From: Neobacillus sp. PS3-34
GTDB lineage: Bacteria; Bacillota; Bacilli; Bacillales; Cytobacillaceae
Direction: 5' to 3'
Length of the DNA stretch: 64,000 bases
Assembly (NCBI RefSeq): GCF_030915465.1
Contig: NZ_CP133267.1
Span: 620,001-684,000, forward strand
Every line of letters starts with the position of its first letter. The first letter of the stretch is position 1. The translations under genes were made by a program, and so were the position numbers. The notes under the pieces were generated by a model. It saw only the letters and a list, made by a program, of their open reading frames with translations, was not told the origin of the DNA and did not search any database. This document shows positions 1-64,000 of the stretch, in pieces.

Positions 1-1169
1 TTTAATTGTAATGAAACACTTTCGTTTGGACTGATTTCAATCACTAAAAGATTTGGCGCAGTTTCTTCTTTTTGAGTCCTATACAAATCCTTTAAAGTAT
101 TTTTGAATTCAATCACAATTCGGGTGGATTTCTCTGTCATTCTTTTTCCTGTACGGATATAGAAAGGAACCCCTCTCCAAAAATCATCATCCACACATAG
201 ACGGGCAGCCACAAATGTGTCATTTAAAGAAGAAGGAGCAACTTCAGGTTCTCCTGTATACCCAACAACTGGTTTACCTTGGATTTCACCAGGACCATAT
301 TGACCTCGAATCACATGATTCACCACATCCACTTTCTTTAATGGACGAAGTGATTCTATTACTTTTCTCTTTTCATTGCGGATCTCTTCTGCACTAATTT
401 GTTTTGGCAGCTGCATTGCTGTCATCATCAACAGTTGCAGCATATGATTTTGAAACATATCGCGAATAGCCCCAGCTTGATCATAATAACCAGCTCTCTC
501 TTCAACCCCAACTGTTTCGCTTGCAGTAATTTGCACATTTGCAATGTATTGGTTGTTCCATAATGCTTGAAGCACTGGATTTGCAAATCCTAACGCTTCC
601 AGGTTTTGTACCATCGGCTTTCCAAGATAGTGGTCGATGCGAAATATTTCTTCTTCATCAAAAGCTTTACTTAGTTTATCGTTTAATTCTTGAGCTGATT
701 TTAAGTCATGTCCAAACGGTTTTTCGATAATTAGACGTTTCCAACCTTTAGTAGAACCTAGACCACTCTCTTTAATGTTGAAAGCAATCACATTAAAATA
801 CTCTGGAGCAACAGATAGGTAGAACATACGATTTTCTGGAATATTCAATTCTTCTTCACGTTGTTTAACGAGTTCAAGTAATCCTTTATATCCTTCAGCC
901 TTGATTGCATCTACAGCACTATACCGAAAGGCACGGATAAACACTTCAAGGTTTGAATTGTCATTTAGTGATCGTCTAGAAAATGTTTTTAAGGAATCTT
1001 CCACATGGTTTTGGAAATCAGTATCTGATAAATCTCCTCTGCCCACCCCAATAATTGAGATGGGCAGAGGTAATTTTTGATCCAAAAATAAATTATATAG
1101 AGCCGGGAAGATTTTTCTTTTTGCTAAGTCCCCTGTCGCCCCAAATAAGACAAATGTCATTGCCTCCAT
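1..1169 (-). CDS. zwf: Glucose-6-phosphate 1-dehydrogenase, N-terminal 389 residues, runs off the window
   Basis: Oxidises glucose 6-phosphate to 6-phosphogluconolactone with NADP+, the first step of the oxidative pentose phosphate pathway, in the cytosol. The reading frame is open from an ATG at 1169 to the left edge. The N-terminal Rossmann motif FGATGDLAKRK and the substrate-binding signature RIDHYLGKP are both present, as is IEKPFGHD. A GGAGGT ribosome binding site sits seven bases before the ATG. A second in-frame ATG three codons later, preceded by GGAGG, is possible. The gene follows a small zinc-ribbon gene in the same direction with no terminator between them, so the two probably share the promoter near 1500. 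That promoter carries the same box as hxlA, which suggests a role in cyclic formaldehyde oxidation. The C-terminal part is not visible. Confidence 0.95.
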   Translation of the reverse strand, partial: MEAMTFVLFGATGDLAKRKIFPALYNLFLDQKLPLPISIIGVGRGDLSDTDFQNHVEDSLKTFSRRSLNDNSNLEVFIRAFRYSAVDAIKAEGYKGLLELVKQREEELNIPENRMFYLSVAPEYFNVIAFNIKESGLGSTKGWKRLIIEKPFGHDLKSAQELNDKLSKAFDEEEIFRIDHYLGKPMVQNLEALGFANPVLQALWNNQYIANVQITASETVGVEERAGYYDQAGAIRDMFQNHMLQLLMMTAMQLPKQISAEEIRNEKRKVIESLRPLKKVDVVNHVIRGQYGPGEIQGKPVVGYTGEPEVAPSSLNDTFVAARLCVDDDFWRGVPFYIRTGKRMTEKSTRIVIEFKNTLKDLYRTQKEETAPNLLVIEISPNESVSLQL

Positions 1170-1221
1170 TTTACATACCTCCAAAATTAAAAATTTTACT
1201 TATGCCTTTCTTAAAAAACTA

Positions 1222-1398
1222 CTATAACTCTTGATAGCCAATCCCTGGCTTAGCCATATTTTTATTTGAACCTGCTTGGACCGTAATAATGATGTCCCTA
1301 AAATGCGAATGACCACATTTTGGACAATAATCATTATTCGATGTGAAGGTTAGGCATCTTGAACAAACTTTGTGATGCTTTGCATGTAACCCGAACAT
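1222..1398 (-). CDS. Small zinc-ribbon protein, 58 residues
   Basis: Function unknown. The protein has two CxxC knuckles (CSRC and CPKCG) about a dozen residues apart, the layout of a treble-clef or rubredoxin-like zinc ribbon, plus a His-rich stretch near the start. I chose the ATG at 1398 because a GAAAGGG sequence lies eight bases upstream. A GTG three codons earlier would sit almost on top of that site. It is the first gene after the promoter at 1496-1552 and is followed by zwf, so it is probably co-transcribed with it. Nothing else in the sequence identifies a partner or ligand. Confidence 0.6.
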   Translation of the reverse strand: MFGLHAKHHKVCSRCLTFTSNNDYCPKCGHSHFRDIIITVQAGSNKNMAKPGIGYQEL

Positions 1399-1495
1399 AC
1401 TATTCACCCTTTCAATGTAGTAAACCGATTGCGGAAGATCAGATACTGATCATTAACCACAGTATTTCGTGAATCCAATGTTGCAACAAGATGTA

Positions 1496-1552
1496 AGTAT
1501 AATACCTACATTTTTTAAATGGAAGTACGCACTTTTTATTTAAATAGTGATA
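1496..1552 (-). promoter_or_regulatory. Promoter of the zinc-ribbon/zwf unit with an HxlR-type box
   Basis: On the minus strand a 30-base box (1523-1552) containing CACTAT, an A-rich middle and AAAGTGCGTACTT is followed after exactly 21 bases by a TATACT -10 hexamer (1496-1501). The box matches 26 of 30 bases of the one in front of hxlA, and the distance to the -10 is the same. There is no good -35, as expected for a promoter that needs an activator. In B. subtilis the activator of hxlAB is HxlR; assigning this box to HxlR is inference. Confidence 0.7.
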
Positions 1553-1627
1553 AAAAAATAACATAGTAACAAAATGTATACTAAAGGAAATATACTCATC
1601 TATTTTTGTGTTAAATAAAGAACAAAA

Positions 1628-1738
1628 GGCGCAAGCGCCCTGGTTAGCCCCGACAGGCATAAGACGAATCACGCAGGAAATCCTGATTTCTGGAGTGATT
1701 TGGCTTATGAACCCGAGGGGCTGGGTGCTGGAGCTAGA
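1628..1738. repeat. Bacillus-type palindromic intergenic repeat
   Basis: The block opens with GGCGCAAGCGCC and a TTAGCCCCGAC arm and closes with CCGAGGGGCTGGG and GGAGCTAGA. The GGTTAGCCCCG and CGAGGGGCT arms and the ATAAGAC and GGCTTATG arms pair with each other, so the whole unit can fold into a long hairpin. I recognise this arrangement as a short repeat scattered between genes in Bacillus relatives. No other copy is visible in this window. Confidence 0.6.
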
Positions 1739-1796
1739 TTAATACAACTTGTAGAAGTTATTCACATCATTTTATTTTATAATTTCCTAGACGATT

Positions 1797-1827
1797 AAAA
1801 AGCCAGGGTGAGCATCCTCTCCCTGGC
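1797..1827 (-). terminator. Intrinsic terminator
   Basis: GCCAGGG and CCCTGGC form a 7-bp stem that reads into TTTTT on the minus strand. It would end transcripts arriving from the YitT remnant. Confidence 0.7.
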
Positions 1828-1973
1828 CAGCAAAAATATATGTGATATAAATTTGTTGTATAACCAATCCATTTATTTATTCGAAATTAAAAAGGGGTAT
1901 ATTGTCAGTTGATCCTACGCAATTATGGAGGCTTCTTATGTTTGTGAGACATCCGGTTTAGATAGCTCGCTTG

Positions 1974-2693
1974 TTACGCCAAAAGCTTCAACAAATAAAG
2001 AATACTGTTCTCAATTTTCTTCTTTTTACTTAAAAATCCACCTTCACCATATAAATAGGTAATACTCAAATTTAATTCTTTGATTATCCTTTCACCAATT
2101 TCGTCCGGTTTTTCTGTAATGATCATGACAGATTTCCCATGATTAAATCCATCCAAAACCTAAATAATCATTTTTGTAATAAACGGCAAGTGGCAGCATG
2201 GCTTTTTCTAGTGAAAAGACAAAAGCGGCAATATTAATAATTACAACATTAACAGCTAATAAGAATGTGCCAATCGGTATTCGATGATGCCGGTTAAACC
2301 ATAGCCAGCATTTTCAATTCCATCAATGGCCCCTCCGCTTTTTACAACAATTCCTACCCCTACACCTAAAATTAGTCCACCGTAAATAACAATTAACACA
2401 TCCGATTGTGTAATAACAGGCATGGATTCAAAAATCCAAAAGAAGTAATGATGTTTGCATACAATGTTCTAATCACAAATGTTTTTCCGACTTCTTTAAC
2501 TTTAAAGAGTAAGATAGGGATATTTAAACCTAAAAAAAGTGCAAATATGGTAAGCCCCACATGGCATTTGCCATAATTGATAAGGCAGTTACCCCATCAT
2601 CTACCAGCCCATTTGACGCTAATATCATTTCTAATCCCATTGCTGCAATAGCCGCTCTACTGTTAAAAGAATATAATCAAAAAATTTATTCAT
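1974..2693 (-). pseudogene. YitT/DUF161-DUF2179 family membrane protein, broken
   Basis: Translating the three minus frames in turn recovers a YitT-family protein: a start MNKFFDYILLTVER at 2693 behind a GGGGGATGG site, membrane segments around VLIVIYGGLILGVGVG and GTFLLAVNVVIINIAAF, and the C-terminal DUF2179 part with SVMIITEKPDEIGERI. The frame changes at least four times (near 2650, 2554, 2435 and 2280). One change, near 2554, would be cured by restoring a GGCC. The others are not near GGCC, so this gene looks truly decayed. It occupies the divergent position upstream of hxlA where B. subtilis has hxlR. Confidence 0.75.
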
Positions 2694-2874
2694 TCCATCC
2701 CCCAGCTAGAAATGTCTTTATTAATAAGAGATTTTTATAAACAACATCAACAATGGACAATTTGGGCAATTATCAAGCAACTTATACAGAAAATAGGCCA
2801 TGCGGAATGGTGCATTGTTTCTTTTAAAGTTAATAGTAAGACTATATAAGCGGTGTGTCTTATAGTATACTTTT

Positions 2875-2931
2875 TAACACTATGTAAAATAAAAGTGCGT
2901 ACTTTTATTGTTGTTATATACGTTGTATACT
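2875..2931 (+). promoter_or_regulatory. hxlA promoter with HxlR-type activator box
   Basis: The 30-base box at 2875-2904 (CACTAT, A-rich middle, AAAGTGCGTACTT) is followed after 21 bases by a TATACT -10 at 2926-2931. The -35 position is poor (TTTTAT), which fits positive control. An additional AGTATAC...ACTATGT stretch overlaps its upstream edge at 2864-2885 and recurs upstream of the zwf box. In B. subtilis HxlR binds two 25-bp direct repeats here. No hxlR gene lies next to this promoter. Confidence 0.7.
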
Positions 2932-3080
2932 TGCAATTGTTCAGCGAGAGGACATGATATCCCTTATTGCTGGCAGGTACAGATAATGCACTATAAGGAT
3001 AATATTACTGTAAAAGTATTATTACCCTTTGGAGATATTATCACTGTACAACAATAAAAAAATTATAGGAGTGAATATAG

Positions 3081-3713
3081 ATGGAATTACAATTAGCATT
3101 AGATTTAGTAAATATCCCAGAAGCAATTGAGCTGGTAAAAGAAGTAGAGGAACATATTGATATCGTTGAAATCGGTACACCGGTTGTAATTAACGAAGGT
3201 CTTCATGCTGTAAAAGCAGTTAAAAAAGCATTCCCTAACTTAAAGGTATTAGCAGACCTAAAAATCATGGATGCAGCTGGTTATGAAGTAATGAAAGCTT
3301 CTGAAGCAGGTGCAGATATCGTCACAATTCTTGGAACTGCTGAAGATATGTCTATTAAAGGTGCTGTTGAAGAAGCGAAAAAACAAGGTAAAAAAATCCT
3401 TGTTGATATGATTGCTGTAAAAGATCTTGCTGGACGTGCAAAAGAAGTGGACGCTATGGGTGTTGATTATATTTGTGTGCACACTGGCTACGATCTTCAA
3501 GCTGTTGGAAAGAACTCATTTGAAGATTTACAAACTATCAAAAATGTTGTAAAAAATGCTAAAACGGCAATCGCAGGTGGTATTAAATTAGACACACTTC
3601 CAGAAGTCATCAAAGTACAACCAGACCTTGTCATTGTAGGTGGCGGGATAACTGGACAAGCTGATAAAAAAGCTGCTGCTGCAAAAATGCAACAAATGAT
3701 TAATCAAGGGTAA
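3081..3713 (+). CDS. hxlA: 3-hexulose-6-phosphate synthase
   Basis: Condenses formaldehyde with ribulose 5-phosphate to hexulose 6-phosphate, the fixation step of the ribulose monophosphate pathway. The 210-residue length is normal for the family. The orotidine-5'-phosphate decarboxylase-like barrel motif ADLKIMDAAGYEV with its DxKxxD core is present, together with VDMIAVKD and a C-terminal phosphate-binding VGGGITG. An AGGAGTG site precedes the ATG at the right distance. The gene is directly followed by hxlB with an 8-bp gap and they end at one terminator, so they form a two-gene operon for formaldehyde detoxification or assimilation. Confidence 0.95.
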   Translation: MELQLALDLVNIPEAIELVKEVEEHIDIVEIGTPVVINEGLHAVKAVKKAFPNLKVLADLKIMDAAGYEVMKASEAGADIVTILGTAEDMSIKGAVEEAKKQGKKILVDMIAVKDLAGRAKEVDAMGVDYICVHTGYDLQAVGKNSFEDLQTIKNVVKNAKTAIAGGIKLDTLPEVIKVQPDLVIVGGGITGQADKKAAAAKMQQMINQG

Positions 3714-3721
3714 TTCAGATC

Positions 3722-4279
3722 ATGAATACAACTCAATACCTAGCTGAAATCATAAAAGAGTTAAATCGCTCCGTAGATTTAATTTCGAATGATGAAGCTG
3801 AAAAATTAGTTAATGGGATACTTGAATCAAAAAAAATCCTTGTTGCAGGTGCAGGTAGATCTGGATTTATGGCTAAATCATTTGCTATGCGAATGATGCA
3901 CATGGGGATTGATGCCTTTGTGATTGGCGAAACAGTAACCCCTAACTTTGAAAAAGATGACATCTTAATCATTGGATCAGGTTCAGGAGAAACGAAAGGT
4001 TTAGTTTCCATGGCTGAGAAAGCAAAAAGCATCGGTGGGACGATTGCAGCTGTAACCATTTTCCCTGAGTCCACTATTGGACAATTAGCGGATATCACAA
4101 TTAAGTTGCCTGGCTCACCTAAAGATCAGTCGGAGAGTGATTTTAAGACGATTCAACCAATGGGCTCATTATTTGAGCAAACACTTTTACTATTTTACGA
4201 CGCTGTGATTCTTCGGTTCATGGAGAAAAAAGGTTTGGATACCAATAAGATGTACGGTAGACACGCCAACTTAGAATAA
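3722..4279 (+). CDS. hxlB: 6-phospho-3-hexuloisomerase
   Basis: Isomerises hexulose 6-phosphate to fructose 6-phosphate, completing formaldehyde fixation. It is a single SIS-domain protein of 185 residues, the usual size. The sugar-phosphate binding signatures GAGRSGFMAK, GETVTP and GSGSGETKG are in order. The ATG lies 8 bp after hxlA, with an AAGGG within the last hxlA codons as a weak ribosome binding site, so translation is probably coupled. A strong terminator follows 30 bp downstream. The product feeds zwf through glucose-6-phosphate isomerase, which agrees with the shared promoter box. Confidence 0.95.
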   Translation: MNTTQYLAEIIKELNRSVDLISNDEAEKLVNGILESKKILVAGAGRSGFMAKSFAMRMMHMGIDAFVIGETVTPNFEKDDILIIGSGSGETKGLVSMAEKAKSIGGTIAAVTIFPESTIGQLADITIKLPGSPKDQSESDFKTIQPMGSLFEQTLLLFYDAVILRFMEKKGLDTNKMYGRHANLE

Positions 4280-4307
4280 ATATATTATTCCTCGAGTTCT
4301 AAATAGG

Positions 4308-4345
4308 AAAGACCGCAAGCTGTTTCCACCAAGATTGCGGTCTTT
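4308..4345 (+). terminator. Terminator of hxlAB
   Basis: AAAGACCGCAA pairs perfectly with TTGCGGTCTTT over 11 bp with a 16-base loop. It is a clear Rho-independent terminator. Confidence 0.85.
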
Positions 4346-4393
4346 CTGTTAAAATTAACTACTTCAATTTGTAATAATTTTAGGAGTGATAAA

Positions 4394-5112
4394 ATGATTT
4401 CTTTAAATGGAAAAACTGCAATAGTTACTGGCGCAGGAAGAGGCATTGGACGTGCTACTGCTATCGCCTTAGCAAAAGAAGGCGTTCATTAGGCCTAATC
4501 GGCTTAAATATGTCTAATCTAGAAAAGGTAGCTGCTGAACTAGCACAATTTGATGTAAAGGTTTCTGCAGCAACAGCAGATGTGACCTATCTTGAATCCG
4601 TTACCCGTGCTGTTGAACATATCAAATCAGACTTAGGCCCAATTGATATCCTAATCAACAATGCTGGTGTTGCTAAATTTGGTGGGTTCCTTGATCTAAC
4701 ACCAGAAGAATGGGAAAAAATCATCCAAGTCAATTTAATGGGTGTGTATAATGTAACAAGAGCAGTATTACCAGGAATGATCGAAAAAAAATCAGGAGAT
4801 ATCATCAATATCTCTTCATCTGCTGGCCAAAAAGGTGCTCCTGTTACAAGTGCTTACAGTGCTTCTAAATTCGCTGTTTTAGGGCTAACAGAATCACTTA
4901 TGCTAGAAGTAAGAAAACATAATGTCCGTGTTACTGCTTTAACACCAAGTACGGTCGTTACAGATTTAGCCATTGATACAAATCTTGTTAAAGGCAATGA
5001 AGAAAACGTTATGCACCCAGAAGACCTTGCAGAATTAGTCGTGGCTAGTTTAAAATTTAATCCAAGAGTATTCGTTAAAACAGCTGGATTATGGTCAACA
5101 AATCCATCATAA
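4394..5112 (+). CDS. Short-chain dehydrogenase/reductase (FabG-like), one frameshift
   Basis: An NAD(P)-dependent SDR of 239 residues once one base is restored. The cofactor motif TGAGRGIG lies in the first segment from 4394. The NNAG motif, the catalytic Ser of NISSSAG and YSASK lie in the second segment, whose first visible ATG is 4510. The frame shifts by one missing base between the GGCGTTCAT codons and the GGCC at 4492-4495, and the joined frame reads EGVH-x-GLIGLN as expected. All catalytic residues are intact, so this is more likely an error than a pseudogene. The substrate is unknown. It has its own AGGAGTG site and sits between two terminators, so it is monocistronic. Confidence 0.8.
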
Positions 5113-5115
5113 AAC

Positions 5116-5141
5116 GAAGCAGCTCCAGTGGGGTCTGCTTC
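5116..5141 (+). terminator. Terminator after the SDR gene
   Basis: GAAGCAG and CTGCTTC form a 7-bp stem with an extendable GGGG/CTCC interior, followed by TTTAGTT. Confidence 0.7.
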
Positions 5142-5171
5142 TTTAGTTCGTACAAAATACTCTTATATGTA

Positions 5172-5435
5172 TCAGTGATACAAGGACATTACTTTCTCTA
5201 AATCAACAATTAACTGGTTAACTTCATTCTGTGCTAAGCGTACAAGCATTTTTTCGTATAAAGTAATAATTTGCCCATCCTCTTCATGCTGATGTTTTTT
5301 TAAATAATGATAAATATTATTTAACTGGTCTTCATTAAGGACCGACTCTGTTTCGAAATTCTTAACTTTCTGTAAGGAAAATTCATTGATAGTCGAATCA
5401 AATTCACCTGCAATAATGTTCCCTTTCACGAACAT
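5172..5435 (-). CDS. Small acidic protein of unknown function, 87 residues
   Basis: I do not recognise this family. I start it at the ATG at 5435 (MFVKGN), because GAGGAG lies eight bases upstream. A longer frame reaching 5477 lacks a ribosome binding site and adds untypical residues. The protein has no signal peptide or membrane segment, is rich in Glu, Asn and Leu, and its second half has the helical look of a small cytosolic regulator. It converges on the SDR gene. Confidence 0.5.
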   Translation of the reverse strand: MFVKGNIIAGEFDSTINEFSLQKVKNFETESVLNEDQLNNIYHYLKKHQHEEDGQIITLYEKMLVRLAQNEVNQLIVDLEKVMSLYH

Positions 5436-5543
5436 CCTCTCACTCCTCAAAGTCAGTATAGGATAGTTTTCCCACATAATATGTTAAATAAATCTTTACT
5501 CCTCAAATTTAAATAAAATGAGGACTTTTCAAATGTTTGTTAG

Positions 5544-5666
5544 CATCATAGATTAAAGGCTTCTTTTTTTGTTGTTTTATTAAATGTGGCCAGTATCTAT
5601 CTCGTAAATAAGAAGCAAAAGCAAACGGAAAAACAGGCTGTAGTTCAAGGGGAAATTGGAGCTTAA
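5544..5666 (+). pseudogene. C-terminal stub of a membrane transporter
   Basis: In one plus frame a hydrophobic run (FFVVLLNVASIYLV) is followed by a charged tail NKKQKQTEKQ and a stop at 5664. This is the usual end of a multi-pass transporter such as EamA or MFS. No start and no upstream transmembrane segments remain, so it is a relic. The assignment is weak. The rest of 5436-5746 shows nothing else. Confidence 0.3.
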
Positions 5667-5746
5667 AGCTTAAAACTTCAGAAACAACCCTTATATAGGA
5701 GTGTACCTAGTTTCTTTTTAATATCCACCATTCTAAAGCCAGCAAT

Positions 5747-5794
5747 AAAAAGGATAGATGAGCAGAATAAAGATGCTCTATCTATCCTTTTTTT
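5747..5794. terminator. Strong bidirectional hairpin terminator
   Basis: AAAAAGGATAGATGAGCA pairs with TGCTCTATCTATCCTTTTT with one bulge, and an outer AAGCCAGC/GCTGGCTT pair (5736-5815) flanks it. The T-run occurs on both strands. Confidence 0.8.
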
Positions 5795-5867
5795 GTAATA
5801 CATATTAGCTGGCTTCAAATAAATATTAGTATGAAAAAATATTTCTCGTTCAACACTATATAACTTA

Positions 5868-5906
5868 GGAATCCCAAACTGTCAACTAGATAGGGATTCC
5901 CTTTTT
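5868..5906. terminator. Terminator at the end of the MRJP-family gene
   Basis: GGAATCCC and GGGATTCC form an 8-bp stem, with CTTTTTT on the plus side. It lies immediately after the stop codon of the minus-strand gene ending at 5907. Confidence 0.6.
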
Positions 5907-7004
5907 TCATGAAAAAGTAGGAGCAGGTAATTCATCAATTTTCATACGAAGTAAGCTATAAGGTTTTTGTCGCAAGTCTTTTCCATAATGAAATCTTGCC
6001 TGCCGATGTAATTGGTTTACAATGACATATAAGTATTGATCGGGACCGATCGAAAAAGTATCAGGCCATAAAATTCTCGGATCATGTGCGATGGTTTCCA
6101 TTGTACCATTCGGCAATATCTTCCGAATACTGTTGTTTTCATAGTCTCCAGCATAAACGGTTCCTTTTGCATCGGTGATCATTCCATCAGACGCACCTTT
6201 TTCTCCCCAATACCCTACATGATAAACTAAATCCATGTCAGGTATGGTTCTGTCTCTTAGGGCCTCTGTCGAGATCGAGAACAGATGACGGCTGGTTAAT
6301 GGACAAAAAAATAAAACCTTTCCATCGGGAGAAATCGCTATACCATCAGACGCCAATCTAAATGGAGAAGTTGAGCCATCTCTGTTTCGATTCATCAGAA
6401 TTTCACCTTCTACTTTCGGTAAAAAGTAGGGGTCGGGTGAAGTTGAATTTGCTCCATTTAACCGTCTAAACGCGTTTCCATTTTCTAAATCTACGACGAT
6501 AATAGCCCCTGGTCCTTTGGTAGAAGAATCCGTTATATATGCATAACCTGCTTTTCCAACACGAAAATCGAATCGGACATCATTCAGATACGTTGTTGGC
6601 AGGACAACATCTTCATTAAAGGCATATACTCTTCTTATTGTATTGGTTTTTAAATCAACAGCGACTAATTTTGCCCCCCCTTTAATAGGTTCTGAAAAAT
6701 TCGGCGCCGCTGTATCTAATACCCAAAGTGTTCCCCTACCATCAGCAACTACACTTTGGACACTGATGAAAGACATTGTGATATTCCCTGGGTTAACCAA
6801 ATTGGTTTCTAAACTAGGATAAGGCTGTAATTTATCCTCAACAATTTCCGCCACCGTAAAATTAACGTCGTCTCCCCATTTCGGAAAACAAATGAAAATA
6901 CGACCGTTTTCTGAAACAGTAACTCCTGTAGGCATAGCCCCATAAAATGCATAAACTAGTTCAAACTTACCGAAATAATTTTCCATAGGTAAAATTGGTT
7001 TCAT
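5907..7004 (-). CDS. Major royal jelly protein/yellow-family beta-propeller protein
   Basis: A 365-residue protein resembling the bacterial MRJP/yellow and SMP-30 type six-bladed beta-propellers. Blade-like repeats with the pattern xGxLWVLDT, DGIAISPDGKVLFFCPL, SDGMITDAKGTVYAGDYENN and PDTFSIGPDQYLYV occur in order. There is no signal peptide, so it is probably cytosolic. The ATG at 7004 follows GAGGAGGATATC. Members of this family are often annotated as gluconolactonase-like, but the substrate here is unknown. It stands alone between a terminator and a 690-bp gene-poor stretch. Confidence 0.75.
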   Translation of the reverse strand: MKPILPMENYFGKFELVYAFYGAMPTGVTVSENGRIFICFPKWGDDVNFTVAEIVEDKLQPYPSLETNLVNPGNITMSFISVQSVVADGRGTLWVLDTAAPNFSEPIKGGAKLVAVDLKTNTIRRVYAFNEDVVLPTTYLNDVRFDFRVGKAGYAYITDSSTKGPGAIIVVDLENGNAFRRLNGANSTSPDPYFLPKVEGEILMNRNRDGSTSPFRLASDGIAISPDGKVLFFCPLTSRHLFSISTEALRDRTIPDMDLVYHVGYWGEKGASDGMITDAKGTVYAGDYENNSIRKILPNGTMETIAHDPRILWPDTFSIGPDQYLYVIVNQLHRQARFHYGKDLRQKPYSLLRMKIDELPAPTFS

Positions 7005-7695
7005 GATATCCTCCTCAACGGAACGGGATATCCCCTATATATGTTTAAAATTTTTTCTTGTGCCTGGTCCTAAATGAGTTTTTCTATCTTTAGTAACCGT
7101 AGTTTTCAATTGAAGGTTTTCACCATTTTGTTATTTTTAACTCAAATAAATCTCCAACTATTGCAATTGAAATGGCACTTACTAAGCTAGCAATAAATTT
7201 CCCTGAGATAGCCCCGCATACCGAATCCTAGATAAATGATCGATTTTACTTTGATTTTGCAAATTAGAGAAATCAGCTTCGATGTCTTTATTTGTTAGCA
7301 CGCTACAACTTTTGTGCAAGAAGGGCAAGGGTTAAAACCGAATCAAGCCCGGAAATCCGAAAAGTTTATTTTCGCGAAAACCGAGCCTGATTCGGAAAAA
7401 TTGATTTTAGGTGTCCTGAGTGTTGTGGCAACAAAGGGTACTGGTGAGTTTACATAAAGTAAAATGCAACTCACGAAATGTTTGGAAAATCTTGTGAAAG
7501 AATCTACAGTCGTTTCTAAATTTGGATAACAACTTTATATTGTATCCACAATTTCCCTTCAGCTTGTTCTTTAATTATCTTATTTTGATACGAAATATTC
7601 CATAATCTCAATGATATTCAAAAATAAAACGAGAAAATTAAATATCGTTAAAAATTGTTCGTTATCTTCCTGGGATAAAATTATACCTTATTAGT
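7005..7695. other. Gene-poor stretch with decayed sequence and one inverted repeat
   Basis: No frame here gives a convincing protein. The only structure is the inverted repeat at 7338-7395, entered separately. The composition around 7300-7400 is more GC-rich than the flanks, which suggests residue of an inserted element. Confidence 0.4.
7338..7395. repeat. Imperfect 15-bp inverted repeat
   Basis: CCGAATCAAGCCCGG at 7338-7352 and CCGAGCCTGATTCGG at 7381-7395 are reverse complements at 13 of 15 positions. The 28-base interior includes a smaller TTTTCGCGAAAA palindrome. The T-run needed for a terminator is missing, so it may be a mobile-repeat remnant. Confidence 0.5.
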
Positions 7696-8471
7696 CTAGT
7701 ATTTTTGAGTTAGTAAGCTAAAATCCTCATTAACTACCTTTACAATCTCATCGGATAAGAGATTTAAGAAGTATTCACCCCATTCGGCTTTTGCCGGTCT
7801 CGGGTCCCCCATTATACCGACTTCTGTAATACCAATTATCCCCTCATTGAACAACTTATTTAAAACCTCATCTGTCGTCGGGCAATATATCCAGGTGTTG
7901 CTTTTTCCATATCTACTTGATCGGGGGCAATATGAAGCATTACTGATGTTTCCATGGCACACCCGTGGCCCGTGCTTCCTTCAACAAGTCCAAATTTCTT
8001 TTCAAATTGTGCATTCAAACCCACCAACTGCTTTAAAGATAACGCACTGCTAAATTGCATATCGGGATGCATTTCTTTAAGATCTGATACAATCTTTTCA
8101 TTTTCGTTAAAGTTTCCGCCATGCGAGGAGAAAATAATTACTTTTTTGAAGCCGTGACTTTTATAACTTGTGACATAATCCTCAATGATTCCCCGGTACA
8201 CTTCTGGACGCAATGTGATACTGCCAGCCATAGGTATATGATGCTCCGACAGCCCTGGGCGAATAACCGGGGCTACTAGTGCGTTACCAAGCTTTTCTGC
8301 AACAAGAAGCCCAACTGCCTGACCTATTACTGTATCGGTAAGTTCCGATAAGTGATAGCCATGTTGCTCAACTGATGCTGTACAAATAATAACTGTATCC
8401 ATCCCAGCATCAATTTTTTCTTTGATTGTTGGCCAATTCATAAGTTCAAGCAAGTAATCATGAGTTTTCAA
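7696..8471 (-). CDS. Creatininase-family amidohydrolase, one frameshift
   Basis: Members are metal-dependent amidohydrolases acting on creatinine-like or lactam substrates. The joined protein is 258 residues, a normal length. The metal-site motifs VEQHGYHL, SSHGGNFNE and the Glu-containing STGHGCAMETS lie in the first frame. The second frame supplies the conserved C-terminal GITEVGIMGDPRPA. They join at about 7880, where ATTGCCCGACG would read through if it were ATTGGCCCGACG, which restores a GGCC. Translation starts at a TTG (8471) with AGGGG six bases upstream. The substrate is not inferable. It follows the etf genes on the same strand but beyond a terminator. Confidence 0.75.
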
Positions 8472-8552
8472 TAAGATCCCCTCCCCTGTAATATTGATAA
8501 TACATTTTATTACTTCGTTTTTTATGGCTAAAACCCTTTGCTTATCTCTAAT

Positions 8553-8720
8553 TTATTTTTCAAAGGTTGTTGTTCCTTTTGTTTTCAGTGATTCAAAGAA
8601 ACACTCTACTGCTTCTTCAGGTGTTGTTCCTGCAATGCGTGGTGTGCCGTTACCTTTGATTGGGTTATCCTCAGGAAGCCCAGAGGTGTACTGCTTTGGA
8701 TTTTCCCGGTTTAGGAAACC
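8553..8720 (-). pseudogene. C-terminal fragment of an unidentified protein
   Basis: An open minus frame without a start codon ends in a TAA at 8553 and contains YTSGLPEDNPIKGNGTPR followed by an acidic helix. It reads like the last 50-odd residues of a soluble enzyme. An in-frame stop lies just upstream, and the etf terminator sits above that. I cannot name the family. Confidence 0.35.
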
Positions 8721-8775
8721 GCATAATTTGTATTGCTGCTATGAATCCAGCAGCAATTGCTTTTTCTCTGTATAT

Positions 8776-8812
8776 AAAAAGGAACCCCATTATTACACTA
8801 GGATTCCTTTTT
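8776..8812. terminator. Terminator of the etf operon
   Basis: AAAAAGGAA and TTCCTTTTT form a 9-bp stem around a 19-base loop. It lies 40 bp after the etfA stop on the minus strand. Confidence 0.65.
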
Positions 8813-8853
8813 ATAAGGCAGATACCAGCGGATGCCGCACCGCCAACATTATA

Positions 8854-9887
8854 TCAACTTTCTCTGGTATTGCTTACCTTTTCTCTGGATAAAGCCTTTT
8901 CAAACTGCTCGATTAGTATAGGGACAACTTCAAAGGCATCGCCAACAATGCCATAATGGCAGTTCTGAAAAATAGGGGCATCTTTGTCCTTGTTAATGGC
9001 GATAATTAATCCTGAATTTTTCATTCCCACAATATGCTGAATTGCACCGGAAATTCCAATCGCAAAGTAAATTTTTGGGGTTACCGTTACACCGGTTTGC
9101 CCTACTTGATGAGCGTGGTCAATCCAGCCCGCTTCAACCACATCCCTGCTGGCACCAACCGCTCCACCAAGGGTTTCCGCCAATTGATGGATTAATTGAA
9201 AACCATCGTAGCTCCCTAATCCTTTTCCGCCTGCCACAATGATGTCTGCTTCGTCAATCCTTACTTTTTTTACCGTTTCCTTTACGATTTCCAGCACTTT
9301 CGTCCGCACATCTTCTTCCCTTAGGGAGATAGTTTCTTCAACAATCTTACCTGTTCTCCCTGGTTGAGGAGGCAGCGCCTTCATGACTTTCGAGCGTACT
9401 GTCGCCATTTGCGGCAGGTATTTTTTACATAAAATAGTCGCCATAATATTTCCGCCGAAAGCAGGCCGGCTTGCCAATAGTAATCCCGTTTCCTCCTCCA
9501 CATCGAGCTCTGTCGTATCCGCTGTCAAACCAGTCGGCAGATCGGTGGCTACGGCACTTGCGAGGTCTTTTCCCGTTGAAGTCGCCCCAAAAAGAATAAT
9601 TTCCGGTTTATGTTTATCCGTGCATTCCAGCAGGGCCTCATATAGGTTTCGGTCCGGTAATGTTTAAAGATCGGCTGATCATATACATACACCGTATCTG
9701 CCCCGTATTCAAAAACGGTTTGTGTTAAATGTTTAACATTATCCCCCACTAAAAAACCAGCCAATTCCACTCCCCGTTTGTCTGCCAGCTTTCTTCCGGC
9801 ACCCAACAATTCAAGGGATACACCTGCAACACTATCATCCTTCTGTTCAATGAACACCCATACACCTTTGTAATCTTGGAAATCCAA
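8854..9887 (-). CDS. etfA: Electron transfer flavoprotein alpha subunit, one frameshift
   Basis: The FAD-binding subunit of ETF, which passes electrons from acyl-CoA or other dehydrogenases to a quinone reductase. The joined protein is 344 residues. The N-terminal alpha/beta domain (from MDFQDYKGVWVFIEQ) and the C-terminal FAD domain with AGGKGLGSYDGF, GASRDVVEAGWIDH, QVGQTGVTV and IGISGAIQH are all present. The frame changes at about 9640, a few bases from the GGCC at 9634-9637. One restored base gives TY-x-EALLEC and the intact KPEIILFGAT segment. It starts directly at the end of etfB, so the two are one operon. Confidence 0.85.
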
Positions 9888-10715
9888 TTACACTCCCTCC
9901 TTTGTTTCAAACAGTTCTTTCTTTTCAAGCAGGACAGAGAGCAATTGCTCTACTTGTGACGTTGGGTTGCCTTCAAGGAACGTTCCCCCTGCCGGTTTTT
10001 GCGGAGCCCATACTTTGGAGACAATCGTTGGGGATCCCTTCAAGCCAAGCTGCTTTATATCTACATCCTCCAGGTCATCAACCGACCAGACATGAGGCTT
10101 ATATCTGGCCGCTTTTAACATGTTTGGAAACGGAGAATATGGCACTTCATTGATTGTTTTTTCAACGGAAAACAAACATGGCAGTGTGGAACGGACGACT
10201 TCAAATCCATCTTCCAGCTTGCGATGGACAATGGCATATCCTTCTTCTTGGTTGATTTCAACTACTTTGTTCACAGAAGTCAGCGGTGGAATATCGAGCC
10301 TTCGTGCAATTCCAGGTCCGACCTGCCCGGTATCTCCATCGATGGACATTTTCCCGCAAATGATCAAATCGATAGGCTGATGTTTTGAAATTTTATCAAT
10401 CGCTTTAGCCACAGCATAGCTCGTTGCCAGTGTATCTGCACCCGCAAACCGGCGGTCAGTGATTAAATAACCCTCATCCGCCCCTATTTCAATACATTTT
10501 TTAATCGCGGTAACCGCTGGAGGAGGCCCCATCGTTACAACCGATACGATTCCCCCATATCGATTCTTTAGCCGAACCGCCTCTTCCACAGCATGGGCAT
10601 CATACGGATTCAATATCGCAGGAGCCGTCCGGCGGTCCATCGTGTTTGTCTTCGGGTTCATCTTGATAATCTTCGTGTCAGGCACTTGCTTGATACAGGC
10701 TACAATATGAAGCAT
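9888..10715 (-). CDS. etfB: Electron transfer flavoprotein beta subunit
   Basis: The AMP-binding partner of EtfA. It is 275 residues, slightly longer than the usual 255-260 because of a C-terminal extension. The family motifs MLHIVACIKQVPDT near the start, NPYDAHAVEEAVRLK and DLIICGKMSIDGDTGQVGP are present. A GGGGAGGGG site precedes the ATG. The next gene is etfA without a gap. The neighbouring creatininase-type gene does not reveal which dehydrogenase uses this ETF. A 215-bp stretch upstream (10716-10933) holds the promoter region but no clear operator. Confidence 0.9.
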   Translation of the reverse strand: MLHIVACIKQVPDTKIIKMNPKTNTMDRRTAPAILNPYDAHAVEEAVRLKNRYGGIVSVVTMGPPPAVTAIKKCIEIGADEGYLITDRRFAGADTLATSYAVAKAIDKISKHQPIDLIICGKMSIDGDTGQVGPGIARRLDIPPLTSVNKVVEINQEEGYAIVHRKLEDGFEVVRSTLPCLFSVEKTINEVPYSPFPNMLKAARYKPHVWSVDDLEDVDIKQLGLKGSPTIVSKVWAPQKPAGGTFLEGNPTSQVEQLLSVLLEKKELFETKEGV

Positions 10716-10933
10716 CTAACCCCTCCCCTTCATTAAAAAGCACATTATTAATTGTTGCTTTGTGAAACTCGCCGGCTGATTTCGGCTAAAAACCTTATAC
10801 GCCCGTTTACATTAACTTTATTAACAGAGATGTCCATACATTCGAATTTTCTGACAAAAATATTCACAAACAGTGTTCAGGAGGTTTACACACAAACCTT
10901 CTCTTCTATTATTTGTCACTCAATATGAATTAG

Positions 10934-11446
10934 CGACCTCAACCCTGTCATTGTTTGATTGTCACCGCTTAATTATGAAAATATAAAAAAGGTCATGGCA
11001 GTTGTTAACTTCCATGACCTTCTGTAATAATATTCTATTAATCTAGCTGATTTACTAAAATATATTCTAGATCCTCTAACAATAGATCAGCAAAATCTTC
11101 CGTAATAGATTTGCCTTTTTGCGCCTGGATATGGTTCTTTAAAGCATTTAGCTTGTCAGGTGTTTTGTCCTTTTGTATGGCTTGTACTTGAGCTTCAATG
11201 CTCTTTACAATGCCTTGCTTTGTAAAAGCGTGGTTAGCTTCACCTATGCCAATTAATTCATCCAGATGATCGATATCCATGACGATAAAGATTTGGAACT
11301 GCTTTGAAGCCTTGTTGCCTGCGTTATCTTCCGCCAAGACTGTTAGTGTATGTTCACCTGGAGCTAATGACAGCGGCTTGATTTCGTTTAAATTGGAAAT
11401 CACCTTTCCATCAAGCGCATACTCGACTTTCGCAACACCACTCAGG
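10934..11446. repeat. Copy A of a 0.5-kb duplicated segment
   Basis: This segment matches 30553-31077 with scattered differences. It begins at CGACCTCAACCCTG and ends at CACCACTCAGG, where the two copies diverge abruptly. It carries the last 120-odd codons and the terminator hairpin (GGTCATGG...CCATGACC) of the secreted protein gene at 30669. Confidence 0.9.
11038..11446 (-). pseudogene. Orphan C-terminal fragment of the OmpL47-repeat secreted protein
   Basis: The frame reads the last Ig-like strand (LAPGEHTLTVLAEDNAGN) and the helical C-terminal tail ending in NQLD, as in the full gene at 30669-33900. There is no start, signal peptide or ribosome binding site. At its 5' end it is fused directly to the middle of an MFS transporter gene, so it is the product of a duplication or recombination. 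Confidence 0.85.
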
Positions 11447-12028
11447 CGCCGGGTTCCTGATCACATCCCAAATGTGGCTTTTCGGTGCAATCCCGATTCC
11501 GTTCACCTTTAGCGAAACGAAGAAAGCCAAAAAGATAAAGAAACTGGTGGCTATGAACACTACATAATAGCCGATCATGCCCCGGACCCGTGAGATGATA
11601 ATGCCCGAGAAAAGCGGGGCAATTATGCCACCAATCGTATAAAGGATTCCCTCTATATATAAAAATTTGTCCCGATCATTATTCGTAGTCAAGTCGAGAA
11701 CGGCCATATGCATTCCAACAAAATAAAGGCTCATGGCCAATCCATTTGAAATCCCTAACAGAAGAATATGCTGATCCAGGATTTTATGGAAAACAAGCAT
11801 GAGCATCGGGTTCGTTTTCCTAGCCAGCCATGCACATATGCCGAAACTTATCTTAATGGCCACGGACCAATATAAACTGTAATATGCGAGCTATGAATAC
11901 GTTTTATCCAGCCTCCAAAGGAACACGCTTTGGAAAATGCCTGACAGCGAAGTGCCAAAGGAAAACAAGGCATTCATGGCCATATAAAATTTCAATTCGG
12001 CCGAAAAAGTCTTAAAAATGCTAAACAT
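11447..12028 (-). pseudogene. MFS transporter, truncated by recombination
   Basis: The gene begins at an ATG at 12028 behind GGGAGATTAATAG and encodes about the first 195 residues of a major facilitator protein, with membrane segments such as ILLLGISNGLAMSLYFVGM, IEGILYTIGGIIAPLF and YYVVFIATSFFIFLAFF. An in-frame TAG near 11893 interrupts it, with no GGCC nearby. At 11446 it runs into the duplicated C-terminal fragment. It lies at the end of the sugar locus and may once have exported or imported a sugar. Confidence 0.8.
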
Positions 12029-12080
12029 CTATTAATCTCCCTTATAAAAAGGAGGGCCGCAGGTTATGCAGCCCCCGTTA

Positions 12081-13068
12081 CTAGTACATTACTATGGCTT
12101 TTGAAACATTTAGCTTTGGATAGTCAGCCATGATGCCAGGCAGTTCTTCCATAGGTACCCGATGCGAAATAAGGTTTTTGACATTGACAACTTTTTTGGA
12201 AATCAACGAAACGGCTTCTTCATGGGTGAATGGATTTACGAATGACCCTTTGATAATTAGTTCCTTTGAAAAAATTTCAAATGGGGAGACCGAAATTACT
12301 GTTTCAGGAGCGGAAACACCAAACAGCAAAACTTGGCCTCCCTTCGCTGCAGCATTAAAAGCAAATTCCATGCTTTCCTGCCTGCCTACACATTCAATGA
12401 CAACATCCGCTTCAATGTGCGGGGCGTCAATTGGATTGACCACTTGATCAGCACCAAGCTTATATAGTATAGATTTTTTGCTTTCCGTTGGCTCACTGAC
12501 TATTATTGACTCGACATTCTGTCCCTTCACTAGCTGAAGGAACAACCTGCCTATGAATCCCCCTCCGATGATAAGCACCCTGCTTAATGGGGAAAGCTGG
12601 ATTTTTCTGAAACCGTGCAGCACACAGCCCAATGGTTCAACTAGGGCTGCTTCCTCAAAGGTGACCGAATCAGGAATGTGATAACAATTAGCCTCAGGTA
12701 CGAGACAATACTCACCCATGCCGCCATCCCTAGTGACACCCACAGCCTGAAGGTTTTCGCACAAATTGGCCGGTTGCTACGGCAAAATTTACAGGTCTCG
12801 CAGTAAATATTAGGATCGATATGCGGTCGCCTGTTTTCAGTTTTCTTATTCCTTCGCCAACTTCAACGACTTCGCCTGCCAATTCATGGCCCAGGATGAT
12901 TGGGGGGTTCACCGCTGCCGAACCGGGATGGCCATGGTAAATATGCTGGTCGGTTCCGCAGATGCCGCAGCTTCTCACTTTAATTAGTACTTCCTGCGGG
13001 GATGGGACAGGCATGGGAACATTGACTAACCCCAACTCTTTTATGCCTTTTAGAACAGCTGCTTTCAT
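12081..13068 (-). CDS. Zinc-dependent alcohol/polyol dehydrogenase, two frameshifts
   Basis: A medium-chain dehydrogenase related to sorbitol and threonine dehydrogenases. The joined length is 329 residues. The catalytic zinc motif CGICGTDQHIYHG, GHELAGEVVEVGEG, the four-cysteine structural zinc loop CETCKFCRSNRPNLC and the Rossmann motif VLIIGGGFIGRL are all recoverable. One shift lies at the GGCC at 12768-12771, the other near 12818 with no GGCC. The ATG overlaps the stop of the GH13 gene as ATGA, so it is translationally coupled to it. In the context of the sugar locus it may oxidise a sugar alcohol, but the substrate is inferred only from the neighbours. Confidence 0.75.
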
Positions 13069-14180
13069 GATACATGCACCTCGCCACAATTGGTTTTTCC
13101 TTCATGCTCAAGCAAAATAATTGCTTCATTGGGCATAATCGATAAATTGTTTCCGTTCCCAAGAGAGGTTCTCTTATTGGAAAGAAGCAAGTCATAGTTG
13201 TCTGTTTGAACATCAATGGATTTGTCTTCACTGGAGTAGTTTAAAGCTATCAGCACCCTTTTGGATTCCTTCACTTCTAATGAAGAAAATCATGTCGTCC
13301 TGCTTTTTCAAAATTTCATACTCTCCGCTATGCAATGAACTATGCTGTTTACGATATTGAAGTTAAAGGCCACATCCAGCTTCCCCGAACCTGAATAGGC
13401 TTTTGAATGTCGATATCCTCAGAACCGACTTCACCGACATTGAACTGGTCCGGGTATTGATGGACAACTTCTGAAATTTCACGGATCACCTTCATGATAC
13501 CTTCCTGGTCTTTATCATTCAGATGGATTTGTTCTTTTTTATCCTGATCGAAAGGATTGTCCGGAAATGAATCATTTACTTTCAGGAAATTAATAACGTC
13601 AAGGCGGAATCCGTCAACGCCTTTTTCCAGCCAAAACCTCATCACATTGAACATCGCTTGTCTGAGCTCGTGATTGGCCCAGTTCAGATCAACCTGTTCC
13701 TTCGCAAAAGCGTGATAATAAAATTGGTCTGTCGTTTTCATCATATTCCCAGGCTGGGCCGCTAAAGAATGATCCCCAGTTGTTAGGCTGGTCCTTCCAA
13801 ATATACCAATCGCGTTTCGGATTATCTCTAGATGACCTTGATTCCTTGAACCATTTGTGTTCTGAAGAAGTATGGTTCAAGACCAGGTCGGCAATATCCC
13901 TAATGCCCCGCTTGTGCGCTTCAACAATAAAATTCTCGAAATCTTCCATTGTTCCGTAAGAAGGATCAATTCCGTAATTATCGGAAGTGTCCTAGCCGTT
14001 ATCGACTTTAGGTGATGGATAAAAGAGAGTAAGCCAAAGTCCGTCAATCCCAAGATCCTTCAGATAGTCAAGCTTCGAGGTGATGCCGTCAAAATCCCCG
14101 ATCCCATCCCCGCTGCCATCTTTAAAGCTCGGGACATATATTTCATAAAAAACTGCCTTCTTGCACCACGAATGATTCAT
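13065..14180 (-). pseudogene. GH13 oligo-1,6-glucosidase type alpha-glucosidase, internally deleted
   Basis: An N-terminal barrel start [16 protein letters not shown], the RDIADLVLNHTS motif, the nucleophile region VDGFRLDVINF and the acid/base GEVGSED identify GH13. It is broken several ways: a TAG at about 13994, one missing base in an A-run near 13735, a shift near 13400 that a restored GGCC would cure, and a real internal deletion near 13350. That deletion joins the FNFN segment directly to a C-terminal YRKQHSSLHSGEY, removing about 200 residues. The deletion means it is not functional. Its 3' end is coupled to the dehydrogenase gene. Confidence 0.85.
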
Positions 14181-14241
14181 AAGCACTCTCATCTCCGACG
14201 TTACAAATAATAAAAGTAATTCTATTTTCAAATTATAAAAA

Positions 14242-15652
14242 TTACGAATTCTTTATTGGGTTATTTTTTGCCATTTCATAAATAACTTTTACATCCCCAG
14301 CAGGTATCACGATTATTCCTGAGCTTACATATTCCGATTTATACACATCATATAACCTATTATTTTGGTTCATAGTCACTTCTTTTGCTTCCGCCAAAGG
14401 ATTATAAAATAAATAAAATGCTGGCTTTCCCGGATTTAGGAAGTCCGTTTTTGAAAGATTAAGCTTTAAAATATAAGGGTGCTCTGTAGGTTCGACCAGT
14501 GCTGCCCACCACAAAGCCAATGAGCCGCCATAAACGGATTTATGCGTATGAAAATCCCCGAATGCGTAGGGTTTTTGGCCCTTTGTCACAGGACAAGGTT
14601 TCATACGGGACATCCGGCGGCAGTTCCGCAGGCTTTGTGCCTCTGGACTTAAAAGATCTCCAAAAAACGCCCTTGCATTAGCAGCCGTATGAAGGGCATA
14701 TTTAGCAATTAGCTTTGCTTTTTCTTTACTGACATAGGAAGCGATTGGCAGCAAAAATGGCAATAGAATTAAACTTTCCAGACTATAGGCTGTTTGGGAA
14801 GCTTCCTCACGTGAATATCCCCTCCATCCCCTCATCAGACCGTTTACTTCAGCATCTCCCCATTTTCCTGTATGCATGGGTCCCTTCTTGCTGTCAAAAG
14901 TAAAACCAATGATCTTATTCAACTCAAACGAAAAGCCCATGCTGTTTAATTTTACCGCCGCCTGACATGCCATGGCACCACTCGGGATTTCATACCAAGG
15001 GTTAGTTTGAAAAGATTGATAGAATCCCATTGCTTTTACTGCTTCGTTTAAATATTTTAGGTCACCGGACTGTTCAAATCCAACAAGCATTAAATATGAA
15101 TAGGCACCGATTGTATCAGGCTGCCTGTAGGAATCTTTGTTTGTAAAAGGAGTTCCTGCAGAAAAATCGAATCCCTGGTCATTAAAATCATAGTTATTCG
15201 TCTTTGCGATACCCAGCAGTGTGTCTAAACTTTGCTTTATCATGTTTGTATATTCAGGAGAAGAAGGTTGCGATTTCCTTATAATTTCGAAGGCATAGCA
15301 GTTTACCAGCATCAAATACCAATATTCCTCACGCCGATTGCCCGGGTGGTTTATGAATATTGAATTTTCCGCAGAAAAATATGTACCAAGGGTGGGCAGG
15401 AAATCCGCGACCGACTCCCCGCGCAGGATCTTGCCTAGAATAATCCCGCCAAATGTTATCAATTCATGGCCTCCCATCTTCAACGAACGCGCCAAATCGA
15501 TGGAAACCTTCCTTGTCCGTGAACCTTACTCCATTCTTATCATCCATGATGTACTTATTAAACCGATCTGCAATCACACTCCAATTCAATGGAAAATGAC
15601 GCGGAACATCCGGGAAATACTTCACTTCTGACATAGCTGATTGGTCTGCCAT
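14242..15652 (-). CDS. Predicted (alpha/alpha)6-barrel glycosidase-like protein, one frameshift
   Basis: I do not recognise the exact family. The joined protein is about 470 residues, with long amphipathic helices, many aromatic residues, and a small beta-sandwich-like C-terminus ([17 protein letters not shown]). This pattern resembles six-hairpin glycosidases such as polysaccharide lyase or GH88/GH105-type enzymes. It has no signal peptide, so it would act on imported oligosaccharides. A GGGGG site lies before the ATG at 15652. The frame changes at the GGCC at 15468-15471. It lies between manA and the GH13 gene on one strand. Confidence 0.6.
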
Positions 15653-15704
15653 TGTAATCCCCCTTTTTCTTTAACGGTTACCGTTCTTGCTGTCCGTTTT
15701 TCCG

Positions 15705-16698
15705 TTACACATGAGAAACGATAAACTCCGCTTTTCCTTCCAGCTTATATTCATGGATACTGTTAGGCAGGATAAAGTGAGTTCCCTTTCGAATGGAAAA
15801 AGTCTTTCCTTCCACGGTGAGTTCTGCTTCCCCGTCAAGTACGCTCACCTGCAAGAAGTCAGCCGTTACCTCTCGTGACGCCTTACCATCCAGCTGCCAG
15901 TGATTCACAGTAAAATACTGTTCTTTCACAAGCTGCTTTTCCGCCAAATCGCCAAAAACAGCTTCTTTCTTTTCTACTGCGGCATCTTGATGTGGGACGG
16001 TGATGACCTGTATCGACTGCTCGAGATGCAGGTCTCGTTTGTTCCCTGTTGCATCCGTACGATCATAATCATATACCCGATACGTAATGTCGGAGCTTTG
16101 CTGTGTTTCCAGGATGATAATTCCTTTCCCTATTGCATGGACGGTGCCACTTGGAACATAAACAAAATCACCCGCCTCTACTTTCACACGCCGTAAAAGC
16201 TTGTCCCATTCACCCTTGGCGGCCATTTCCGCAAGCTCTTCCTGTGTGGCAGCATGATGTCCCAGTACCAGCTCGGCGCCTTCCTCTGCACTAATGACAT
16301 ACCAGCACTCCGTTTTTCCATATGGCATGCCTTCTACTTCGCGTGCAAATTTGTCATTCGGATGAACTTGGACAGAAAGGTCATCGGCTGCATCAAGAAT
16401 TTTCACAAGCAACGGGTATTCTTCCTCGTTCCCGGCCTTTTATTGAACAGCTCTCCATGCTGGCTCCAGCCTCAGCCAGAGTTTTGCCTGCAAGAGGGCC
16501 GTTTTTAATCAGGCTTGGTCCGTTGGGATGTGCCGAAATAACCCACGCTTCCCCTGTGTGCTCAGACGGATTCTCGTAATTGAATTCCGTTTTTAATTTT
16601 TGTCCGCCCCAAATTCTTTCTTGCAGGACAGGCTCTAAAAAAATCGGTTCATTTTTATATATGATTGCCTCCAACTCTTTCATCTTGGCTAAAAACAT
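15705..16698 (-). CDS. manA: Mannose-6-phosphate isomerase, class I, two frameshifts
   Basis: Interconverts mannose 6-phosphate and fructose 6-phosphate. The joined protein is about 331 residues, normal for bacterial ManA. The motifs FLEPVLQERIWGG, the zinc-site signature LSVQVHPND, ECWYVI and VYVPSGTVHAIGKG are present. Two shifts are needed: one near 16470, where GAGGCTGG becomes GAGGCCTGG, and one at the GGCC at 16434-16437. Together they restore WSQHGELFNKR-GNEEEYPLLVKIL. The start is uncertain: ATG codons at 16698 and 16683 both lack a good ribosome binding site, while a GGAGG lies downstream of both. A terminator separates it from the GH130 gene upstream, so it may have its own promoter. 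ManA fits the beta-mannoside reading of the locus. Confidence 0.85.
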
Positions 16699-16761
16699 TT
16701 TGTCTTATAAACAGCCAATTTCAAATTTCTCTCTTTCTAACAAGCTGAGCCAAATACAAAC

Positions 16762-16795
16762 AAAACCCGCGGACAAAAACAGTCCGGCGAGTTTT
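16762..16795 (-). terminator. Terminator after the GH130 gene
   Basis: AAAACTCGCCGGAC and GTCCGCGGGTTTT pair with a TTTTT loop on the minus strand and continue as TGTTTG. It divides the sugar locus into an import/GH part and a manA part. Confidence 0.75.
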
Positions 16796-16822
16796 AATAC
16801 TAGGATTGAAGGTTTATGCTAG

Positions 16823-17887
16823 TTACTCTAAATAAGTCAATGAATCCAGGATTTCTTTTAGACTTAATTCTGCGCATGCCATAGATGTATCCGCTGCACC
16901 GTAATACAACTTGACAACATCACCTTCAACTAAAGCACCACAGGAAAATACAACTCCGCCAAAAAAACCAGTTTCTTCATAATCAGCTTCTGGCTTCAAG
17001 AGAGGTTCACTGGATCTTGCGATTACTTTTGCCGGATCGTTTAAATCAAGCAGTACAGCTCCCAAACAATAGCGATGATCTGATGTAGCACCATGGTAAA
17101 TCTCTAACCATCCCTTTTCTGTTTTGAATGGTACTGCTCCGCCGCCGATACGCCCGGAGTCCCACATTCCTTCTCTTAATCCCATTAAGTGTTTATGATT
17201 TCCCCAATGTAATAAGTTTGTAGATTCTGAAATCCAGATTTCGGGGTTGCCAATACTCCTTAACGTCGGGCGATGCATTGCATAATATTTCCCATTGATC
17301 TTTTCAGGGAAAATCAGCGCATCTTTATTTTCTGGTGCGAAAATCATTCCATGATGCTCATAACTGACAAAATCTTTTGTAGAGACCATGGACTCACCGA
17401 CACCAACCGGTGAAACCGCTGTAAAGTAGATATAATATACATCTTCAATCTGTGTAATTCTTGCGTCCTCCAAACCAAAAGTTTCTAATTCATTTGAAGG
17501 ATAAATGAATGGTTTTTCATCAATTGAAAAATGACGGCCATCTTTACTTCTTGCAATTCGTAAGTAAGAAAGCGATGTTAAATAGCTGAAGCCGTCTGAA
17601 CTGTCTGCTTCACGAAAAAATCGAGAGTCTGAGAAATCATATTTAGGGTCGTTTAAATCAAACTCTGCAATTTCCAATTCTTTTGTTTTTGGATTAAAAA
17701 TCGGAGACTTTACAATTGCAGGGTCATTGCTGATTGGTCTCTCAGCCACACGCAGCAGCATGATTACTTCATCATTAAATGTTGCAATCCCGGCATTAAA
17801 AGCACCGATTACCTCGAAGCCAGAATGATACGGCTTAACATCGGCCGGTGTCACTAATGGGTTTTCCTCATATCTGTAAACTTTCAT
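16823..17887 (-). CDS. GH130 family beta-mannoside phosphorylase/mannosidase
   Basis: A five-bladed beta-propeller enzyme of 354 residues. The motifs AFNAGIATFNDEVIMLLRV, FGLEDARITQ, MHRPTLR and GGGAVPFKTEKGWLEIYHG are typical of GH130. Family members either phosphorolyse beta-1,4-mannosyl-glucose or mannobiose, or hydrolyse beta-1,2-mannobiose. I cannot choose between these from sequence alone. There is no signal peptide. It follows the ROK kinase by 27 bp and ends at a terminator, so it is the last gene of the first transcription unit. Released mannose 1-phosphate or mannose would connect it to manA. Confidence 0.85.
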   Translation of the reverse strand: MKVYRYEENPLVTPADVKPYHSGFEVIGAFNAGIATFNDEVIMLLRVAERPISNDPAIVKSPIFNPKTKELEIAEFDLNDPKYDFSDSRFFREADSSDGFSYLTSLSYLRIARSKDGRHFSIDEKPFIYPSNELETFGLEDARITQIEDVYYIYFTAVSPVGVGESMVSTKDFVSYEHHGMIFAPENKDALIFPEKINGKYYAMHRPTLRSIGNPEIWISESTNLLHWGNHKHLMGLREGMWDSGRIGGGAVPFKTEKGWLEIYHGATSDHRYCLGAVLLDLNDPAKVIARSSEPLLKPEADYEETGFFGGVVFSCGALVEGDVVKLYYGAADTSMACAELSLKEILDSLTYLE

Positions 17888-17914
17888 TTTCTATTCTCCT
17901 TTAATAATCAAAGA

Positions 17915-18790
17915 TTAATAAACTTCGAATTCAGAGATAAAATGATAAACAGCACCAATTAAATTTGAATCATTATAGAAACGGCACGTATTCAGATTTA
18001 ATTTAATACTGCTCATTCCAACTTCTTTTCTAATCTCTTCATATCTATTCTTTAAATCTTCGATAAATTTTTTGTTTGTCGAAATGGCTCCCCCGACAAG
18101 TACAATTTCAGGGTCATACATATGAACAGCATTGTAAAATAAGATTGCCAAATCATTGATGAAATTTTTGTATTCCTCATCAACCAAGGGATTATCAAGG
18201 TATTGAAAAACTTCCTGTCCGTTTTTTACCGGCACAATTGGGCTGATTCGATCGACTAGCGCCTTGGTTGAGGTAAATTCGCTTTCATAATAAAATTTCC
18301 CATCAATATTTCTAATCAAATATCCAAGTTCAGAACCATAAAGGTTCGCTCCGCGGAAAATTTGATTATTTACTACAAATGTTGATCCAATTCCCGTACC
18401 TATAACAATATTTAAAAAATTCCTGTAACCTCTTGCATTCCCAATCCACATTTCAGCAAGGGTTGCACAATTGGCATCATTCTCAATGCTGCAGCTTACG
18501 CCCAATTCACGTTCCAATCTCTTTACCCAATCCCCTTCTTTAATGCAGGGAACCGATACTGTACCTGATATTGTTTTGTTTTTCCTGTCAATTGTCCCCG
18601 GAGATGAGATGCCTATTTTTTTACAGCCGCTTTTAAAAGTCAACTCGCTGATTTCTTTATAAAAATCTGCAAAATCTATTCCGTCTACTGCTAGCTCTCC
18701 CTTTTCAAAGATTGTGCCCTCCCGGTCCAGAATTCCCCATTTAATACAGCTGCCGCCAATATCTATCGCCAAATAATTGGAATTCAACAT
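17915..18790 (-). CDS. ROK-family sugar kinase
   Basis: An ATP-dependent hexokinase-type protein of 291 residues. The phosphate-1 motif AIDIGGSCIKWGIL, the catalytic Asp in ENDANCATLAEMWIG, IVIGTGIGSTFVVN and the adenosine motif VLVGGAIS are present. The zinc-binding CxCGxxGC loop of many ROK kinases is absent: the GSELGY segment is followed by a Phe/Tyr-rich loop instead. In the raw sequence it is fused to the GH1 gene upstream, but it has its own AGAGGGG ribosome binding site six bases before the ATG at 18790. I therefore call it a separate gene. The likely substrate is glucose or mannose released by GH1 or GH130. Confidence 0.85.
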   Translation of the reverse strand: MLNSNYLAIDIGGSCIKWGILDREGTIFEKGELAVDGIDFADFYKEISELTFKSGCKKIGISSPGTIDRKNKTISGTVSVPCIKEGDWVKRLERELGVSCSIENDANCATLAEMWIGNARGYRNFLNIVIGTGIGSTFVVNNQIFRGANLYGSELGYLIRNIDGKFYYESEFTSTKALVDRISPIVPVKNGQEVFQYLDNPLVDEEYKNFINDLAILFYNAVHMYDPEIVLVGGAISTNKKFIEDLKNRYEEIRKEVGMSSIKLNLNTCRFYNDSNLIGAVYHFISEFEVY

Positions 18791-18809
18791 AGCCCCTCTT
18801 CCCCTGCCA

Positions 18810-20173
18810 CTATTCATAACTAGGCCGATGAAAAATTTATTTACGGCTAAGTCACGATAAAAAACAGCGTTCTTTTTCAAATTTTTTTCTCTGGTTTGCA
18901 AGTTTAGTGAAACCAATCCATACCGATTTTTAAAAGAGTTCTTCCAGCTAAAACAGTCTATAAATGTCCATAAATGATACCCGAAGCAATTGCTTCCTTC
19001 ACTGACCGCCTTTGCCAAATAATATAGATGTTCTTTTATAAAATCGGTCCGGTAATCATCCTGAATAATGCCATCCTTCAGAAACGTTTCCTCATTTTCG
19101 ACACCCATGCCATTTTCTGATAGGTACCACTTTATGTTTCCATACTCTTTTTGGATTGTTTTCGCAATGTTATAAACTACTCTTGGTTCAATTGCCCAGC
19201 CGCGATATTCGTTAATTCTTACACCTTCAGGGATATAAGTTTCGAAATAATACCAGGGGAAAAATTCTCTTTCACGATAATCACACTGTTTCCTCACATA
19301 AACTGGTTGATAGTAATTAATTCCCACAAAATCGATTGGATAAAATTCAGAAATTTGCTGAATGTCAATTTCATGTTTCTTGAGAATCTCAAGGTAATCC
19401 TTGTTATATTCAAGCTTGATACAAGGATCCAGGAATATTTTATTGATGAAAACATCGTAAACCAATCCAGCGTAATGATCCTCTTCGGAGCTAATGATTG
19501 GCGGTAAAAGATCCAGGACAATCCCTATTTCTTTGTCATAATACTTTTTATAGATACTTACTGCCAGATTATGCGCTCTTAAGATGTTATTATTTGCCGT
19601 CACATAAGCCTGTGTACTTTTATGGCACGGATAAATGTCATTGTAAAAATAGGCGCTGCGGCTAAAAGCAATCGGTTCATTGAAGGTGATCCATTTATCG
19701 ACATACTCATCAAATAATTGAAAGCATACTTTGGCGAATTCAACATATAAGTCAATGACTCTATCACTTAGCCAGCCGCCATATTCCTCTTCCAAAACAA
19801 AAGGCAAATCAAAATGAAATAAATTCACATACAAATCGATATTAGCCTCTCTAATCGCTCTAAAATAATTCCGATAAAAAGAAACGCCTTCCTCATTTAT
19901 CGAAAGCTTAATAGGATCATTAAAAATACGGCTCCATTGAATTGAAGTCCGAAAAGAATTCAACTTACATGCCTTCATCAATTCAACATCTTCCAAGTAC
20001 TCATAATAGGTATTGCAGGCAGGATCATTTCCTACTTTATTATGGAAAGCATCTGGCTGTGTCCTATACCAATAATCCCATATTGAATCGGTTTTTTTGT
20101 CACTGGCTCCCTCAGTTTGCGGACCGCTTGTAGCAGCGCCAAAACTAAACTCCCCAGGAAACTGAATCTTCAA
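18810..20173 (-). CDS. GH1 family beta-glycosidase, stop hidden by a frameshift
   Basis: A beta-glucosidase/beta-mannosidase-type barrel enzyme. The acid/base Glu lies in TFNEPIA and the nucleophile Glu in YLSENGMG, with FSFGAATSGPQTEGA at the start. The raw frame runs on into the ROK kinase to give 752 residues. Restoring one base at the GGCC at 18823-18826 gives an ending IGPSYE and a TAG at 18810, hence 454 residues, the normal GH1 size. The junction residues GRGRGAM in the raw frame are simply the translated ribosome binding site of the next gene. No signal peptide is visible, so it acts on imported oligosaccharides. Specificity is unknown. Confidence 0.85.
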
Positions 20174-20218
20174 AATCCCGCAACCCCCAAAGAATAAATA
20201 TTTGCCTTTTCATAAATA

Positions 20219-20301
20219 AAAAAACATGAGCCGGTAGATATCCCCTTCTAAACAAGTCAAAATACTTACATCACTGGAGGGTATCATGCTCATGGTTTTT
20301 T
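20219..20301 (-). terminator. Long hairpin between the glycosidase and GH1 genes
   Basis: AAAAAACATGAGC pairs with GCTCATGGTTTTTT, and GATATCCCCT with GGAGGGTATC inside it. The T-run on the minus strand makes it a terminator or attenuator between two parts of the sugar operon. Confidence 0.6.
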
Positions 20302-20392
20302 ATTACCCATAGCCAAAACAGCAATTATATGGGAATGTACATCATTTTATTCTTGCAATCCAGTGAGTAATCCGTCAATAAATGACAAGGTG

Positions 20393-22380
20393 TTAATAAT
20401 CAAATAGTTTTTTTACGATTACATAAAACACATTCCAGCAGAAAACATAGGTAGCTTTCGTAGAACGTTCGATGCCGGACAGATTCAAATGTTCATGGCT
20501 AAAAGGTTCATCATTGAAGAAATTGAATTCTTGGTATACCCGATTTTCGAATCGTTCTCGAGCATCTTTCCATCCATGCGCAAAACCTGCGTAATAAGCA
20601 CAGATTTCCTCTCTCATCCAACTGCCGCCATTATAATAATAGCCAGGTTCAAACCATTCCCACTCATTCCAGTGATGATAACTTCCATCAAAGGTGCCTT
20701 TTTCAACATCAGCAATTAAGCGCCCAATGCCATTGACATGTGGAAGTTTATCCAAAGTATTTATTACTATTTCATCCGTTAACATTTTTTCTCCAAAAAG
20801 CCATAGGGAGACGAACTCTGGCAGCAGGTCGCAATAGGTTACAACCTTTGGAAAATCCCTGTCACTGATTATATATCTCAGTTCCGAATCATAATAAGCT
20901 TGGTAATAGTTAATGGCCTTCTGAATTAACCAATCAGGAACTTCATACCCCAACTCTTTGATTACTTTTAACGTTACTGCATACATCCCTTGATTTACGG
21001 CCAGCCGGTTCGACGGATCCCCCCGGAAGTCAATTACATCATTTTGGCCTAACACAAATTCTGCAAAACATTCCCCTGTTTTTTGTCTGTCAAATCGAAA
21101 TACGTAATCAACTAATAGATCAAGCTTCTCTTTTGGGACACCTTTGTAGCCTCTTCTGCTATTCAAAAGATGCCACCACAGCAATTCCATTGCTGCTTCG
21201 TTATTTTTCTTTTCCACACTTCCCATATCAGGTGTAATGATTGTACCTATTACGCCGTCCGGCCTTGTGTGTTTAAAAACTCAGATAAAAACACTTCATT
21301 CAATCGTTTATCAGCCAATGAAACAATGGTCCAAAACGTATCCCTAGCATACATGTCAGGAGAATAGTTAACATTCGGGACACAAAGATGATCATCCAAA
21401 ATATTTACAAATACAGAGGCATAAAATAATTTCTCGTACTCATTTGTTTCGTCGAATTTAACAAAATCAATCAAATGATTGAAGTGAATTTGTGGAAAAT
21501 ATCTGTTATTTCTTTTGTTATTTTCGAACTCCGCTTCCACAATCAAAAACTCATTTTCATAAGGCACAGCTTGTTTTAACGTAATATGATTCCCCATTTT
21601 CGGTTCAATCTTTTCGAAAAAGACATTGGCCTCATCTGAAGAAAAATTAAATATGTACTCATTGGTTGAACCTATTTGGAAGAAATCCGCTAATTTAGAA
21701 TGCGGCTTAACCTTCATGTACTGAAGTTCATAAATTTCGTTATTTCGATCGGTTAACTCAATTGATATTTCTTCTTCTGTATTGTTCTCCACAACAATTC
21801 GATAAAAACCTGAATCAATGTTAATAAACTTATTAATTTCTAATTCTATGTCTTCCAACTTTACATAATTAATAAAGTCATATTTGAAACCATAATTTAG
21901 TCTGACTTTATTTCCGGAAAGCATAATCAATTCCAAGTCTTTAAAAACACTTCTCTTTGTAAAACCGCCAAGATTATACGGATTTCTTTTCCTAGTTACT
22001 CTCGTGAATTTATTTTTATAGGGAATTCCCGGATAAATAAGTGTATTTACATTGTCATGATTCCCTATGTAGAAAAATTCATCATTTACAACACCATTTG
22101 TAAATTTCTCAGAATTAAATGTGAAAAATTCTTCATTATTAAAGGAGATACAATGTGAAAAGGAAACATTTAACTTTTGGATACAATTTTGCTCAAGGAT
22201 AAACGTAATCTTTGATACTCCATCAACAGTACTGAATTGATATCTGTAATCAATATTCAGCTGCAGGCATTCCGAAAAATACCTGCCACTTTGCAAATTA
22301 TGGATTACAAAGCTTTCTTCATACGAATGATCCAGGGTAGAGATGTTTACAACTGTCTCAAAACTAGTAATATTCTGCAT
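20393..22380 (-). CDS. Large six-hairpin glycosidase-like protein, one frameshift
   Basis: The joined protein is 662 residues. The first third is beta-rich (an N-terminal sandwich), and the rest is helical with ARDTFWTIVSLADKR, HHWNEWEWFEPGYYYNGGSW and many Trp/Tyr residues. This is the architecture of (alpha/alpha)6-barrel glycosidases of the GH15/GH63/GH94 type. The exact family is not recognised. The raw frame breaks at the GGCC at 21261-21264: one added C gives QG-PDGVIG and continues without a stop. It lies 28 bp after the permease genes, so it belongs to the ABC operon. It should act on the imported oligosaccharide. Confidence 0.7.
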
Positions 22381-22408
22381 TAGACTGATATCTCCCTGAA
22401 GTTCTAAA

Positions 22409-23278
22409 TTACCCTTTTATTCCTTCGGATTTCGATGTGTCAAGAATGTATTTCTGTGTAAACAAGAAAACAATCAATACCGGCAAAGTAATAAGAATGG
22501 TCGAAGCCATTTTTACGCCAAGTTCAATCGGAGGTGACATAGTCGCACTATTTAACGCGGCTAATGATTGCTGCAATGTGAATTTATCCGAATCGGTCAA
22601 CCAGATTAGCGGACCCAATAAATCGTTCCATGTCCCCTGGAAAGACCAAATTCCGACGACAATTAATGCCGGCTTACTGATCGGCAAGAAAATCTTGTAC
22701 CATATTTCAAAATCCGAGAAGCCGTCAACCCTAGCAGATGACACTAATTCCCTTGGAATGGCAATGAAGTACATCGTCAAAAAGAAAATATATTCGGACG
22801 CACCAAACATCCCGGGCACAATCATAGGAAGATACGTATTGATCCAGCCAATTTTTGAAAAAACAACATACATAGGAATCATTGTGATTTCAAAAGGAAT
22901 CATCAGCGATGCCAATAGTATTAAAAAAATGACCTGTTTATATTTGAAATTAAATCTTGCAAAACCATAAGCAACAAATGCCGACGAAAACACACCAAAT
23001 ACCACAGCTGGTATAGCAACGGTCAGTGTATTTCTAAATCCCTGGAAAAAATTCAGCTGATCAACGGCAACCTTGTAATTATGCCAGTCCCATTGCGATA
23101 TGCTTCCCTTTGGCAATAAGGTAAAGGTAGAAGAAATGTTTTCAACCTGAGGTTTAAGAGAAGAAAACAGTGTCCAGGCAAATGGTACTGCCAATAAAAG
23201 AGCTACGAATATGAGCAGGAGATATGAAGCCGTTTTGCCCCCATATTTCTTAAAATAGTACTTACGCTTTTCTGACAT
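22409..23278 (-). CDS. Carbohydrate ABC transporter permease, MalG type
   Basis: A membrane permease of 289 residues with six predicted transmembrane segments. The EAA loop that contacts the ATPase is visible as DFEIWYKIFLPISKP, and the family-typical start LLLIFVALLLAVPFAWTLFSSLKP is present. It overlaps the preceding permease gene by 17 bp and is followed by the glycosidase gene, so it is expressed with both. It forms the inner-membrane channel with the 308-residue permease for an oligosaccharide delivered by the lipoprotein encoded at 24331. Confidence 0.92.
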   Translation of the reverse strand: MSEKRKYYFKKYGGKTASYLLLIFVALLLAVPFAWTLFSSLKPQVENISSTFTLLPKGSISQWDWHNYKVAVDQLNFFQGFRNTLTVAIPAVVFGVFSSAFVAYGFARFNFKYKQVIFLILLASLMIPFEITMIPMYVVFSKIGWINTYLPMIVPGMFGASEYIFFLTMYFIAIPRELVSSARVDGFSDFEIWYKIFLPISKPALIVVGIWSFQGTWNDLLGPLIWLTDSDKFTLQQSLAALNSATMSPPIELGVKMASTILITLPVLIVFLFTQKYILDTSKSEGIKG

Positions 23279-24188
23279 TCTTCTTCACCTTCTTTTTCTT
23301 CATTCCGGAATAATACTCCCAGAAAGGTGTTCTTTTATAAATAATCAACATTAATGTCATAACGATTACGAACAAGATCCAGGCTAACGCAACTGCGTAT
23401 CCCATTCTGAAATTCCCAAACGCCTGCTGATAAAAATAAACCATATAGAACTTCCCGGAATCACCTGCTCCACCTAACACGTAAGCATCCGAGAATTTTC
23501 TGAATCCGCCAATAATCGCCATGATAAAGTTATAGATTAAGATCGGCCTCATCAAAGGAATTGTTACCTTGAATAATCTCTCAAAATATCCCATTCCCAG
23601 AATCCTTGAAGAATCTATTAATGACCGCGGAACTTCCTTTACTGCAACCAAGTATGTCAAGAATCCGGAGAAAGCTCCCCAAACCGCCATTATTACGTAT
23701 GAAGGCACCACTAAATTAGGGTCGAATAACCATGCGCCATGAAAGCCAAATACACCAATAATCATGTTCAATAAACCGCCATGGGGAGAAAAAATCCAGC
23801 TCCACATAACAGCAATTGCAACGCCTGACGCCAAGGTAGGAACGTAATTTAAGCCCCTGAAAATACTGACGCCTTTTACATTAGAATTCAATATCAGAGC
23901 TGATGTAAGGGAAGCTGCCATGCCAAGCGGTACTGCCCACACTACAAATCTCACTGTAACAGAAAGCGAATTCCAAAAATCGCTTGATTTAAAAGCAGTA
24001 ACATAATTCTGAAATCCAATAAACCCTTCATTTGGGCCTACTAATCCCCAATCAGTAAGCGACATGTAAAAACTATAAATTGAAGGAAACAATGCAAATA
24101 GTGTAAAACCAAATAGCCAAGGCAGAACGAAGCCGATCCCTTTGAACTTTCTTCTTCCTTGTATTCTCTTAATCTCTTTGGCATCCAA
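23262..24188 (-). CDS. Carbohydrate ABC transporter permease, MalF type
   Basis: A permease of 308 residues with six membrane segments, starting with a basic N-terminus and FVLPWLFGFTLFALFPSIYS. The EAA loop GMGYFERLFKVTIPLMRP is intact. It lacks the large periplasmic loop of Gram-negative MalF, as usual in Firmicutes. It overlaps the second permease by 17 bp. A 142-bp gap containing a 15-bp stem hairpin separates it from the binding-protein gene, which probably lowers permease expression relative to the binding protein. Confidence 0.92.
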   Translation of the reverse strand: MDAKEIKRIQGRRKFKGIGFVLPWLFGFTLFALFPSIYSFYMSLTDWGLVGPNEGFIGFQNYVTAFKSSDFWNSLSVTVRFVVWAVPLGMAASLTSALILNSNVKGVSIFRGLNYVPTLASGVAIAVMWSWIFSPHGGLLNMIIGVFGFHGAWLFDPNLVVPSYVIMAVWGAFSGFLTYLVAVKEVPRSLIDSSRILGMGYFERLFKVTIPLMRPILIYNFIMAIIGGFRKFSDAYVLGGAGDSGKFYMVYFYQQAFGNFRMGYAVALAWILFVIVMTLMLIIYKRTPFWEYYSGMKKKKVKKNVRKA

Positions 24189-24274
24189 GTTTTTCTACCA
24201 CCTTAAACCCGTCGTCGTGCTTGCAGTTCTATATCTTATTAACACAAGTATCCGAGCATATGCTGTTTTTTCAA

Positions 24275-24309
24275 GTATCCCCAAAGTTTGAAGAAAACTT
24301 TGGGGATAC
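24275..24309 (-). promoter_or_regulatory. Perfect 15-bp stem hairpin after the binding-protein gene
   Basis: GTATCCCCAAAGTTT and AAACTTTGGGGATAC are exact reverse complements around a 5-base loop. Its position between binding protein and permeases matches the mRNA-stabilising or partial-termination hairpins known from other ABC sugar operons. The role is inferred. Confidence 0.7.
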
Positions 24310-24330
24310 AAATTACTTTTTAAGTTTTGC

Positions 24331-25620
24331 TTATTTAACTTTTGCCATGGCATTTTCCACTAATTTGTGGACATCAACCTTCTTACCTGTTACCGCAGCG
24401 CTAAGAATTGGGCTGTAAATTTGCTCCCACTGTGCAGTTTGGACTGCAGCAGTATTTTTACCGTAGTTATCGATACGAGCAATTTTCATTGATTCGCCTA
24501 ATGCTCCTGCCATATCTGCCTTCTGCGGTGAATTTTTTTTCAGGTAGTCAGTATAATCTGCATAACCAAGTTGTGTAATATCCTTTACTGGAGGAACAGA
24601 TTTCCACTTCCAGAATTCTTGTGTCAAATCACTCATTGCTTTAAAAGCAACTTCCGGGTTATTGCAATCCTTTGTAATGACAGTGGATGCAGACCAGTTG
24701 AAAGTAGCCGGGGTTCCCCCATTTGGCGCTACCGCGTAGCCAACTTTATACGGAGCTGGCTTGCCAGAAATCAATTCCATATTATCTGCCACTCCGCCAA
24801 AAATAAACGCAGTCTTTCCTTGTTGGAATGTTTCACCATATCCAACTTTGTTTACAACGTCCTGATTTGGCGAAATCGGGTCATTCACAACAAAATCAGC
24901 CAACTTCTGGATACCCGCAATGGATTGAGGTGAATCAAATGCAACCGTTCCATCTTTCTTCTGAATTTCTCCGCCATATGACCAAATGAAGTTTTCCATG
25001 GCAGGAGAACCATTAATGACTGTACCGTACTTGTCGTTTTTAATATCAGTGTACTTTTTAGCCATTGTATGGAATTGATCCCAAGTAATATACTGACCTT
25101 TCGTAGTCGCTTCCAATGTAGCCTGGTCAGCAGCATCAACAATGTTTTTGTTGTAGTACAAGATAACCGGATTGGCAATCCAAGGTAATCCGTAGGTTTT
25201 TCCGTTATCGGTCACAGCGCCCATCAATTGATCATTAATCGCAATTTTGGAGATATCGGATTTTTTATAGTACTTATCAATAGGTGTTAACGCGCCATTT
25301 AAGATAAACGGCTTGATTTGCTCCTGTGACATCCACAATAAGTCTGGCGCATTACCTGCTGATAATTGTGTTTGCACCTTCATATAGTAGTTATCCGGAA
25401 TGGAAACGAGCGTAACTTGATACGACTTTTTGTTAGCTTGATTCACCTTATCAACAATTGACTGCATTTGTTTTAACTCATCGCCGCCAGCCCAGGTAGC
25501 CATCTTTAATTTGACAACGCCGTTAGCGCTAGATGAACTAGTGTCCTTAGAAGAACATCCAACCAACAGCATTGCAGACATAACAAATAGGATAGAGCAA
25601 ATTGCCATGATCTTTTTCAC
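24331..25620 (-). CDS. Extracellular sugar-binding lipoprotein of an ABC importer (family 1)
   Basis: A solute-binding protein of 429 residues with a lipoprotein signal peptide ending at the lipobox LVGC (Cys22), so it is anchored to the outer face of the membrane. The mature N-terminus is Ser/Asp rich, followed by VKLKMATWAGGDELKQM and GNAPDLLWMSQEQIKPF, typical of MalE-like family 1 proteins for oligosaccharides. The start overlaps the membrane protein gene by 4 bp. It captures the substrate for the two permeases downstream and would define the specificity of the locus. Confidence 0.93.
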   Translation of the reverse strand: MKKIMAICSILFVMSAMLLVGCSSKDTSSSSANGVVKLKMATWAGGDELKQMQSIVDKVNQANKKSYQVTLVSIPDNYYMKVQTQLSAGNAPDLLWMSQEQIKPFILNGALTPIDKYYKKSDISKIAINDQLMGAVTDNGKTYGLPWIANPVILYYNKNIVDAADQATLEATTKGQYITWDQFHTMAKKYTDIKNDKYGTVINGSPAMENFIWSYGGEIQKKDGTVAFDSPQSIAGIQKLADFVVNDPISPNQDVVNKVGYGETFQQGKTAFIFGGVADNMELISGKPAPYKVGYAVAPNGGTPATFNWSASTVITKDCNNPEVAFKAMSDLTQEFWKWKSVPPVKDITQLGYADYTDYLKKNSPQKADMAGALGESMKIARIDNYGKNTAAVQTAQWEQIYSPILSAAVTGKKVDVHKLVENAMAKVK

Positions 25621-26303
25621 GTTAGTAATCCCCTTTTATGTATTTTTATTTGGATAACAATCAACGAACTTCCTATTAATATAGCAAGCATATTTATGAG
25701 GGTATTATCCTTAATAATGAATGAACCATATGAATAGAAAAGAGCACTTACAAACATTGCCGCAATACAAAATTTAAATTTTGTGCTGCGCTGAAAATAG
25801 CTATAACCCGGAGTGATGCCAGATCTAAACAGCATATATTCGTACATTGTTATAATAAGATATAAAACTCCAAACACGACGGTGTATTTTAGTATCGAAC
25901 TGATAAAAATATAAAATATTAAAGAAGGAGTTAAATACGAAGAATATCTGTAAACAAGGTAGTTAGTATAAACATTTTCCAAGTTTTCAGCTTTTATTTC
26001 TGAATAAGTCTTCTTGGTCCCGTACCCGTTTACAAAAATAGTAAAATCTTTTTTTGTAAAGTTAATTCCATTTTTCAATTTTGGAGCATAATCAACACCA
26101 GCCAAAAAGTCTGTTCCTGGTATCTTATAAACACCCGGCTCAGTTCCAATCATTTTCTTGTTTTCAAAAATAATTTGAAATTGTTTTAAGACATGTTGTT
26201 GATTTAATGAAACGTCCAAATAATTCTCCAGGAAGATAAGAGTTATTCCCATTACCAAAAGGAATATTTGAACACTTTTTCTATAAATAATTCTAGTCAA
26301 CAT
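25617..26303 (-). CDS. Membrane protein of unknown function inside the ABC operon
   Basis: A 228-residue protein with one N-terminal membrane segment (IFLLVMGITLIFL), an extracytoplasmic domain of about 90 residues, and three further membrane segments in the second half. Its start overlaps the ATPase gene by 11 bp and its end overlaps the lipoprotein gene by 4 bp, so it is strictly co-translated with the importer. The position recalls YvdJ, a DUF1189 protein in the B. subtilis maltodextrin operon, and the topology is compatible. I cannot confirm that the families are the same. It may assist assembly or sensing for the transporter. Confidence 0.7.
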   Translation of the reverse strand: MLTRIIYRKSVQIFLLVMGITLIFLENYLDVSLNQQHVLKQFQIIFENKKMIGTEPGVYKIPGTDFLAGVDYAPKLKNGINFTKKDFTIFVNGYGTKKTYSEIKAENLENVYTNYLVYRYSSYLTPSLIFYIFISSILKYTVVFGVLYLIITMYEYMLFRSGITPGYSYFQRSTKFKFCIAAMFVSALFYSYGSFIIKDNTLINMLAILIGSSLIVIQIKIHKRGLLT

Positions 26304-27384
26304 TAATATTCTTCTCGCTCACAGGATCAAAATACAAACACTTTTTGGTATCGATTTGAATATAGTAAACTTTTTCATCCCCATCAAAGTCAGAAGTCCT
26401 TACAACAAAATTTATGTCATGGCCTGCAAGTTTCCCGTTTACGATAGTTGTGTTCCCCAACATTTCCTTGCTATTTACCTGAACCTCAATAAATCCTTCT
26501 TTAGCGGTTTTAGAATATTCAACATCATCAGGTCTGAAACATAAAATTACTTCATCTTGTTTCAATATCATATCTTTATTACTATGCTCTAATTCAATCG
26601 AAGCACTTTCTGATATCGCTAGCGTTCCATCCGTTTTTACTTTCACTGATATTGTGTTTATTTCTGGATTGCCAAGAAATTGAGCCACAAAAAGGTTGCT
26701 TGGGTTATAGAAAATATTTTTCGGGCTATCGATTTGTTGGACTTCCCCATCCTTTAAAACAACGATCCGATCAGCCATCGTCATCGCTTCAACCTGATCA
26801 TGAGTTACATAGAAGAAAGTTTTCTTCAGTTCCCTATGCATTGAAATGATCTCATTACGTGTAGAATGGCGTAACTTAGCGTCCAAGTTACTAAGTGGTT
26901 CATCAAAAATATAGACTAGAGGGTCACGAATGATCGCCCGTGCCAAAGCTACCCGTTGCTGCTGCCCGCCACTTAAATCTTTAGGGAACTTATCAAGTAT
27001 TGGGGTAATATGTAATTTTTGTGCAACAACATCAGTTTTTTTACGAACTTCGCTTTTAGACAATTTCGCACTTTTCAGTCCAACTTCTATGTTTTTACGA
27101 ACAGAAAAATGCGGGTATAATGCGTAGTTCTGGAATACCATTGCAATATTGCGGTCTTTCGGTTCTTTGTAATTTGCCAGCTCACCGGAAATATATATTT
27201 CACCGGAATGTACTTCTTCAAGGCCAGACAGTACCTTTAATGTAGTACTTTTACCACAGCCCGACGGACCAACAAATACGATAAATTCACCGTCTTCGAT
27301 TTCAATATTCATATCTTTGATGGTTAAATCATCATTGTTCTTGTATTTAACACACAAGTTTCTAAATTCAATCAATTTTGCCAT
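26293..27384 (-). CDS. ABC transporter ATP-binding protein (MsmX/UgpC type)
   Basis: The ATPase of a CUT1 sugar importer, 363 residues. Walker A GPSGCGKST, the signature LSGGQQQR, Walker B VYIFDEP and the switch His in FYVTHDQ are intact. A C-terminal TOBE-like domain follows (CFRPDDVEYS). Many Bacillus sugar importers share one distant MsmX ATPase, so a dedicated copy within the operon is notable. It overlaps the DUF1861 gene as TAATG and the membrane protein gene by 11 bp. Confidence 0.93.
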   Translation of the reverse strand: MAKLIEFRNLCVKYKNNDDLTIKDMNIEIEDGEFIVFVGPSGCGKSTTLKVLSGLEEVHSGEIYISGELANYKEPKDRNIAMVFQNYALYPHFSVRKNIEVGLKSAKLSKSEVRKKTDVVAQKLHITPILDKFPKDLSGGQQQRVALARAIIRDPLVYIFDEPLSNLDAKLRHSTRNEIISMHRELKKTFFYVTHDQVEAMTMADRIVVLKDGEVQQIDSPKNIFYNPSNLFVAQFLGNPEINTISVKVKTDGTLAISESASIELEHSNKDMILKQDEVILCFRPDDVEYSKTAKEGFIEVQVNSKEMLGNTTIVNGKLAGHDINFVVRTSDFDGDEKVYYIQIDTKKCLYFDPVSEKNINVD

Positions 27385-28304
27385 TATTTTCCCTCATATT
27401 CCAAGAATGGGTCCTGAATCTTTACACAGTGCACTTCACAGTCTCCCACACCTGTATACAATTCAGCCGTTCCATCTTCTTTTCTAACAATGCCGCCAGA
27501 GAACAAAACATCAACCAAATCAGGACGTTTTGACTCTCCTTGACCCAAGTATTTACGCATACAGATAATCTTCATTTCTGTATATTCTCTAGTTTTCGGG
27601 TCAAAACAGAATGTTGTTGGATAGTAATGACGGTCGCCATATTCGTCAAATTTTGCGATGTGGCCCAACACACCAACTTTTCCATTTTTTAGAACCGTTG
27701 CTTGATTACTGCCAACCCACTCTTCATCAATGCAAAGATTTAATAATGAAGCGTTTTCAATTTTTTCAACAGTAATATCAGCCAGGTTATCAGCAAAATA
27801 AAAACCTATTTTTCCTCTGCCTCCTTTTTCACCTTAGAGGCCAAGTCAACACAAGAATTTTATTATCTACGTCACAAATACGGATATCTTTCATACCGTT
27901 CGGCCGTATACCAAATGTTCTAAACCAGCAATATCATTTCCTGTTAATTTTTTAGCGCGCCACCATAACGCATTTGGAATTTCAGGATGATCAAATACTT
28001 CCGTTCCACCCAGGATCAATTTGCCGCTAACAAATGAATAATAAGGATCCTGCAATTCAAACGTCGGCAGATTATCAATCAGTTTCCAAGTATCTTCGCT
28101 GCTCTGTTCAAAGAACATAATCTTTGAGTGCTCACTGTCACGTTTTTCAACACGGCCAGCCAAAACCTTTTTCCCATTATCCAGAAACGGACTTGTAGGA
28201 TTGTAAACATCATATCCGTCCACGCCGGTGAACTTAAGCTTGTAGGTAGCAAGGATGTTATCACCACTATATTCCCTTACCATTTGATCAACAGTTTTTA
28301 CCAT
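27384..28304 (-). CDS. DUF1861 protein (GH130-like propeller), two compensating frameshifts
   Basis: The joined protein is 306 residues. NILATYKLKFTGVDGYDVYN, AGRVEKRDSEHSK, KGGRGKIGF and KRPDLVDVLFSGGIVR identify DUF1861, a family related to the GH130 beta-propellers and often found in mannoside or glycoside loci. The ATG at 28304 follows GGAGGGGG. The frame loses one base at the GGCC at 27902-27905 and gains one just after the GGCC at 27839-27842. The net effect leaves the total length divisible by three. It is the first gene of the sugar operon, next to the operators. Its enzymatic activity is unknown. Confidence 0.75.
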
Positions 28305-28424
28305 TGAACCCCCTCCGTTTCTTTCCGAAATCACACATACACGAAATTAAATCAACAAGGAAAACATGAATTAATGGAGTCCTTTTCCCATTTCCCCAGC
28401 ACCTGTCATGTATGTTTTTTAAAA

Positions 28425-28609
28425 AAGTAACGTTTCTATTTCAAATAATATAACGTTACTATAATTTAAAAATATTATTGCATCCGCTTTCATCAATGTC
28501 AATATCTTTTTCAAACATGGTGTTTATCCCTGTCAAAACAATTGAATCATTTATATTTTATGTATTCGTTCGAAATTTTTATTGTAAAATCATTTTTGTA
28601 ACGTTACAA
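28425..28609. promoter_or_regulatory. Divergent promoter region with three LacI-type operators
   Basis: Three related sites share an AACGTT core: AAGTAACGTTTCT at 28425-28437, TATAACGTTACTAT at 28449-28462, and the perfect palindrome TTGTAACGTTACAA at 28596-28609. The first two lie close to the minus-strand sugar operon and the third just in front of the LacI gene. A half site CGTTACAA follows at 28633. Spacing of the outer pair is compatible with looping and with autoregulation by the LacI protein. Confidence 0.75.
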
Positions 28610-28658
28610 TTATTCATAATACCTAAAAACATCGTTACAAGGGATGGTAAAAATACAA

Positions 28659-29696
28659 ATGAAAAATGGTAAGGTAACAATGCAGGATGTTGCAGATGCA
28701 TTAGGCATCTCTAAGAATTCTGTCTCTCGAGCCCTTACAGGGAAACAGGGAGTCAGCAATAAGACCGAAAGGATTATTAAACAAAAAGCAGAGGAACTAG
28801 GATACAAATATCCAAGGAATATCGGAATTAAAAATCAGTCTGCTTCCAATATAAAAAATATTGCATTAATAGCATCTGATTACGTCTTTTCTCTAAAAAG
28901 CTTTTTCGGAGAAATATATTTAAGTATTGAAAAAGAGTTAAAAGCTCGTGATATTAACTTTTTTACCGAATCTATCAATCGCGAAGCGATAGAAAACTTT
29001 GAAATGCCAGCCGTTTTAAAAAACCATGACATTGACGGATTGTTAATCTTGTCTCACATAAATACTGATTATACTCAAAAAGTAATTGATTTAGGCATCC
29101 CAACAGTACTTATCGACCATCATGAACCTCTATTAGAGTCGGACTCTGTATTAACGAATAACAGACTGGGAGCTTACGAAGCTGTTGAACATTTAATCAA
29201 CCTCGGGCACAAGGAGATTGGATTTATTGGAAACGTCGAATTTTCCCCTAGTTATCGAGAGCGTTTAGAGGGTTATGAACTGGCGTTAAAAAGGTTCAGC
29301 ATAAAAGTAAAGAAAGAATTCTTGTATACCGATGCTTCAGAAAAAATTGAAAATTTACAGTCGTTCATTAATGGACTGGACAATTTGCCTACAGCTTTCT
29401 TTTGCGCAAACGATTCATTAGGTTTCTTAACAACTTACGCAATGCAACTAAGGTCACTCCTCGTACCTGACGATGTCTCAGTAATCAGCTTTGATAATGG
29501 TCATTTGTCACAAGTGGCAGTCCCAAAAATCTCCGCAGTAGATATTGATTTAAATTACTTTGGAAAAAAAGCAGTTGAACAACTTTGTTGGAGAATCAGT
29601 AATCCAAATGAACCTATTCAAGAAATTCTCCTCCCTACAAAGGTAATAGTCCGTGAATCTACGGGCATGAACCTAATTAAAGAGTTAAAAGTTTGA
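28659..29696 (+). CDS. LacI-family transcriptional regulator of the sugar locus
   Basis: A regulator with an N-terminal helix-turn-helix (VTMQDVADALGISKNSVSRAL) and hinge region, followed by a periplasmic-binding-protein-like ligand domain (IDGLLILSHINTDY, LINLGHKEIGFIGN, FFCANDSLGFLTTYAMQL). I prefer the ATG at 28659 (345 residues); an ATG at 28644 has no usable ribosome binding site. It is divergent from the DUF1861-ABC operon and flanked by three ACGTT palindromes, so it is almost certainly the local repressor, released by a sugar from the imported oligosaccharide. A hairpin follows its stop codon. Confidence 0.92.
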   Translation: MKNGKVTMQDVADALGISKNSVSRALTGKQGVSNKTERIIKQKAEELGYKYPRNIGIKNQSASNIKNIALIASDYVFSLKSFFGEIYLSIEKELKARDINFFTESINREAIENFEMPAVLKNHDIDGLLILSHINTDYTQKVIDLGIPTVLIDHHEPLLESDSVLTNNRLGAYEAVEHLINLGHKEIGFIGNVEFSPSYRERLEGYELALKRFSIKVKKEFLYTDASEKIENLQSFINGLDNLPTAFFCANDSLGFLTTYAMQLRSLLVPDDVSVISFDNGHLSQVAVPKISAVDIDLNYFGKKAVEQLCWRISNPNEPIQEILLPTKVIVRESTGMNLIKELKV

Positions 29697-29722
29697 TTAC
29701 TAATAAATTAAACTTCAAAGAG

Positions 29723-29744
29723 AGCCCCCTATGTGTAGGGGGCT
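29723..29744 (+). terminator. Hairpin after the LacI gene
   Basis: AGCCCCCT and AGGGGGCT form an 8-bp GC-rich stem with a 6-base loop, but no T-run follows, so termination may be inefficient. Confidence 0.55.
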
Positions 29745-30005
29745 TGGGAACAAGATATGATGAAATCAGATCATAAAATATCCGTATTACGGTATATCGC
29801 AGTTCTCTTCCCGCCTGTTTTCCAAAGGAGTTCCATTACCTCTTTGCAGAACAAATAGAACTGAGCTTTAAGTCTTTTTACTTTACCTATTTCTTCCGAT
29901 TTATTTTTTATAACTCAGGTCTTATTTTTTTGAGATTGTCCAGCGCCTTTTTCTCAGATTTTTTTCACCGTAAATCCTTAGTAATTACCTTCTCAATTTC
30001 TCAAA

Positions 30006-30176
30006 GTTGATAACGTTGCCCCTATTGAGGTCATTCAAACCTTGTTGGGTCACGAAAAAAGTGAGTCAACTCGTATTTATGCCCAACTCAGCGGTAGGCA
30101 TCGACATGAATTTTATCAAAAAATTTTTAAGATAACCTTTATCACATACATAAGTCCGTTCAAGAAATTTTCATAA
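30006..30176 (+). pseudogene. C-terminal stub of a tyrosine recombinase (integrase)
   Basis: The frame reads PIEVIQTLLGHEKSESTRIY and YAQLSGRHRHEFY. That is the box II region of phage-type integrases, with the LLGH histidine motif and the active-site Tyr in the STRIYAQL context. The catalytic N-terminal half is missing. It marks an old integration event beside the duplicated segment and the tRNA-like fragment at 30518. Confidence 0.7.
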
Positions 30177-30482
30177 TTAACCCTAAAATTAGCTTGAAGA
30201 AAACCAATTTTACCTTTGCGCTTATTTTACCTTTGCGCTTTATATAGTTGAATAAATTATTTGCCTGAAGCAGAGAAACACTCCTCAGGGGCGGCGGCTG
30301 GGACATTCTCGGGTACAGGTTAATTTTAGATACTTACTCTCTCGTAAGTACTTAAATGCAACTCCAAAATGCAAATCGCTTTGAACAGATGATGCTTAAG
30401 GAATAAGAAACGGTTAGTGCAGTGTTAGTGCAGTGTAACAAATTTGCAGCTATAGTAATAACTAAATGCACAAAACAAAAAA

Positions 30483-30515
30483 GTCTAAAACCCTAGATAC
30501 ATAAGGGTTTTAGAC
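30483..30515 (-). terminator. Hairpin terminator following the tRNA-like fragment
   Basis: GTCTAAAACCCT and AGGGTTTTAGAC form a perfect 12-bp stem with a 9-base loop, and the minus strand continues into TTTTTTG. Confidence 0.8.
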
Positions 30516-30517
30516 CT

Positions 30518-30566
30518 CCTATACTTGATGATATGAGAGGGATTCGAACCCCCGACCTCAACCCTG
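30518..30566 (-). other. tRNA 3'-end-like fragment, possible attachment-site scar
   Basis: On the minus strand GGTCGGGGGTTCGAATCCC forms a good T-arm (GGGGG/CCCTC stem around TTCGAAT), followed by an AT-rich stretch ending ATCATCA and then the terminator at 30483. No anticodon arm or 5' half is present and there is no CCA end. It may be the displaced end of a tRNA used as attB. The duplicated segment starts inside it. Confidence 0.4.
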
Positions 30567-31077
30567 CCAATGATGGCAATGCATTTTGATTAAAACCGCT
30601 TAATTAAAAAATATAAAAAAAGGTCATGGCAGTTGTTAATTCCCATGACCTTCTGTAATTTTATTCTATTAATCTAGCTGATTTTCTAGAATATATTCAA
30701 TATCCTTTTCCAATAGATCAGCAAATTCTTCTGTAATAGATTTGCCTTTTTGTGCTTTGATATGATTCTTTAAAGCATTTAGCTTGTCAGGTGTTTTGTC
30801 CTTTTGTATGGCTTGTATTTGAGCTTCAAGACTCTTTACAATGCCTTGCTTTGTAAAAGCTTGGTTAGCTTCACCTATGCCAATTAATTCATCTAGGTGA
30901 TCGATATCAATGACGATAAAGATTTTGTATTCTTTTGATGCCATGTTACCTGCTGCATCTTCTGCCAGGACTGTTAGTGTATGTTCACCTGGAGCTAATG
31001 ACAGCGGCTTGATTTGGTTTAACCCAGAAATTACATCTCCATCCAGTGCATACTCAACTTTCGCAACACCACTCAGG
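30553..31077. repeat. Copy B (parental) of the 0.5-kb duplicated segment
   Basis: The counterpart of 10934-11446, here in its natural place as the 3' end and terminator of the secreted protein gene. Similarity to copy A stops at CACCACTCAGG on one side and CGACCTCAACCCTG on the other. Confidence 0.9.
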
Positions 31078-33900
31078 TTGTCCTCTATGGAAAATGGGAT
31101 TTCCATTTGAGATTCAGTTTGGAAGAATGATAGTTTTCCGATAACACTGATTTGCGGAGCCGTTTTGTCGATCCATATGTCGATCGTTTTCACTTCTTCC
31201 ACATTACCCGCTTCATCTATGCTCCGGTAGGCAACAGTATTTTTCCCTTCTGAGGAAACAGTCACTTCCCCGTTTACAGGCACCCAATCCCCGTTGTTCA
31301 GCCGGTATTCTGTTTTTACAACCCCTGAGCCAGAACCATCTTCAGCATTAAAGGTAAGGACTACATTTTTGTTGCAATACTTTCCGGCTTCAGCACCATT
31401 TGCAGCCACTGTGGTATGCGGTGCTGTTTTATCAATCCAGACAGCAATGGTTTGTGTCTCTTCCATATTGCCTGCTTGATCAACACTTCGGAAATCAATC
31501 ACATTTTTCCCTTCTTGGGAAATTGTTACTGCTCCTTCAACAGTTGTCCACGCTCCGTTGTTCACTCGATACTCCGTTTTTGCTACTCCAACGCCTCCAC
31601 CGTCGTTGGCTGTAAAAGTAAGAACAACATCCCTATTGTTATACCTTTCTCCAGTAACTCCATCCGCAATGACGGACGTTACGGGGGCTATGGAATCCGA
31701 AATGACAAAGTATGTCATATTTAACGGCTTGAGCTGGTATACGCCTTTAAAAACAGAGGCGATTCCCGTGATATTCACGATACTATCTTCAGCAAAAGAC
31801 TTGCTCCATTCATCGAATGAAATGCCAGTCCTGCTGTCTACCCTGACACGTGTTGTCCCGTTTTCATTTACCGCATCAAATTCAAAGGTTCCAGTCGTAC
31901 CTGCCGGAGGAACGTTCTTCATTCTGACATTTTCGAGCGTGATAAGAGTTCCCTGATTGCTTTCATTAACCGAAGTCTGCACGGCAGCATCTGGTATCTC
32001 TTCTGTACTTATTTTTTCTATTTTTACCGGGTCAGCCAGTTCCAGTTCCGTGTTAAAGGTCTTTTTTACAGCGGTGATGCGCACATAGTCACCCGGCTTA
32101 AATCCGGTATCATTCTGGTAGACATAGATTCCGGATGTTCCTTCTTGCAGATAAAATCCCTGTCCTCCGAAAACACCCGGTTCTGATGTGATCGTTCCTT
32201 CAACCGTAACGAGTGTCCCGTCCGGCTGCTTTCTTACATCCTCAACCGGGATGGGTGCGGGAGCCGTATTTTCATCCGGAAGCGGTTCAGCAGCTACATT
32301 ACCCAAGGTAACGGCTTCCGTTAAAGTGTTCGTACTGCCTTGCCTCAACCTTAAGTTCGCAGCACCTGTACTGCCCGACTTTACCTGGACTGTCAGTGTT
32401 TTGGTAGCATGTCCTTTTGCGTCAGCCGTTACGGAAAAATTCGAGCTATAGCCGTAGGCAGTTGGCCATGTGCCGTCTGCATTCTGCACCTTCGCAACCT
32501 GTGTACCGCCAGATATTAGGTAGATTCCAAGATTCAAATTGTTTAATGTACTTCCTGCCGCAAGGCCGTCCACTTCCACTCGAACCTGGAAGGGCTGGCT
32601 ATTATTAGGCAGGACATTTTGATGAACCAATTTGTATAGGGACTGTCCTGTTGGTGGAGGATTCTGTGTCCCGCCTGATGCTCCGTATGAACCAGCTTTA
32701 AAAGTAGATGGATCATACCATTTATACCCGGCTGCCGGAGCGGCCCACGGTTCCGCCTGCGGCTCAACAGATGTCGCCGGGTCTTCGTTTTCTTTCTGTG
32801 ACGAATCAAGGGTCAGCTTTGTCGGCTGGTCGAGTTGTAATCCGGGAACCTGGTCAAAGCCAGTATACGTTTCCTTATTGGCCAGCCATTCTACTGTCTG
32901 AACAAGGAATTTTCCATCATTTTGTTCCTTGAAGCCATCATACGTCGTTTTTTTCGATCCATTCTCTTCGCGAAGATATTTAGGTGACGCATCTTCAACA
33001 GGAGAAGAATCACCGATGAATGCCGCTTTCCCCTGTCCTAATTTTGCAATCGCCGCAAACGGCCACTTCCGCGCTGCCGCCTCCGTTGTAAACTCCCTTG
33101 TCTACTGCGTTCGCCCATTTCGCAGTTGTTGAAGGCAGATACACGATACCCTTCGCTTTGGTTGGATCAAGAATCGCAAGAGTGGAGCCTGCATGCACAG
33201 CGACCGCTCCTACTCCCTCCGTAATACCAAAGGATTGTGATGGCGCTGCTACGTCTGTTGCATTCAAATCGCCAACGGCATTATAACGGAAACGGATACC
33301 GAATTTAGAAGCGAGCCAATCGGAGCTTTGAACTCCCTGCATCGCCTGTGAATTCGCCTCTTCCGTGTTCATTCCTTTTGATGGATTCGTAAATGCGCCT
33401 CTTCGGTAACCGTTCATAACCTCGGAAGCATCCCATCTATTCTTATTGCGGTCAGCATTGTAATGGTCGGCGATAAAAAAGATACTGCCGCCTTCCCGCA
33501 CATATTGTTCCATTGCATCTTGTTCCGATTTTTTATAAGGGATATTCGCTTCCCCGATAATAAAGACATCATAATTCTTCAATTTGTCATACGTGACAGC
33601 TTGTTCGCCAAATTTATAAGGAATTTGCCTTGATAGCTCCTCAACACTAAAACCAGCCGACTTTAACCCGTTGGCAAAATCAGAGAATGCCCCGTCGATC
33701 ACCCAGTCCGCAGCTCCCGCTGTCTGGCCGTGTGTATTATCAAACAACACCTTTTTGCCTGTACCGTCCGGCAATACAGTAGACGAAACTGTATCCGCAG
33801 CGGCAAATGCATTGCCAATATTACCTGCCAAAGCATTTGTGACAACTAGTACAGTTAATAGTATCAGCCTCAAGAATCTTGCAATTGTTCGGTTTTCCAA
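30669..33900 (-). CDS. Large secreted protein: GATase-like domain, OB-fold, OmpL47 repeats; one frameshift
   Basis: The joined protein is 1076 residues. Its order is: signal peptide (LRLILLTVLVVTNALAGNIG, cut after AFA); an N-terminal domain resembling DUF4350/class I glutamine amidotransferase folds (VLFDNTHGQTAGAADWVI, YDVFIIGEANIPY, GGSIFFIADHYNAD); a Pro/Glu linker; an OB-fold of the kind attached to secreted nucleases (GTLVTVEGTITSEPGVFGGQ); then Ig-like OmpL47 repeats (each ending in KTEYRxNNG and DEAGNVEE); and a helical tail. The frame changes one base before the GGCC at 33061-33064. It is extracellular with unknown substrate. No sortase motif is visible. Its 3' end is duplicated at 10934. 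Confidence 0.75.
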
Positions 33901-34355
33901 TCTCTTACCTCCTAAAGAAAAGTAGTTTACATATAAAGGAAAAACTAACTATAGTATCCCATAAAAACAATGTTATTTAATGATTCGAAAGATTCAATCA
34001 TTTATACTACAAACGGTACAATTTACCCAAAAGCCATATCTCTGTGAACTTCATTATGCTAATCTAAAAGAAAATCAACAGAGACTAGAAAACACCAGTA
34101 GTTCTCGCCTTCAGCATATTTGCTTACTGATGGAAAAAGAAAACAGCTGCAACAATAGCAGCTGTTCAAGATAGTTATGAGTTTCGTTTGATATTAATAT
34201 TCGGTTCTTGAGTAAACAATTTCGGCATTTTCTAAAGATAGCATCACTTACAAATTTACCAGGGCTATTATTTATATTTACTGACATTTATGCTCATCTC
34301 ATATAAACGGAAATTAAAAATATGTAAAAGAACCTCTTTGAGACTTTAGAAAAGA
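33901..34355. other. Intergenic stretch without a convincing gene
   Basis: It contains the promoter region of the secreted protein gene (GGAGG-type site near 33907 on the minus strand) and the hairpin at 34142. A plus frame at 33980 has no ribosome binding site and no family resemblance. Confidence 0.4.
34142..34166 (-). terminator. Intrinsic terminator
   Basis: AACAGCTGC and GCAGCTGTT form a perfect 9-bp stem with a 7-base loop, followed by TTCTTTTT on the minus strand. It would end the 34356-34673 transcript. Confidence 0.75.
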
Positions 34356-34673
34356 CTATCCTTCGTACCAACCGTCTGCATAAACAGAAGTTTCGCCAGT
34401 CTCAACATGGGTTTTCCAAGCCTTATCTAAATTATCAAATGTGCAGTCTATGTGTGACATATCCCTACTTGCTTCAAATCCAACATAATCATTTCCAGCA
34501 CCAAAAGTTTCATGGCGAACGGCATAATTGTCACAATTCTCTTGTGCTTTCTCGATAGGTATCACTTTTATTTTACCATCTAAAGTAACAACAACACTAT
34601 TTTCCCTTGAGTCATCCCCATTTCGAATGGCCGTAATAAGATCTTGTTTGGTAAATAGAATGATAATATTCAT
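34356..34673 (-). CDS. Hypothetical protein, 105 residues
   Basis: Not recognised. The N-terminal half is beta-rich (NSVVVTLDGKIKVIPIEKAQ), and the C-terminal half contains charged and aromatic residues with a WKTHVETGETSVYADGWYEG end. There is no signal peptide or membrane segment. The start at 34673 follows a GGAGG, but twelve bases away, which is on the long side. Small cargo proteins of this type are common in phage remnants and beside toxins, but nothing here supports a specific role. Confidence 0.5.
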   Translation of the reverse strand: MNIIILFTKQDLITAIRNGDDSRENSVVVTLDGKIKVIPIEKAQENCDNYAVRHETFGAGNDYVGFEASRDMSHIDCTFDNLDKAWKTHVETGETSVYADGWYEG

Positions 34674-34790
34674 AATTCACAACCGCCTCCTATTTTTCCT
34701 CTTTCTTCCTACACTCTAAATTATACAAAAGACTATTATCCCAAAAGGATGAACAATTCATGACAATGCTAAAAAATAGATGGCTGCCTT

Positions 34791-35212
34791 TCATCCCCTC
34801 ATAAAATATCCCGCTATCGCCGGAAAACTCTCGAATTCCTTCTTCATGTCCCGAAAGGAAATGACTTCATTTCCTCTGGCAAGTTCAAATTCCAGCGGAT
34901 ATTCATGACAGTTAAGTGGGGTTTTATGAAAGTATTTAGCATAGAATTGGCTGGCCTCTGCCTGACTGCCGGCATATATAAAGACAAATGCCTTCTGATC
35001 CATCTTCAGGGAGTAAATGCCAACCTTATGAAAACCCAATACATTGTTTCCTATCATTTCTGTTACCTTCTGATGATCTGCTTCGTTTAAGTCCATTTTG
35101 GAACTGTCATAATTTAATGAAATTTTCTTTTCCTCTAGTAAATGGTAAATGTAATGGCGAAAGAGGATTCTTCAAAGAGCAAGCAATCCTGGTACAAATC
35201 CTTCACGAGCAT
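34791..35212 (-). CDS. Hypothetical phage-type protein, 140 residues, one frameshift
   Basis: The visible 101-residue frame from 35096 lacks a ribosome binding site. Reading upstream in the same frame gives YHLLEEKKISLNYDSSK. One base change near 35150 connects it to a second frame starting MLVKDLYQDCLLFEE at an ATG at 35212, which has GGGGTG seven bases upstream. I therefore extend the gene. No GGCC is involved here; the break lies in a CTCTTTCG stretch. It follows the DnaB-like gene by about 60 bp and belongs to the same replication module. The function is unknown. Confidence 0.55.
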
Positions 35213-35272
35213 ATATATCACCCCGTTATTACAATTATTTTCATCGTGCGGCTAATATGCACCGGGTAGATT

Positions 35273-36516
35273 CTATTCCTTTTGGTCCCCAATAAATCCT
35301 GTGTGTTCGTTGTAATTGACTGTGATGGTTCCTACGGGTCCATTTCGATTCTTCGAGACAATCATTTCAAGGGAATGATTCTGTGAGTCCTTGTCATAAT
35401 AGGCTTCACGGTATAAGAATAAAATGACATCCGCATCCTGTTCCACACTGCCTGATTCCCGAATATCAGACATCATCGGCCGTTTATTGGCTCTTGATTC
35501 CACCGAGCGGTTGAGCTGTGCCAAACAAATGACAGGGCAATCAAAATCCTTTGCCATCGTTTTCAGTGATTTGGATATTTCCGTTACTTGCAAATGGGAA
35601 TTCCCGCCGTAAAATTGACTGGACTGTATCAGTGTCAAGTAATCAATAAAGAGGATTGGTTTCTTGTCAGGAAATTGATTCATCAGCTTCCTTGTTTTTG
35701 CTCTCATTTCGGCAATCGTTTGTCCCGCCCCATCAAAAATTTGCATATTGGTTTCAGCGAGATCACCAATCACATCCGACCATTTATTCTTTTGGTGTTG
35801 AGTAAGCATTCTTTTCGGATCCCGCATTTTTGCACGGTTAAAGCCTCCTGTCGAAGCAATTAATCGGGAGGTGATCAGCTTTTCAGGCATTTCTAAAGAG
35901 AATACAAGTGGCAGAAACCCCGCCCAACCAGCCATTTTGGCAAAATGAAGCATCACGTCGGTTTTTCCCATCGAGGCCTTGCCGCTACAATCGTCACTTC
36001 CCCTCCCTGAAAGCCTCCTGTCACTTCGTCAAGCTTTTGGATGCCGGTTGTCGCCGTTTTCAGGCATTTTTGCCCCTCCCATGGTGCCTCATAAATATCT
36101 GCCAGCGCTTGTTGTAACGATGTGTGATCCTCAAGCTTCAATTGGTTAATTTTATCCAATTCAGCAATGACTTTCGCAATTTCCCAATCATTCATGGCTG
36201 CAACGCTCAAGATGTTCCTTTTTTCGCGCTCCTTCCACAGTTCAAGAATGAGCTTCTCCGTTCCGGTAAATTTCTCAACATCCGCATACGATAACAGCTC
36301 CGAAAGATAGGACATTCCACCATATGATTCAAGGTCAGGTAAGGTTGTCAATGAGATCAAATCAATATCCCTGCCAGCCCGCTTGAACTCCACCATTTTT
36401 CTCATTAATTGTTGATGCCGTGTACTTTCAAGCTGTTCAGGCTGAACCACGGTATCCTTGAGTAAGTACTCCGCCTTCATCAAGCTTCCTAAGAACACTT
36501 TTTCAGCCATGCTCAT
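35273..36516 (-). CDS. DnaB-family replicative helicase (phage type), one frameshift in Walker A
   Basis: A hexameric 5'-3' helicase of 414 residues after joining. An N-terminal DnaB domain (MSMAEKVFLGSLMKAEYLL, YGGMSYLSELLSYA) is followed by the RecA-like motor with GGEVTIVAARPS-MGKT (Walker A), ILFIDYLTLIQS (Walker B), VICLAQLNRSVE and SGSVEQDADVILFL. The raw frame breaks right after the GGCC at 35975-35978, and one base restores RPSMGKTD. It overlaps the DnaD-like gene as ATGA. The small size and the context point to a prophage replication module, not the chromosomal dnaB. Confidence 0.85.
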
Positions 36517-37472
36517 TGCTCTTCACCTGCCGTCAGATCGAGTTGAAATTCACGTGGAATGGCTCTTCCAGCAGGAGGCGATTCATTTGATAGCTTTTGC
36601 TTTCGTACATTTTTTTGGTCCCTTTCATACGAATCAATTTCCTCTACTGTCAGCAAGGATTCATTTTCCCAGTTTTTGAGAATCCCAACAACATAGTTCA
36701 GTTTTCGCTTATTGTTCGCGCACGCAATATTCATCGCTTTTAAAATCATCTCTTTCGGCTGTAAAAAGCTAGAATCATCCAGCCAACATAACAGCTGCTG
36801 TTTCGCATTCACGTTCGACAAACCAAATCCATTATCATCCCAAAACTCAATAATCTCTTTCACTTCTTCTTTTTCTTTATGTTCGGGATTTTCTATTTCT
36901 GGATGAAGTGCTTTTGGTTGTTTTTCTTTTTCTTTTTCATTTTCTTTTTGTCCACCTATCGTAGGACGATGCAGGGACGAATCGTCAAATTCCTTATATT
37001 CCGCTATGTATGTATCATTTTCATCCAGATCACGATCTTCCTTGCCGTCTGGTTTACAAAAGGATTCGTAAAGGCTGTGAATGTCCTGCTTTTGAATCGA
37101 TTCCGAAACATAAAGGATGAGCGAACGATCTTCGACCTCTTTTAATTCGGAAGTAATACAATCCATGACCGGTTTCCCGCCTTTATCCAGGTTATCTTTC
37201 CCCCAGTATTTAATCGCAAGTTCCCTCGTTTCAGGATTGTATCGAATCAACTTGTGATGCTCGATGAATCGATCCATTAACGCATGAACACTCTCAATCG
37301 AATAACCCAAATCAAACGCCATTTGTTTTTTCGTAATTCGATAGATTCCAATCTGAGTCGTATTCGGATTCGTAAGCAAATAAAGATAAAAATATTTATC
37401 CTCCGGAGTCATCTCTTCCAACACAATCGGATTCTTCCAAAATTCCGTACGAACCATTCGATACTTTGCCAT
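36513..37472 (-). CDS. DnaD-like replisome organiser (phage type)
   Basis: A 319-residue replication initiation protein. The N-terminal half is a winged helix (KYRMVRTEFWKNPIVLEEMT, TTQIGIYRITKKQMAFDLGY), the centre is a Lys/Glu-rich linker (KENEKEKEKQPK), and the C-terminal DnaD-type helical domain shows IIEFWDDNGFG, LCWLDD and LNYVVGILKNWENE. Such proteins load the neighbouring DnaB helicase at a phage origin. An AAGGATAGTGG sequence precedes the ATG. It is translationally coupled to the helicase gene. Confidence 0.85.
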   Translation of the reverse strand: MAKYRMVRTEFWKNPIVLEEMTPEDKYFYLYLLTNPNTTQIGIYRITKKQMAFDLGYSIESVHALMDRFIEHHKLIRYNPETRELAIKYWGKDNLDKGGKPVMDCITSELKEVEDRSLILYVSESIQKQDIHSLYESFCKPDGKEDRDLDENDTYIAEYKEFDDSSLHRPTIGGQKENEKEKEKQPKALHPEIENPEHKEKEEVKEIIEFWDDNGFGLSNVNAKQQLLCWLDDSSFLQPKEMILKAMNIACANNKRKLNYVVGILKNWENESLLTVEEIDSYERDQKNVRKQKLSNESPPAGRAIPREFQLDLTAGEEQ

Positions 37473-37647
37473 TACTAACCACTATCCTTTCTTCTTCTAA
37501 AAAATTCTTCATCATCTATATATAGATTAATGAAGAAAAAGGTCAGTATGGTTTATATCAAAATGTGAATGTTTAATGATAAAAGACTTTCATAATGGCT
37601 ATCATCTTCTGGAGATAAGGAAAACCTTCTGTGAAACAAATAAAAAA

Positions 37648-37685
37648 ACACTCAAAAATGTTGTTTTCGCAGCATTTTTGAGTGT
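37648..37685. terminator. Bidirectional hairpin terminator
   Basis: ACACTCAAAAATG and CATTTTTGAGTGT form a perfect 13-bp stem with a 12-base loop, and TTTTTTT follows on the minus side. The rest of 37473-37786 holds only the DnaD gene promoter region. Confidence 0.8.
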
Positions 37686-37786
37686 TTCTTGGTTTAAAGA
37701 TAAAAACTATTATTCCTAAAACCCACATATGCAAACGTTAATAACATTAGCTGTTTGGATTGTAAGAACTTTTATCATGAGAAATT

Positions 37787-37811
37787 AAAAAAAGCTACTA
37801 CTCATAGTAGC
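37787..37811 (-). terminator. Terminator of the tRNA-like fragment
   Basis: GCTACTA and TAGTAGC pair around a CTCA/TGAG loop, followed by TTTTTTT on the minus strand. It sits 6 bases beyond the CCA-like end at 37818. Confidence 0.8.
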
Positions 37812-37817
37812 AACTTT

Positions 37818-37880
37818 TGGCGGGACCGCCTGGGAATCGAACTCACCTAACTTGGCACGCAGGTGACAAGCGGTTTTGAA
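37818..37880 (-). other. 3' half of a tRNA, possibly tRNA-Sec-like; candidate attachment site
   Basis: On the minus strand the fragment runs from CTTCAAAACC, which resembles an anticodon loop with TCA, through a long variable arm (TCACCT and AGGTGA pair), a T-arm (GTTCGATTCCC) and an acceptor 3' strand ending GGCGGTCCC-G-CCA. G before CCA, TCA and a long variable arm are features of selenocysteine tRNAs. No matching GGGACCGC 5' strand exists upstream, so the 5' half is missing. This is what an element integrated at a tRNA 3' end leaves at its far border. The T-stem has mismatches, so the exact identity is uncertain. Confidence 0.4.
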
Positions 37881-38017
37881 GTTTGCTAGCATCTGTACTT
37901 CTAGTCCCTTCATGTTCCCTAAAGTATTCATAAATCATGGTTTCTTGCTTTCTGATGATTCATGGTGATTTGTAATTTTTAATTTGGGCACCAATTATGG
38001 TACCAACCTGATCAAAG

Positions 38018-38227
38018 TTATAATATACTTTCCAAATATTCACATCTATCAAGTGCTTGCATTTCTGTTTTAAATCCATTTTCAAGTATTTCATCACGAT
38101 AACATATACACCATTTATTTGAATTATCTACCCATACAACTTTAATCCAATCCCATTTAGAATAACCTTCTTTGTCTATCATTTTATAAAAAATGTCATC
38201 CCATTCATGAATATCTAATCTTTTCAT
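38018..38227 (-). CDS. Hypothetical protein, 69 residues
   Basis: Not recognised. It is rich in Trp and Tyr (EWDDIFYKMIDKEGYSKWDW) with two Cys near CICYRDE. The ATG at 38227 has GGATGGTG about ten bases upstream; a GTG at 38242 is less likely. It lies alone beside the tRNA-like scar and after a stretch (38228-38653) in which I see no other gene or signal. Confidence 0.4.
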   Translation of the reverse strand: MKRLDIHEWDDIFYKMIDKEGYSKWDWIKVVWVDNSNKWCICYRDEILENGFKTEMQALDRCEYLESIL

Positions 38228-38653
38228 AATTAAATTCACCATCCAATATTAAAATAAATATCAAAAAATTCCTAGTTTTATTTATACACCTTCTATCTTG
38301 TAGCTTTTTCTTTCCATTACCAATTTTGACGGTGAATTTTTCGAAGTTGTTCATTTGTATAAGTAAAATTTTTAATGGTTTCGTGCTCATCAATTAATTT
38401 TTGCCGAAAGTATTTCTCAGACAATACAGCGCAAATATATATATAAAAACGAAAATCACAGAACAAAAAATTTCCTTAAGTCGCAAGACAGCCTTTATCT
38501 TTTCCAATTATTATCAAATAAAGGATACATAAAATGACCTTAATAATAAAAAGTGGTGAAACTGCAGGTTGTGTAATTTCACATGACATATTCAAGTAGG
38601 TAATGCATTTTAAGTAGTAATCTTATTTTTAATCGTCTCTATCTATTTGAAGA

Positions 38654-39261
38654 CTACAGTAGACCCTTTAACTTTTCTATTACTAGTTCAGTTACAAAAT
38701 TAATTGATTTTTCTGTATTTAAAACAAACCAATTTTGATCTAAAGCTACTTGATGAAATCTATTCGTAGATTCAACATGGTCCTGAAAGTTGTCTATAAC
38801 AAGACTTCGTAACCCATCAGAACGTGTTAACGCTCTTTGAAAAGAGATTTCTGGATCACATACAGTGGCAATAACAATATCAGGTTGAATAACATGATGT
38901 TCTAAATTTATTTTGAGACACTCTTCAAAAGAATGAAACAGACGGAATACTCCATCTGAAGGGTACCATCGGTCCATTAAAATTATATCAAAATTTGAAT
39001 TTTGAATGTACTTTTTTCCAATTTCGTAACGACCTTTTGCTAAAAGATGTAATAGCTTAACTTCTACATCTTTATTCAAGCTTTCTTTATGGTCTGTTAG
39101 AAGTTGCTTACTCTCATTACGATAAAGATCTAGTTCCTTTTCTACTAGTATTTTAACAGAGTAGTATTCTTTCAAATTTTCATAGACTGCCCGAATTATT
39201 GATGACTTGCCAGTTCCTTTTGGCCATCTAACGAAACGAATAATGTTTTTTTGGTACTCAT
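38654..39261 (-). CDS. Deoxynucleoside monophosphate (thymidylate-type) kinase, one frameshift
   Basis: A P-loop kinase of 202 residues after joining. The P-loop GPKGTGKSS lies at about residue 14, the lid/DR motif at ILMDRWYPSDGVF, and a purine-binding-type motif at CDPEISFQRALTRSDG. This pattern resembles thymidylate kinase and phage dNMP kinases. The raw frame breaks within the P-loop at the GGCC at 39222-39225, and one restored C fixes it. Its ATG overlaps the stop of the reductase gene by one base (TAATG), so both are made together. That suggests the kinase handles the reductase product. It is the last gene of the 51-38.6 kb operon. Confidence 0.7.
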
Positions 39262-40865
39262 TATTTTATTACCTCAATTGGTTGAGATTTTAGTGAGTTA
39301 TCTCGATAAATCATAAATCCAATTAATCCTTTTTCGTGGCCTAATTGAATCCATTGCTTAATTTCCTCAACATTTGTGCTAAACGAACAGTTAAGCGTCT
39401 TACTAATACCACCATCAATAGATTTCTGAAAAGCAGCCTGTACTTCGATATGTTCTTCTGGCTTTATATCTAAAGCTCTTGGGAACAGGTATGCAAGTTT
39501 TTCTCCTATCACATTGCTTAACTCTATACCTCCAAGAAGCAAATTTTTTACATCATCAGGATTAAGTCCTAACTTTTGTACAGTATATGCAAGAATCGGA
39601 TCTAAAATATAGATGGTATCATCCAATATATTCTGCTTTGTTAAATATCCATTGATTGGTTCAATTCCACTACTAGTATTAACAAGTAGTGAAAGTGTAG
39701 ACGTTTGTGCAATTGCAACTAAGAGCGCGTTTCTTTTCTTCTCCCTATTTATATTGTTAGACAGTGCAGCAGGATAAACACCTCTTTTATATGCAAGTCT
39801 TGTTGATTCTTCTTGTGCCCCTTGCATCAAAGCTTTCCCTATCTCTTCTGCTAGTCTAATTGATTCCTCAGAGCCATAACGAATACCTAATAATATTAAA
39901 AGGTGGGCATAGCCCATTAATCCTACTCCTATTTTTCTAGTGGACAGAGTATTTTTTTTAAGTTGAGGTGAGGAATGGTAATGAATATCATGCATTCCAT
40001 CGAGAAACCGAACTCCTATCCTTACTGTCTCTATAAATTTTTCAAAATCAAATGATAGATCTGTTTCATTGGACCTAATAAATTTTACAAGGTTAAGAGA
40101 ACCCAATAGCCCGGATTCGTCAGCAGCTAGAGGAGATTCCCCGCACACATTTGCGGCAATTGGTGCATTTTCTTCAAGTGCCACATTTGGGACCCTATCT
40201 GTAAAAAGAATAGCTGGTTGCCCTGTTCGATGAATCGATTCTGCCACCATATTAAATTTTTCTAAAGCTTCTGAATCGCTTCTCCTCACTTTTTCCATAA
40301 AAGAATCCGGAATCCCAACATTTAAATTAGTTACTTTCGTTTTCCCAGCTTGTTGTAAAATCCCAATAAAACCGGGATTATTAATCGATACGGTTACTGC
40401 ATTGGAAGCTGGACGAGGTCTCCCACTTTGGTGTTCCTCAGTATCCTTGTCAAATAGTTGGATAAAATTCTTAATTTCTCCCGGAGCCTTCAGGTGATTT
40501 AAGGTATATCCAACTCCCCCCATTCCATCATGTACTTGTCTCGCCACATTGAGGAATTCATTTATCGGCTTTCTTGCATCTAATGCAAAACAAGCAAAAA
40601 TTTTCTTTTTATCTTCCGATATATTTACCATTAATGGGCTATTGGGAAGAAACTCAGAATTTTCTAGTGTCTTTCTTAATTTTATAATATATTCATCTTT
40701 ATCACTTTCATCATATAGCATTTCTGCTTTCTCTGATGCATCTACAATTCTTCTTAATAGACCAGGCCAACCTTCATCTAAATGTCTATGTAAAATTCTT
40801 TTACTTAAAAGTGGGAAAAATGGGCTTTCATTTGGATCAGCTAAATTTCTTAAGTCTTCCATCAT
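39261..40865 (-). CDS. Ribonucleotide reductase large-subunit-like protein, class I/II fold
   Basis: A 534-residue protein with the reductase barrel. The order is FLPNSPLMVN, the first Cys in FACFALDA (about residue 92), GMGGVGYTLNHLKAPGEI, NLNVGIPDSFM, the active-site NVCGESPL (about residue 238) with the N-x-C-x-E pattern, GLLGSLNLVKFI, STRKIGVGLMGYAHLL, TSTLSLLVNTSSGIEP and SKTLNCS near the end. It lacks the C-terminal glycyl radical motif of class III enzymes and a C-terminal Cys tail. It is short compared with NrdA or NrdJ (700 or more residues), missing the N-terminal ATP cone. No NrdB is nearby, so a class II-like or novel radical source is possible. The neighbour upstream is an NrdG-like radical SAM protein, which is unexpected. 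Confidence 0.8.
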   Translation of the reverse strand: MMEDLRNLADPNESPFFPLLSKRILHRHLDEGWPGLLRRIVDASEKAEMLYDESDKDEYIIKLRKTLENSEFLPNSPLMVNISEDKKKIFACFALDARKPINEFLNVARQVHDGMGGVGYTLNHLKAPGEIKNFIQLFDKDTEEHQSGRPRPASNAVTVSINNPGFIGILQQAGKTKVTNLNVGIPDSFMEKVRRSDSEALEKFNMVAESIHRTGQPAILFTDRVPNVALEENAPIAANVCGESPLAADESGLLGSLNLVKFIRSNETDLSFDFEKFIETVRIGVRFLDGMHDIHYHSSPQLKKNTLSTRKIGVGLMGYAHLLILLGIRYGSEESIRLAEEIGKALMQGAQEESTRLAYKRGVYPAALSNNINREKKRNALLVAIAQTSTLSLLVNTSSGIEPINGYLTKQNILDDTIYILDPILAYTVQKLGLNPDDVKNLLLGGIELSNVIGEKLAYLFPRALDIKPEEHIEVQAAFQKSIDGGISKTLNCSFSTNVEEIKQWIQLGHEKGLIGFMIYRDNSLKSQPIEVIK

Positions 40866-40910
40866 ATTTTCCTTTCTGAAATAATATTTCTGTAAAAATT
40901 AACCAAACTT

Positions 40911-40938
40911 CACTAAAAATTATACACATTTTTTAGTG
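40911..40938 (-). promoter_or_regulatory. Palindrome overlapping a -10 element before the reductase gene
   Basis: CACTAAAAA and TTTTTAGTG form a perfect 9-bp inverted repeat. On the minus strand a TATAAT hexamer lies inside it (40919-40924). The 133-bp gap to the radical SAM gene is the largest within the operon. This looks like a secondary promoter with an operator, or an attenuator. Confidence 0.5.
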
Positions 40939-40998
40939 ATAATCGATGATAAAGCATTTAATGTTGTAGTGTTTTTGCTATAAATCTACTAAATATAC

Positions 40999-41580
40999 CT
41001 ATTCAATAGTAAAAGGCCACCCATTAATGTGGATTAAGTTATTCCCTTGGTCAATATTGAGCTCTAGTTTATTAGTGGAATCCTCATATTCTATTCCCTC
41101 GCGATATTGCTCCGTTAAATAGTGAAATTCTTGATTTGTCGAACCAACCCAATTTCGGTCTTCATCATATAATTCTTCGATAAAAGGACCGTCTACTAGA
41201 ATATCTATCTCCGCTAAAAACTCAGAACTAAACGGGAGTTGAATTTTCTTTAACTCTTTCACGGTGTAGCCGGAAAAAACCATAACGGTTATACCGATTT
41301 CTTTACACCTTCGCGAAAGGAAGGAAAGGCCGTTTGCTTGTAGAAACGGTTCTCCCCCCAAAAATGTAACTCCTTCAATTTCTTCTTCCCTTTTTGCTTT
41401 TTGAATCATTTCAAAAACTTCTTCACAATCATATATTTTTGCAGGTTTTACTTCTAACATTTGGGGATTGCAACAACCTGGGCATCTTTTGAGACAGCCT
41501 TGAACCCATAATGCAAAACGCTTCCCTGGTCCTTCCGCCTCGGTACAATCATTATAATGTGCAACATTTAAATACGGCAT
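40999..41580 (-). CDS. NrdG-like radical SAM enzyme
   Basis: A 193-residue protein with the CxxxCxxC iron-sulfur motif at Cys29, Cys33 and Cys36 (GCLKRCPGC), the SAM-binding VTFLGGEPF (GGEP motif) and the NrdG-type ending with VDGPFIEELYD and WVGSTNQEFHYLT. Its size and layout are those of activases for anaerobic reductase NrdD. No NrdD-type glycyl radical protein is encoded here: the next gene is a class I/II-type reductase. It starts two bases after the AAA+ gene stop, with GAGGA inside that gene's end. It could activate the reductase, another protein of the operon, or act on a nucleotide. Confidence 0.85.
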   Translation of the reverse strand: MPYLNVAHYNDCTEAEGPGKRFALWVQGCLKRCPGCCNPQMLEVKPAKIYDCEEVFEMIQKAKREEEIEGVTFLGGEPFLQANGLSFLSRRCKEIGITVMVFSGYTVKELKKIQLPFSSEFLAEIDILVDGPFIEELYDEDRNWVGSTNQEFHYLTEQYREGIEYEDSTNKLELNIDQGNNLIHINGWPFTIE

Positions 41581-41582
41581 CT

Positions 41583-43442
41583 TTAGTCATCCTCTAATTC
41601 AAAATCGTAATATGCTGTATTACCGGCTTGAATCACTTTAATCTTTTTCCCTGGAGCGAAGTAATCACTTTCCTGGAAGATGAACCTGGCTAACGGGTCT
41701 ACTAATTTGGGCTCAATGACATTTAAGACGCCGCGTCCACCGTTAGAAATATCCACCTGTGCTACTATAGCTGCCAGTGCCTTATCCTCATCTTCAAATA
41801 TGAATTCCATTTGATATTTCTCTGCAATAAATGTTTTTATCGGTTTTATTTTAATTTTGGCAATATCGATTAAGAACTTTCGATCATTAATATGATCAAA
41901 AACAACTATATTATCACCGATACGGTTTAAAAGCTCCGGCCGATTCAATTTGGTTAAAAAGTGATCCTGTAGTTCGCTTCGAATAATTTTGTTATTCTCT
42001 TCAGAACTGTTATTTACATCAACCTTCGATGCCCCAATATTGGATGTAAAGATAATAATTGATTCTGAGAAATAAACCGTTTCCCCTTTACCATCGGTTA
42101 AGCGTCCATCCTCTAATACCTGCAGAAATTTATCCAGTATTCTTTGATGTGCTTTTTCGATTTCATCAAAAAGCAGAACAGAAAACGGCTTTTCACGGAT
42201 AGCATTCGTTAATTGACCGCCTTCTTCATAACCCGTATAACCTGGCGGTGCCCCGATTAAACGTTGATCGCTATGTTCATGGTTAAACTCTGACATATCA
42301 AACCGTATGCACGCATTTTCATCACCGAACAAAAATTCAGCCAATGCTTTTGCTAATTCCGTTTTTCCTACACCCGTAGGTCCAACAAAAAAGAGTATTC
42401 CTTTTGGCTTGCTTTGTTTAGCCGAATGCTGGAGTCCTGAAAAACCGGTATAGGCACGAATAATAACATCTTCTACTTTCGAAATGGCATTATCTTGACC
42501 GCGAACACGCTCTTTCAAAGTTTCTTGAATTCTTATTAACTTTTGCTTAGATAATTCTTCCCAAGGGCTCGACTTCTTTCCATACTTGTATACATTGACA
42601 AGCTTTTCGAATGTTAGATTATCTTGACTTAATTGTCTTGATAACTTAATCAATTGATAAATATCCCTCAGCGAAAAACCATCCAATAGATCAATGAAAT
42701 CTGAAAAGTTTACATCATTATAATGACGGAGATTCCTGGTTTCGAGCTTGCTAAAATGATCCATTACGTATTGCTGGCGTTCAGAGCGGCTGGGAAAAGG
42801 AATTTGTATTTGCTTAACTGACGAATTTTGTTGATAATAGCTTGGTGGTATTGCACCTAGTTTTTCAGTTAAAAAAATGACAATATTAGACTGCTCCGAA
42901 ATAGTCGAATCTAACCGTAAAGGAGACTGCCGGATTGACTTCCCTAAAATGGTCAAATATTCCCGTTCTATTTCACTTAAAGCGTTGGCGTTGCCAAATA
43001 AGTAGTTTGACCAGTCAATGACAAATGCCACTTTACGATTGGTGTCACGACGCATTGATTCGTAAACTAGAGAGAAAAATTCTATCGGATCACGATAATC
43101 ATTTTGCTTATTAGACAAAATCGATGTGTCAATGTTTTCATCTGTAAGATAGTCATCTTCATCGGATTCAGAACCATCATTGTACAATTGTTCCAAATCT
43201 GAAATAGAGGATTCCTTAACCCGGGAATAATCAATCCCATGAACCCGGTCCCAATAAACAACATCTTGAAAACCTTTTTTAAGTAAACTTTCATTTAAAA
43301 CATTTGGGAAAAAATCGTACTTATTAGAATATGGATTAAAGCAAAGGTCACTTATATTACCATACATGATTAACGATTTCCGAATTCCTACTTCTCTTAA
43401 AATAGATTCAAACCATGTGCTCGATTTTGTTACGGTGATCAT
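41583..43442 (-). CDS. Clp/ClpB-type AAA+ ATPase with degenerate N-terminal ATPase-like region
   Basis: A 619-residue protein. The C-terminal half is a canonical ClpA/B D2-type AAA+ module: GQDNAISKVEDVI, Walker A FFVGPTGVGKTELAKAL (about residue 356), the pore-loop region GAPPGYTGYEEGGQL, Walker B LLFDEIEKAH, sensor FTSNIGAS, arginine finger LLNRIGDN and a D2-small domain (GGRGVLNVIE). The N-terminal 300 residues lack a Walker A, but show AFVIDWSNYLF and NIVIFLTEKLG at places where Walker B and sensor 1 of an AAA domain would lie, then a lid-like helical part. There is no Clp N domain and no ClpP loop that I can see. The start overlaps the coiled-coil gene as ATGA. Confidence 0.85.
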   Translation of the reverse strand: MITVTKSSTWFESILREVGIRKSLIMYGNISDLCFNPYSNKYDFFPNVLNESLLKKGFQDVVYWDRVHGIDYSRVKESSISDLEQLYNDGSESDEDDYLTDENIDTSILSNKQNDYRDPIEFFSLVYESMRRDTNRKVAFVIDWSNYLFGNANALSEIEREYLTILGKSIRQSPLRLDSTISEQSNIVIFLTEKLGAIPPSYYQQNSSVKQIQIPFPSRSERQQYVMDHFSKLETRNLRHYNDVNFSDFIDLLDGFSLRDIYQLIKLSRQLSQDNLTFEKLVNVYKYGKKSSPWEELSKQKLIRIQETLKERVRGQDNAISKVEDVIIRAYTGFSGLQHSAKQSKPKGILFFVGPTGVGKTELAKALAEFLFGDENACIRFDMSEFNHEHSDQRLIGAPPGYTGYEEGGQLTNAIREKPFSVLLFDEIEKAHQRILDKFLQVLEDGRLTDGKGETVYFSESIIIFTSNIGASKVDVNNSSEENNKIIRSELQDHFLTKLNRPELLNRIGDNIVVFDHINDRKFLIDIAKIKIKPIKTFIAEKYQMEFIFEDEDKALAAIVAQVDISNGGRGVLNVIEPKLVDPLARFIFQESDYFAPGKKIKVIQAGNTAYYDFELEDD

Positions 43443-44602
43443 CGGTTTCTCCTTTCAACACTCGCAGGAGTATCAATAGGTTTACTGTTTTTGGAAATAC
43501 GCTCTGGGTTTTCCCAAATAACTCTTTCATCTGTTAATTTAATACCATATATTTCGGTAAGCTTATCTTTAAACAACTGTTCATCTTCTCTGCAAGCCTG
43601 ACCCTCATAATGGTCGAATTTATACATAAAGTCACCAGTTAGATTTACCTTACAAAGCGCCTGTTTTCCCGATGGCTTACGGGCAAGGATTTTAACGACA
43701 TCTTCATTGTTTTCAGTACTCCTTGACACTTTCCCTTGGATCACGAAGCCTTGTTCTTGTAAGGATTTTACAATCATTTTGACTGTTTCCTTACGGATTC
43801 GTTCATCCATTACCTTATTTTCTGCATTTTCTATAGCTTCCTGAATAAGCTCACTTACATCTTCTAAATTCACAGCCGAGCCGCTCTGAATTTGCTGCTT
43901 TGTTTTCTGGAGACTGTCCAAAATGGCTTGTATCTCTGCTTCACTTTCTTTTTTATCGGCGGAGATTAGCTCTATGTTTGTTTCCAATTTAGAAAGCTGA
44001 ATCTCTTGGGCAGCTTCTGTTTTTTTCCGTTCTTTCCATTCATTTGCTTTTTGTTCAGCTTTTACACAAATCTCACTGACCCTTTTATCGATTTTTTGCT
44101 TGATTGAATGAATCGATTGGGCTGACTTCTCAGTTTCGATTTCCTTCTTTAATACCTGCAGATCTTCAAAGGCAAAGTCCTGAATGACAGGATCAGAAAT
44201 CCGACCTACAACATCGTAATAGTATTTAGTAGTTTCTTGCTCTAACTTAGCCATTTCTTCTTTCATTTGCTGCATGCGAAGTCGTTGCTTTGAAACCATT
44301 TCTTGTTCAGCTGCTCTTGCCAACGGACGAACCGAATTGATGAACTCCCCCAATTCAAAGCTGGACCCTCTGGCAGCTTCAGGGTTAGCATCAAGATTTC
44401 TTTCTATTTCTGATAAATATCCTTTTACTTTCTGAAGCTCACTAGGTACTAAATCTTGAAATCCATCCAATACCATTTGATTGTACATATTTTGATATTT
44501 TTCATAGAAACGAACCGTTGTTTCTCGTACTCTTGTTAAATGCATTTGTCTTCTTCTTGCCGCTTCTATTTCGTATCGAGTGACGGAAGCCCTACTCATC
44601 AT
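43439..44602 (-). CDS. Coiled-coil protein of the helicase/reductase operon, 387 residues
   Basis: Not recognised as a known family. Residues 1-310 are almost entirely charged helix with heptad-like Leu/Ile spacing (KLETNIELISADKKESEAEI). The last 90 residues form a mixed alpha/beta domain (VIQGKVSRSTENNEDVVKILARKPSG and a Cys-containing strand), possibly a small binding module. There is no membrane segment. GGGGG precedes the ATG pair at 44602. It is coupled by ATGA overlap to the AAA+ ATPase, which suggests an adaptor or structural partner of that machine. Confidence 0.7.
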   Translation of the reverse strand: MMSRASVTRYEIEAARRRQMHLTRVRETTVRFYEKYQNMYNQMVLDGFQDLVPSELQKVKGYLSEIERNLDANPEAARGSSFELGEFINSVRPLARAAEQEMVSKQRLRMQQMKEEMAKLEQETTKYYYDVVGRISDPVIQDFAFEDLQVLKKEIETEKSAQSIHSIKQKIDKRVSEICVKAEQKANEWKERKKTEAAQEIQLSKLETNIELISADKKESEAEIQAILDSLQKTKQQIQSGSAVNLEDVSELIQEAIENAENKVMDERIRKETVKMIVKSLQEQGFVIQGKVSRSTENNEDVVKILARKPSGKQALCKVNLTGDFMYKFDHYEGQACREDEQLFKDKLTEIYGIKLTDERVIWENPERISKNSKPIDTPASVERRNR

Positions 44603-44624
44603 TAAACCCCCAATTTATCAATAA

Positions 44625-47117
44625 TTACTTTTTCTTTCCTTTTTTATTTTTACTATTCTTGTTTTTCTTTTTACTTCCAAGATCTGCTGGTTCAACTGCT
44701 TTTATTCCAAACTCACCTGCACTAGCCTTTAAATCGATATTTGACGTAATAATGGCAGGCTTCTTAGCTTTATACTTTAAAGCAACTGATAACAGCTGAT
44801 TATCAAGTGTTAATGAATATGATTTAGGTAATGTTTCATGACTATAATCCTCAAAGTGTAGATTTTCTCTCGTACGTTCTTTTAAGGATAAGACTAATTC
44901 ATCAATTTTCGATGATAGATTTGGATTTTCCTTCGCAGCAAACGACAATGACTTATACACATCTTTCTCATGAGAAGAACATATGATAACATAATCATTT
45001 TTCAAAGAAAGGGATTCCATAATAGTGGGTTTCGTTAAGAATAGACTCGTATCCAGCACATATACATTTTCATACCCGCTCGGTATTTCTTGATTAAATA
45101 AATCAAGAAATGCCTTATAGTTTAAAATATTTTCATGAATCTGTCCAAAAGATGATTTTGTAATAATTTCACTATTTACAATAAATTGTGTCAGTTTATT
45201 TACCAGGTCGTTCCAGCGTACACAATCATTTAATATTTGTTGAAATTCCACCTTTTCAAGAGTTTCGTAGTATTTTCTACTATCGAACTTTTTCTGAAGT
45301 GATTCGACCTTCAATTGTTCTTTTATCTTTTTGTGATATTTATTTATTTCACGAACCGTGATTTCAAACTCATTTCGATCATATAAATGCTCTTTTATCC
45401 ATTTTAAATCATCAAAATTATACAGCACTTCCTCTATCAGTTCATCTGAATAAATATCACTTGATAAAGCCAGCTTTTTAACGGACTGTTCTATTTTTAG
45501 CTTCGACAACTCCTCATTTAGATTTTTTAATTCAGAGAAGTTATGAATATGCCCATAGAAATGCAGCAGCTTTTCGGTTACCTCCATACTTAGCTCTTTA
45601 TTTTTCTGCAAATCTAGAATATTGATTAAATCCTCAAGCTCTTCCATGCTTGAAGCGTTTTGAACGGCTTGTACACCTAATTCATTTCTGAACTTATCCC
45701 ACTGAATATGGTTAACGGCATTAGCAGGATAGAATTCCTTCATCCATTTTTGAACATCTTTTAGTCTGCTAAGCTTTTCTTTGAGAGACATACTTTTGTT
45801 ACTGTGGATATATTCATTGATGTTTTTCCACTGCTGGTCTGCACTTAACCAAAATGCCGATATCCATAATGCGTCTAAATCATCTTGGTATTCCATGATT
45901 TCAGCTTCAATAGATTTGTATAGATCGTCTAAAATAATTTCTTCTTTCTTTAATCTATAGCGGATAGGTACTTCATTCTTAACTCCATTTACATGAACAA
46001 TGGTTTTGGCTGCCATCACACTATCACGGAAACCATTTACATAAAGGCCGTTTTCAAAAATAAATGAATTTGGAATCCGAACGAATGCCCCCGTTTTCTT
46101 TTCGTTCCAATTAAGTTCAAAGTTTTCTAAGTCATCAAAAGCAATTATAAGTGTGTTTTTGGGTATATGTTTGCTATTTTCTGAAAGCCTTTCGAAATTG
46201 CCCTTTCGTGGAAAATAATCAAATAAATATGATTGATTAATGATGTGAATCGTATTCGTAAGTTTTTTGTCAATATCATGTGCATCTTTTTTAAGTGAAT
46301 CCTCATCTAATAAAGAAAGATCACTGGCCTTTGATTGAATCATTCTTAACTCTGAAAAATTTAAATCTTCTAAATCAATGTGATCAAAACTTAGACTTTC
46401 AAATAGAGACTCTACTATTTCTGATTCAAAATCTTTTAGTTTATCCCTATACTCTTTGTTATCACATTCAATAAATGCACTTTGGTTATTTGAAATTTCA
46501 AGTTTAACCTTTATGTTTTTCCACATAAAATCGCTATTCAGTCTAGAAACATCTGAAATTTCAGTGTTTTCTTTATACCAATCGTATCTGGAACTGGTTT
46601 CCTCAATATCCTGGCTGATAAAACCGTGAGGATAAAAATCTAGATCAATAGAATCAAGATTAATTGTTTGAACATTCGTTTCCTTTTTAGCCCAACGAGA
46701 TTCGGAATCATCAAGAAACCGATTTGCTATGTAATCAAAATAATGGGAAACAGAATCTGATCTTGGGTTGCTTGGAATGACTCTTCTTTTTTGTACAGTT
46801 GAACCAAGCTGTGAAATAGTTAAGTTTTTTAAAGTAATGTCCTCTAATGAGGATAAAGCTGTATCACATTGAATGATTTGCAAATCAATAAGCTTTTCCA
46901 ACACTGGTTTGACTAGTTTGGTAGAATCAGGAACAGATAAAATATTTTCAAATATCGTCTTTAATGAAATTTGATTGTACATTTTATCAGATTGAAATCT
47001 GCCTATTAATTCTAAGAGCATCCACTCGACCGCAGTTATTTTTCGAGGTGTGGCATGAGTTACCTGGCTGTCAATTTTAATTATAGGTACTGCTACTTCT
47101 GCTTCTTTTAATAACAT
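44625..47117 (-). CDS. 830-residue protein with a C-terminal PIN-like domain and Lys-rich tail
   Basis: The N-terminal 150 residues look like a winged-helix module (ITAVEWMLLELIGRFQ and SVPDSTKLVKPVLEKL). The middle is helical with a beta segment (FVRIPNSFIFENGLYVNG). From about residue 685 there is a PIN-like nuclease fold: NVYVLDTSLFL (first Asp), a central helix region, TLDNQLLSVALKYKAKKPAIIT (second Asp) and KASAGEFGIKAVEP. The final 20 residues are almost only Lys, Asn and Ser, suiting nucleic acid binding. PIN domains are metal-dependent RNases; catalysis here is inferred. AAGGAG precedes the ATG. The gene follows the helicase by 80 bp and the coiled-coil gene by 22 bp. Confidence 0.7.
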   Translation of the reverse strand: MLLKEAEVAVPIIKIDSQVTHATPRKITAVEWMLLELIGRFQSDKMYNQISLKTIFENILSVPDSTKLVKPVLEKLIDLQIIQCDTALSSLEDITLKNLTISQLGSTVQKRRVIPSNPRSDSVSHYFDYIANRFLDDSESRWAKKETNVQTINLDSIDLDFYPHGFISQDIEETSSRYDWYKENTEISDVSRLNSDFMWKNIKVKLEISNNQSAFIECDNKEYRDKLKDFESEIVESLFESLSFDHIDLEDLNFSELRMIQSKASDLSLLDEDSLKKDAHDIDKKLTNTIHIINQSYLFDYFPRKGNFERLSENSKHIPKNTLIIAFDDLENFELNWNEKKTGAFVRIPNSFIFENGLYVNGFRDSVMAAKTIVHVNGVKNEVPIRYRLKKEEIILDDLYKSIEAEIMEYQDDLDALWISAFWLSADQQWKNINEYIHSNKSMSLKEKLSRLKDVQKWMKEFYPANAVNHIQWDKFRNELGVQAVQNASSMEELEDLINILDLQKNKELSMEVTEKLLHFYGHIHNFSELKNLNEELSKLKIEQSVKKLALSSDIYSDELIEEVLYNFDDLKWIKEHLYDRNEFEITVREINKYHKKIKEQLKVESLQKKFDSRKYYETLEKVEFQQILNDCVRWNDLVNKLTQFIVNSEIITKSSFGQIHENILNYKAFLDLFNQEIPSGYENVYVLDTSLFLTKPTIMESLSLKNDYVIICSSHEKDVYKSLSFAAKENPNLSSKIDELVLSLKERTRENLHFEDYSHETLPKSYSLTLDNQLLSVALKYKAKKPAIITSNIDLKASAGEFGIKAVEPADLGSKKKNKNSKNKKGKKK

Positions 47118-47197
47118 AAAGAACTCTCCTTAATAACATAGTCTGTCTGGGAGTCATATCAAAGACGTACTTCCTGTTAAACTCCCAGCAGTCCTCT

Positions 47198-50100
47198 TTA
47201 GTTGGATATAGTTTGAAGTTTCTTCTCCTTATCCGCTTGTTTTGTCATTAATTGATGATATTGTTCAGGTGTAATAACCCGCCGCGACTCCCAAAGGCAT
47301 CCTTTAAGCTGAAGCCGGTCCATAATGTCACGGTATACCCTTTTCGTTGTTGACCCCGTATTATCCATATTTGGAAGTTCAACATCATAATCATAGAACA
47401 TGTCTTTTGCCCCTAAAACAACTAACAATTCCTTCGCACGTGAGAAGGCAACATTTATTCGCTCAAAGGCAGCAACAAATGAGTTTTGGGATTTTTTCCT
47501 TACGTTTTTATTACGGACAAGACTAACAAGAATAATTGACTTTTCTTTCCCTTGGAATTTATCAACCGTATTTATATCTACGTTAATCGATTCAAATTTA
47601 ATGTTTCTTATACGCCTTCTAATTTCACCAACTTGTTTACCATAAAAGCTGATAACCCCAACATCCTTTTTGCCTTTAACACCTGCTTTTGTATACTGCT
47701 CATCAATTTTCTTTAACGTTTCCGCTATTAATATACTTTCAAGTGTATTAATTTTCGATGTCCCCATCTGCTCTTCGAAATTTTGTTCACCAAAAGGATT
47801 TTTAGATGTATCAATCCAAATGGCATGACGGTCTGGAGTGATAAACTCTAAGCCTTCAGGAGATGTTATCGTCAGACCATGATTTCGAACCTCATCAGGG
47901 TTTGTTATACCGCACTTCAATCTATTTTCATAAAATTGGTTAATAACATCCATGATGTCCGGATGCATACGGTATTGGGTTAATAAAGCCTCTTTAATCG
48001 TTGGATCAGCTTGTTCAAAATAATCTTTAAAAAGGGAAGCCGTTACCATGGATTTAAAACGGTCAAAATTCTCTACATTCAGTAATTTGTCATCAAATGT
48101 TTGTTCTTCCGGCGGTAATTCATCTTGTTCCTCTTTTAACTGTTTAATTAGTTCTTCATAGGATGATTCTTGTTCTTTGAAGATTGGCGGCAACTGACGA
48201 TGGTCTCCTACCAGGATTGTCTTCTTAGCACGAATCATTGGCATTAATAGCTCTGGCGGAGTTGCCTTACTAACCTCATCAATAATGGCGATATCAAAGA
48301 TTGTATGATTATTTTCCTCAAGAACACGTGCATTTTCGGTACAAGTAACACCCACAACATTACATGCATCTAAATAAATTTCTAAATAATATTCATAATC
48401 ATTTTTTGCGGTTTTTTCGTTTTCAAGCATCGAAGTCCATTCTTCAAAAAGGGGTTTCCAATCATCCTCAAATTTCTTGTCTGCTTGTGAAATGTTGTTT
48501 AATGCACTAATAATGGCATTAGCTGCATCAACTGCCTCTTCATCAGAAAAATCATCATCCGAATGTTTTCTCATATCGTTGTATAGGGAAGACAACAATT
48601 TTTGTTTCTCATTGTATCTTTCGTATAGACCCTTGAGTTCTAATTGATGACGTGACAATTCCGCTTGTAACTTCTTGTATTTTGACTCATCAACTGCTGC
48701 TTCAGAGATGGATTTATAATACTTGTCCATTTCACTAAATAATGGCTGCATTGATTCATTTATGATTTGTTCCAGCTTGATTATATCTTGGTATATATAC
48801 AGCAGCTCTTCCGATAGTTCAGTTTTATCAGCTTCCAATTTACTTTTTAAAATGTCGCTATATTTCTCCCCATTTATCATGCCGTTGAAAATGGTTGAAT
48901 ACCCTTCATCTAAAACGGCTGTACGATTGTTTTTAAGCTCCTTTATTTCATTTCGAATCTTTCTCCATATCGTAAATTTTGAAGCATCCTCTTCCATCTC
49001 AACTTCAATTTCTTTGATTTTCTGTTCCAGTTCCTGAATTTCATACATGGTACTAACATCTAGCCCACCAGAAGCTTGTCTAAAGGACAGAATGTCCTGT
49101 TCTAACTTGGGAAGAAATTTCTTTAAGTTGCCCCATTTATTCCAGAATAATTTAAACGCTTTCGTTTTTTCGCTGTCTGACAGTCTATCGTCATTTTTTA
49201 ACCAAAATTCATCTAAAATAATATGGTGCTTTTCAAGTGTCTTAGCAGGCTCTAAGAAATTTTGGAAAATGAAATTCAGTAAATACGCCGGAATATTAAA
49301 ATTTGTTTCATTCGAATGATTTATGTAATCCTTAAGCTTAATAATATTTTCCTTAGTCTCCATATTTACTCTGGCTTGTTCACGGATTTTATTGATATAT
49401 TGCTCTTCCTGCTTTAATTGGAAGTTTGTCTGTTGGACCAGCTGCTGAAACTGGAGTATCGTATCCGCATATCGACTAAGGTCAGCCTTTACAAACTTAG
49501 TATCATCCATTAAATGTTGTAATTCTTCTAGTTTGTGATCCCGATCCGTCCATCGTTTAATAAACTTTTCTCGAATACCACTAGAAATAGAGGAGTAGAA
49601 CCACTTTAAGACTTGCTTCTCAGAGAATTGCTTTCCTTCTTCTGAAAGCTTCCGTTCTTTCCCTAGTCTAATCGCTCGAATTTCTGGACTATTAGCTAAT
49701 CTTTCAAAAACATTATCAACGGCTAAATTAGCCTGTGAGGCAAGAATTACCTTTTTGCCCTGTTTGGTAAATTGATAAATGGCCTCAGCAATAACGGTTG
49801 TCTTCCCCGTCCCTGGTGGCCTTGAAGCAGAAATACATCAGGTGAATTGATCATTTTTTCTACAGCTAACTGTTGATCTTGATTCAAGTCATCCCTATTT
49901 AATTTTTCAATAGGTTGAGACAATTTCGTCTTATTTGCTTTCGAAATATCAAATAACCATGAAGAGAGAAAAGGTGCATACCCGGACTCAAGCTGAAGAT
50001 GGTCCAGAACTTGCTTTTGCCGTCTGATGAGGGCAAACTCTCCGGCAGATGATTCAGATAGGAAGCCGTTTTTCGGATATTCATTTAATATTTCACCATA

Positions 50101-51042
50101 TAGAAAATAAACATCTTCTCCATTAGCATTAATTACATCGTTTTGGTCTTCATCAGTAAGTTTAAAGACTACTTTTGCCAGCACTGGTGATTCCCATCCG
50201 CAATTTAAATCCTCTAACATATCCTGAATCTTAAAATAAGAACTGTTTTTAACTTCAATGATTTCTTTAATATCCACGAAATCGCCTATATCAGTTCCTC
50301 TTATGAATTTACTTTCATTGAGCCGAAATTCCCACTCATGCTTTGAATATTCAATAGGGTAGGCCATTATGTGTCCTCGTCTTAGAAACCTTCTGTATCT
50401 GCCCACCTGTCCACGGTTTTCAAATATTGCGCGAAAGATTAGATTCCCATCCTCAATATCAACATCTAAATACTTAACGCCGTCTTGTTTATTACGGACA
50501 ATTTGTTTATTCCATTCTAAATACTCATTCCATAGCTTAAGTTTACTTGATGTTTCTTTAGAAATTTCAGGAAGGGATACTATGAATTCTGTAGTAAATA
50601 CATTATTTTCTCTTTGGATCTGGTAAACATTTTTTTGCTCTGAAAAGGTGCGGACTACTATTTCCTGCTCAAAATCACGTTGTTCAGAATCACTGATTTC
50701 CGTTACACGATCAATGATCAACACCGGATTAACAGGCGGAGAAAAATGTCCACGAATGGCAATAGAAAGACCTTTTGGAAAAACACTTTCCAAAAGTGGA
50801 CCATCTATTTTAGGACGAATGGTCAGATCTAAATATTGATCTTTCAATGAAGTGTTTGATACATAGAAGGACCTAGTAAATCCTTCAGGGAAAACCTTTT
50901 TAAGTAAATAGGATATATAATCCTCCCCATCAATATAATCTTTAAAAAAGTCAGGATAGGAATCTTTCATTTTAATAAGGGCTCTTTTAAGATTGCCTTC
51001 ATTTTTCCTAAAATCCAAGTACATGTTTTTAACTTCTATCAT
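47198..51042 (-). CDS. Upf1/DNA2-type SF1 helicase with long coiled-coil insertion, one frameshift
   Basis: The joined protein is 1281 residues. Residues 1-390 form an accessory N-terminal region. Walker A FLLQGPPGTGKT lies at about 405, motif II as IAIIDEVSKATP at about 917, GDHRQLPPI at 949, motif V VDKFQGKEKSIILVSLVR at about 1160 and motif VI AFSRAKELLVVLGA at about 1204. About 400 residues of coiled coil sit between Walker A and motif II, where other Upf1-like helicases have a short stalk. The raw frame breaks in Walker A at the GGCC at 49818-49821, and one G restores QGPPGTGKTT. I start at the ATG at 51042 with AGGGG seven bases upstream. It is the first gene of the operon. Confidence 0.85.
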
Positions 51043-51089
51043 TTTCGCACCCCTTACGTTTTCTCCCAATGTATATCAATATTGGACTT

Positions 51090-51118
51090 TATTTACATAT
51101 AGAAGTTTTTTACATCAA
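51090..51118 (-). promoter_or_regulatory. Candidate promoter of the helicase operon
   Basis: On the minus strand TTGATG (51113-51118) and TAAATA (51090-51095) are 17 bp apart, 48 bp before the start codon. The remaining part of 51043-51317 shows no gene. Confidence 0.45.
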
Positions 51119-51317
51119 ATGAAATAGGAGAACTAATACATTCTTCATAAAAATACGGATCGATGTAATATTAAAATAGTACTACAATAACAGTAAATTC
51201 GCTGTCGTTTTTTGTCGTAAAAAAGATAAGATCCTCTCAAAAGGGATAAAAATCCATTGACCAATTTAAAAAAGCCCTATCCTTATTAGAATGAGCTCTT
51301 AACAAAACACTATAAAG

Positions 51318-52424
51318 TTATAAATTTGAATATGCTTTGGCCGCCATCAAGTTACGGAAATATGAACCAATTTCTTTCTTATCTTTATTAAAGAGTATAT
51401 TAATTGCATTAAAATATCGTTTCTCTTCTTCCCCTGAATAAGAAAATCCAATTAACGTCCCATAAATATCTGCATCACTAGTTTTCCCAAATGATGTTAA
51501 AAGTGTAAAAAACTTTTGATGAGCATGCTTGTTTAGTTTAGTACCAACAGGGTCGTTAAAAATTTTGCTAGATTTGGCTTTTTTAGCTGCACTTTCTTCT
51601 TTAACGTTTCTTTCTACAGGAGCTTGATTGACTGGGCCGACATCCTTGAAGTCTATTTTCACGGCATGAATTTCAGTCTCCTCTCTGTTTAATACTTTAA
51701 TTTTATTTACCTCTTTTAAATAAGAAATTAAATTCAATACTTGCCTGTCTTTCTCGATACGCTCCTTGGATTTTACAATCTCTTTCAACCCTGTTAGCAA
51801 ACTACTAACTAGTTTTTTCTTCCTTTCGTCATTTAGATGACCCGTGTTAGAGCGATTACTTATCGGTTTAATTATACCTGTACTAGATACCCTAACTGAA
51901 ACCTGATCTACTTCTGTTCTGGTACCTGCCTGGGAGTTTGAACTAGTTTTTGCCGGTATACTTGAAGTTGACCTTGTACTTGCCATAGTATTAATCACCG
52001 AAGGTGTTCTTGAACTTGCCGTTGTACTACTTGGGGATGTGCTTATTAATTTTCCTATACTGGTATTAGAATTTGATCTCGGGGTTGTATATGTCCCCGT
52101 AATTGTACTTGTACCTCTATTTACACTGGATCTTATACTTTCGATTGTACTTGTACCTGTATTTACACTTGACCTTGTTCTAGTACTTACATTTGTATTT
52201 GTATTTGTATTTTTACTCACGCTTGTATTTGCAGTTGTACCTGTATTTGGTTTGATGTCTATTACATTTGGTCTTGAGCCAATACTTGCATTTGTACTTT
52301 CCCTACTTACTGTGTTTATATTTGTTCTTGTGCCTGTACTGGTATTTGAACTAGAGTTAGAACTTGAACTGGAACCGCTGAAGAAAAACCATATAATAAT
52401 TATGATAATAATAAAAATAATCAT
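51318..52424 (-). CDS. Membrane-anchored Ser/Thr/Asn-rich protein with helical C-terminal domain
   Basis: Not recognised. A strongly hydrophobic start (IIFIIIIIIIWFFF) serves as membrane anchor. Residues 17-200 are low-complexity Ser, Thr and Asn with scattered Arg and Val, like a stalk or linker. The last 165 residues are charged and helical (DERKKKLVSSLLTGLKEIVKSKERI, and SFGKTSDADIYGTLIGFSYSGEEE). AAAGGA precedes the ATG. It is upstream of the helicase operon on the same strand with a 275-bp gap. The orientation of the stalk, inside or outside, cannot be fixed. It may be a surface or sensing component, but this is speculation. Confidence 0.6.
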   Translation of the reverse strand: MIIFIIIIIIIWFFFSGSSSSSNSSSNTSTGTRTNINTVSRESTNASIGSRPNVIDIKPNTGTTANTSVSKNTNTNTNVSTRTRSSVNTGTSTIESIRSSVNRGTSTITGTYTTPRSNSNTSIGKLISTSPSSTTASSRTPSVINTMASTRSTSSIPAKTSSNSQAGTRTEVDQVSVRVSSTGIIKPISNRSNTGHLNDERKKKLVSSLLTGLKEIVKSKERIEKDRQVLNLISYLKEVNKIKVLNREETEIHAVKIDFKDVGPVNQAPVERNVKEESAAKKAKSSKIFNDPVGTKLNKHAHQKFFTLLTSFGKTSDADIYGTLIGFSYSGEEEKRYFNAINILFNKDKKEIGSYFRNLMAAKAYSNL

Positions 52425-52540
52425 TTCTGTTCCTTTCTTATTAATAAAAAATTTTAACTCCCCATACTTTCTTTACTATTTACACAATTCAATTTTAACA
52501 GATAAATTAATTTCTGAAACCTAGAATATTGAACTAATGA

Positions 52541-53080
52541 CCGCCACTTGGATTAATAGATGTTCTCCGGGCAAATTGAACAATTTGATTTGCAATGTTT
52601 TTATCAATTGCCGGTCATGCATATATAACTTGGAATCGTGCTTTTGAAATAAGATCCTCAATTGTTTTATTATCCAATCTCTCAAAACATTCAATTTCCC
52701 CTCTTTTCACATCCCCGTTTGGCTGTTCCTAATTTCTCATTTTTATATCTTTTAATTAAGAATACTAACTTTATCATATTTTTCCAATATGATTTTTTAT
52801 TAAAAGGGATTTCATCTCTAATGAGTATATCTAGAAGAGTATTTGGCTAGTGGCATATGGTATTTTTTAATTCTAAATCTGCTATACTAAATTTGTAATA
52901 TTTAACATTATTACAAATCAACCGAAAACGATAATAATCGCTATATTATATAGTGGTGGGGTAACAATACGAGAAGTTTTAAAAAAACTTTTTAAGCCTC
53001 TGAAACCTTATAATACTGCGTCGGATCTGCTACTCCCCCTTTGAGATGGTCATTTTTGGGTTAATTTGAAATAATCCTTA
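52541..53080 (-). pseudogene. Decayed second copy of the PLD-like gene start and its upstream region
   Basis: About 540 bp match 57475-58032 with many substitutions. The copy keeps the first 50-odd codons (ECFERLDNKTIEDLISKARF, PAIDKNIANQIVQFARR) with an in-frame TGA where the intact copy has Gly (YAG), and stops abruptly at 52541. It also contains the upstream intergenic part and a degenerate version of the small membrane ORF (GGVADPTQYYK). No ATG is left at the start. It is therefore a relic of a tandem duplication, not a gene. The rest of 52425-53383 shows only the GIY-YIG gene promoter. Confidence 0.8.
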
Positions 53081-53383
53081 ATTCAATAGGTTTTTAAACA
53101 AAGTATTCCAGCTTTTAACAGTACAAACCCGTTACAATAGTTCACAACTTACGCTGCTCAATTCTGCCACATGAGCAGCACAAACTATGTTAGAGCCCAA
53201 AAAAACCGTAGCAAAAGTAATATCGTATTTCCTCATAAAGTTTATTTTGTTTTATAAAAAAAACTATCTTTAAAGCATTTCAAAAATTTTATTTTAAATG
53301 GATATTTCATCATTATATAATTAATAGTAAATTAAGGTGATCCCGTCGTCTTTATGGACAGCAATCTAAGGAGGTGAATAACT

Positions 53384-54295
53384 ATGCCAATACGCAGCAA
53401 AAGTATAAATTTATACTTGATGGATGGCACTCCAAACGGACGTATCAAATGTACTCTTGCCAACTGGACAGGAGTAGCTTACAAAATTCCCCGCACAGAC
53501 CTAGATAAATGTAAAGGACGAAACGATTTATCACAGAGCGGTGTATATTTTCTTTTTGGTACGTCTGATGAAACTGGAGGAAATGTCGTCTATATCGGTC
53601 AGGCTGGGGTGAGAAAAAATGGAGAAGGAATTCTTTACCGCCTACATGAACATAAACGCAATCCAGATAAAGATTATTGGACAGAAGCAGTAGCTTTTAC
53701 AACCTCAAATAACTTTTTCGGTCCTACTGAAATAAGTTATCTTGAGAACCGTTTCTGTGCCATGGCTATGGATGCTAGGCGATACATTGTCAAGAACGGA
53801 AATGACCCAACATCAGGAAACATAACGGAGGAAAAAGAAAGTGAACTTGAGGAATTCATCGATTATGCGAAACTCGTTATGGGTACACTCGGGCATAAAA
53901 TTTTTGAAAAACTAACTGTGATAAAAAATCAAAGCGAAATTCTAAATACCTTTAGCAATGATGAGTTGTTACTGTACTTGAAGCGTAAGAGTAGAAAAAG
54001 TGGAATCACTATTGACGCTAAATGCAAACAAACAACCGAAGGATTCGTAGTGCTCACAGGCAGCCACATTGAAACTATCGATTCTGATAGCATACCACCA
54101 GGAATCAAAGAAAGCCGTCAAAAAGCACAAATCGATGAAAACGGAATATTGCAGGAAGATGTTCTTTTCCGCAGTCCCTCATATGCAGCTGCATTTGTTG
54201 TTGGTGGTCATGCAAACGGTTTAACTGAATGGAAAACTAAAGATGGAAAAACATTAAAAGAGATAGAGCATGATGATGAAATCAAAGGAATATAG
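53384..54295 (+). CDS. GIY-YIG nuclease family protein with C-terminal DUF4357
   Basis: A 303-residue protein. The GIY-YIG core is seen as SGVYFLFG (about residue 53) and VVYIGQAG (about 68), followed by ILYRLHEHKRN with the conserved Arg, and a Glu in PTEISYLENRF. The C-terminal DUF4357 module contains FRSPSYAAAFVVGGHANG and TEWKTKDGKTLKEI. This two-part architecture is common in restriction and mobile-element neighbourhoods, where such nucleases cut foreign DNA. Catalysis here is inferred. AAGGAGGTG lies seven bases before the ATG. It is the only plus-strand gene in this part apart from 58452 and is followed by its own terminator. Confidence 0.88.
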   Translation: MPIRSKSINLYLMDGTPNGRIKCTLANWTGVAYKIPRTDLDKCKGRNDLSQSGVYFLFGTSDETGGNVVYIGQAGVRKNGEGILYRLHEHKRNPDKDYWTEAVAFTTSNNFFGPTEISYLENRFCAMAMDARRYIVKNGNDPTSGNITEEKESELEEFIDYAKLVMGTLGHKIFEKLTVIKNQSEILNTFSNDELLLYLKRKSRKSGITIDAKCKQTTEGFVVLTGSHIETIDSDSIPPGIKESRQKAQIDENGILQEDVLFRSPSYAAAFVVGGHANGLTEWKTKDGKTLKEIEHDDEIKGI

Positions 54296-54302
54296 TAAAA
54301 AC

Positions 54303-54342
54303 AACCCTTGAAAATGCTATCAATTAGCCATTTCCAAGGGTC
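54303..54342 (+). terminator. Terminator of the GIY-YIG gene
   Basis: CCCTTGAAAATG pairs with CATTTCCAAGGG with one mismatch, and a TCTTCTTCTTTTATTTT tail follows. The stretch from here to the insertion sequence at 54631 holds nothing else. Confidence 0.7.
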
Positions 54343-54630
54343 TTCTTCTTTTATTTTCTCTCCAGAGTACGACTGACCCAACATGTGCGGAAAGTATGTG
54401 GAAACACATGGGGTGCTGGTAAGATTTTATCGCATTAAATATGTTAATTGTTAAATTCCTTTTAATCTTTAATTTTTAGAAATTCTATCAATCAATATTC
54501 CAAATTAATCCAAGCTATTCCTAACGGTGGAAACATAAAGCCAATACATTTTATAAAGGTTCAAAAAATAATCAGTATTTATTTACATTTTTATTAATTA
54601 ACGAAAATGCGCTAAAAATATATATATTAT

Positions 54631-56170
54631 CACTAGCGTTGCACTAAAATTAGTGAAAAAAGTCAATAGGGGAAAAAGTTCCAATTACTGTCGATTTCTG
54701 ATAAAACTTAATATTCAGTTAACTCAAAACGAGGAAAAAAAAAATGGATAATGTGCCATCTAGTGAAGGTGTCTTTTATCCATTTTTTTACATAATCAAA
54801 ATTAAAATGTATAGATATCTAATTCCCCTCGTTCAACTTGTTCCATCGTTTCTTGAAATATTCGTTCGTGTTCGTTTCTTTTTCTTCCCTTTGTTGTTCT
54901 TTCCGGAGGTGTGAATATTTCTTTCAAGAAGCAGGAATAGCTTTTTAAACTGTAAGAAACTATATACTTTTTTAGGCTCAGTAAGGAGGCCATATATTTT
55001 AAGTTTCTTTTCATCAATAGTGTTAAGCAGAAGGCAATCATAGCCAGATAGATTTGATTATGTACGGCATTCTCACTTTTCCCATAAATCTTTTTCAGAA
55101 CCGTATGCTGTTTCATCCATTTAAAAAACAATTCAATTTTCCAACGGTTTCGGTATAGGGTACTTACTTCCACTGCGGTAAGTTTGGCGTCATTCACAAT
55201 AATTTCAATTCGCTTTCCCTCACTGTCGATCGTCTAGATTAAACGTAGGGGGTGTTTCATTTTCCCTAAAAAGACTACCGCTTCTCGCTGAATCGGAGAA
55301 TTTTTGGGAACAGGAACCTCCTCTACCACCTTTATGACGGTATTCTCTTTAATTCGCGTGACAAAACGGATTCCTTTCACACAGTAGTCTTCAAATTTTT
55401 TAAAATCGAAATAACCACGGTCAAACACATGCAGCGCACCGATTTCATTGACCATAAGAGAATCAAGTTGTGAAAGGTCAGATGGTCGTGCTGGCGTAAT
55501 CATGATTTTATCGGGATATGTTTCCCCATCATGATAGACCACTCGTGTATGCATCTTGATGCCTGATGTATAGCTGTTTTTAGGAGCCCACGGGTACTGG
55601 TTGAGGCAAAGAGTAAGAGTCGATGAATCAATGAGATGAAGCTTATCCAGCATCTTATTTGCTTCTTTTGAACCAAAGGTTTGACGAATCTTTTGAATAA
55701 GATGGTTTAGGGCTGCCTGCAAAATGGCAGGTGGAATGTCCCTCAGTTTCCTCGATAATTGTGAGGTACTGATTGTTTTTAAATCCAACTCTTTTTGTAA
55801 AGAGGGATTATGCCTAAGTTCAAAACTTATATTAGTCAGACTGGAAGTCTGTTGAATTTGCGCGTAAATAAAAAGCTTCACAAATGTTAAAGTATCCAGC
55901 TTTTTTACATATTTATCTAGACCTAGATGAGCTGGCCATTTTAGATAATATATCTCCATCCATTGGATGAAGGTATTTCTTAAATACGGTTTTTGTGCTA
56001 TTCTTGTCCATGGGATCTCCTTATAATTAGGATTTGGACAGGACTTAAACCTTCCATCTAATTATAAGGATTTTTTTATGTCCAAAGAAGACTATGATAT
56101 CCCTAAAATGGAAAATGATTGATAATATTTTTTCTTGACGATTCCAATTTAATTTAATGCAACGCTAGTG
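54631..56170. mobile_element. IS4-family insertion sequence, 1.54 kb
   Basis: The ends are inverted: CACTAGCGTTGCACTAAAATT at the left and its near reverse complement at the right (AATTTAATGCAACGCTAGTG). The pairing extends outward over TTAT/ATAA, so the exact border and target duplication are unclear in this AT-rich target. A single transposase gene on the minus strand fills the element, followed by an internal hairpin (AAATGGATA and TATCCATTT near 54740-54789). Confidence 0.85.
54802..55959 (-). pseudogene. IS4-family transposase interrupted by an in-frame TAG
   Basis: The protein is 385 codons long. The first part contains the N-terminal domain and the DDE residues in LHLIDSSTLTL and ALHVFDRGYFDF. 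The second contains the IS4 signature YRNRWKIELFFKWMK with the catalytic Glu in the Y-x2-R-x3-E-x6-K pattern. Both parts are in the same frame, separated only by a TAG at 55234 in the sequence RLI-TIDSEGK, where Gln (CAG) is the likely ancestral codon. There is no GGCC here. Unless the TAG is suppressed, the element is inactive by itself. Confidence 0.85.
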
Positions 56171-56236
56171 ATAATTAATTATTTTATGTACCTCTTTAGC
56201 AACTTCATAAGCATTTTTATTAGCAGTTAGCAGCAT
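56170..56236 (-). pseudogene. Start of a small gene cut off by the insertion sequence
   Basis: An ATG at 56236 behind GGGAGGAATA opens a frame (MLLTANKNAYEVAKEVHKII) that runs straight into the right end of the IS. No continuation is found on the left side of the element. It is short, so the reading is tentative. Confidence 0.3.
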
Positions 56237-56390
56237 TGAATATTCCTCCCTGTTTTCTTCTCCGTACTTTTTAATATTTCGGATTTTACTATTTATGCAC
56301 TAGATATTTTTTTATTGCTGCTTCACCTATGAAAGTAAAAAAAAATGGCTAATTATGGCCTTTAAAAGGTAAGGTAGTTTCTAATGGTCT

Positions 56391-57629
56391 CTAAAAGTAA
56401 AACTCTTCTTGCTTCTGAATTTCATCTGGCCACTTTATATACTCATCTTTAAAAGCTTTTTTTAACTCATGAAGGAATTGTTCGTCCTTTAAAATTTCTT
56501 CTGTAACGCCTTTATAGACACTATGAAACTCAACACGCTTGATAATTTGTTCAGATCCCGGAAATTCTTTTTCAAGTAGCCAAGCAATATACCTTTTTAC
56601 TTCCGAATCCTCTAAAGGTATATTATTTTCTTGCCTTAATTGTTCAGGTGGATTTTGCATTAATACTGGAGCAAAGTAATTTATTAGTTCATTTTTGGTT
56701 CTTTGAATCTGTTGATCTATTTGTTTTCCCAAATCCTGTTTGTACTGTTCAATCTTGCTTGTAATGGACTGGATGTCCTTCTCAAACTCCTCCTGTTGCT
56801 TTACAAGCAAAACTCTACCATACTTTTTTGAAAGACCTTGAGTGTACTTTGTTCTTAATTCTTCTACTTGATCTTTTAATGGTTTTGTGAATTCTGAAAA
56901 GTCTTTATTAAATAATTGATAAGTGGCCTTCATTTTTTCTTCAAATTCTTTTTTCTTTGTTACATTTAACAAATCACTTGGAATTTTAATGGTTGTTTGC
57001 TCTAAGCGAGCTCCCTTAAATGTAATTTCAACAAACTTGATTAAGTTTCTGTAATCAGAAAGTAAACGATGAAATTCAAAATCGGGCGCCGGCTTCTCTT
57101 TTAAATCTTTTTTTAATTGGTCAATTTTTTGTTTGCTTATTGATTCTTCCGCTGCAACAGCTGCTTCTAGCATACTATCATCTTCCTCAGTAAGTAACAT
57201 GCTTATTTGCCCTTGCCCAATCGGCACTATAGCATACCCAGATAGAACACTATTCTGTAATTTTTGAAATACTGAGTTTTTTTGTTGGCTATTTATGCTT
57301 TCATATATAATTTTAGATTTAGGAGTAAATATCCACCCATTATCGTCAATTATTAATATACCAATTCTTAATCCTGGCTCATCTTTAATCCTTATATTGT
57401 CTTTTTCCAAAATATCGAGTGCCGCAGGCTCTCCATATCCCTCTCTGTAAACTTCTGCATCTAAATCTAATATGGCTGCCACTTGATTAATAGATGTTCT
57501 CCGGGCAAATTGAACAATATGATTGGCAATGTTTTTATCAATTGCTGGTCCTGCATATATAACTTGGAATTGTGCTTTTGAAATAAGACCCACAATTGTT
57601 TCATTACCCAATCTCTCAAAACAATCCAT
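56391..57629 (-). CDS. PLD-like N-terminal domain plus coiled coil, 412 residues
   Basis: Residues 1-140 resemble a phospholipase D-like fold (AQFQVIYAGPAIDKNIANHI, VAAILDLDAEVYREGYGEP, LRIGILIIDDNGWIFTPKS), but I see no HxKxxxxD catalytic motif, so it may bind and not cut. Residues 170-330 are coiled coil (EEFEKDIQSITSKIEQYKQDL), followed by a C-terminal helical domain with KRYIAWLLEKEFPG. There is no signal peptide. I prefer the ATG at 57629 over a GTG at 57647. A decayed duplicate of its start and upstream region lies at 52541-53080. The pair suggests repeated gain and loss in a defence-type region. The function is unknown. Confidence 0.6.
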   Translation of the reverse strand: MDCFERLGNETIVGLISKAQFQVIYAGPAIDKNIANHIVQFARRTSINQVAAILDLDAEVYREGYGEPAALDILEKDNIRIKDEPGLRIGILIIDDNGWIFTPKSKIIYESINSQQKNSVFQKLQNSVLSGYAIVPIGQGQISMLLTEEDDSMLEAAVAAEESISKQKIDQLKKDLKEKPAPDFEFHRLLSDYRNLIKFVEITFKGARLEQTTIKIPSDLLNVTKKKEFEEKMKATYQLFNKDFSEFTKPLKDQVEELRTKYTQGLSKKYGRVLLVKQQEEFEKDIQSITSKIEQYKQDLGKQIDQQIQRTKNELINYFAPVLMQNPPEQLRQENNIPLEDSEVKRYIAWLLEKEFPGSEQIIKRVEFHSVYKGVTEEILKDEQFLHELKKAFKDEYIKWPDEIQKQEEFYF

Positions 57630-57870
57630 ATAATCCACTCTTTTCACATCTCAGTATTTGCTGTTCCTAATTTTCCATTTTTTATCCCTTTTAATTAAGA
57701 ATACTAACTTTATCATATTTTTCCAATATTTTTTTAAATTCTTCTCCCTGAATAAAGAAAACCATCTGTATCTAGCTGTATTCATGAAAAGTTAAAGCTC
57801 AATTTTTTTAGCTTTATGTCTCTTATTAAATTCAAATTGCACGGCTGGTAATTATTAACACAACTACAAT

Positions 57871-58056
57871 TCAACCGAAAAACACTAAAAATATCCTTAT
57901 TATATAGTAGAGGGGTAAAAAGACGATGCTTGTTAATAAAAGCTCATAAGCCCTTAAAAACCTAATAAACTCCACTGGATCTGCTATTCCCCCATTGAGA
58001 GGTTCATATTTTGTTAAATTTGAAATACCCTGATTACGGCCATAAGAATGTACCAC
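57871..58056 (-). CDS. Small membrane protein, 61 residues
   Basis: A short frame with a soluble N-terminus (TKYEPLNGGIADPVEFIRFLR) and one membrane segment (LLLTSIVFLPLYYIIRIFLVFF) at the very end. A degenerate version occurs in the same relative place in the duplicated region at about 52930-53070, so the unit was duplicated together with the PLD-like gene. No convincing ribosome binding site is visible. It may be a tail-anchored small protein or a remnant. The remaining gap 57630-58451 has only the terminator at 58174. Confidence 0.35.
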   Translation of the reverse strand: MVHSYGRNQGISNLTKYEPLNGGIADPVEFIRFLRAYELLLTSIVFLPLYYIIRIFLVFFG

Positions 58057-58173
58057 TTATGCCATGCATTTTACCGGTGGTTGTCACGAGATTTACCACT
58101 AAATATAAACGCCAACCACTTTCCCAATAAAGTTAGCAAAATGATAATTTACAACATATAGATATTGAATATA

Positions 58174-58219
58174 AAAAAGTCTAGTGCCTCTGCATTTTTA
58201 GCAAGGAACTAGACTTTTT
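58174..58219. terminator. Bidirectional hairpin terminator
   Basis: AAAAAGTCTAGT and ACTAGACTTTTT form a perfect 12-bp stem with a 22-base loop. Confidence 0.8.
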
Positions 58220-58451
58220 ATCTCATTAATTGCATCTAATTGATGAATACCCTTTTTTTATTGAATAGTATCGTTGTACTACGCAGCAAGTGATTTTGTT
58301 TTATTTTTCTCTTACATAGTGCATTCAAATATAATATTAGGCAATCTTTTAGATTTCACTATCTAAAATCACGCTTTAAATAGCTTATTTATTGTACTAG
58401 CCTTTTATTATATAATTTAAAGTGGCACATTTTATATTAGGGTTGTGACTT

Positions 58452-59204
58452 ATGGATTATAATGAATTTATTATTAAATTTGAAAAAATTATTTATCAGG
58501 AAATTCAAGATTCCTATCCAAGATATTGGCAAGAAGATTCAATAACAAATAGCCTCCTTAAAAGACTAGAAAAAGAGTTCCATTCACTTGAACTTGAATT
58601 AGAAGGTGACAACATTTTAAGAATAGATTGGCAAAGTTATAAAGCTACAGGTACAATAGAAAACAAATTAGGAGATATACTAGTTATTGTACATTATAAA
58701 GATGATGAAAATGACCATTGCTTGATTGGAGTGTCTACTTTAGAAGCTAAGAGAAGGTATGAGGCGGTTGATACATTTAGCGCGATTAAGTTTGAACAAC
58801 TTGAGAGAATTACAGACAACCTCCCACTTTCTAAGTTGTTATTATATGACTATGAAGATAATAACAATTTTCATATTCCACTTGATATGAAGACTAAAAT
58901 GGTAACACTCCCTGCAAAGATTTGTTCAACTTTAGAAAAGAAGAACTTGAGTCTTTATAACTTTAGTTTGCCACTATCTCTGCAATTTGTTGACAGATAT
59001 TTTAAAGCACTGGATTTAGATTTCGACGAAAGCATAATTAGTAGTGTTAACGAATACATTAATACCAAAAATCTAAATGGATCATTTCAGTTTATATTAA
59101 CGCTACATATAAATAAAAATGGTTATTATACTGGGGACAGAATAGGCAATACTATTAGTATTTCCCTTGATAAATATGAAAGGGTTGTAGATAGAGCAAT
59201 TTAA
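58452..59204 (+). CDS. Possible PD-(D/E)XK nuclease-like protein, 250 residues
   Basis: The family is not recognised, but residues 74-105 look like a PD-(D/E)XK core: KLGDILVIV with Asp75 at the start of a strand, a connecting turn, then LIGVSTLEAKRRY with Glu98-x-Lys100. The N-terminal part is helical (FIIKFEKIIYQEIQDSYPRY), and the C-terminal part is mixed with a LHINKNGYYTGDRIGNTI ending. Restriction-like proteins of this size often stand near helicases in defence loci. A weak AGGG site precedes the ATG. The gene is convergent with the large RecD-like gene. The nuclease call rests on this motif alone. Confidence 0.55.
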   Translation: MDYNEFIIKFEKIIYQEIQDSYPRYWQEDSITNSLLKRLEKEFHSLELELEGDNILRIDWQSYKATGTIENKLGDILVIVHYKDDENDHCLIGVSTLEAKRRYEAVDTFSAIKFEQLERITDNLPLSKLLLYDYEDNNNFHIPLDMKTKMVTLPAKICSTLEKKNLSLYNFSLPLSLQFVDRYFKALDLDFDESIISSVNEYINTKNLNGSFQFILTLHINKNGYYTGDRIGNTISISLDKYERVVDRAI

Positions 59205-59546
59205 GGTCATGCTGGTAATTGAATAATAGTGAAAAGGGATAAGTTACTGTCCTCTATTGCACCAAGTTTAATGGCGACTACCAATAGTTCGCCTTTTTTC
59301 TTCGCCACTTTTTAGGTAACTTTTATATTGTTATTTCCCCAACCAACAGTCTTTTTTTGCGCTGTTGATTTCTTTAATTTGACAATAAATACTCTTGCAG
59401 AGTTGTACTATTGGGGTTCTTGTTTGTTAATAAATTTTACATAGTAAAAATTGATAATGAGGATTTTTGCTACACACTATTTAGTCTACTGTGTAATATC
59501 AAAAGTACTCCTCTGGCCTTATTTGAACTAATCATAGGACTAAACA

Positions 59547-59578
59547 AAAAGAGCCCATGTTAAAAAAATGAGCTCTTT
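59547..59578. terminator. Terminator of the RecD-like gene
   Basis: AAAAGAGCCCAT and ATGAGCTCTTT form an imperfect 11-bp stem, with TTTTTG following on the minus side. Confidence 0.7.
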
Positions 59579-59644
59579 CAAGTTATCTTCTATTATTTTG
59601 TCAATTCTAGCAGCGAGACACACTCCACATGGCTCGAGTTGATG

Positions 59645-59687
59645 AATTAGATAACAGGTATGAGGGAACATAGCGAGTTATCTAATT
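59645..59687. repeat. 11-bp perfect inverted repeat downstream of the RecD-like gene
   Basis: AATTAGATAAC and GTTATCTAATT are separated by 21 bases. It lies 26 bp beyond the stop codon of the minus-strand gene. It could be a first, weaker terminator or a binding site. The rest of 59205-59712 holds nothing recognisable. Confidence 0.5.
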
Positions 59688-59712
59688 TTGTATGTTGGTT
59701 GATGGGAGTAAA

Positions 59713-62700
59713 TCAACTATTTTTTATCCATGTTTGAATTTTTCTCTCTATTAATGTTGCATCCAAACTTCCATCTAATCCATCCTCTGTAATTATCAAA
59801 TTTCCAAGAGTTTCTGAAATTCCCACACTTTCATAATTTGCTCTTTTCTCGCCCCAATGCTTTTTATATGATTTATTCCTTAGCATTCCAAGGTGCTCTA
59901 AATAGGCAGTTTTGCCTTGGTAGCGTAGAGTAAAATCGGGAATATAGGTTTTACCACTAACCTCTAATGGTTCTTCATAGGAATACTCAATTTTCATCTT
60001 ATCGAGAATGTTTGCCACAATTACTTCGGACTTGGATCTTACCATTTCACCACGAATCGTTTTATGGATCAATTTTTCTTCAAAGTACCTTTTTTGTTTA
60101 TCAAACTCTATCTCAATGATGTTTGGAACTTCAAATAAGTCAGTATATCGTTGTTTGGTATCCGAATACCAGTCATTCGCATACTGAACTAATTCTTGAA
60201 TTGACAAATCACTTATTACAATTAGTTTTTCTCTTTGACGAGAAAATGCTGTATACAAAAGTTCTTTTGTAACAAATGAACTTTTACCGTTTATGACTAC
60301 TATGGTTTTGCCAAAACCAGAACCCTGTGACTTATGAACAGTAAGAGCATATGCAAGTTCTAATTTAGGGTCACTGTTTTCTCCACCAAAATCCGATTTT
60401 GTATACGAAAATAATTTTCCTTCAAATGAGCAGAAACGGAAGCTATATGAAGCAGGATAAGATCCGTTTTTTTGAGCTCTGCTTAATATTCCAAGTTCAC
60501 CGTTTGCTATATATTCTTCTGTCTTATCCCAGGCTTCTCTAATTTCATTTCTATTCGAAATAACTTTGTCACCTAAGACAATATTTTGAACAGATTGAGG
60601 TTTATATTTATTTTTCCATTCCCATGTTTGCCAATTTTCAACTGTTTTTTGTCGATATTTTTGATGAATTTGGTTGTTTAAATGATAACTTCCCATACCC
60701 ATAAATCTTGTAGGAGATAGAACTTGCCAGTCTTCAATATGCTTTCCGGTATTATAATTTATATATTTACCGTTTTTCTCAGCGCCTAAACTTTTATTGA
60801 ATCCATCAATATCATCTTCAGTTGTCATACTTGCAATTTCCACTAATTCTTCAAAGAACACTTTTTCTAACTCATCTAAATCAGTGTATTGAATATATTT
60901 AAGACGTTCATCTGGTTCATTATTTTGAATACGGTAAATTACATCTTTATCGACCGAATGCGAATTAGAGAATATTTGAGCAAATGATAAATCATCACCA
61001 CCTGAACCCTGTCTCATCTCAGTTTTTAACGCTGCGACTTTATCAGGATGTTCAATCTCTAAATAATTTATCAAATCGACAAATGGGCGCCCTGCTCCTA
61101 TAGGTGGTAATTGATTGGGATCTCCTATAAAGATAATTCTCTCTGCATGAGAATCAACAAGTTTTAGTATGCCAGCAAACATATCTTCAGTCAGCATCGA
61201 ACTTTCATCGATAATAACAGTTTTAGCAATACTCGTACTAGGTTGGCTTGGCATCTTATAAGCCATTGTGTTCCAACTGAACCCTTTAGAACGAATTAAA
61301 AATTGTGCCACAGTCATAAACTCAGCCTCAACACTATTCTTCTTAAATGAATTTTCAAGTTGAACTCTTGCCTTCCCAGTAGGAGTCAATGCTAATACTC
61401 CACCGGCCTTAATTTCTTTTGAAGAAGCAAAAATTCCCAATGCTGATGTTTTACCCGTCCCAGCTCTTCCCAATAGTACAGATATCTTAGATGAGTCGAG
61501 AATCCTTAATGCTGTCACCTTTTCATCACGAGCCAGTTCATCGTTTTCTTCATTATTTTTTTGAAGTTCTCCAAATTGGTCGTCAATAATTTTTCTCCAG
61601 TTTTGTTCACTTGATAAACTAGTTCCTAAACGGCTATTTACTATATCGACTACCAATTGTTTATAAGCTTGATATTCTTTCAGTTTGATGTAGGTATTTT
61701 CCACATCCACATGCAAATTACCTTCCTGCAAGAACTCTAGTACACCTTCAATCTTTTCTGTTTGAAAATCCGTTCTTTGATCTAATGGTAATTTGTTAAT
61801 TTCCTCCACAATTCGATCATAGCTGAGTAAAGTATGGCCTTGATTTGCGGCTTGGTCTAAAACAAATATCACCATAGCCCTGAATCGGCGTTTATCACTT
61901 TCAGTCCTCATTTTGGTTGGTTTATTTAGAGGATACCTATTTTCCACCAACGGATTCACAAACATAGCATTGTCAATTTGAGAAATAGTAACTTGATGTT
62001 CTTCCTTTTCTTTTCGTGTAATTTCGAATAATAGGTATGGGTTTTCAACAATTTCAGCTGCACAATTTTTCAGGTTACCCCATGCAAAAATAGCTTGTTC
62101 AATAGAAAGATTTAATCGAGACAAAAGTTCGAAGTATCGAGTTTTGTTTTCATCTCTTAGTAAACCAAAAAACTCATCCTCTTTGTCTGCTAAGCTGTCA
62201 TCCAGTTTCTCGTTACCAATTTCTTTGTCTCCTGAAAAAAATAACTTCAATTCAGTAATCAAGTCGTTTTCAGAAGTATCAACGTTCTGTGCAACATCGA
62301 AACCATATCTAACCCCGAAAGCTGATAAAATCGAACCTAATCCTGGGAAAATACCACGTTGATTCCAAACGCTTTTTAATTGATTATCAACATATTCAAG
62401 TTGAACATTAACCCATTCATGATTGGCTTCTTTTAACTTAAGTTTAGCTATATTTTTCAATGCCATTTTCGCTTGATTTAGCACATCAATAGCCGCATCG
62501 TAGCTGACCCATTCAGCCGCATATGAAAATTCCGATCTAAAACCTGCCGGTTCAAATAATGTGACACTCGATACATCAATATCAGAATGCTTTTTTACAT
62601 ACTCAGAAATTTCTAGATATGGCATTAAAAAGCCATCTTTACCATCAACTCTTATTGAATGAGCTGTATTTGTCTCCCAGATATAGTTTTTTTCGTCACT

Positions 62701-63372
62701 ACTTCCATCAGACTCATACTCACGAATTTCTACATTAGATACTATATTTCCTACCCCTGCAATTACTCGGCGATTATCTTCGATAAAGGGAACTTGCTTG
62801 TAATATGGAAATATCAATGAATTGTGCGGATTAATTCCGGAAAAGAAATAATCAAAGATCGCTTTTTGAGATTCTCCATGCGATACCCACGAACTTGACC
62901 AATTCAGCATTTGTTCTGTTTTTTCTAAGTCAAAATAAAAGTTGTAATAGTTTTGTTTCTCATTTGCATTATCCTTTAGTGTCCATGAAAAAGGTCGCAA
63001 TAAGAATGAATAGGGGTCCATCTCAAAAGTTGTTTCTACGAAATGCTGGAACTTCGGATTTTTTCCGTTTTTATATGGATGGTTCATTTTAAGTTCGAGC
63101 TTGGTATGACTCATGAACGCAGCATTCTCTGTAATCCAGTTTTGCATTCTTACTGACCCTATTTGTTCGTACCTTTTACCTTTATTCGTTTCCTCAAACT
63201 CCAAGTCCCGTGTGGATGCAATGTTGGGGATTACTTGAGCAGCTACATTATACCTAGGATTATTGTCAATTCTCCCGGTATAGTCGTTATCCTTCCAAGG
63301 AATTCTTGTTGAAAAATGTTGGACATAGTTTGTTTGCTGTTTTACTTTATTATCTTTATCACTCAGAAACAT
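59713..63372 (-). CDS. RecD-like SF1B helicase with C-terminal PD-(D/E)XK nuclease domain
   Basis: A 1219-residue protein. Residues 1-600 are an unrecognised N-terminal region. Then follow Walker A ISVLLGRAGTGKTSALGIF (about 635), VIIDESSMLTEDM, GDPNQLPPIGAGRPF, the UvrD_C-type ALTVHKSQGSGFGKT (about 1014) and LYTAFSRQREKL. The last 105 residues show a nuclease core of the type RSKSEVIVANIL, IPDFTLRYQGKTAYLEHLG, with an Asp and a Glu in the PD-(D/E)XK positions. GGAGGAAAGG precedes the ATG. A helicase joined to a nuclease suits degradation of foreign DNA. No frameshift is present. It ends at two hairpins and has no co-transcribed partner. Confidence 0.88.
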   Translation of the reverse strand: MFLSDKDNKVKQQTNYVQHFSTRIPWKDNDYTGRIDNNPRYNVAAQVIPNIASTRDLEFEETNKGKRYEQIGSVRMQNWITENAAFMSHTKLELKMNHPYKNGKNPKFQHFVETTFEMDPYSFLLRPFSWTLKDNANEKQNYYNFYFDLEKTEQMLNWSSSWVSHGESQKAIFDYFFSGINPHNSLIFPYYKQVPFIEDNRRVIAGVGNIVSNVEIREYESDGSSDEKNYIWETNTAHSIRVDGKDGFLMPYLEISEYVKKHSDIDVSSVTLFEPAGFRSEFSYAAEWVSYDAAIDVLNQAKMALKNIAKLKLKEANHEWVNVQLEYVDNQLKSVWNQRGIFPGLGSILSAFGVRYGFDVAQNVDTSENDLITELKLFFSGDKEIGNEKLDDSLADKEDEFFGLLRDENKTRYFELLSRLNLSIEQAIFAWGNLKNCAAEIVENPYLLFEITRKEKEEHQVTISQIDNAMFVNPLVENRYPLNKPTKMRTESDKRRFRAMVIFVLDQAANQGHTLLSYDRIVEEINKLPLDQRTDFQTEKIEGVLEFLQEGNLHVDVENTYIKLKEYQAYKQLVVDIVNSRLGTSLSSEQNWRKIIDDQFGELQKNNEENDELARDEKVTALRILDSSKISVLLGRAGTGKTSALGIFASSKEIKAGGVLALTPTGKARVQLENSFKKNSVEAEFMTVAQFLIRSKGFSWNTMAYKMPSQPSTSIAKTVIIDESSMLTEDMFAGILKLVDSHAERIIFIGDPNQLPPIGAGRPFVDLINYLEIEHPDKVAALKTEMRQGSGGDDLSFAQIFSNSHSVDKDVIYRIQNNEPDERLKYIQYTDLDELEKVFFEELVEIASMTTEDDIDGFNKSLGAEKNGKYINYNTGKHIEDWQVLSPTRFMGMGSYHLNNQIHQKYRQKTVENWQTWEWKNKYKPQSVQNIVLGDKVISNRNEIREAWDKTEEYIANGELGILSRAQKNGSYPASYSFRFCSFEGKLFSYTKSDFGGENSDPKLELAYALTVHKSQGSGFGKTIVVINGKSSFVTKELLYTAFSRQREKLIVISDLSIQELVQYANDWYSDTKQRYTDLFEVPNIIEIEFDKQKRYFEEKLIHKTIRGEMVRSKSEVIVANILDKMKIEYSYEEPLEVSGKTYIPDFTLRYQGKTAYLEHLGMLRNKSYKKHWGEKRANYESVGISETLGNLIITEDGLDGSLDATLIERKIQTWIKNS

Positions 63373-63505
63373 TAGACCTTTCCTCCTAAACTTCTATCAT
63401 ATAGTACTGCCGTTATCGTAAATCGGGTTAATATATTGGAATATATTTCTATTATAAATACATTTGTTCAACATTTGTGGTAAAAAAATAAAAAAATAGG
63501 CCGAC

Positions 63506-63564
63506 TTGAAGAGTTTTACAAAAGGGTCTACCATTTTCAACTTGAATGTCATAAAACTCTTCAA
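63506..63564. repeat. 13-bp perfect inverted repeat
   Basis: TTGAAGAGTTTTA and TAAAACTCTTCAA are separated by 33 bases in the divergent region between the RecD-like gene and the gene starting at 63883. It may be an operator or a repeat; no T-run is present. Confidence 0.5.
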
Positions 63565-63882
63565 AATAACGTTTATGGAATTTCTTATTCAGAATCCCGC
63601 TAAAGGTAAAAGGCTGAAAGGGTAGTTTGGGATCTGAAGTTTATGGCGGCTTAGTGATCAGTTATGAGATTAGCGTCGCGGATTCCATAACATTGTTAAG
63701 TTATGAATTTTAGTCAAAAATATGTGAGAACACTTGACTTAAATTAAATCTTTTTTGGAGATAGTTTACTAGTAACTGTAAAAGATAACCCAAAATATAC
63801 CGATAAACGTATATATAGGACATTTATTAACGAAAAATGAACCTAATCATCTTCAGAATGAAGAATACAAGTAGGTGCAATA

Positions 63883-64000
63883 ATGAATTTATTTGATCTT
63901 TTATTAACAAAAAAAGAAAATCCCATGGACCCAGCCAACCAAAATCCATTGGGGGCATTAGATAGTTCCTTAATATTGAAACTTGAACAGCAAATAGAAA
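63883..64000 (+). CDS. Start of an unidentified gene, cut by the window edge
   Basis: The ATG at 63883 follows TAGGTGC and opens a frame of 39 codons to the window end (MNLFDLLLTKKENPMDPANQ, then a Leu/Gln-rich helix). It is too short to assign. It is divergent from the RecD-like helicase, so it may belong to the same accessory island. Confidence 0.5.
   Translation, partial: MNLFDLLLTKKENPMDPANQNPLGALDSSLILKLEQQIE

Follow-up and report, generated by a model that had tools for sequence, protein, structure and literature searches.

A candidate five-gene mobile defence cassette pairing a UPF1-like helicase with an SMG6-like PIN domain in Neobacillus

Among bacterial systems, the closest described counterpart of the locus reported here is Mokosh type I; the PADLOC models and a single fetched locus (L075) served as sources for its features. 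The MkoA helicase of that locus gave a weak Pkinase match (6.6e-5, below the cut-off), and its MkoB carried a PLDc_2 domain at residues 288–392. Further points of reference are the eukaryotic UPF1 helicase with SMG6 or Nmd4, the ClpB/ClpC proteins, which have two ATP-binding rings and an N-domain, and the NrdG and pyruvate formate-lyase (PFL) activases.

The window, a 64,000-nucleotide stretch of the genome of Neobacillus sp. PS3-34, contained a run of minus-strand genes (Table 1) separated, from the helicase onwards, by 80 bp, 22 bp, an ATGA overlap, 2 bp, 133 bp and a TAATG overlap. The gene run, these gap and overlap lengths and the family assignments had all been given correctly in an earlier sequence-only reading. 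Comparison with 24 relatives from distant bacteria (5 plasmid loci and 19 genome loci) revealed a conserved unit of five genes, namely a UPF1-like SF1 helicase, a protein with an MkoB-like N-terminal domain and a PIN domain (gene 2), a coiled-coil protein, a Clp-type AAA+ protein and a small radical-SAM protein. This order was kept on the same strand in 24/24 relatives, and the complete set was present in 23, among them Undibacterium curvum (L030) and Rhodoferax antarcticus (L031); in the exception (L022), the contig ended inside gene 2 and only the last four genes were visible. The seven-gene operon proposed earlier was thus borne out for five genes, while no relative of the 24 had the downstream reductase or kinase of the window next to its cassette within the DNA fetched around each. 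That reading had named scattered homologues with no conserved neighbourhood as evidence against itself; this objection holds for the reductase and kinase and fails for the five genes. The claim that the set matches no named system was upheld, as the PADLOC 2023 and NCBIfam June 2026 models produced part-length matches only and none named it. The candidate promoter placed at 51.1 kb was not supported; none of the 44 promoter-like sites detected (62.5 expected in shuffles) lay there on the minus strand.

Table 1. Positions and supporting evidence of the features of the locus within the window
Feature	Position	Strand	Evidence
UPF1/IGHMBP2-type SF1 helicase gene, two ORFs	47198..51042	-	AAA_11, AAA_12, MkoA 1.7e-80
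Gene 2, with an MkoB-like domain at the N-terminus and an SMG6-like PIN at the C-terminus	44625..47117	-	PIN_4 2e-6; MkoB 7-233; SMG6 by sequence/fold
Coiled-coil protein, small conserved C-terminal domain	43439..44602	-	Alignment of 20; model
Clp-type AAA+, active second ring, first ring without Walker A	41583..43442	-	ClpC/ClpB second ring; Walker A/B patterns
Small radical-SAM protein, NrdG/PFL-activase type	40999..41580	-	NrdG 1.9e-29 (below cut-off); PFL activase; CxxxCxxC
Inverted repeat (10+10 nt, perfect) outside cassette, candidate operator for reductase and kinase	40910..40939	.	Sequence
B12-class reductase-like gene, neighbouring cargo outside cassette	39261..40865	-	NrdJ models below cut-off
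Thymidylate-kinase-like gene	38654..39262	-	Thymidylate_kin 3e-8; sequence

The cassette was patchily distributed, being carried by the window's own genome only among 101 related genomes. Copies were located on plasmids, and trees demonstrated transfer between orders. Genes for AbiD, CARF/Csx1, type I restriction, BrxL and DrmD could be found near cassettes, although this records presence only, without a matched control. The neighbour scan covered 101 of the 157 flanking ORFs, and 25 of its 54 families were listed; the other 56 ORFs belonged to plasmid loci, and four of these were scanned separately. The mobile character suggested by the sequence-only reading was supported by the plasmid copies and the trees, and its anti-phage reading by the defence-type neighbours, with the limit just given. 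Within the five-gene reading, four elements were observed: which genes make up the set, their constant order, the mobility of the cassette and the neighbouring defence genes. A phage origin of the cassette was considered and rejected, since the two genes searched, the coiled coil (E 0.01) and gene 2 (1e-5), had no match in 50,697 phage records. In five viral contigs, radical-SAM relatives occurred with no match to the other cassette genes in the stretch of sequence covered; one relative lay where its contig ends. In a phylum sample of 299, the only other match (L034, 7.7e-4) was discarded, as it matched no cassette profile at 1e-4.

The helicase gene was divided into two ORFs in the assembly because a frameshift lies inside the Walker A motif, and the earlier description of one open gene was not supported by the assembly. 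Both pieces (49747–51069 and 47198–49510) matched the helicase profile of the relatives. The Walker A sequence GPPGTGKT was intact in 23/23 relatives having the helicase gene, and a programmed frameshift was rejected, as the frame was open at the site in all 23. The DnaB gene (35273–36516) was broken in the same way, and reading of the sequence indicated a like break in the P-loop of the kinase, immediately ahead of the ORF listed for that gene; this ORF was listed from 39175 because the P-loop is in another frame. The helicase break probably reflects erroneous base calling at a GGCC site. Among the 256 tetranucleotides, GGCC showed the top rate of frameshift-like breaks in the window, with 11 of 164 sites (two of the 11 being the same helicase break) compared to 1575 of 127,994 for all tetranucleotides. 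It was also highest in 33 kb elsewhere in the same genome (2/66), and ranked 54th and 220th in control loci. The sole PF00145 methylase match in the genome was HaeIII-like, with GGCC as its site. Depletion of GGCCC (26 vs 34.5 expected) was not decisive as proof of such an error. Assemblies of GGCC-methylating bacteria may carry false frameshifts in P-loop genes.

Among solved PIN domains, that of gene 2 was nearest, by sequence and by VIA Z, to SMG6 and Nmd4 of nonsense-mediated decay, and it had both the PIN fold and its acidic active site. Foldseek placed an unassigned Thermus PIN domain in the top row, with SMG6 just behind. The MkoB model matched 4 of 19 gene-2 proteins at 0.01 (best 6.9e-6), colinearly over residues 7–233 in the window. 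Alignment of the two N-terminal domains by hhalign produced a probability of 67%, compared to 0.2% or less for six controls; the whole proteins gave 33%, and a reverse search with the cassette N-domain profile returned no MkoB at E 0.01. The N-terminal domain of gene 2 may thus bear a weak similarity to that of MkoB. Four Treponema copies had no PIN domain, with an AbiD-type HEPN gene close by; the loss can be counted as one event, as all four form a single Treponema clade.

The C-terminal domain of the coiled-coil protein had invariant residues Y332, G334 and C337 in an alignment of 20, and plasmid matches to this family occurred only inside the cassette. Foldseek returned a best E of 0.22 (RnlA) for this domain, and the top VIA rows were the spermine synthase N-domain (10.2) and KA1 (8.2), followed by many unrelated folds. 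Three sub-threshold partial matches of Acinetobacter copies to DUF2997 were observed separately, as a lead. In the AAA+ protein, the second ring contained GPTGVGKT and [IL]LFDEI in the window and 24/24 relatives, and this Walker A pattern was the only one in each. CxxxCxxC was likewise present in the radical-SAM protein of the window and all 24 relatives. An identity of this gene as viperin was rejected, since pVip matches were weak and covered part of the model only. A second radical-SAM gene was located near 10/24 cassettes; the density check covered 15 of the 19 genome loci, leaving out the four Treponema loci, in which the pattern used detected none.

Downstream, the TAATG overlap joins the kinase gene to the reductase gene; the inverted repeat lies within the 133 bp gap after the radical-SAM gene. 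The two genes appear to be a separate cargo pair, and the proposed coupling of the operon to nucleotide conversion was not supported, the pair standing behind its own inverted repeat and beside none of the relatives. A functional pairing of the NrdG-like protein with the reductase was also dismissed, as the reductase is of the B12 class, which needs no activase.

A five-gene mobile defence cassette, with the mechanism that follows, was taken as the best explanation, with a probability of roughly 60%. Position and gene families suggest an anti-phage function, in which the cassette would cut the nucleic acid of an invader; RNA is the probable target, although the sequence features do not tell RNA from DNA. 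The UPF1-like helicase would load onto foreign nucleic acid, most likely RNA from a phage or plasmid, and travel along it. The gene-2 protein would dock to it through the MkoB-like N-terminal domain and cleave the strand with the SMG6-like PIN domain, a role that the neighbouring AbiD-type HEPN protein may take over in the PIN-less lineage. The coiled-coil protein could be an adaptor and the likely substrate of a hexameric Clp-type motor which, with its dead first ring and active second ring, may assemble, reset or dismantle the helicase-nuclease complex. The radical-SAM protein would modify a partner protein, with the Y-x-G-x-x-C patch of the coiled-coil protein as the likeliest, though guessed, target, and the modification would license the complex or sense its state.

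Alternatively, the target of the same helicase and nuclease could be the DNA of an invader, such as single strands that are replicating or being transferred. Both PIN/FEN-like nucleases and SF1 helicases of this kind are capable of working on DNA, and restriction genes were found in the flanks, but the nearest solved PIN domains are those of RNA decay, and the partner near the PIN-less copies belongs to the Abi_2 HEPN type, which is known for RNase activity; a DNA target is possible but doubtful. Quite improbable is a host stress or quality-control operon with no phage role, in which the helicase and PIN nuclease would dispose of stalled mRNA, with protein rescue left to the Clp motor. Its families fit RNA decay (SMG6, Nmd4) and protein remodelling (ClpB/ClpC); the restriction to one of 101 related genomes, the plasmid copies, the transfer between orders and the defence-type neighbours all argue against it.

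As for the window copy itself, it would be dead if the frameshift were real, a decaying remnant. The break is present in the assembly as read and a nearby transposase also has an in-frame stop, yet the remaining four cassette genes are open, and the GGCC break rates and the single HaeIII-like methylase make decay unlikely. It is very unlikely that all seven genes form one functional unit in which the reductase and kinase supply or poison nucleotides for the cassette. The pair shares the strand at a distance of 133 bp with its own genes overlapping, and one relative (L006) has a thymidylate-kinase-like, VakA-like gene behind its cassette; however, that kinase had no BLAST match to the window kinase at 1e-4, and the absence of either gene from the DNA fetched around all 24 relatives and the perfect inverted repeat in the gap speak for separation.

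Beyond the five-gene defence cassette, a more speculative extension, offered as a long shot, is a bacterial UPF1-SMG6 counterpart serving as an immune effector under radical control. The activase-type enzyme would place a radical, or a radical-made modification, on the invariant Gly and Cys of the adaptor's C-terminal domain, the Clp-type motor would read this mark and accordingly assemble the helicase-nuclease or release it, and the second radical-SAM enzymes would be accessory modifiers of the same partner. If phage protection proves true, bacterial immunity would be linked to a pairing of UPF1 helicase and SMG6-type nuclease that forms the core of nonsense-mediated decay in eukaryotes, and an activase-type radical-SAM enzyme would count among the conserved core components of a defence system. 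The PIN loss beside a HEPN-type gene and the repeated second radical-SAM genes offer handles on the sensing, cutting and regulating parts.

Compared to known systems, a distant relationship to Mokosh type I is the best reading of the sequences. Both have a UPF1-like (COG1112-type) helicase, that of the cassette matching MkoA at 1.7e-80, with a partner gene behind it; the N-terminal domain of gene 2 may weakly resemble that of MkoB. However, no kinase domain was found in the cassette helicase (no Pkinase at 0.1 in the N-terminal piece of the window, nor at 0.01 in L018, the one relative scanned), gene 2 ends in PIN whereas MkoB ends in PLD (none at 0.1 in the window protein, where the MkoB match is confined to residues 7–233), and the cassette has three extra conserved genes. 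The plasmid loci of Rhizobium, Caballeronia and Aristaeella (L011, L012, L035, L036) also have AAA+ and radical-SAM genes near a large SF1-type helicase, but matched neither the coiled-coil nor the gene-2 profile, and the Aristaeella locus has additional kinase, FHA and phosphatase genes. The second AAA+ ring resembles ClpB, ClpC and ClpA (best E 3.6e-81, to ClpC), whereas the first ring has no Walker A pattern and matched only VCP/paraplegin, weakly; no Clp N-domain Pfam match was found in the window protein and no conserved IGF/L-type loop by pattern, which places the protein outside ClpB/ClpC proper. The radical-SAM protein resembles NrdG (1.9e-29) and the PFL activase structure (9e-13) and shares CxxxCxxC, but scored 102.6 bits against the NrdG cut-off of 126.1; the cassette has no glycyl-radical enzyme, and the nearby reductase is NrdJ-like rather than class III. 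As in eukaryotes, a UPF1-family helicase is paired with an SMG6/Nmd4-like PIN domain, but the cassette is bacterial, mobile and made of five genes that include a Clp-type AAA+ and a radical-SAM protein; the likeness to nonsense-mediated decay is one of parts, not of pathway.

The seven-gene operon claimed by the sequence-only reading could be confirmed for five of its genes. Profiles of all seven window genes were run across 24 relatives' loci, which comprised five plasmid cassettes located by tblastn with the AAA+ protein as query (Acinetobacter, Photobacterium, Polaromonas, Moellerella, and Leisingera) and 19 genome loci located by scanning GTDB genomes with the coiled-coil alignment (four Treponema, Fibrobacter, Ruminococcus, two Acinetobacter, ten further beta- and gammaproteobacteria, and one Lentisphaerae MAG). 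The order helicase, PIN, coiled coil, AAA+, and radical SAM on a single strand was found at 24 of 24 loci, L022 showing no helicase because it starts at a contig end within gene 2 (the PIN_4 gene), whereas the reductase and kinase profiles gave no match at any locus (0/24) within the fetched DNA. Short gaps and 4-bp overlaps were frequent between the cassette genes of the relatives, and in the window the gene positions and intergenic gaps were as originally read. The five-gene cassette is real and conserved, and it has no name in the libraries searched. In the present assembly the window helicase is split over two ORFs.

Genes of the window cassette and its surroundings
Feature	Position in window	Strand	Assignment
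Thymidylate-kinase-like gene	38654-39175	minus	Pfam and NCBIfam
B12-class reductase-like gene	39261-40865	minus	Pfam and NCBIfam
NrdG-like 4Fe-4S radical SAM gene	40999-41580	minus	Pfam and NCBIfam
Clp-type AAA+ gene	41583-43442	minus	Pfam and NCBIfam
Coiled-coil protein gene	43439-44602	minus	no family from Pfam or NCBIfam
PIN_4 protein gene (gene 2)	44625-47117	minus	Pfam and NCBIfam
UPF1/IGHMBP2-type helicase gene	49747-51069 and 47198-49510	minus	Pfam and NCBIfam
PDC-S14, upstream of cassette	53384-54295		PADLOC
PDC-S68, upstream of cassette	59713-63372		PADLOC

The cassette is mobile. Searches of 72,556 plasmid records with the coiled-coil protein and with the N-terminal region of the AAA+ matched the identical 10, seven of them of conjugative type and six from Moellerella, one of which was read. 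In a set of 101 genomes, made up of that of the window and 100 relatives, only the former had the coiled-coil gene, and a phylum sample of 299 genomes yielded one further match, weak and standing alone. The AAA+ and coiled-coil trees agreed in their main groups; in both, the branch of the Moellerella plasmid copy was short and lay amid Comamonadaceae, Oxalobacteraceae, and others. The window copy, whose branch is long and placement less sure, clustered with Fibrobacter, Ruminococcus, and Treponema. The Lentisphaerae MAG copy lay near betaproteobacterial copies and may be mis-binned. Close to the cassette, at window 37818-37842, the 3' end of a tRNA recurs in degraded form and may mark an island boundary; further copies lie at genome 702,344, outside every called tRNA, and at 711,214, inside a gene called tRNA-SeC by ARAGORN.

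The cassette is likely a defence system, which may act by cutting RNA and in which the radical enzyme would have a role. Neighbours were scanned with PADLOC (threshold 1e-10; 25 of 54 families listed) in 101 ORFs of the 19 genome loci, out of 157 ORFs in the flanks with a length of 130 aa or more. Among the matches listed, and without a matched control, were AbiD (four ORFs), pVip (four), CARF/Csx1 (three), and one gene each of type I restriction, BrxL, DrmD, PDC-S01, and PDC-S14. The pVip matches that were checked covered only part of the model, and radical-SAM proteins are the better reading of these genes. With Pfam, the flanks also gave transposase, integrase, and resolvase genes. The flanks of L015, L016, L027, and L028 carried an AbiD-type gene together with a 245-315 aa protein family, and the last three also a 205-212 aa family that may be the CARF/Csx1-type match. 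Immediately upstream of the window cassette, on the same strand, lies a low-complexity protein that is rich in Ser, Thr, and Asn and has a hydrophobic N-terminus (51318-52424), for which Pfam and NCBIfam gave no family above cut-off, and an IS transposase at 54802-55959 contains an in-frame stop codon. To the right of the window (L057, genome 683,500-700,500), reading of the translations named a UvrD-like helicase that is split, a helicase of the PLD/SNF2 type, and a gene resembling N6-methylases, and judging by these helicase and methylase-like genes the defence island seems to continue rightward past the window end.

An additional radical-SAM gene was present near 10 of the 24 cassettes, eleven genes in all (L006, L007 with two, L017, L020, L022, L024 at a distance of 3.2 kb, L025, L026, L031, and L033); six of the eleven were counted by BLAST to a Pfam-scanned member plus a CxxxCxxC pattern. 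They formed at least three groups without a BLAST link at 1e-4 and occurred on both strands. L021 held only a fragment, and none was found at the four Treponema loci. Of the 19 host genomes, the 15 outside Treponema together contain 266 matches to PF04055 over about 63.4 Mb, so that about 0.4 such genes were expected in the ~105 kb of flanks of those 15 loci; 8 were observed, although these loci are not independent trials because the cassettes are related. At L006, behind the Acinetobacter plasmid cassette (14712-16691), the extra gene is accompanied by a VakA-like thymidylate-kinase-like gene; the radical-SAM product matches pVip in part only, and a 162-aa protein is also encoded there.

The reductase and kinase genes are joined by a TAATG overlap, are translationally coupled, and are preceded by a perfect 10+10 nt inverted repeat (40910-40939). 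No close relative of the 534-aa reductase-like protein was found: the best matches listed reached 31.5% in plasmids and 30.5% in phages, and in the relatives likeness was about 30% over most of the protein. Compared with the Thermotoga maritima B12 reductase, it retains the N-x-C-G-E motif, and Gly replaces the Cys of E-A-C-N-L-G-S, a member of the reducing pair. The two genes could form a non-canonical nucleotide-modifying pair.

The breaks in the helicase (49747-49837) and DnaB (35273-36516) both fall at GGCC, and by reading of the sequence so does the kinase P-loop break (39180-39262), which is absent from the break count since it is too close to the gene start. In the window, breaks occurred at 11 of 164 GGCC sites, the highest rate of the 256 tetranucleotides, two of the 11 being the same helicase break; in 33 kb elsewhere in the genome GGCC again ranked highest, on small numbers (2/66), and in two control sets it ranked 54th and 220th for frameshift-like breaks. 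The sole PF00145 methylase match in the genome was HaeIII-like (4e-61 vs 2e-23 for the next, non-HaeIII enzyme). Because of these break rates and this single methylase, base-calling error at methylated GGCC is the likelier cause. DnaB, dNMP kinase, and helicase are three P-loop genes, all frameshifted at GGCC, and a systematic base-calling error likely lies behind all three.

Among known systems, the cassette resembles Mokosh type I in that the MkoA model matched its helicase and the MkoB model matched 4 of 19 gene-2 proteins, the window gene 2 over residues 7-233. A survey of 274 genomes of one class with the N-terminal part of MkoB gave five matching places, all of which were fetched; the matching gene comes after a UPF1-like helicase at L071, L072, L073, and L075, the last an MkoA/MkoB pair bearing PLDc_2 and a weak Pkinase, and no such helicase precedes it at L074. 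L071 and L072 show another operon type, with a protein kinase, the UPF1-like helicase, a 710-713 aa protein that matches the MkoB N-terminal part without a Pfam match, and then further genes. Neither kinase nor PLD was found in the cassette, and for this reason it was not filed as Mokosh I. At four plasmid loci (L011, L012, L035, and L036), a giant SF1-type helicase has AAA+ and radical-SAM genes close by, and profile search found no coiled-coil or gene-2 genes; the AAA+ and radical-SAM pair may therefore be a core common to several systems. Profile comparison of the gene-2 and MkoB N-domains gave 67% (controls at most 0.2%) and that of the whole alignments 33%, while a reverse search with the gene-2 N-domain profile missed the MkoB-like proteins at 0.01. 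Gene 2 and MkoB probably have a helicase-partner domain in common, which in gene 2 would be joined to PIN and not to PLD.
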